Of a stretch of 25,651 bases of DNA, positions 1 to 25,651 are shown piece after piece. How positions within the stretch are numbered: the stretch's first letter is position 1; each line of letters begins with the position of its first letter. Source of the stretch: a virus. The notes beneath the pieces were generated by a model. That model saw nothing but the letters and a program-made list of their open reading frames with translations. It ran no database searches and was not told the DNA's origin. The DNA is taken from the IMG/VR virus record IMGVR_UViG_3300044641_003378, positions 1-25,651 of that record; one strand, written 5' to 3'. Made by a program: the position numbers and the translations under genes.

Positions 1-301
1 AACCACTGGTTCCAGAAGAACCACTTGAACCATTAGTTCCTGAAGAACCGCTGGTTCCAGAAGATCCGCTGGTTCCAGAAGATCCACTTGAACCATTAGT
101 TCCTGAAGAACCACTGGTTCCAGAAGAACCACTTGAACCATTAGTTCCTGAAGAACCGCTGGTTCCAGAAGATCCGCTGGTTCCAGAAGATCCACTTGAA
201 CCATTAGTTCCTGAAGAACCACTGGTTCCAGAAGAACCACTTGAACCATTAGTTCCAGAAGTTCCATTTATTCCAGAAGATCCGCTAGTTCCAGCTACAC
301 C
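1..301 (-). repeat. Collagen-like Gly-X-Y coding repeat with 108-bp super-repeat
   Basis: This stretch encodes residues 889-988 of the fibre as Gly-X-Y triplets built from GSS, GTS, GTN and rare GVA/GIN. The basic unit is 9 nt per triplet. The string cattagttcc starts at 31, 94, 139, 202 and 247, giving alternating 63 and 45 nt spacings, that is a 108-nt higher-order unit (36 residues, 12 triplets). The units 31-138 and 139-246 are identical base for base, and bases 1-30 equal 109-138, so a third copy continues off the left edge. Positions 247-301 are a degenerate border. No proline occupies X or Y. A trimeric collagen-type triple helix is the likely structure. Confidence 0.93.
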
Positions 302-2965
302 TTCATTTCTAGCTATTATTATTCTGCTTGCTGGATAATTACTTTGCGCATTTATATTTTGTGAACTTGAATCGTTATGCCAAGCGTAAATTTCTACATA
401 ATCATTATTATTTAAAACTAAAACTGAAGAAAAATGAGTTACTGGATAATCATCGTTTGCAGGTATACTGCTATATGAATATCTTCCTTGAGAAGAAGAA
501 ACATTACCATTTTTTACTATAAATACAGATCTAGATGTGCCAGAAGTTCCACCACTTGCCCATCCTATATAGCCATCAACAGTGATAACAATTGTATCTC
601 CAGAAGTATTTGTAAATCTATCAGTTCCATTGAAAGTTAAACCAATCGATCCTTGAGTATTCGCGGTATCCGCTGTAGACCAAGTTACTTTTGTATTTGA
701 AGACGATGATATGCTTTGCGTCGAATTATTATAATATGCTAAAGTAGAAGAAATGACTGGATCGCCACTGGTTCCACTTGTTCCTGAAGTTCCATTTTGA
801 GGTTCAATAATAACACCACGGAATGTCAAAACATTTGCAGAAGTTGTTGTTAATGCAAAATAAACAGGTTTAGAAACTTCACCAAAATTACTTGGCTCCG
901 TTGTTGTTGCCGCACCCGCTGTAGTTGCTGACAAGAAATAAACCTGCCCCGGTGTTAAACCACTTAATCCTTCAATCAATCCATCATATACCAATTTAAA
1001 AGTATTTGAATCAACAATGGTTCTTACTACTCCTTGAACTTCAGCGTGTTCGGCACTATCAGCTTGCGCTTTATACCATGTAGTTCCATCGAATCTAACA
1101 ATATCACCCACAACGAATCCATGACTTGCTTGAGTAAATTCATCAATTAAAGCTGTTCCATTGCCAGTATCTATTTGTTTTTTAACAATATTATTCTCAA
1201 TTACTAACTTATATAAATTTTCAGAAGTTGTTGTTGTTGGAAGTTCTGTAAATACTAAATTATTTGAACCACTATAATATAATGTTCCTGTAGTTAAAGA
1301 GTCTACTCCATCAAATTTTGGTATATATCCAGTAACTCCAATTCCATCAAATACATATCGTCCACTTAATGGAGATAAATTGATTGTTTGATCTATATAT
1401 CCAGATCCTATAAACAAAACATCAGAAAATTCTGAAACGACTTCATTATCATTAATTGCTCTAACTTTTACAAAATAATTATTATCTTGTGTTACCGGAA
1501 ATATAAAACTTGGATCTAGCAAATTATGAACAAAATTTGCGTATCCAGTTATTCTTTTAGCTACACAAATACCAGTAACACCAGTTTCTAAAATATCAAC
1601 TCCAGAATTATTTATAGATATATTATTTATATATCTAGAATCAGAATATGTTCCTGTATATACACTTCCGCTATAATAACCACCTGAAGGTAAAAAACTA
1701 AATTGATTATTACCAGTAAAACCATAACTTAAAAATACCTCTTGGCTATTTGAATATCCTGAAGGCACTCTTATTTCTGTAATATAATTGATTCCCGAAG
1801 AATATTGATCGTATATTCCAGTAGGCAAAGAACCAAAATTATCTAAATAAATAGTATGATCAGACCATTGTATTCCAGAAGAAGAATAATTACTAAAAAC
1901 TGAGCCTGTAGAATTTACGCCAGTACCTGTTCCATTAAAAATAGAAATTATATTTTCAACAGATCTATTATTAACAAAGTAATCGTAATTTGTTTTATTT
2001 TTACCGCTTTCTTCTACTAACACATGAAAAGAACAATCTTGCGATTCTGTTACTTGATCCCATTTTACAAATGCATTTAAATTAAGATCTTTAGATCTAT
2101 CATTATAATTATAAAATAAATAACCAGTTATATTTTCAATCTTATCCGGCAAAGTTATTTGAGAATAAGAAGCTGGCTTGATTCCAGAAGAAACAAATTT
2201 TGATCCGCTTGTAAAATAATTATAAGGAATTAAATGAACATAGTATGGTAATCTTATTGTATTATCTAGATTAGAAGAAGAATTTATCTGATCTAAATCA
2301 GGTATAATAATTTGATCTATACTAGGAGCATTATACTGTTGTGTATATAAATAACTATCTTCATCAGGATTAAAATTTGTTCCTGTTGTTATGAATACAT
2401 CAACAGATTGTATAGCTCTTCTATCGGTATATCTTACATCCAATAAAGAATAATTATCTACCGAATAACCGCTTATACTTATAGATGGAACTCCAAAATT
2501 AATTAAAGCTAAACCAGTACTTGTTTTATTATTAAAATCTTTACTAACTATCTCTATATAAAACTGATTTAAATTGCTTATATTCTCTGAACCAGTATGA
2601 ATAAGAAAACTATTATATAAATCCTGAGTTGATACAGAATATCTAGTTTGTTTAAAACCATTCGAATCAGAATTTATTAAATTTTTGCCTGTATCATAAA
2701 AATTAACAATAAAGCCCGAAAAAACTGAATCATCTACAAAAGAAGTAATTATTTCTTTAGTTACAGGTCTTTCTACGGTCCATCTTAAATCTATTGTATT
2801 CTGAGCTATGAATCCACTAACAAAAGGCACTTCAGGATCATAACCAAAGTTACTAGCATTAAAATATGTATCCTTAGAAGAATACAAACTATTCAATGAT
2901 AAATCTATGCTTTTTATCGCAAAAGGATCATCATACGTTATGCTTTGACCAGATATAAATGCCAT
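1..2965 (-). CDS. Large tail fibre protein, C-terminus cut by left window edge
   Basis: An open frame runs without a stop from the ATG at 2965 to base 1 (988 codons visible), so the C-terminus lies outside the window. Residues about 20-560 look like a chain of beta-rich, fibronectin-III-like domains similar to those C-terminal to gpJ cores (for example LRLPYYVHLIPY-like text near residue 240). Residues about 590-715 match a module common in phage fibres: HGFVVGDIVRFDG, then KAQADSAEHAEVQGVV, then GLSGLTPGQVYFLS. A GTSGTSGTSG linker leads to a C1q/TNF-like jelly-roll (about 733-888), followed from residue 889 by uninterrupted Gly-X-Y triplets. The start is 8 nt after the stop of the J-like gene, with no Shine-Dalgarno. 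Role as a side or central fibre that binds the host surface is inferred from architecture and position. It may be a split-off continuation of the J-like protein. Confidence 0.85.
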   Translation of the reverse strand, partial: MAFISGQSITYDDPFAIKSIDLSLNSLYSSKDTYFNASNFGYDPEVPFVSGFIAQNTIDLRWTVERPVTKEIITSFVDDSVFSGFIVNFYDTGKNLINSDSNGFKQTRYSVSTQDLYNSFLIHTGSENISNLNQFYIEIVSKDFNNKTSTGLALINFGVPSISISGYSVDNYSLLDVRYTDRRAIQSVDVFITTGTNFNPDEDSYLYTQQYNAPSIDQIIIPDLDQINSSSNLDNTIRLPYYVHLIPYNYFTSGSKFVSSGIKPASYSQITLPDKIENITGYLFYNYNDRSKDLNLNAFVKWDQVTESQDCSFHVLVEESGKNKTNYDYFVNNRSVENIISIFNGTGTGVNSTGSVFSNYSSSGIQWSDHTIYLDNFGSLPTGIYDQYSSGINYITEIRVPSGYSNSQEVFLSYGFTGNNQFSFLPSGGYYSGSVYTGTYSDSRYINNISINNSGVDILETGVTGICVAKRITGYANFVHNLLDPSFIFPVTQDNNYFVKVRAINDNEVVSEFSDVLFIGSGYIDQTINLSPLSGRYVFDGIGVTGYIPKFDGVDSLTTGTLYYSGSNNLVFTELPTTTTSENLYKLVIENNIVKKQIDTGNGTALIDEFTQASHGFVVGDIVRFDGTTWYKAQADSAEHAEVQGVVRTIVDSNTFKLVYDGLIEGLSGLTPGQVYFLSATTAGAATTTEPSNFGEVSKPVYFALTTTSANVLTFRGVIIEPQNGTSGTSGTSGDPVISSTLAYYNNSTQSISSSSNTKVTWSTADTANTQGSIGLTFNGTDRFTNTSGDTIVITVDGYIGWASGGTSGTSRSVFIVKNGNVSSSQGRYSYSSIPANDDYPVTHFSSVLVLNNNDYVEIYAWHNDSSSQNINAQSNYPASRIIIARNEGVAGTSGSSGINGTSGTNGSSGSSGTSGSSGTNGSSGSSGTSGSSGTSGSSGTNGSSGSSGTSGSSGTNGSSGSSGTSGSSGTSGSSGTNGSSGSSGTSG
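302..769 (-). other. C1q/TNF-like jelly-roll domain within the fibre gene
   Basis: Residues about 733-888 of the fibre read as a compact beta-rich domain. It starts after GTSGTSGTSG with a segment containing TQSISSSSNTKVTW, then QGSIGLTFNGTDRFTN, TIVITVDGYIGWAS, SRSVFIVKNG and ends near NDYVEIYAWHN and RIIIARNEG. The order of strands and the 'DYVEIYAW' signature resemble C1q/TNF-like trimeric jelly-rolls found in phage and bacterial fibres. It lies between a short GTS linker and the long collagen-like tail, which supports trimerisation. The assignment is from pattern memory, not from a profile search. Confidence 0.55.
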
Positions 2966-2973
2966 ATTTTATA

Positions 2974-5900
2974 TTACACATTAATTAATTTCATATTCGA
3001 GTCAAAAGCATATATATCTAAATCAAAAGAAGGAGCCGTTTGCGAAGCTAGATTTTCTCTTTTCTCTCCTAAAAATACCATTATTTTAGCGGCTTCATTT
3101 TTATTGATTTTAAACTTTAGTATTTTACCATCTTTTATTATTGTGCAATATAAGCCATAAACATAAGGATTAAGAGTTAAATAAGAAAAATAAGTTATAA
3201 AATCTATTTCTACTGCTTCATACTTTTTTTGGCTAAAATCTGAAGTAAAAATTTCATTTTCAATATAAAAACTATAATCAAAATCTGTTGAAATCGCTTC
3301 AGCATAAGATAGATTTCTTAAAACAATATTATTATTAGCTGAAATCAAAGAATCAGAAAGCGCCGATTTTATATAATCATCCGTAGTAAAAACAATTTGT
3401 TTTTTAACGTTTTGATTTTTTTCTACATATTTATCTTCATCAACGTAATCAAACTTTTCATTACTATATCTCATCGCTGTAATATTATATTCATTAGCTG
3501 ATGATTCATTAATTGTTATTATTCTATACAAATCCTCCGACTCTAAAGAGTCGTCAAAATAAATAGAAAAATTAGCATCTGCTCTCAAATTAGAAAATTT
3601 ACCATAATCTATATCTGGATAAGTTGTAAAAATCAAACTATTTACTTCAGCATACGGTGTATTACAAGCTATAACACCATACAAAGGATTCCCAACAGAA
3701 CGAGAAACTTCTCTTAAATTTACATCATTTAAAAAGTAAATAATCTTTGTTCCATCAAAAACTATTTTCAAAACTGATTTTTCATCTATTGTTTTATTAA
3801 AATTAAAAGGGCTGGCGGTAGTATAAGTGCCTTTTTCAATTGCATATAATCCTCCGCCTGAAATATAAAAAGCAAAATCAATATCAGTTTGATCAATTGT
3901 TATATTATTAACCGAACTCAATCCACAAGCCAAATATGTAGATGGATATGTAACCTTATAAGACAATTGGCAATTATTAACAAAACTCTGCTTTGTGTAT
4001 CCTTTTCTAGTCCAACCTGCTAACCCATCATTGTCAGCACGAACAACAGACCCATCTTCTGAGGATAAAATTTTTGCAACCGAATTCCAAGAAACAAACG
4101 ATTTAGAAAAAATCTGCAATCTTAAATTTGCATTATCAACTTTAAAAATACTCAGTGTAGTTTCTAAAGGCTCGTCATCTACAATAGAAAATATTTTTAT
4201 TTTTTTACCCAAAACTGTTGGATCAACCTCACGATCAATATAAATATAATTGTTTTCAAAATCTAAACTTACTATTCGACCAAAAGCTAATTTACTAAAT
4301 TTAAGATCATCAGCCACTCTAACTATATCTCCAATTTTTATATTTGTAGCTTCAATACCCGTGGTAAAAGAAACTGTTTGTGATTCTAATTTACTTGTGG
4401 CTAAAAACCATTTTCCAATTCTTTCTGCTTGATATCTAGAAGTTATGCCAAAACCTAAAATTTCTTTTTCTATTAAACCGTATTTTTTTATAAGAGAACT
4501 GTCTTCGACATTAACAATTTTATCCTTGAAATTATCAGTCTTATCTAAATAAGACACTTTCGCAACAGAAAAAGATGTTTCTAAATTAGCGGATGTATAA
4601 TTAAAATTTCCATCTTTAACATTTGAATTTGTAAATAAATAAACAATAGGTTTTTTTACATCTGTGGTTAAATTTAAAAGACCATTTCTAAAATAAAAAA
4701 CGCCTCTAAAAATAGAAGCTAAATCAGAAAGAATCTTTAAACCTTCTACATTTTCATTTATATATATATTGGCTGAAAATCTAGGTTCTAAGAAATCGTA
4801 ATAACCCTGTTGACTAGCAACACACTTTCCTGATTTTATTTTTAAACTTGAATCAAAAATTTTAGATTTAGTAAATTTCTGCGCTATAGCTGTATTAGAA
4901 GAATTATATTCACTAGTAACGGATGAATTAATATAATTTAAAGCATAAAATTTTGCTTTTTCTTCTGTATTTAAAAGAGCAGGATTTCCGCTTATATACA
5001 ATTGCAGATTTTTATAAAATTCTCCAGAACTATCTGATTCTATAAATCTTCGCATTCCAAAATCATTACATAATTTTAACGTAGCGGTAGTGCCATCAAG
5101 AGTTGCAGACAATATTATTTTTTTAAAATTAATGGTTATACTTTCTTTTGATTCATTTTTTATATCATATAAAAATAAAATACCATTTTCAGGATACGCA
5201 TCCCTTAATTCATTAACTGATTTAAACCATTCAAATGTAATAGTATTATATTTTTTTTCATCTATCTTTAGATTATTATCGTAAGTAAAATCATTAGCAC
5301 TATATTTTGTTGCTGCATTTGTTATTACCAACTCATCACAAAACTTAGATATTTTTAACATCTCCCATTTATTCAAATCATTTTCTGTCATATAAGTTTT
5401 AGCAAGTCCATATCTACTATTCAAACATAAATCATAAAATATCCAAGCTGGATTATCGGTCCATTTTAAAGTTTTACTAAAATTACCATTCCAATCACCG
5501 ATATACTCACGAATATCAGAATCATAATTTTCAGGAACTTTGATTTTTAATAATTTACAATCAAAACTTCTTACTGGAACACTAGAAAAATGTTTAGAGC
5601 TTATTTTATTTTCGCATATTGCTGAATACGGATAAGAAAATCTATATCCAACTCTTTCAACTACAGAATCAACATAAAATTCTTTTGCAAAATTATTAGT
5701 TTTTTCATCTGAAGCTGATAATCTTTTTTCTACACTATAAACGTTAATTATATATTCTGGATTATTTGATTTTAGATCAATTTTTTTTCCAAATTGAATT
5801 TCTATAGGAATCAAAGCTGGACTTCCTTTGACCACGAAATAACCTTGAAAGAAATAATAAACTCTAGATCTAATAGACAAATCAGTTACACAAACTACAA

Positions 5901-6741
5901 ATCTTAAATGATTGCTATATGTGCTTCCTTCTCCACCAATATAAAAACAATTATCGACTTTTATATTTACTGTCGCATTAGTAACATATTTATTTTTGAC
6001 GTAATGTGAAAAATTTCTTGATATATTTCTTGCATTTATTAATTTTTGTTGCAAAGCGTTGGATGGTGAATCTGTAAATAAAGCTTCATCAAATTGATAA
6101 AGCTTAAATTCAGTAATACCAGGATCTGTATCTAGATCATAAACTCTAGAACCATAACTATAAACTGCACTTGGCGTACTATTTAAATTATCTACTTCCT
6201 GACCGTAAGAAATTAAAAAATTAGCAGCCGAAAAATTTAAAAAATTAGTTTTTTTATCTCTGATTGGAGTATCGTTATAATACATTCCATAAGCCAATGA
6301 AGAACTAGAATCAGGAATATTTGAACTTAACGATAAATAATTTAACGTCGATCCATCTGGATCAACCAATCCTTCGATTGGCCCTTCACATAATAAATCT
6401 GAACTAATATACAAACTTTCACCATCTAAAGTTTTATTTCTTGCGCTATCTGATGGACTTCCAGCCAAACTAATCGGACCATATAAATTTTCATTCAAAT
6501 AGATTTTTACATTATTAAATTGTTGATTTGTGCTTGAATTTATTTGGCTTGCGCTAATCTGACCAGCATTTAAATTTAAATTTCCGTTTGGTGCAACTGT
6601 ACTAGTAACAGATGTTCCATTTGTGGTAATAGTAAAAGAGCCATTGCTATTTTTTTCTATACTATAATTTATTAAGCCCTGACCTTCTTCAGTCGAAGGA
6701 GCGTCCGCTAAACTATTAATATTATCTCTATAACTAGGCAT
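2974..6741 (-). CDS. Tail tip attachment / central fibre protein (lambda gpJ-like)
   Basis: The 1255-residue product carries the hallmarks of the gpJ family, the tip protein that contacts the receptor and around which the tail assembles. Visible marks are SSDLLCEGPIEGLVDPDG near residue 115; the block DNPAWIFYDLCLNSRYGLA near residue 426 followed by KWEMLKISKFCDELV; and a long segment at about 650-830 (EPRFSANIYINE, LASIFRGVFYF, FNYTSANLETSFSVAKVSYLD, GIEATNIKIGDIVRVADD) typical of the phage tail tip J domain. Residues about 900-1050 form a lectin-like insert (GWTRKGYTKQSF, DFAFYISGGGLYAIE, IYFLNDVNLREV) resembling SPRY/concanavalin-type folds. It lies 4 nt after the I-like gene, as in lambda (I then J). 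The start has an A/T-rich leader and no Shine-Dalgarno. Length is close to lambda J. Confidence 0.9.
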   Translation of the reverse strand: MPSYRDNINSLADAPSTEEGQGLINYSIEKNSNGSFTITTNGTSVTSTVAPNGNLNLNAGQISASQINSSTNQQFNNVKIYLNENLYGPISLAGSPSDSARNKTLDGESLYISSDLLCEGPIEGLVDPDGSTLNYLSLSSNIPDSSSSLAYGMYYNDTPIRDKKTNFLNFSAANFLISYGQEVDNLNSTPSAVYSYGSRVYDLDTDPGITEFKLYQFDEALFTDSPSNALQQKLINARNISRNFSHYVKNKYVTNATVNIKVDNCFYIGGEGSTYSNHLRFVVCVTDLSIRSRVYYFFQGYFVVKGSPALIPIEIQFGKKIDLKSNNPEYIINVYSVEKRLSASDEKTNNFAKEFYVDSVVERVGYRFSYPYSAICENKISSKHFSSVPVRSFDCKLLKIKVPENYDSDIREYIGDWNGNFSKTLKWTDNPAWIFYDLCLNSRYGLAKTYMTENDLNKWEMLKISKFCDELVITNAATKYSANDFTYDNNLKIDEKKYNTITFEWFKSVNELRDAYPENGILFLYDIKNESKESITINFKKIILSATLDGTTATLKLCNDFGMRRFIESDSSGEFYKNLQLYISGNPALLNTEEKAKFYALNYINSSVTSEYNSSNTAIAQKFTKSKIFDSSLKIKSGKCVASQQGYYDFLEPRFSANIYINENVEGLKILSDLASIFRGVFYFRNGLLNLTTDVKKPIVYLFTNSNVKDGNFNYTSANLETSFSVAKVSYLDKTDNFKDKIVNVEDSSLIKKYGLIEKEILGFGITSRYQAERIGKWFLATSKLESQTVSFTTGIEATNIKIGDIVRVADDLKFSKLAFGRIVSLDFENNYIYIDREVDPTVLGKKIKIFSIVDDEPLETTLSIFKVDNANLRLQIFSKSFVSWNSVAKILSSEDGSVVRADNDGLAGWTRKGYTKQSFVNNCQLSYKVTYPSTYLACGLSSVNNITIDQTDIDFAFYISGGGLYAIEKGTYTTASPFNFNKTIDEKSVLKIVFDGTKIIYFLNDVNLREVSRSVGNPLYGVIACNTPYAEVNSLIFTTYPDIDYGKFSNLRADANFSIYFDDSLESEDLYRIITINESSANEYNITAMRYSNEKFDYVDEDKYVEKNQNVKKQIVFTTDDYIKSALSDSLISANNNIVLRNLSYAEAISTDFDYSFYIENEIFTSDFSQKKYEAVEIDFITYFSYLTLNPYVYGLYCTIIKDGKILKFKINKNEAAKIMVFLGEKRENLASQTAPSFDLDIYAFDSNMKLINV

Positions 6742-6745
6742 GTTA

Positions 6746-7321
6746 TTATTTTATTTTATTATTATTTATAGCTCCTCCACCAATGAAAGTATTACCTGAA
6801 CCAATTGCATTTGCTGGATTATCGATTACCGCTTTTATTTGTAAATCATTAGACACAACAACGCTTCCAATCTTCAATCTTCCATATCCAATAGGAATAG
6901 CCACATTGCGTTTTGTAACATTTTCATATCCAGAAAACATTCTAGAATTATTTTTTATATCTTTTGGAGCTTTTGGAGACATCAAACGAGTTATCAACAT
7001 TTGAATACCCATAGCAATTAATAATATAACAAGATAAATAAGAAGATCTAGGCCAGGAATTGCACCCATTAATACAGGAACCACTTCAATTTTTGAATTT
7101 TTCTTTAAAATAGGAGAGTTTAAATATTCTGGAGGCATAATTTTATCATCAACATATATGATAAAATGTGTTAAATATTCTTGCATACTACCTAAAGCTG
7201 TTAACATTTTATTAGTATTAGCCTCTATAGCTTCAAAAGCCTCTCCAACAGTTTTGACGTTTAAAAGCCAATCTGTTTTAACGAATTCTTCAAAAACACC
7301 ATGAAGTTTGACGTTTACCAT
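6746..7321 (-). CDS. Tail assembly protein I (lambda gpI-like)
   Basis: The 191-residue protein matches the layout of lambda tail assembly protein I: an N-terminal ubiquitin-like half (MVNVKLHGVFEEF to KIEVVPVLMG, residues 1-86), a strongly hydrophobic helix at about 88-110 (LDLLIYLVILLIAMG), and a C-terminal 'RNVAIPIGYGRLKIGSVVVS' block at 138-157, which resembles the conserved 'P.GYGR..VGS.V.S' signature of the family. It ends in a Gly/Asn-rich tail. In lambda, gpI is needed for tip assembly but is not retained in the virion; the same role is inferred here. It sits 1 nt after the JAMM gene and 4 nt before the J-like gene, the exact lambda K-I-J order. A GTGTAAATA element lies 9 nt before the ATG. 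Confidence 0.88.
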   Translation of the reverse strand: MVNVKLHGVFEEFVKTDWLLNVKTVGEAFEAIEANTNKMLTALGSMQEYLTHFIIYVDDKIMPPEYLNSPILKKNSKIEVVPVLMGAIPGLDLLIYLVILLIAMGIQMLITRLMSPKAPKDIKNNSRMFSGYENVTKRNVAIPIGYGRLKIGSVVVSNDLQIKAVIDNPANAIGSGNTFIGGGAINNNKIK

Positions 7322-7322
7322 A

Positions 7323-7661
7323 TTAATCTATATTTACACATTTTTCTTGAAACAAATCTGCGGCTACATTATATAATAACATATTTATATTATGATATTT
7401 TTGATATTTTAAATCGAAATTAGAAAACGGCGCGTCCAAAGGATGACTATGAAATAAAAACAAGATAACATATTGTTTTTTTATTTTCAAATAATCTTCT
7501 GGAGATATAAGAAAAAAATTCTCTTTATCTGGATGTTTATTATCAACTGGAATGAAAGAAATCAAATCATCTTTTTTTACAACAAAGCCGCAAACTTCTA
7601 CAGTTTTATTATTTAAACAATATCTTTTAATTTCTTCACATATTTGATTTGGTAGTTTCAT
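7323..7661 (-). CDS. JAMM/MPN metallopeptidase-like tail assembly protein (lambda gpK N-domain)
   Basis: Starting at the ATG at 7661 the product has 112 residues. It shows a JAB/MPN+ active-site set: Glu22 in TVEVCGFVV, then H71-S-H73-P, Ser80 and Asp83 in HSHPLDAPFSNFD. The His-to-Ser spacing is one residue shorter than the usual JAMM pattern. Lambda gpK has this domain followed by an NlpC/P60 cysteine peptidase; here only the JAMM half is present. Role in tip maturation is inferred from the family. An upstream in-frame ATG at 7694 would add 11 residues and lengthen the overlap with the L-like gene to 59 nt; the internal ATG (MKLPNQ) fits the domain start better, with 26 nt of overlap. The gene is translated in a different frame from its upstream neighbour. 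Confidence 0.85.
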   Translation of the reverse strand: MKLPNQICEEIKRYCLNNKTVEVCGFVVKKDDLISFIPVDNKHPDKENFFLISPEDYLKIKKQYVILFLFHSHPLDAPFSNFDLKYQKYHNINMLLYNVAADLFQEKCVNID

Positions 7662-8676
7662 TATTAAAAGGAAAGGTTGCTGGAAACGCACCAAACGGAA
7701 GATATGTTAAACCATCTGTAAAAGCTCTGGCTGTATTATTTCCAAATCTAAGATTGCACCCTTGTAAAGTTTTAGAGCATTTATCTTGTTTCCAAACATC
7801 AGTATTTTTTAAAGGATTTTTATTTACAACACCATCAGCAATACAAACAAAATAATTTTTATTTCGATTTAATGGAGCTAAAATAGCTTCTTCTGATTCT
7901 AAATTTGTGTCAAATAAAGCGTCCAAATAAACAAAGTCTCCTTTATTATATATAGTTGTTTCTAACCATTCCGCTTTATAAGTTAAAGAAGTTAAACCGT
8001 AATTTCCATTATTAGAGAATTGATTATATGTATTAACAAAAATTTTATCATTTTCATCGGCAACTGGCGCTCCTAAAACATTTTGAAATCCTCCACCAAT
8101 TGTAACACCTAAATTTGGACCATTATATGTTCTTGTGTTTCCATAATTACAACCATAACAACGATAGTTCCATGAGCATGTATCATTTGTTACTTTTCTT
8201 GCTGGAATAGTTAAAGTTTGAACGTCAACTTTAGTAACTAACTCTAATTCTATTTCATTTAAATTTTCACTTAATTTTGCATTAATAATTAATTTATCAA
8301 AAGAAATATAAGTATTGAAATTAGAAACACCAAATGGATTTTTACCATCTGTGAAATTAACTATATCCAAATCCTTAGCTAGTATCTTTTTTCTATTAAA
8401 ATTTTTTCCAATCAAATCGCCTCTGTCTTGAAGGACTCTCGAAAAATAATTATTTACATTTCCTATTTTTATTTTTGGCCTTCCTTGTCTGCCATCTGAC
8501 GTAGTTTCAAATTGAGAAAACTCGCAAGGAATAAAAATATACTCTTTATTTTGAAAAATCAAATTTTTATTAAAATTTTTAGATCCATGAAATCTTAGAT
8601 ATCCCTCATTAGATTCTAATTCTATTTCAAATAAATCTATTACAACATAATTATTAAGTTTAAATAAAGTATTCAT
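7636..8676 (-). CDS. Minor tail protein L (iron-sulfur tip protein, lambda gpL-like)
   Basis: The 346-residue product resembles the gpL family, tail-tip proteins that carry an iron-sulfur cluster. The N-terminal part has a beta domain with QGRPKIKIGNV and 'RGDLIGKNFNRKKIL'. The cysteine clusters are C167-x5-C173-x2-C176 (DTCSWNYRCYGCNYG) and C300-x6-C307 (DKCSKTLQGCNLRFG), followed by FGAFP near the C-terminus, all typical of the family. C167/C176 and C300/C307 give C-x8-C and C-x6-C pairs, consistent with four cluster ligands; C173 is extra. Between the pairs is an insert of about 120 residues, of which 232-295 (IYNKGDFVYL, YFVCIADG, NKNP, DVW) looks like a small carbohydrate-binding-type module. 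The stop of the 871-aa gene overlaps the start as TAATG. The order L-K-I-J is as in lambda. Confidence 0.87.
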   Translation of the reverse strand: MNTLFKLNNYVVIDLFEIELESNEGYLRFHGSKNFNKNLIFQNKEYIFIPCEFSQFETTSDGRQGRPKIKIGNVNNYFSRVLQDRGDLIGKNFNRKKILAKDLDIVNFTDGKNPFGVSNFNTYISFDKLIINAKLSENLNEIELELVTKVDVQTLTIPARKVTNDTCSWNYRCYGCNYGNTRTYNGPNLGVTIGGGFQNVLGAPVADENDKIFVNTYNQFSNNGNYGLTSLTYKAEWLETTIYNKGDFVYLDALFDTNLESEEAILAPLNRNKNYFVCIADGVVNKNPLKNTDVWKQDKCSKTLQGCNLRFGNNTARAFTDGLTYLPFGAFPATFPFNNETTKSNM

Positions 8677-11291
8677 TATGTCTGTGTATTTATTTTACCT
8701 GCTAAATTAAAAATATTAGGCAATTGAATTTGACTATCAACAAGCAGAGAAGAACCAGTTTCTCCAGCAAATAATTTTAAATACTGTTTGTTCAAAGAAT
8801 TATACATTTGAAGTCTTTCATTATTATACAAAGTTCTATTATAAAATATAATATCAAAAAAATAAGTATCTAAAGTTCCCCCATCGTTTTTTAGTTCTAA
8901 AGTAGTATTGTTCAAATCGTTTATATATTTTAATTTATCAGGAAGACCATAAATACAATATCTTTTTCCGTTTACAAAAATTGCATATATGTTATTAGAT
9001 CTTTGAATATTTAAAATAAAAGGATAATAATTACCAGAACCATTTAACTGTTTAGAGATTTGAGAGTATGAACTAATTAAAGCCGGATCATTTGTAGCTT
9101 GATAAAAAGTGTTTTTATCTTTATTTGATATTACTCCATCATACAATAATGAAAAAAAGAAACTAAAAACATTATTTTCTTTCGAAAAAGCTTTATAAGC
9201 TGTATTTAAAAAAGGCCTCAAAAGAACATTTTTATTACTAACCTTATCAGACGAACTATACCAGTTTAACATTTTAAAAATTTGTTCTGCATACGACGCT
9301 CCTTTAAAACAACCAACTATAAATAAATCAAAATCAACACAATTAACAGACGAAGAAAATGATCCTTGTAAATATTTTGTATTTGGTAAAGACATAGCCT
9401 TATAGCCTAATCCTTCAAAATCTGCAATATATGTTCCATCTCCAGTCAAGCTTACTATAGTTGTTGACTGAGAATTTTTACCTATCCATTTTGGGTTGGT
9501 ATTTGATAAATCTGAATTATTACATCTAAAAATATAATCACCAACAACGGCATCGTTATAAAAATTAACTTTCAAACTTGAGTTTAAATATTTATTCACT
9601 AAATAGCCGCAAGAACTTGCCGCATTATTATTTATTTTTATAAATTTAGTTTGTAAGTCGGGAATAGTAAATATATTTTCTTGTACAGGTAAACCTGAAT
9701 CATAAACTACAATATCAGAGTTTACTGTAAATGAATTAGTTTTTACTGTGTATTTTATAATATTATCAACAGCGTCTTCTCCATACTGCGGATTAGGGGA
9801 GTACAATTTAACAACATCTTCTAGCGTAGTTCTTTGTGCAGATCTAACTGAAAAAAATGTATTTTGATTATTATTTGAGCCTCGTATCGGATATACTATG
9901 TTTCTTTCGATACCATCAGAACCTACTCCTATATAAGCATTTCCACCACCCAACATTCCAACTCCAGCTTTATTTCCACCACCACCAGCAGTTATTTGCG
10001 AAGACTCTTGAATAAAAATATTATAATTTATGTCCGTTCTGACAACCGTTTCATTACGAATAGAAATTTTATTATTTAAATTTAAAGAATTTCCGCCTTT
10101 TTTACTATCAGACATTCCATTAGAATCGGAATAAACAGAAGCGTCAAAAATAGGTTTTAGATTAGCTCGTTTTTCAGTATTAATAATAATATTTGCCAAA
10201 TCTCCACCTTTACCATGATTTCCAATAATAGATACTCTTTCAGGAATATATATATTTATATTCGTACCATTTGATGGATCACCAGTAAAGTTTTGAAAAA
10301 TACCATTTTTAAAATCTAAAGCATAATTGTTTTCATCACTAGAAGAAAAAACACTTCCAGCAGATAAATAAATATTTATTCCTGAATAAAAACTTAAATC
10401 AGAAGAGCCAGCATTAGAATCTAATATTTTTTGATATAAATTGTAATTTACATAATTTCCTTGCGTTACAATTACATCTAACATTTTCTTATAAAACCTT
10501 AAGTTTGGACGAGTAGCGGCGGCTCCTGAAAAACCATTAACCACTTCATTTGATAATTGATCATTTAAAGTATCAATACCAGAAGCAAAAATATTTATAC
10601 CAGAATTACCAACGCTATATGTGTATAAACGAGCATAATAATCTTGGTCTAAATCAATAGATGTAAAATCTTTGCTTGATATATTTTTTATTATTTTTTC
10701 GTCGGCATTGTAACCATAATATTTACCAAATCTAGGATTCTTATCTGTGTTTTCTGCAATATTAAAGCCCGTACTAAAAACTATATTTGTAAAAATATTA
10801 TTTTTAGAAATATCTAATTGATAACCTGTAAAAAAATAATTTTTTAAATTTCCTGTTCCAGTTGGTGGAGACCAAATAAAGTCATAATTTATCCAATTTG
10901 TTATATCATAATTTTTTAATGCAACTAAATTTCTTACATGTCCACCAGTATTATTTATTATTCTTGATCCAGTTATTTCTACAGTAATAACGCCACTTGG
11001 ATCTGGAGTCCCATCTTCTACCGATTCGCTATAAATTAAAAAATCACAAGTATTATCTATTGCGGACGCTACCTCTTCTGGTTTATATAAAACATTTACA
11101 ACCGCACTATCGCCATTATTTATTATTAATGAAGTATCAGAAATAGAGAATAATTGATCTGCATCGTTTTCTATCTTAAATGAATAAGAAACATCTGAAT
11201 TACCACTATTTATTATACTTATAGGCCAATGAATGCCAAAACCAGTCAAGCATTCACCAATGAATTTACCTGTTAAATTTACATATGTCAT
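8676..11291 (-). CDS. Multi-domain tail-tip adhesin-like protein
   Basis: I do not recognise the 871-residue protein as a whole, but its parts can be read. Residues 1-105 resemble an ASPM/SPD-2/Hydin-type immunoglobulin-like domain (ISIINSGNSDVSYSFKI, VLYKPEE). About 115-240 look fibronectin-III-like. Residues about 360-475 contain Gly-rich stretches (IIGNHGKGGDLANI, ITAGGGGNKAG, GMLGGGNAYIG), similar to polyglycine-rich phage adhesin segments. Residues about 618-855 form a LamG/concanavalin-like lectin domain (FDLFIVGCFKG, YPFILNIQRSNNIYAIFVNGKRY, DIIFYNRTLYNNER). It starts by ATGA overlap with the stop of the gpM-like gene and ends in a TAATG overlap with the gpL-like gene, so translation is probably coupled. 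Position inside the tip cassette and lectin fold suggest host-surface binding; this is inference. Confidence 0.8.
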   Translation of the reverse strand: MTYVNLTGKFIGECLTGFGIHWPISIINSGNSDVSYSFKIENDADQLFSISDTSLIINNGDSAVVNVLYKPEEVASAIDNTCDFLIYSESVEDGTPDPSGVITVEITGSRIINNTGGHVRNLVALKNYDITNWINYDFIWSPPTGTGNLKNYFFTGYQLDISKNNIFTNIVFSTGFNIAENTDKNPRFGKYYGYNADEKIIKNISSKDFTSIDLDQDYYARLYTYSVGNSGINIFASGIDTLNDQLSNEVVNGFSGAAATRPNLRFYKKMLDVIVTQGNYVNYNLYQKILDSNAGSSDLSFYSGINIYLSAGSVFSSSDENNYALDFKNGIFQNFTGDPSNGTNINIYIPERVSIIGNHGKGGDLANIIINTEKRANLKPIFDASVYSDSNGMSDSKKGGNSLNLNNKISIRNETVVRTDINYNIFIQESSQITAGGGGNKAGVGMLGGGNAYIGVGSDGIERNIVYPIRGSNNNQNTFFSVRSAQRTTLEDVVKLYSPNPQYGEDAVDNIIKYTVKTNSFTVNSDIVVYDSGLPVQENIFTIPDLQTKFIKINNNAASSCGYLVNKYLNSSLKVNFYNDAVVGDYIFRCNNSDLSNTNPKWIGKNSQSTTIVSLTGDGTYIADFEGLGYKAMSLPNTKYLQGSFSSSVNCVDFDLFIVGCFKGASYAEQIFKMLNWYSSSDKVSNKNVLLRPFLNTAYKAFSKENNVFSFFFSLLYDGVISNKDKNTFYQATNDPALISSYSQISKQLNGSGNYYPFILNIQRSNNIYAIFVNGKRYCIYGLPDKLKYINDLNNTTLELKNDGGTLDTYFFDIIFYNRTLYNNERLQMYNSLNKQYLKLFAGETGSSLLVDSQIQLPNIFNLAGKINTQT

Positions 11292-13294
11292 AGCGCTAAT
11301 AATGTATTAAAGAAAATGTCAGAATCGGTTTTGCCTTTAAATTCTATAAATTTTACAGATATATCGTGATTATTTTTAAATTTATATGTATGGTTCCATT
11401 CTGGACAATATACATCTATTAATTTATTATAAGGTTCTGGTAATCTCATTTCAAAGATTTTAAAACCAGCATTGGAATCTAAAAATTTTAAAATAGCTTC
11501 TGTTTCTTTATCGCTTCTATTATTATAATTGAAAGTAAACTCTAAAGATGTTTTATTGATACCATAATTTTCAAAAGCTGGTGCAGATACATCATATTCA
11601 GTTTTTATGAATTTAGGATTTATCGGAATGTCAAAATTTAAATCTGGTTTAAAATAAAAAGATCTTGTAAATAAACTATTTGCTCCAGTTGGATTTGTCG
11701 TATGAGTTACAAATGTATTGTCTACTCCAGTAAACCAATAATATCCTCTATCGCTAGAAGCGTTAGAATTGAAATAAACAACGTCATTGTAAAAATATCT
11801 TTTATTATTTTGAAATAAACTTGTTACATTCTCGCTAGTTACTAAAAATCCTTTATAATCTAAACTAGAATCATAGGCGGAAACACATTTTATTTCGACT
11901 TTATTTAAATTAGCTTCAACTGAATTATATTGTAAATCAGAAAAATAAATTTTAGCATTATTTTTATATGGAAAAAATAATTCCATATTTACGTTTTCAT
12001 ATGAGTCAGTAATTGCTTTAGGCGTATATTCAAAAGTGTTTTGAAAAAATCCTATTAAAGATTTTGCCTGTTTATCTGTTAAACCATCATAAGACAAATT
12101 AAATTCTGAATTAAGATTATTGATATTTGTTATTACATTTACTACATATCCATCACCATAATCAACTCTTTGAGCTTTAGTGCTAAAGGCGGCAGAACAA
12201 CCATAAGTTTTATTAAAAATAGAATCTATATTTCTAGTAAAATATTCAGATCCACTTATATTAATTGGAGAATAATTATAACTTGAAGCCGTGAAACTAT
12301 CTTTAGCTGCTATATATAAACCATCATCATTAGTAAAATGCTTTTCAAATAAATATTTTTCTATTGCTAATACATCATTATCAGTTGGAACTTTAGAAAA
12401 ACCTAGAATTTCATAATAAGAAATATTCGCAGCATCATAATTGTACAAATCATTATTAGACGAATGAGTGTTTCCCGCCAGCCCAAGTCTCAAACTTGTA
12501 GCTCCTGATGGAAAATACTGAGCGGAAGTGGTATTTAGAACTTCAAAACCATTATTCCTTACCCTTAAATTATTAGATGTATTATTTTTTATTACTGAAA
12601 GTATATTTTTATTTTTAATTAGCTTCGCAGATGAAAACGCAGAATTTAAAACATTAGGAGAATTTTCGGCGGCAGCATTCACATTTATAACAAATTGCTG
12701 TGATGATTTTGGAACGCTAGAGTTCCAACTATAAATTTCATTATTTCCAGAAACACCGATAAAACCATAAGATAATGCGCCCGTGTAAAAAGTATTTATT
12801 ATTGAAGATATATTTGGTTTAACGCTTTGACCATAATCTCCTCTTCTTAAATCTTCAAATTCATAAACTAAAAACCAGCAACGATCAGCATCTGAAAATC
12901 CTTTAAAATGTGTGTCTCCAGGATTAGTGCTTCCTGTCGTATATAGATCACTATATTGATATTTAGCAAGATTTGAAGAAAATGTTACTGAATTATTATT
13001 TTTATTATACGTTGGTTTTTTCCAAATTATGTTTTCAGTATTATGCAAATCTTGAGCTACTTCATGACCTGGAGCAGAATTATACCATTTATAAACTTTA
13101 CCAGAAACATCAAATTCTAAATTATTAAGATCATCAATATTGAACCAAGCAAATAATCCACTTAAGTTTCTAGGATCTTTAGCATCGCCCGTATAATATT
13201 CAAAATCTACCAAATCATATTTACTATAACTTGATGGAATATCAAAATTCTTTATTCCTGTAATTGAAAATTGCGTATCTAAAAATTTGCTCAT
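11288..13294 (-). CDS. Minor tail protein M-like, fused to N-terminal lectin-like domain
   Basis: The 668-residue protein has two halves. Residues about 40-325 form a LamG/concanavalin-like domain (LSGLFAWFNIDDLNNL, GKVYKWYNSAPG, ISYYEILGFSKV, IEKYLFEKHF). From about residue 364 there are two tandem segments of lambda gpM-like character: FSTKAQRVDYGDGYVVN with AKSLIGFFQN, and from about 540 FKPDLNFDIPINPKF, ETEAILKFLDSNAGFKIFEMRLPEPY, VYCPEWNHTYKFKN. The second copy is the clearer one. Lambda gpM is about one sixth of this length. The gene overlaps the 268-aa gene by ATGA and carries the only clear Shine-Dalgarno of the window (AAGGAG, 6 nt before the ATG). Likely a distal tail/tip component; the lectin half is an inferred surface-binding addition. 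Confidence 0.8.
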   Translation of the reverse strand: MSKFLDTQFSITGIKNFDIPSSYSKYDLVDFEYYTGDAKDPRNLSGLFAWFNIDDLNNLEFDVSGKVYKWYNSAPGHEVAQDLHNTENIIWKKPTYNKNNNSVTFSSNLAKYQYSDLYTTGSTNPGDTHFKGFSDADRCWFLVYEFEDLRRGDYGQSVKPNISSIINTFYTGALSYGFIGVSGNNEIYSWNSSVPKSSQQFVINVNAAAENSPNVLNSAFSSAKLIKNKNILSVIKNNTSNNLRVRNNGFEVLNTTSAQYFPSGATSLRLGLAGNTHSSNNDLYNYDAANISYYEILGFSKVPTDNDVLAIEKYLFEKHFTNDDGLYIAAKDSFTASSYNYSPINISGSEYFTRNIDSIFNKTYGCSAAFSTKAQRVDYGDGYVVNVITNINNLNSEFNLSYDGLTDKQAKSLIGFFQNTFEYTPKAITDSYENVNMELFFPYKNNAKIYFSDLQYNSVEANLNKVEIKCVSAYDSSLDYKGFLVTSENVTSLFQNNKRYFYNDVVYFNSNASSDRGYYWFTGVDNTFVTHTTNPTGANSLFTRSFYFKPDLNFDIPINPKFIKTEYDVSAPAFENYGINKTSLEFTFNYNNRSDKETEAILKFLDSNAGFKIFEMRLPEPYNKLIDVYCPEWNHTYKFKNNHDISVKFIEFKGKTDSDIFFNTLLAL

Positions 13295-14097
13295 AATGAA
13301 CTCCTTAACGGTGCCAAACGTTGCATCACAGATAATTTGCTTTGCAAAATCCCATTATTACTAACAGATAAACCTCTAGATTCTATTTTACCAGAAATGT
13401 TAAAATTATTTAATAATGTATTATTATAATCTTTTAAAAATAAATCACAATTAACATCTTTTCCTTCTATACTATTTACATTGTTTTGTTTAAAGAAATT
13501 TCCATCAACTGTTACGTTTTTTGTTTTATTTGTCTTCGCTACTCTAAAAGGAACTATTTCACCATTTTTAAAAAATGGAATTCTATTGCATTGTTCAGAA
13601 TATTGAAATCCAAATATTTCTGAAAAACCAAAAACATTTGTTAAATCACTAATATAAGATCTATTAGAATGAGATATCTGACTTAAACTTGCATTTCTTG
13701 TCGTATAGAAAGGTTTGAGATTATTTGTGCTATCTTTAGTATTAATTTGCCCATACCAATCAAATTCAACATTTAAAGAAATCGGGGAAAACTGAGACGC
13801 TTGGAAAGAAATGCTTTTTAAATAACAGTTATTTATTTCAACTCCCGCGAAAATAGCATTAATAGAATCTTCAGTAGAACTAGTTGGAACTAAATAACTT
13901 GGAAAAGATCCAGTTAAAAAAAATTCAGTGGTCAATGAACCAATAATAGTATCTTGAGGAGCGTATCTCAATAATGAACCATCAGATAATAATACTGGTT
14001 CTATATTAGTTTGAATCGAAATCTCAACAGAAGTAGAATAAAAAACATCGTTATTTATCCTAAAATCTAAATTTTCATATTTTATGAATTTGCTCAT
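13291..14097 (-). CDS. Tail protein, tube-like paralog B
   Basis: The 268-residue protein has no catalytic or membrane signature. It begins MSKFIKYENLDFRIN and is rich in beta-forming residues. Its order of elements resembles that of the 305-aa protein: 'SVEISIQTNIEPVL', 'GSLTTEFFLTG', then 'LKSISFQASQFSPISLNVEFDWYGQI', then 'FGFQYSEQCNRIPFF' and a C-terminal beta half ending 'NNGILQSKLSVMQRL'. This layout (inner strands with N.eP, an expressed turn, then a 'P.slnv.f...G' strand) resembles tail-tube or distal-tail proteins. Start and preceding stop share TAATG; its own stop overlaps the gpM-like start as ATGA. A structural role in the tail tip is likely; the fold is inferred. Confidence 0.65.
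   Translation of the reverse strand: MSKFIKYENLDFRINNDVFYSTSVEISIQTNIEPVLLSDGSLLRYAPQDTIIGSLTTEFFLTGSFPSYLVPTSSTEDSINAIFAGVEINNCYLKSISFQASQFSPISLNVEFDWYGQINTKDSTNNLKPFYTTRNASLSQISHSNRSYISDLTNVFGFSEIFGFQYSEQCNRIPFFKNGEIVPFRVAKTNKTKNVTVDGNFFKQNNVNSIEGKDVNCDLFLKDYNNTLLNNFNISGKIESRGLSVSNNGILQSKLSVMQRLAPLRSSL
13301..13306 (-). promoter_or_regulatory. Ribosome binding site of gpM-like gene
   Basis: On the minus strand AAGGAG ends 6 nt before the ATG at 13294. It lies inside the 3' end of the 268-aa gene and supports the chosen start. It is the only strong Shine-Dalgarno I find in front of the eleven starts examined. Confidence 0.75.
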
Positions 14098-15845
14098 TAA
14101 ACAATTGTATATTTCATTGAGCTTGTTAAAGTAACTGGATATGTCAATTCAGTATAATCGTCTTTAAATAATCTAAATTGCAATAACTGGCCAGAGTTAA
14201 ATAGTCCAAAAGTTGGAAATATTAATTGTGATACTTGATTTCCATACAATGTAAATGTTCCACTGCATTTAACGTTTGCCGTGTCTCCAGTTGTACCAAT
14301 ATTATTATAACCATTAACACTAGTTGTTGCTGGAGTTATCGCATAAAATTGAAAAATTACATTTTCTCCACTTATGTCATCTGATGTAAATGCCATTAAT
14401 CTTTCTAATTTTCCATTATACATAGAAACACCAAATGGAGAATTAGTATTGAAATTTCCACTAGATATTGTTGATGAACCATTAACCCCAAACGGATCTA
14501 TATAAATGTTTGCTGTTCCAGTCAATCTGCTGCTATAAACTTGAACAAACTGACCTTTGCAATAAGAATCATTTGTAGTGTATTTCCCATCGATATCAAA
14601 ATCTCCGACATTAGTCAATTTAGCCACAACGTTAGGGCTTGCTCCATAATATCCATTTTTTATAAATACAAAATCATCAGAACCTCCAAAAGTTGGATCA
14701 ACATAAATATTTCCTATTGACCATTTATCTGTATCTATAGCGGCATCATATCTAGAAAAAGTTAATAAAGAATTTCTTGGACCAGTATCTGCTCCACCTA
14801 AAGCCTTATTTGCAGCTATAATTACTTCACATGTTTTTGCAGTTCCAGTATTGCTGAAATGAGCTACTGTATTTAAAGCATCAGAAGTTATATCTAATTT
14901 ATATTGTGGACCCGTTGTTCCTACACCAAGCAATCCTTCACTACTATGATCGTATACAACATTATAAATACTTAATCCACCAGACGAAGGACCAAAAAAA
15001 GTTTTATTATTTACAACTCCAAAAAATCCAGAATCTACAGTATTTCCTAAACCTAAAACTGAAACATTAGTATTGCTTTCTAATTTAGTTGTTTGTCCTG
15101 CTCCGCTTACGGTAAGCGTAGCTGTTGGATTAGTAGTATTGATTCCAACTTTTGGATCAACTGAATCATTATCAACAAAAACAGCATCTGAACCTAATAT
15201 GACATTTCCTAAATTACTATAATTTAATAATAAAGGCTCATCTGAAGCGCTAGTTCTTATTTCTCCATCATATGGATCAAAAATAATTGAATTACCAGAA
15301 TTTTGAAATTCTACAAATTCTCCACTTACTAAAAATTTTTGAGTCAAAGATCCCGTAGTTCCATGCAAAGCACAATTTCCGCTTTGATCAAAAACCATTA
15401 AATTTGTAAAATTCGCTCCACCATCAACAGACGATTCTAAATATAATTTAGAGTCGTTTGATTTTTTTGCAAACTGATAGTAAACATTAGGATCAGATAT
15501 CGAAAAACTTATTTTTCTTCCAGAATTGATTGTTGATATTCTTATTTGCCCCGAACCATTAGAAGCTGATAAATTATCATTTACATCCAATGATACAAAT
15601 GGAGTTCTATCGTTTATTCCTACAAAAGCATTTGACCCGCTTACTGATAACCCATTAGATCCAGCACTTTCAAAAATAGTAAAACCACTGGTATTTTGAG
15701 CGGTAAAACCAGTAAAAGCTTTAGATAATTCATCTCTAGAAATCTTATATGTATTAGTAGATGTCGAATCTGTAATATAAAATATATCACTAGATACGAC
15801 GTTCGATGCTAAAATTTCTGTCAATGATGCTAATGGCGTACTCAT
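14097..15845 (-). CDS. Tail fibre-like protein with GINxTNPxxxLxVSG repeats
   Basis: The 582-residue protein opens with MSTPLASLTEILASNVVSSD and a short 'YKISRDELSKAF' anchor-like segment. It then has beta-repeat units of the type common in phage fibres: VGINDRTPFVSLDVND near residue 75, VGINTTNPTATLTVSG near 233 and LLGVGTTGPQYKLDITSD near 305. Fibres with these repeats often end in an S74 peptidase intramolecular chaperone; here the C-terminus (from about 430) is a beta-rich receptor-type domain with no S74 signature I can see. The gene sits 1 nt after the 305-aa gene and overlaps the 268-aa gene by TAATG, so it is inserted between the two tube-like genes. Trimeric fibre function is inferred from the repeats. 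Confidence 0.75.
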   Translation of the reverse strand: MSTPLASLTEILASNVVSSDIFYITDSTSTNTYKISRDELSKAFTGFTAQNTSGFTIFESAGSNGLSVSGSNAFVGINDRTPFVSLDVNDNLSASNGSGQIRISTINSGRKISFSISDPNVYYQFAKKSNDSKLYLESSVDGGANFTNLMVFDQSGNCALHGTTGSLTQKFLVSGEFVEFQNSGNSIIFDPYDGEIRTSASDEPLLLNYSNLGNVILGSDAVFVDNDSVDPKVGINTTNPTATLTVSGAGQTTKLESNTNVSVLGLGNTVDSGFFGVVNNKTFFGPSSGGLSIYNVVYDHSSEGLLGVGTTGPQYKLDITSDALNTVAHFSNTGTAKTCEVIIAANKALGGADTGPRNSLLTFSRYDAAIDTDKWSIGNIYVDPTFGGSDDFVFIKNGYYGASPNVVAKLTNVGDFDIDGKYTTNDSYCKGQFVQVYSSRLTGTANIYIDPFGVNGSSTISSGNFNTNSPFGVSMYNGKLERLMAFTSDDISGENVIFQFYAITPATTSVNGYNNIGTTGDTANVKCSGTFTLYGNQVSQLIFPTFGLFNSGQLLQFRLFKDDYTELTYPVTLTSSMKYTIV

Positions 15846-15846
15846 A

Positions 15847-16764
15847 TTAACTATTTAAATATCCTTTATAACTTAAATTTACACTTAAAACATCATCGGC
15901 TGACGAATTATAATTTTGAGACACTAATTTGACATTTGAAAATGTTTGTTTGAATAAAGAAATTCCATTAGAAGCTTCTAAAGCAAATAAGTCTAATTCA
16001 CCTAAAGTAAGATTTTTAAAAACTTTTCCACGAACTTCTATACTAAAACTATAATCAATATCATTATTCATCTGATCATATAATTTTTTGCTTTCATAAT
16101 CATCTACCTCCATTGTAAATAAAGCGTCTATTTCAATAGGTAATTCTAATAATATTTCATTAGGAATATATGCATAATTATCAGAAGGATAACTATATCC
16201 CGGCCCTGAAGCACTTACGCCTGATGGCTGCAATAAATAAATTGGCTTCTTTGGACAACTGATAGAATAATTAAATTGAGTTATTCTATTTGTAGAAGAA
16301 CCACTACAAGTTAAAATAATATCTTTAACTTGTGGAACGCTTATATATGGAGCGCCTAAATTACCAGAAGCAGAAGTACTCTTACCTATATCTCCAAATA
16401 CTTGTATATCTATTGACGTTTGTGGAATTTCTCCCACAGAACATTGCAAATTAAAATTATTAACGCATCCAGTCTTAAAACCAAATGATTTGCCAAAGTA
16501 ATTTATACTACCAGCAAAAATTCTAGCTTGTTTAGATATGCTTTCACCAGTATATTGTAAAAATGGTTCATTATATAATAAATATTTTTGAACATTAAAT
16601 GTGGCATTAGGCACATCAGCCATTATTTGTTTATTATATCCAACACCTATTGTATTAATTGGCCCATAATTTATAGAGTAATTTCCCTCTATAGATTGTA
16701 TACCAGAAATAGCATTACCATTGAGGTAAAAAATATTTTCGTAATTTAATGCGGCGTTTTTCAT
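15847..16764 (-). CDS. Tail protein, tube-like paralog A
   Basis: The 305-residue protein starts in a TAATG overlap with the tape measure stop. It has 'GIQSIEGNYSINYGPINTIGVGY', 'NATFNVQKYLLYNEPFLQYTGE', 'GFKTGCVNNFNLQCSVGEIPQTSIDIQVFGDIG' in its first half and 'VKDIILTCSG', 'NRITQFNYSISC', 'ELPIEIDALFTMEVDDYESKKLYD' and 'LSVNLSYKGYL' in its second (all read as parts of one beta-rich protein). The Ig/tube-like pattern of an N.nP strand followed by 'P.tsidi.v.G' recalls tail-tube and distal tail proteins, and the same order appears in the 268-aa product. Position right after the tape measure suits a tail completion or distal tail role. No enzyme motif is seen. Function is inferred. Confidence 0.7.
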   Translation of the reverse strand: MKNAALNYENIFYLNGNAISGIQSIEGNYSINYGPINTIGVGYNKQIMADVPNATFNVQKYLLYNEPFLQYTGESISKQARIFAGSINYFGKSFGFKTGCVNNFNLQCSVGEIPQTSIDIQVFGDIGKSTSASGNLGAPYISVPQVKDIILTCSGSSTNRITQFNYSISCPKKPIYLLQPSGVSASGPGYSYPSDNYAYIPNEILLELPIEIDALFTMEVDDYESKKLYDQMNNDIDYSFSIEVRGKVFKNLTLGELDLFALEASNGISLFKQTFSNVKLVSQNYNSSADDVLSVNLSYKGYLNS

Positions 16765-19700
16765 TATGTTGCTCTACGAGTTCCTGCTAAAGATCCGCCA
16801 AATCGTTGCTGATCTTTTATTACTCCTAACACTGCTCCATATATCTTATTATTTAAATTTTGTGATAATTCAACATCTTGCTGTTTATAACTTGTTGAGC
16901 TAGAGCCAACTTCAATAGTACCATCTCTATTTACATTAGTATTAAAGTTAAAAGAGTTGGTGGCATTACTGTTATTTACAACATTAGAGTTATTAACAGA
17001 TGAACCCATTCCTCCATTTTGTAAACCAACACCATATTTTTTAACTATTGGATTATTATATAATCCTCCTTCAGCATAAGCTGGAATTGTATCAGATAAA
17101 CGAGAACCAATTAAACCTCCTGATTGTTTGCGGCCAGGCATTTTTGGAGATCTTAAGAAAGATCTAATTCCAGAATAACTTTCCGCTCCTGTATATCCAC
17201 CAGTATATGGATTTATTAAATTCTTACCAGTATATGTGTTATATTTAGATACATCGCTAGGAGTAAGACCTGTTTCAGCATACATTTGAGGAGTATCTCC
17301 GTATGCTCTTAATCCTGCTCCAACCATTGTAGCTGTTCCAGACTCTGCAAAATCTTGCGCTCCAGCCGCCTCAGCATTAGATTTAAAATTAGACATGCCT
17401 TTAGTTAAACCAAAGCTAACTGCTGCCGCCGCTAAAGAACCTACAATACCAGCAATCATTTGTTTTCTTTGTCTATCTTTTTGACGTTTTTGTTCTTGTT
17501 TTTGTCTTTCTATATCTCTTAATTCGTTATATACTTGACTATTTTCAAGACCAGCAGTAGTCATACCCGCTTCCATAGATTGTAAATCAGTAAATTCTTT
17601 TGAAAAAGAACCTCCAGATGCAAATCTTGGAGCCATGCTAAAATTTAATTTATCAATTTCAGCAGGACCACCCATCGCCATTACTGCATTTCTATTTAAT
17701 ACATATTCACCATTCTCTAGCAATGCTGGATATTTATCTCCAGAACCAGTTCCAGAAATATACATACCAGATTGAGCGCGAATGTATCCTCCTTTTTGTT
17801 TCAAACCTCCAGCGGCTGCTGCATTACTTATTCCTGGGATATTCATGCCAAAACTTCCTAACAATCCATATATTGCACTTCTCATCATAATCGTACTCAT
17901 TTCATCAAGAAATTTTGAAGCTATCCCCATCAAAGCTTCTCCTAAATTATTTGATTCGCGAATTGCTGCTTTTATTCCGTCTACCAAACCATCACCAAAC
18001 ATTCTAGGCAGATCTCTTCCTAAAGTATTTATTAGCTCTTCACTTTGACCTCTTAAACTAGCCACACCAATTACAAAGTTGCCACCGAATGTAGATTGCA
18101 TTCTCTTGTATTCATCAGTATTTTTCTTAATTCGATCTCCAATATCTCTTTGTATAACCAAAATATCTTTTTCTTTTATTAATCTATTTTGTAAAGCTTT
18201 AGTGTCTTCAGCTATTTTATCTGATTCTTTAGTTTTAGATACTAAAGCTCTGTTTCTAATAGTTTCTAGTTGTTGATAAATGCTTAATGTTTGTTGATCT
18301 TGCATTAATTTGGCAGCTTCACTTTGCGAAACTCCAAGCTGTGCAGCTCTTGATTCAAAATTACTAGTTATATCTGAAATTTGTTGTTGAGTCAATTGAT
18401 TTTTAGCATCAACATTAAGCAAATCTTTTTTGTATTGAGAGAAATCATATCCTCCTAAAGAACTTGGTCTTTGCTGCTGTAATTGCTGATAAGCTTTGTA
18501 AGCAGAGATTTGTTCTGGAGTATATATTGCGTTTTTATCTTCTGGACTAATTGGAATAGCTGAATATGAATTTTGAAAACTCTTTATACTTTCATAATTT
18601 GATTGTCCTCCCATTTGTTGCATCAAAATATTATTAGTTAATTCAAAAACAGCATTTGTTAATCCCTCCAAAGCAGTTGTATTAGCTTCTCTTGTTGCAA
18701 TTTCTATTGCTGCTTGTTGTATTTGATCATTTAAAGTCGCGTCTTCGACTTTACGTCTTTCTTGTATCGCTTGATTTTCTAATCTGATTGTTTCTTCAGT
18801 GTTTGAGCGAACACCTTGACCCAAGATTCTAAAAGGATCTTGAACTCTGGCCTCAGTTAATTGAGCTTGAGCGCTTCCTCTTGCTGCGCTGATCGCTGAT
18901 CTAACTTGTAATTCATCGACCAACTCTCTCATTGCTCGTAAACGCAAAAGAATGCCTTTATCAACTTCTGCTCTTTTGACTGATAAATCTGTTTCTGCTT
19001 TTAATCTTGCCGCTTCGAATGAAGATCTAATACGATTTTCTTCTTCTAAGTATTTTTGATTAGCGTCAAAATTAATTTTTTCTTGTTTTGCTGTTTCTGT
19101 TGCATATTGAATAGATTTTTGAGCATTAGTATTTGTTAAGAATTCAGCACTCTTTGATAAAGCGTTTATAGCTCTTATAGCATCATTTAAATTTTTGAGA
19201 GAATCGGTATCTGTTTTATCTATAGCCTGTGCTTTTTCTGATAAAATCGCTCTTGCCTTATCCCTACCACTTTCGCTTAGTAAGTCAGCGGTATTTATTT
19301 TAGAACTCATTCCAGCGACTTTAACAGTTTTAAAAGCTTCTTCTAGATTTTGTTTATTTAGATTATTAAGTATTTGAGGCAAATTAAAATCATAATTTCC
19401 TTTTTGAATTTGTGGTAGCAAAGCGCTTTCAAAATATTGTGCATTTTGTTGCGATTGCAATATATTAGATTTAAAAATATCTGTTAACTTAGATGTATTT
19501 TTTTCTAAGAAATCGTTCTTTGCTTTTTCTTGATCTATTTGAAACTTATTATTGTTTAATTGTATTTTATTTATGCCTTCGGTATATTTTCTTGTCGCAA
19601 TTTGAGGTGCCATTTGTAATTTGCTAAATTCGTCCAATGTGTCAGACAAGAAAGAATCTAGAAAACTATTAAAACCAGTAGAAAATTCTAATATTGTATT

Positions 19701-22700
19701 TTGAATTCTATTTTCACCAGTTGTTGATATAAATCGTTTTTCAAGATCAAAATTTTGTTTTTGTAAATTATTAGCTATTCTTTCAAAAATTGCTGAATAA
19801 GATTCAGTAGCTATTTTATTAAAATTAGCAAATATTTTACTTGTGTCTTTTAATAATTCATTTTTCTCTAAACCTTTAATTAATTCATCGATTTGTTCAT
19901 CTGTCAAATCCACTATTTTTTTATTAGCCGCTAAAATATTTGCTTCAAAATTCTTATCAGTTTTTGCATTTATATTTCTTTTAGCCAAAAGCGGACCTAA
20001 AATGTCAGTAGTTACAGCAAAATCTCTAATTCTTTTTGATTCGACATTATCAGTTCCCATTTCACCCTGAAACATTAGATCTTCAAATTTTTTTGTTCCT
20101 TTTATATTTTGTAAGCCTTTAATAAAATTTTTTCTCTCCTCTTCATTTAAACTAATAGATAAATCTGAAATAGTTTGATTAACATCTCCGCTTTCAAATA
20201 GCCCTTTTTGAAAAGCTCGTTCAGCTGTTACTTTATTAGTATAATCTTGCAATTGTTTTGTCATAATACTAACATCACCACCAGCAGCTAAAAACATTTC
20301 CTGTAAATTAGTATCTTTAATTTGATTAAAGCCTAAAGCAAGATTTTTTGTTGCAGTTTCTATCTCTGTAGAAGAAGCTCCTTTTGAAATTAGATCAGTT
20401 AATTGTTTTTGACTTTCTATATATGAAGAAGCTGATTGAATATTTTGTTGATTTATTTGTGATTGCTTTTCATTTAAAGCTGTTAATTCTTCAACAGAAA
20501 GATTAGCAGCGTCTAAACTACTTTTTAGACCAATTAAAGCTCCTATTGTTCCACCTATTGCTGCGCCAACAGGACCAAAAGCAGCACCTATACCAGCACC
20601 AGTAGTAATAGCTGTTAATCCAGTGCTTAAACCAGATTGAGCTTGACGTTCACCAGTTGTCATATCTTCTCTTTTCTTATTTCCAAATACTGCTTGTTCG
20701 GCCAATCCAGCGATCATTGGACCAGCAATCGAAATAGCAGTACTCGCCGAAGCTAAACTCTTGGCAAATTTACTCTGTTGATTATTTATTTCTTTGGAAG
20801 CTTTATTCATTGCAGCATCAAGTTTTTGACCAGATACGCCTCCAGCAGTAAGGGCATTTTTTAATTTACCTAATTCGGTATCTATAAGTTTTGTTCTACC
20901 TCCAAACATGCTTTCAAATAATCCCATTTGCTCATCTGCATTTTGAATAGTATTTATTAAATTTTCTATTGCTTTTGCAATATCATCATCAGACATTGAT
21001 GCAGGAGCATTAGTTTGTGTATTTTTACCCTTTTTCCCACCTCTACCTTTTTTTCCAAAATTAGGCACAAATCCTCCACTCATTAAGCCAGCAGCTTTTT
21101 GCCCTCTCATTGAATCACTCAATGCATTACTTAAACCGCCATGATCAGCTATTGCGGAACTAAATGTTGGTTGACTGCTGTTTCTAATGTGTGGGAAAGG
21201 TTTTGTATCGAAGATAGCTTTATTGCCGCTCATGCTTTCTTCTAAGCCCATTACTGCTTGTTTATAAGCGAAATTAGGAATAAAACCTGACGCTGAATTC
21301 AAAATCATTTTCTTACTTGCAGCATTATATGTCCAACGCCCCATCTTATCGTACATGGCTTTATTATTTTTATAATCGCCATAGAAAATTCCTTGTTCTT
21401 TGTATTTTTTCAATTTCTCCATTTCGCCAAGATTTTGAAGATTAGAAACACCAGCCAAATCAGATCTTAAAGCTGCATAATTAACTGCTCCTACTCCTTC
21501 TGCTCTTTTACGATAATCAGATAATTTAACCTGAGTACCTATATAACTATTTTTAATTAACCAATCTTCATAAGATTTTCTTAACAAACCTGTTCTTGAT
21601 TTAATTTCTTTTTTGTCTACAAACTTACCAGATTCAGCGTAATTTTTAAGAAAATCCCAAGCAGATTTTGTTTCTGGATTACTAGACCAAAAAACACCTA
21701 AAACTTTAGAAAGTCTATCGTAATTAACTTTCTTCATTTTACCAGAAACTTTACCAGTATAAACAGCATCAGGATTTGGAACATATCTTGAATTTCCAAA
21801 GTTTTCACTCATTCCCCTTCCAAGTCCTAATGAAGTAGTTCTACCCGCGCTAGATAAATTTAAAGCTGCTGACTTAGCAGAACGTTGAGCAGCTTCATTA
21901 ACATCACCTACTAATCTGGGATTTACTGAAGAAGCGTCAGGTATAAATACATTATTTCCTAATATGGACATAACCATATTATTCCAAGCTTCTTCTAACA
22001 TATAACCATACAATCTCTCACCGGGTTTTCTGGCATTAGTGCCACTTAATCCAGTTCCTTCTTCGGGAAATATATCTCCAGGACCAGTTTTTGTTCTATA
22101 AAAATTAGCATTAACTTTTTTTCCATTAAAATTAGGAATAAAACCACTTGCAGCAGCCATTGCTAAAAACGCAGGATTTTTTACATAACTATTTAATAAA
22201 CTATTTGTTTCTGCGGACAATCCTTTTACAAGATCAGGGCTATTTTTGGTCATTTGAGAATAACTCGTACCAGCTAAAGGACCAAAAAGTTTTTTACCTA
22301 ATTCTGAAGGTATTTGATTTTCATGACCTACTTCATTAAAAGCAATAATTAATTCTTTTAATTTTGCGGCTGCTGCGGGATTAGATTTGGATAGTGTTTC
22401 GTATTTTCTTGTTAATTCGCCAGTAATACTTCCTGGTAAATTCTTTTTTGGATAGCCTTTATATTCTATGCCTATACCAAATTCTTTTAACCCAGCATCT
22501 AACGCCGCTTGTTTTTGATTTGTTCCTGGTTGTAATACATAGCCTCTTATCAAATCGTTTTTTACATTTGGTTGAGAAACTAATTGCATTGCTTTGAATG
22601 CAAAATCCTCATATAATGGAGCAAATATATTACTGTCTCCTCTCTCATCTGCTCCTTCAGCAGTGCTTTTGAAATTGATTTGTCTAAAAGTTTCTGTATC

Positions 22701-25244
22701 ACTTGCTTTAGATATTCCCAAAGCAGGTTGAATAGCATCAAAAGCAGGATTACCAAATTTTTTAAACCAAGGAATTCTTATTGCACTTGTAGGAGGAGCA
22801 AAATTAGGAATAAAACCTGAAAAGACGCTCAAATCACCAAATTTTTTTCTTCCAGCTCTAGCTACTTTATACATTGCATCTTTTTTATCTTCTAGTTCTT
22901 TATCACTCGCAGCAATATCTGACTGAGATAAAAATTGAATAGCTTTTGGATGCGCGTAATTGCCTTGTGAATCTATTTCTTGCCATAGACCTTTTTTAGC
23001 TTTTTTAGCTTTTAAAGTTTTATCTATTAAATCTTTTTCATCTACATATCTTAAATCAGGAACACCATAACCTTTAGATATTAATCCTTCAGATAGTTCA
23101 TTAGAAATAAAACTTAATCTATCATAAGCGGCTTTTCCTGTAGCATTAATAGCGGGAGCAAATTTTTCTGCTGTAGGATAGTATTTTAAAGCAAGTCCTT
23201 TAGCTGCTAAACCCCATCTTTGATTACTTTCAACAGCATCTACTTTTTCTAAACGAAAATCTCTAACTCTTTTTATTGTTGCATCCGCTGTAACAGTATC
23301 TCCATCTTTTACATCATATGGTCTAGCTGCGACATCTAAAATTTCAGCAAAATTAGGTATAAATCCACTATACATATATGGATCAACACCTGTTCTATTT
23401 ATAGCATTTTGTCTATGTGCGCGGCCAGCTTTTGATCCAGCAGGAGGATTAATAAAAGGTTGAGCAAAACCGGGAATATATTTAACATCTTCTGCTGTAT
23501 TCATCACTCCACCAACAGGAGATGAAACGACTCTACCGGGAGTATATCCACCAGCTTGTGCGCCAACAACTTCAGCCATTTTTGTTGCGTTAGGAATGTA
23601 TCCACCTGCGCGTGTAACTTGTAATCCACCAGAACCTTTAACTCTTACTCCTTGTCCAGCTAATTGAACAGCTAGTTGTTTAGCAAGGGTAGTTTGCATT
23701 TGATACTCTGCTGTTTGTTGTCTAGCTAACTGAAGTAATAATTGAGCTTGTGCAGCTTGATTACCCATTGTTCCAGCGAGAGCCTGAGAAACAGGTCCTT
23801 GTTGCTGCATAATTTGCAAAATAGATTGTTCAATATTTTTTCTATTTTGTGTTTCAGTCGTTATACCAGCAATCTGAGGCAAAGCCTGACTCAGATAAGT
23901 AAAAGAATTTTGTATTAACTTAAAAAGCGTAAAGAAAGCTGCAATAGCACCGGGACCAGCTATTACATTACGAATACCTTTTAATAAACCATTTGCAAAA
24001 GTAGAACCAACCCCTTCTCCTTCGAGAACTTCATTCAACGATTCAATAAAAGATTTTAATTGCTCAGTTCCATACTTAGCCAATGGCTCAAATGTTACTT
24101 TTCCAATATTATTAGCTAATTGTTGAGTAGAAGTTGCAGTTTGCTTTAATAAAGCATCAAGAGTTTGATTCAATTTTGCAGTTGCTACTTCAGCTTCATT
24201 TGTTGCCGCTGCGCCTCTTTGTAAAGCTCCAGCATATGTGCCTTGTGATTTATTTAAATCATTAACAATTGCTTTTAAGATATTAACTTGATAAACACCT
24301 GCAACTTGTTCTGACAATTGCGCTCTTTGAGCATCAGCTAAACCTTTATAAGCTCCAGCAAAGTTTTGTAATATTTGGACGGCTGGCAAGATATTACCTT
24401 GAACGTCTCTTACAGAAATATTAAAAGCTTCTAATTGATCTAAAGTATCAGTACGTTGTAAGCGAGTAAAAATTGTTTTTAATGCGTTACCAATTACCGC
24501 GCCACCTCTTGCTGTACTTTGTTGAGCTGAAGTGACCAATGCGTTCAATTGATCAAGACTAACACCTGCTTCTTGCGCCGCTTGTCCTGTACGAGACAAA
24601 GCTTCGGCCAAATCTCCTGCACCTACAGCATAATCTTGTTCTACAGCAACTAGCTTATTTAAAATTTGAGTGGTAGAAATTCCAGTTGCAGCGAATCCGT
24701 TTACGGTAGATGTCAATGCATCAACAGCATTTGCAGTGCTAATTCCCGCCAATCTTGTTAATGTCAATGCATCTTTTGTTCTTTGAAGAGTTTCTTCAGC
24801 TTTCAAACCTTGACGAGAGAATTCAAGAGCGGCTTTAGAAGCGTCATCGAATGAAGAAGCTGTTAATTTAGTTACATTAAATAAATCTGTACTAAATTTT
24901 TGCAACTGACTTGTAGTTAATCCGAATACGCGATTAATATCTGCAAGATTTTTTTCAACTTCAATTGTTACATTAGCTAATTCCTTGAAACTGCGAATTA
25001 CACCTCCAAGAACAGCAGTAGAAGCGCCGAATGCAATAACGCGAGCATTAGAAGCAGCGAGCGCAGCTTCGAAGTCTTTAACATCACCAGTGATTCTTCC
25101 TAGTGGTTGAGAAAAACCTCGTTGATTAATGCTTAGATTAATTTGGTTATTCTGAGCGAATCTTTGATTATACGCTTGAACACCAGCTTGAATAGAAGCT
25201 GTTAATGCTGCTTGATTGGCCGCGACATTAATTTGAACTGCCAT
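16764..25244 (-). CDS. Giant tail tape measure protein with embedded modules
   Basis: The 2826-residue protein is the tail length ruler. Residues about 80-370 match the TP901-type tape measure core (LTLTRLAGISTANAVDAL, VEQDYAVGAGDLAEALSRTGQAA, QSTARGGAVIGNALKTIFTRLQ). Hydrophobic helices lie near 428-455, 1495-1515, 1545-1572 (GAAFGPVGAAIGGTIGALIG) and 2594-2615. Residues about 1580-2480 are Gln/Lys/Glu-rich helix and coiled coil. The C-terminal part has the familiar tape measure motifs GSGDKYPALLENGEYVLNRNAV (about 2497-2518) and GGLIGSRLSDTIPAYAEGG (about 2707-2726). Between about 546 and 1397 the rod is broken by compact modules set off by SGFIPNFA-type motifs, one an SNase-like domain. 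I noticed no cysteine in the translation. It starts 28 nt after the upstream stop, behind a GTGTAAATA element and no Shine-Dalgarno. Confidence 0.95.
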   Translation of the reverse strand: MAVQINVAANQAALTASIQAGVQAYNQRFAQNNQINLSINQRGFSQPLGRITGDVKDFEAALAASNARVIAFGASTAVLGGVIRSFKELANVTIEVEKNLADINRVFGLTTSQLQKFSTDLFNVTKLTASSFDDASKAALEFSRQGLKAEETLQRTKDALTLTRLAGISTANAVDALTSTVNGFAATGISTTQILNKLVAVEQDYAVGAGDLAEALSRTGQAAQEAGVSLDQLNALVTSAQQSTARGGAVIGNALKTIFTRLQRTDTLDQLEAFNISVRDVQGNILPAVQILQNFAGAYKGLADAQRAQLSEQVAGVYQVNILKAIVNDLNKSQGTYAGALQRGAAATNEAEVATAKLNQTLDALLKQTATSTQQLANNIGKVTFEPLAKYGTEQLKSFIESLNEVLEGEGVGSTFANGLLKGIRNVIAGPGAIAAFFTLFKLIQNSFTYLSQALPQIAGITTETQNRKNIEQSILQIMQQQGPVSQALAGTMGNQAAQAQLLLQLARQQTAEYQMQTTLAKQLAVQLAGQGVRVKGSGGLQVTRAGGYIPNATKMAEVVGAQAGGYTPGRVVSSPVGGVMNTAEDVKYIPGFAQPFINPPAGSKAGRAHRQNAINRTGVDPYMYSGFIPNFAEILDVAARPYDVKDGDTVTADATIKRVRDFRLEKVDAVESNQRWGLAAKGLALKYYPTAEKFAPAINATGKAAYDRLSFISNELSEGLISKGYGVPDLRYVDEKDLIDKTLKAKKAKKGLWQEIDSQGNYAHPKAIQFLSQSDIAASDKELEDKKDAMYKVARAGRKKFGDLSVFSGFIPNFAPPTSAIRIPWFKKFGNPAFDAIQPALGISKASDTETFRQINFKSTAEGADERGDSNIFAPLYEDFAFKAMQLVSQPNVKNDLIRGYVLQPGTNQKQAALDAGLKEFGIGIEYKGYPKKNLPGSITGELTRKYETLSKSNPAAAAKLKELIIAFNEVGHENQIPSELGKKLFGPLAGTSYSQMTKNSPDLVKGLSAETNSLLNSYVKNPAFLAMAAASGFIPNFNGKKVNANFYRTKTGPGDIFPEEGTGLSGTNARKPGERLYGYMLEEAWNNMVMSILGNNVFIPDASSVNPRLVGDVNEAAQRSAKSAALNLSSAGRTTSLGLGRGMSENFGNSRYVPNPDAVYTGKVSGKMKKVNYDRLSKVLGVFWSSNPETKSAWDFLKNYAESGKFVDKKEIKSRTGLLRKSYEDWLIKNSYIGTQVKLSDYRKRAEGVGAVNYAALRSDLAGVSNLQNLGEMEKLKKYKEQGIFYGDYKNNKAMYDKMGRWTYNAASKKMILNSASGFIPNFAYKQAVMGLEESMSGNKAIFDTKPFPHIRNSSQPTFSSAIADHGGLSNALSDSMRGQKAAGLMSGGFVPNFGKKGRGGKKGKNTQTNAPASMSDDDIAKAIENLINTIQNADEQMGLFESMFGGRTKLIDTELGKLKNALTAGGVSGQKLDAAMNKASKEINNQQSKFAKSLASASTAISIAGPMIAGLAEQAVFGNKKREDMTTGERQAQSGLSTGLTAITTGAGIGAAFGPVGAAIGGTIGALIGLKSSLDAANLSVEELTALNEKQSQINQQNIQSASSYIESQKQLTDLISKGASSTEIETATKNLALGFNQIKDTNLQEMFLAAGGDVSIMTKQLQDYTNKVTAERAFQKGLFESGDVNQTISDLSISLNEEERKNFIKGLQNIKGTKKFEDLMFQGEMGTDNVESKRIRDFAVTTDILGPLLAKRNINAKTDKNFEANILAANKKIVDLTDEQIDELIKGLEKNELLKDTSKIFANFNKIATESYSAIFERIANNLQKQNFDLEKRFISTTGENRIQNTILEFSTGFNSFLDSFLSDTLDEFSKLQMAPQIATRKYTEGINKIQLNNNKFQIDQEKAKNDFLEKNTSKLTDIFKSNILQSQQNAQYFESALLPQIQKGNYDFNLPQILNNLNKQNLEEAFKTVKVAGMSSKINTADLLSESGRDKARAILSEKAQAIDKTDTDSLKNLNDAIRAINALSKSAEFLTNTNAQKSIQYATETAKQEKINFDANQKYLEEENRIRSSFEAARLKAETDLSVKRAEVDKGILLRLRAMRELVDELQVRSAISAARGSAQAQLTEARVQDPFRILGQGVRSNTEETIRLENQAIQERRKVEDATLNDQIQQAAIEIATREANTTALEGLTNAVFELTNNILMQQMGGQSNYESIKSFQNSYSAIPISPEDKNAIYTPEQISAYKAYQQLQQQRPSSLGGYDFSQYKKDLLNVDAKNQLTQQQISDITSNFESRAAQLGVSQSEAAKLMQDQQTLSIYQQLETIRNRALVSKTKESDKIAEDTKALQNRLIKEKDILVIQRDIGDRIKKNTDEYKRMQSTFGGNFVIGVASLRGQSEELINTLGRDLPRMFGDGLVDGIKAAIRESNNLGEALMGIASKFLDEMSTIMMRSAIYGLLGSFGMNIPGISNAAAAGGLKQKGGYIRAQSGMYISGTGSGDKYPALLENGEYVLNRNAVMAMGGPAEIDKLNFSMAPRFASGGSFSKEFTDLQSMEAGMTTAGLENSQVYNELRDIERQKQEQKRQKDRQRKQMIAGIVGSLAAAAVSFGLTKGMSNFKSNAEAAGAQDFAESGTATMVGAGLRAYGDTPQMYAETGLTPSDVSKYNTYTGKNLINPYTGGYTGAESYSGIRSFLRSPKMPGRKQSGGLIGSRLSDTIPAYAEGGLYNNPIVKKYGVGLQNGGMGSSVNNSNVVNNSNATNSFNFNTNVNRDGTIEVGSSSTSYKQQDVELSQNLNNKIYGAVLGVIKDQQRFGGSLAGTRRAT
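21054..23609 (-). repeat. SGFIPNFA motif repeats in the tape measure
   Basis: Five copies start at residues 626 (SGFIPNFA), 809 (SGFIPNFA), 1033 (SGFIPNFN), 1319 (SGFIPNFA) and 1389 (SGGFVPNFG). Weaker relatives precede them: AGGYIPNA at 546, AGGYTPGRV near 565 and YIPGFAQPF near 588. The segments between strong copies are about 175, 216, 278 and 62 residues. Serine is encoded AGT in copies 1 and 3 but TCA in copies 2 and 4, and Gly/Ile codons also vary, so the peptide rather than the DNA is conserved. Confidence 0.92.
22977..23318 (-). other. Staphylococcal-nuclease-like (SNase) domain inside the tape measure
   Basis: Residues about 643-756 read as an SNase/TNase domain. D647-G-D649-T fits the DGDT calcium/first-strand motif; R664 in FRLEKVDAVES is followed at +5 by D669 and at +8 by E672, the spacing of Arg35, Asp40 and Glu43 in staphylococcal nuclease (FRLLLVDTPE); R709 in AAYDRLSF fits Arg87 of the 'YGR.La' strand; SEGLISKGYG fits the following helix, and AKKAKKGLW ends at W754, like the family's C-terminal '..GLW'. 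The Thr after Asp40 is Ala here. All three catalytic positions are kept, so nuclease activity is plausible. It lies between SGFIPNFA copies at 626 and 809. Confidence 0.72.
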
Positions 25245-25272
25245 ATTTCTTATTTACACGTTAAATTATTGA
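25245..25272 (-). promoter_or_regulatory. Leader of tape measure gene, possible regulatory element
   Basis: These 28 nt are the longest non-coding gap in the window. On the minus strand they contain GTGTAAATA (25251-25259), 6 nt before the ATG, followed by AGAAAT. Related elements precede two other starts: GTGTAAATA at 7331-7339 and GTGTAATA at 2972-2979. TGTAAATA is one base from a T4-type late promoter box (TATAAATA), but the distance to the ATG is very short, so a translation-start element or chance in AT-rich DNA are alternatives. No hairpin or Shine-Dalgarno is evident. Confidence 0.25.
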
Positions 25273-25647
25273 TTATCCGAATATTTTCATCATATCATCC
25301 ATACTTAATGAACCACCTTTCTTCTTGGCCTCATCAGCTAAAGAAAGAGTTTTTTGACCTTTAGCCTTCAAACCTATATATTCAAGATCTTCGGAAGTCG
25401 CTCCAACGATAGAAGTAGCTTGGTTTTCTTTATTATTTTTATTTTCTATAGCTTTTTTAGCATTTTCATTTGCATTGACGTAATCAATGATCTTATCAGG
25501 ATCATTTTTAATTTCTTGAGGCATTTTATCATTCTGCTGAAATACATTCTTGAAAAATCTAGCATAAATAAGTAATTTTACTTGATTATAAGTAAGTTCA
25601 CATACTGATTTACCAAAGAATTCAGTAGGATTTTCTGCAAAAGGCAT
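25273..25647 (-). CDS. Small tail gene upstream of tape measure, candidate tail assembly chaperone; 5' end may be cut
   Basis: The 124-residue product from the ATG at 25647 has no recognisable motif. Its N-terminal third (FFGKSVCELTYNQVKLLIYARFFKNVFQQ) is a mixed hydrophobic helix region; the middle (ANENAKKAIENKNNKENQ) is highly charged and probably disordered; the end (LADEAKKKGGSLSMDDMMKIFG) may form a short helix. In lambda-type phages the gene directly upstream of the tape measure encodes the tail assembly chaperone (gpG/gpGT), so that role is suggested by position only. The ATG is 4 nt from the window edge and the frame stays open there, so the true start could lie outside. I cannot see the region where a programmed frameshift would occur. 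Confidence 0.6.
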   Translation of the reverse strand: MPFAENPTEFFGKSVCELTYNQVKLLIYARFFKNVFQQNDKMPQEIKNDPDKIIDYVNANENAKKAIENKNNKENQATSIVGATSEDLEYIGLKAKGQKTLSLADEAKKKGGSLSMDDMMKIFG

Positions 25648-25651
25648 GTAT

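Follow-up and report, generated by a model that had tools for sequence, protein, structure and literature searches.

Very probably, the first 301 nucleotides of the window represent a tail fibre, likely trimeric, from a siphovirus-like phage, with a recent in-register duplication of a 108-bp unit in its Gly-X-Y stalk and with the record broken off by the assembler within that stalk. The window, that is, the whole stretch of DNA analyzed here, is the entire record IMGVR_UViG_3300044641_003378 (25,651 bp, classed as linear), and its position 1 is a contig end.

A perfect 108-bp repeat in the stalk of a tail fibre

The collagen-like fibre gene stands at the end of a lambda-like tail cluster that comprises genes for a tape-measure protein, tail proteins, Phage_tail_L, a JAB-domain protein, a tail assembly protein and a J-like protein (Table 1). 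The phage of the window is siphovirus-like, with tail genes of the lambda J/L/K type. The preliminary description had called the tract part of a collagen-like tail fibre, which agrees with the Pfam Collagen match (PF01391) on aa 889-944 (E 3.3e-13; 49.6 bits against a cut-off of 27.2) and with the PHROG tail-fibre matches. INPHARED, searched with the fibre minus its array, returned no match, so there is no isolate for comparison. The tape-measure protein (2826 aa, window 16764-25244, minus strand) has a recurring SGFIPNF-like motif at aa 626, 809, 1033, 1319 and 1390, with dissimilar inserts between the copies; by rule of thumb, a tape measure of this size suggests a tail of roughly 420 nm.

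Table 1 Features of the window (positions in the 25,651-nt record)
Feature	Positions	Strand	Basis or remark
Contig terminus	1..148	.	terminal stretch exactly repeated at 109-256
Third 108-bp unit, cut by contig end	1..40	-	1-40 = 109-148
108-bp unit 2, identical to unit 1	41..148	-	exact repeat comparison
108-bp unit 1 (45+63 blocks)	149..256	-	exact repeat comparison
Gly-X-Y (collagen-like) array	1..301	-	aa 889-988, 33 triplets, no proline; open at edge
C1q/TNF-like jelly-roll domain, predicted, aa 730-888	302..778	-	AlphaFold2 and Foldseek; directly before array
Short Gly-X-Y tract (GTSGTSGTSG), N-terminal to jelly-roll domain	765..797	-	translation
Distal exchange module, about aa 550-888	302..1318	-	up to 100% DNA identity to phages with dissimilar N-terminal half
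Tail-fibre gene	2..2965	-	ORF, 988 codons, 3' end missing (off record); PHROG tail-fibre matches
Central tail fibre J-like protein gene	2974..6741	-	phrog_31, 1e-98; directly upstream of tail-fibre gene

The last 100 residues present in the fibre are GSS, GTS and GTN triplets with few exceptions. At the DNA level, positions 1-148 and 109-256 of the window are identical over all 148 nt; starting at 256 and following the coding direction, blocks of 45, 63, 45 and 63 nt precede a cut 40 nt, which amounts to 2.37 units of 108 bp, and Tandem Repeats Finder gave a period of 108 with 2.7 copies over 1-294 (score 532). The exact repeat confirms the alternating 63- and 45-nt blocks noted earlier, with two identical 108-bp units and a third running off the edge; the period of the tract also stood, whereas its extent, previously given as 1-246, had to be moved 10 nt further to 256. 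Although two Gly, two Thr and four Ser codons occur in the array, no synonymous site differs between the two units. When codons were shuffled with the protein kept (500 trials), the longest exact repeat was 19 nt on average and 34 nt at most, and shuffling the order of the 9-mers gave a maximum of 48 nt. Against the codon-shuffle maximum of 34 nt, recent tandem duplication or homogenisation, as initially proposed, is the only reasonable reading of a 148-nt exact repeat. Two other long open frames cover the array in different reading frames (3-338 on the plus strand, and 1-267 on the minus strand in a second frame); both were rejected as genes, being by-products of a repeat period divisible by 3.

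We propose that the perfect units arose by recent in-register tandem duplication, through unequal recombination or slippage. As unit length is a multiple of 9 nt, adding or removing a unit would preserve both the reading frame and the Gly-X-Y register while altering the length of the stalk, and might hypothetically, as the preliminary description suggested, affect host reach. With the rise of 0.29 nm per residue adopted in PMC3368898, each 108-bp unit (36 residues) would add about 10 nm if the chain is a triple helix, and the longest array among the relatives (451 residues, in L018) would come to about 130 nm.

The record stops at an assembly break in the array

The window record ends at position 1 because a short-read assembler was unable to resolve the repeat. 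A sister contig from another sample (L002, IMGVR_UViG_3300042391_001567) is identical over all of its 8,972 nt to window positions 22-8993 and ends at window position 22, its terminal 127 nt recurring exactly one unit earlier. Since this contig carries the same sequence, the two-unit repeat is not the private error of one assembly.

Relatives were found by the fibre protein and by alignment of its N-terminal part (for the latter, the best 80 of 115 matches), and the 85 contigs examined consist of one MAG contig and 84 virus contigs, the sister contig L002 among them. None of these 85 contigs (best 80 of 115 matches included) runs to the end of the fibre gene, although their lengths go up to 53 kb, and 55 of the 85, with the same selection of matches, terminate inside a Gly-X-Y array. 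Among the matches listed, the terminal repeat is exactly 127 nt long in nine contigs (which include repeat samplings of one virus, but in separate assemblies), 99 nt in three and 55 nt in three. We take 55, 77, 99 and 127 nt to be k-mer sizes of common de Bruijn assemblers. A null in which the same contigs were cut at random positions of their arrays (5000 trials) predicted 0.12 contigs with a 127-nt terminal repeat (maximum 2) and, for any of the four lengths, a mean of 0.67 (maximum 6), against the 15 contigs observed. A natural genome end at the array was rejected, as one virus ends at different places across samples and the overlaps there are often of k-mer size. Where contigs break off at an earlier point of the fibre gene, they mostly stop in or near a distal module common to several phages, which may be another kind of graph fork. 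The concern raised at the outset, that assembly might have collapsed the array, was therefore well founded, in that the contig stops because of the repeat and relatives have k-mer-sized termini; the contig edge being an assembly break, 2.4 copies is a minimum.

Exact array patterns used to seek the far side of the break returned only the sister contig, and an exact-pattern search with the L005/L026 array had the same outcome. One scan of genome contigs yielded only one hit, a contig of a Bacteroidetes MAG with 38% identity, and this too stops in an array.

This systematic gap is the part of the result worth acting on, with 0 of the 85 contigs examined (best 80 of 115 matches included) traversing the fibre gene. 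Because contigs break in this gene, often with an assembler k-mer signature, the true array length and the distal tip of the fibre, probably its host-recognising part, are missing from these short-read data. Copy numbers read off such contigs are lower bounds, and long reads would make natural variation in fibre length directly measurable.

An exchanged distal module precedes the array

Compared with the window fibre, the relatives show about 41-91% identity in aa 1-550 and mostly 80-100% in aa 700-888; where the distal module is up to 100% identical between phages (the matching region in L005-L028), their N-terminal halves often reach only 46-75%. In several relatives the identity steps up sharply at about aa 550, a mosaic boundary, which indicates that the distal part of the fibre is exchanged between phages.

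Directly next to the array, where a trimerisation domain was looked for, aa 730-888 are predicted with moderate confidence to form a C1q/TNF-like jelly roll. The AlphaFold2 model has a mean pLDDT of 72 and a pTM of 0.73, the other four of the five models reaching pLDDT 48-56, and its Foldseek matches are the knob/petal domains of the phi812 central spike, EDA-A1 and C1QL3; by sequence, the same residues gave no match in Pfam and none of note in PDB.

For the fibre of the window itself, searches did not find the C-terminal side, and its plan can be approached through relatives. In L097, L105 and L110, single ORFs lead from the array on into beta-rich modules. Among the relatives, five contigs (37-39 kb) have an array at each end, both on the same strand, and the pieces that start in an array go on into modules resembling those of L097/L105/L110 or into long NTTG-type repeats. 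Peptidase_S74 is present in array-starting ORFs at the other contig end of L119 and L120, and also in L128/L129. A phrog_2 terminase search on the double-array contigs found none, so they are not proven to be whole genomes; a circularity check found no overlap between their two ends, and the array-starting C-side pieces could possibly belong to a second array gene. By analogy with these relatives, the missing part of the window fibre likely follows the plan of array, beta-rich modules and S74 chaperone. The fibre as a whole would thus present a predicted jelly roll, then the Gly-X-Y stalk, then further arrays and beta-rich modules and probably a C-terminal S74 domain. Both the C1q/TNF-like heads and the S74 chaperones belong to families that form trimers, and the collagen tracts of EHEC prophages form triple-helical trimers; for these reasons the most likely role of the array, by analogy, would be that of a trimeric stalk that sets how far the distal domains stand from the tail tip.

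Several other features of the relatives were recorded. Giant NTTGxNNxAxGxxAL-repeat ORFs of up to 2768 aa, still open, occur in L121/L128 (G001), L123/L129 (G003), L119 and L120, with a Peptidase_S74 end and at the contig end opposite the fibre gene. A methyltransferase and a kinase lie beside the array/S74 gene in L126 (623-4654) and L130 (2635-7346), where further ORFs resemble glycosyl- and sulfotransferases by eye. Between the two Gly-X-Y arrays of L041, a domain at about aa 1089-1195 looks cupredoxin-like by eye, and other relatives have other globular domains at this position.

Array length differs among relatives by whole triplets

The first array of the L041 group is bounded on both sides; six contigs have it at 1080 nt, L073 at 972 nt. 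L041 and L073 differ by one 108-nt gap with no mismatch in 1062 aligned nt, between flanks that are identical over 605 nt upstream and 537 nt downstream; the gap has only 7 nt of microhomology, and the difference is therefore not a k-mer collapse. The arrays of L080 and L026 show 0.7% mismatches and gaps of 117, 36, 72 and 243 nt, and those of L106 and L108 show gaps of 9, 9, 252, 18, 9 and 9 nt. All array gaps between relatives are multiples of 9 nt, which the 9-nt periodicity of the array itself favours in alignment. Comparison of copy number in related phages had been suggested as a check, and it revealed not one fixed number but differences between close relatives (1080 versus 972 nt; L080 versus L026), always in frame as anticipated. 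The frame-keeping of length change is firm, and the mechanism is inferred. The further suggestion that length varies between virions or within a population is unsupported: contigs of the same virus from different samples (window/L002, L009/L010, L007/L017, L005/L006/L026, L050/L089) have identical arrays wherever they overlap, a comparison of overlapping parts only, none of these contigs crossing the array.

The perfect copies could also be an assembly artefact, a graph loop walked twice with no tandem copies in the genome. Many related contigs do stop at precisely a k-mer already present one period before, so that the graphs do loop in these arrays, but a graph loop itself needs reads joining a unit end to a unit start, two records from different samples have the same 2.3 copies, and the bounded arrays of relatives (L041 and others) show the same kind of repeat finished on both sides; we hold such an artefact to be very improbable. 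A larger share of plausibility, although still the minor one, goes to the idea that gene conversion or recombination, still going on among co-circulating phages, maintains the identity of the units, in place of a recent duplication within the lineage. This would accommodate L018 and L026, which are 77% identical upstream and about 99% identical in their arrays with in-frame gaps, as well as the distal module at up to 100% identity against 46-75% in the N-terminal half. The window and L065/L090, however, fit a lineage-specific expansion: over the 300 nt that lead up to the array their identity is 97%, and their array units are unrelated from nt 5, so that arrays turn over faster than flanks. 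Recent in-register duplication is the reading we retain.

The pair L024 and L025, with an identical flank and arrays differing from nt 26, was not taken to prove that arrays are exchanged, since the path may be chimeric; L025 extends only 102 nt into the array and has 117 identical nt upstream in common with L005/L026. Early stops in L086, L096 and L106 were rejected as gene ends, as they reflect frameshifts upstream of or inside the array. In the fibre-gene array of L086 the reading frame switches once, by a stitching error or a real frameshift.

Composition of the array and the triple helix

Over 1859 triplets of the window and its relatives, about 80% are GSS or GTS, and charged residues make up about 1% of the X and Y positions. 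Proline occupies 0.2% of X and 0.9% of Y (about 0.5% of X/Y), so the frequent proline of a collagen triple helix was not found here, and the window array has none; bacterial collagens have 19% proline in X on average (PMC8968730). This composition, unlike that of characterised collagens, counts against a triple helix and is the weak point of our explanation. It would suit a flexible linker or a polyglycine-II-like bundle, in which length alters spacing and does not extend a rigid rod, and polyglycine-II domains occur in phage adhesins such as S16 gp38. We nevertheless consider this rather unlikely, as glycine at strictly every third residue over up to 451 residues (L018 array) would be superfluous in a plain linker, and both the predicted C1q/TNF-like neighbour and the S74 domain of relatives come from trimer-forming families. 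The fibre collagens of EHEC prophages, moreover, form triple helices (PMC3368898). A trimeric stalk thus remains our preferred reading of the array.

A broader proposition seems doubtful at present but would follow the same lines: that widespread aquatic phages carry nearly proline-free (GSS/GTS)n triple-helical stalks, registered by jelly-roll and S74 domains and adjustable in length, in which whole-triplet length evolution outpaces the flanks, and whose receptor-binding tip is systematically lost from short-read virus databases.

Comparison with known systems

The window fibre is of a known kind, the phage collagen-like fibres, but is nearly proline-free. EPclA and EPclB of EHEC are also phage tail fibres with Pfam Collagen stalks and whole-triplet length differences between members, and the EHEC prophage collagen tracts form trimers with triple helices and differ in length by multiples of three residues (PMC3368898). 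Their stalks are flanked by the trimerisation domains PfN, PCoil and PfC, in place of which the window has a predicted C1q/TNF-like domain, and the arrays of the window family differ from theirs in having almost no proline and can reach greater lengths (up to 451 aa, still open). Legionella Lcl has tandem Gly-X-Y repeats that are likewise polymorphic in number, and its copy number changes binding (PMC6460258); Lcl is, however, a bacterial surface adhesin and not a phage fibre. Pelagimyophages are similar in that the structural region of an aquatic phage combines collagen repeats with other receptor-binding domains, their structural genes having triple collagen repeats and YadA domains (PMC7029224), but they are T4-like myophages of SAR11 while the window is siphovirus-like. 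C1QL3 and EDA-A1 of the C1q/TNF superfamily share the combination of a collagen-like tract with a trimeric jelly-roll head; in the window the predicted jelly roll is N-terminal to a long array, and the likeness is one of fold only, without a PDB sequence match. Finally, the huge phage LR756501 (735 kb; L030, 13084-30301) carries arrays rich in GTS/GSS, 363-1131 aa long, in three adjacent ORFs, and it resembles the window in the array only.
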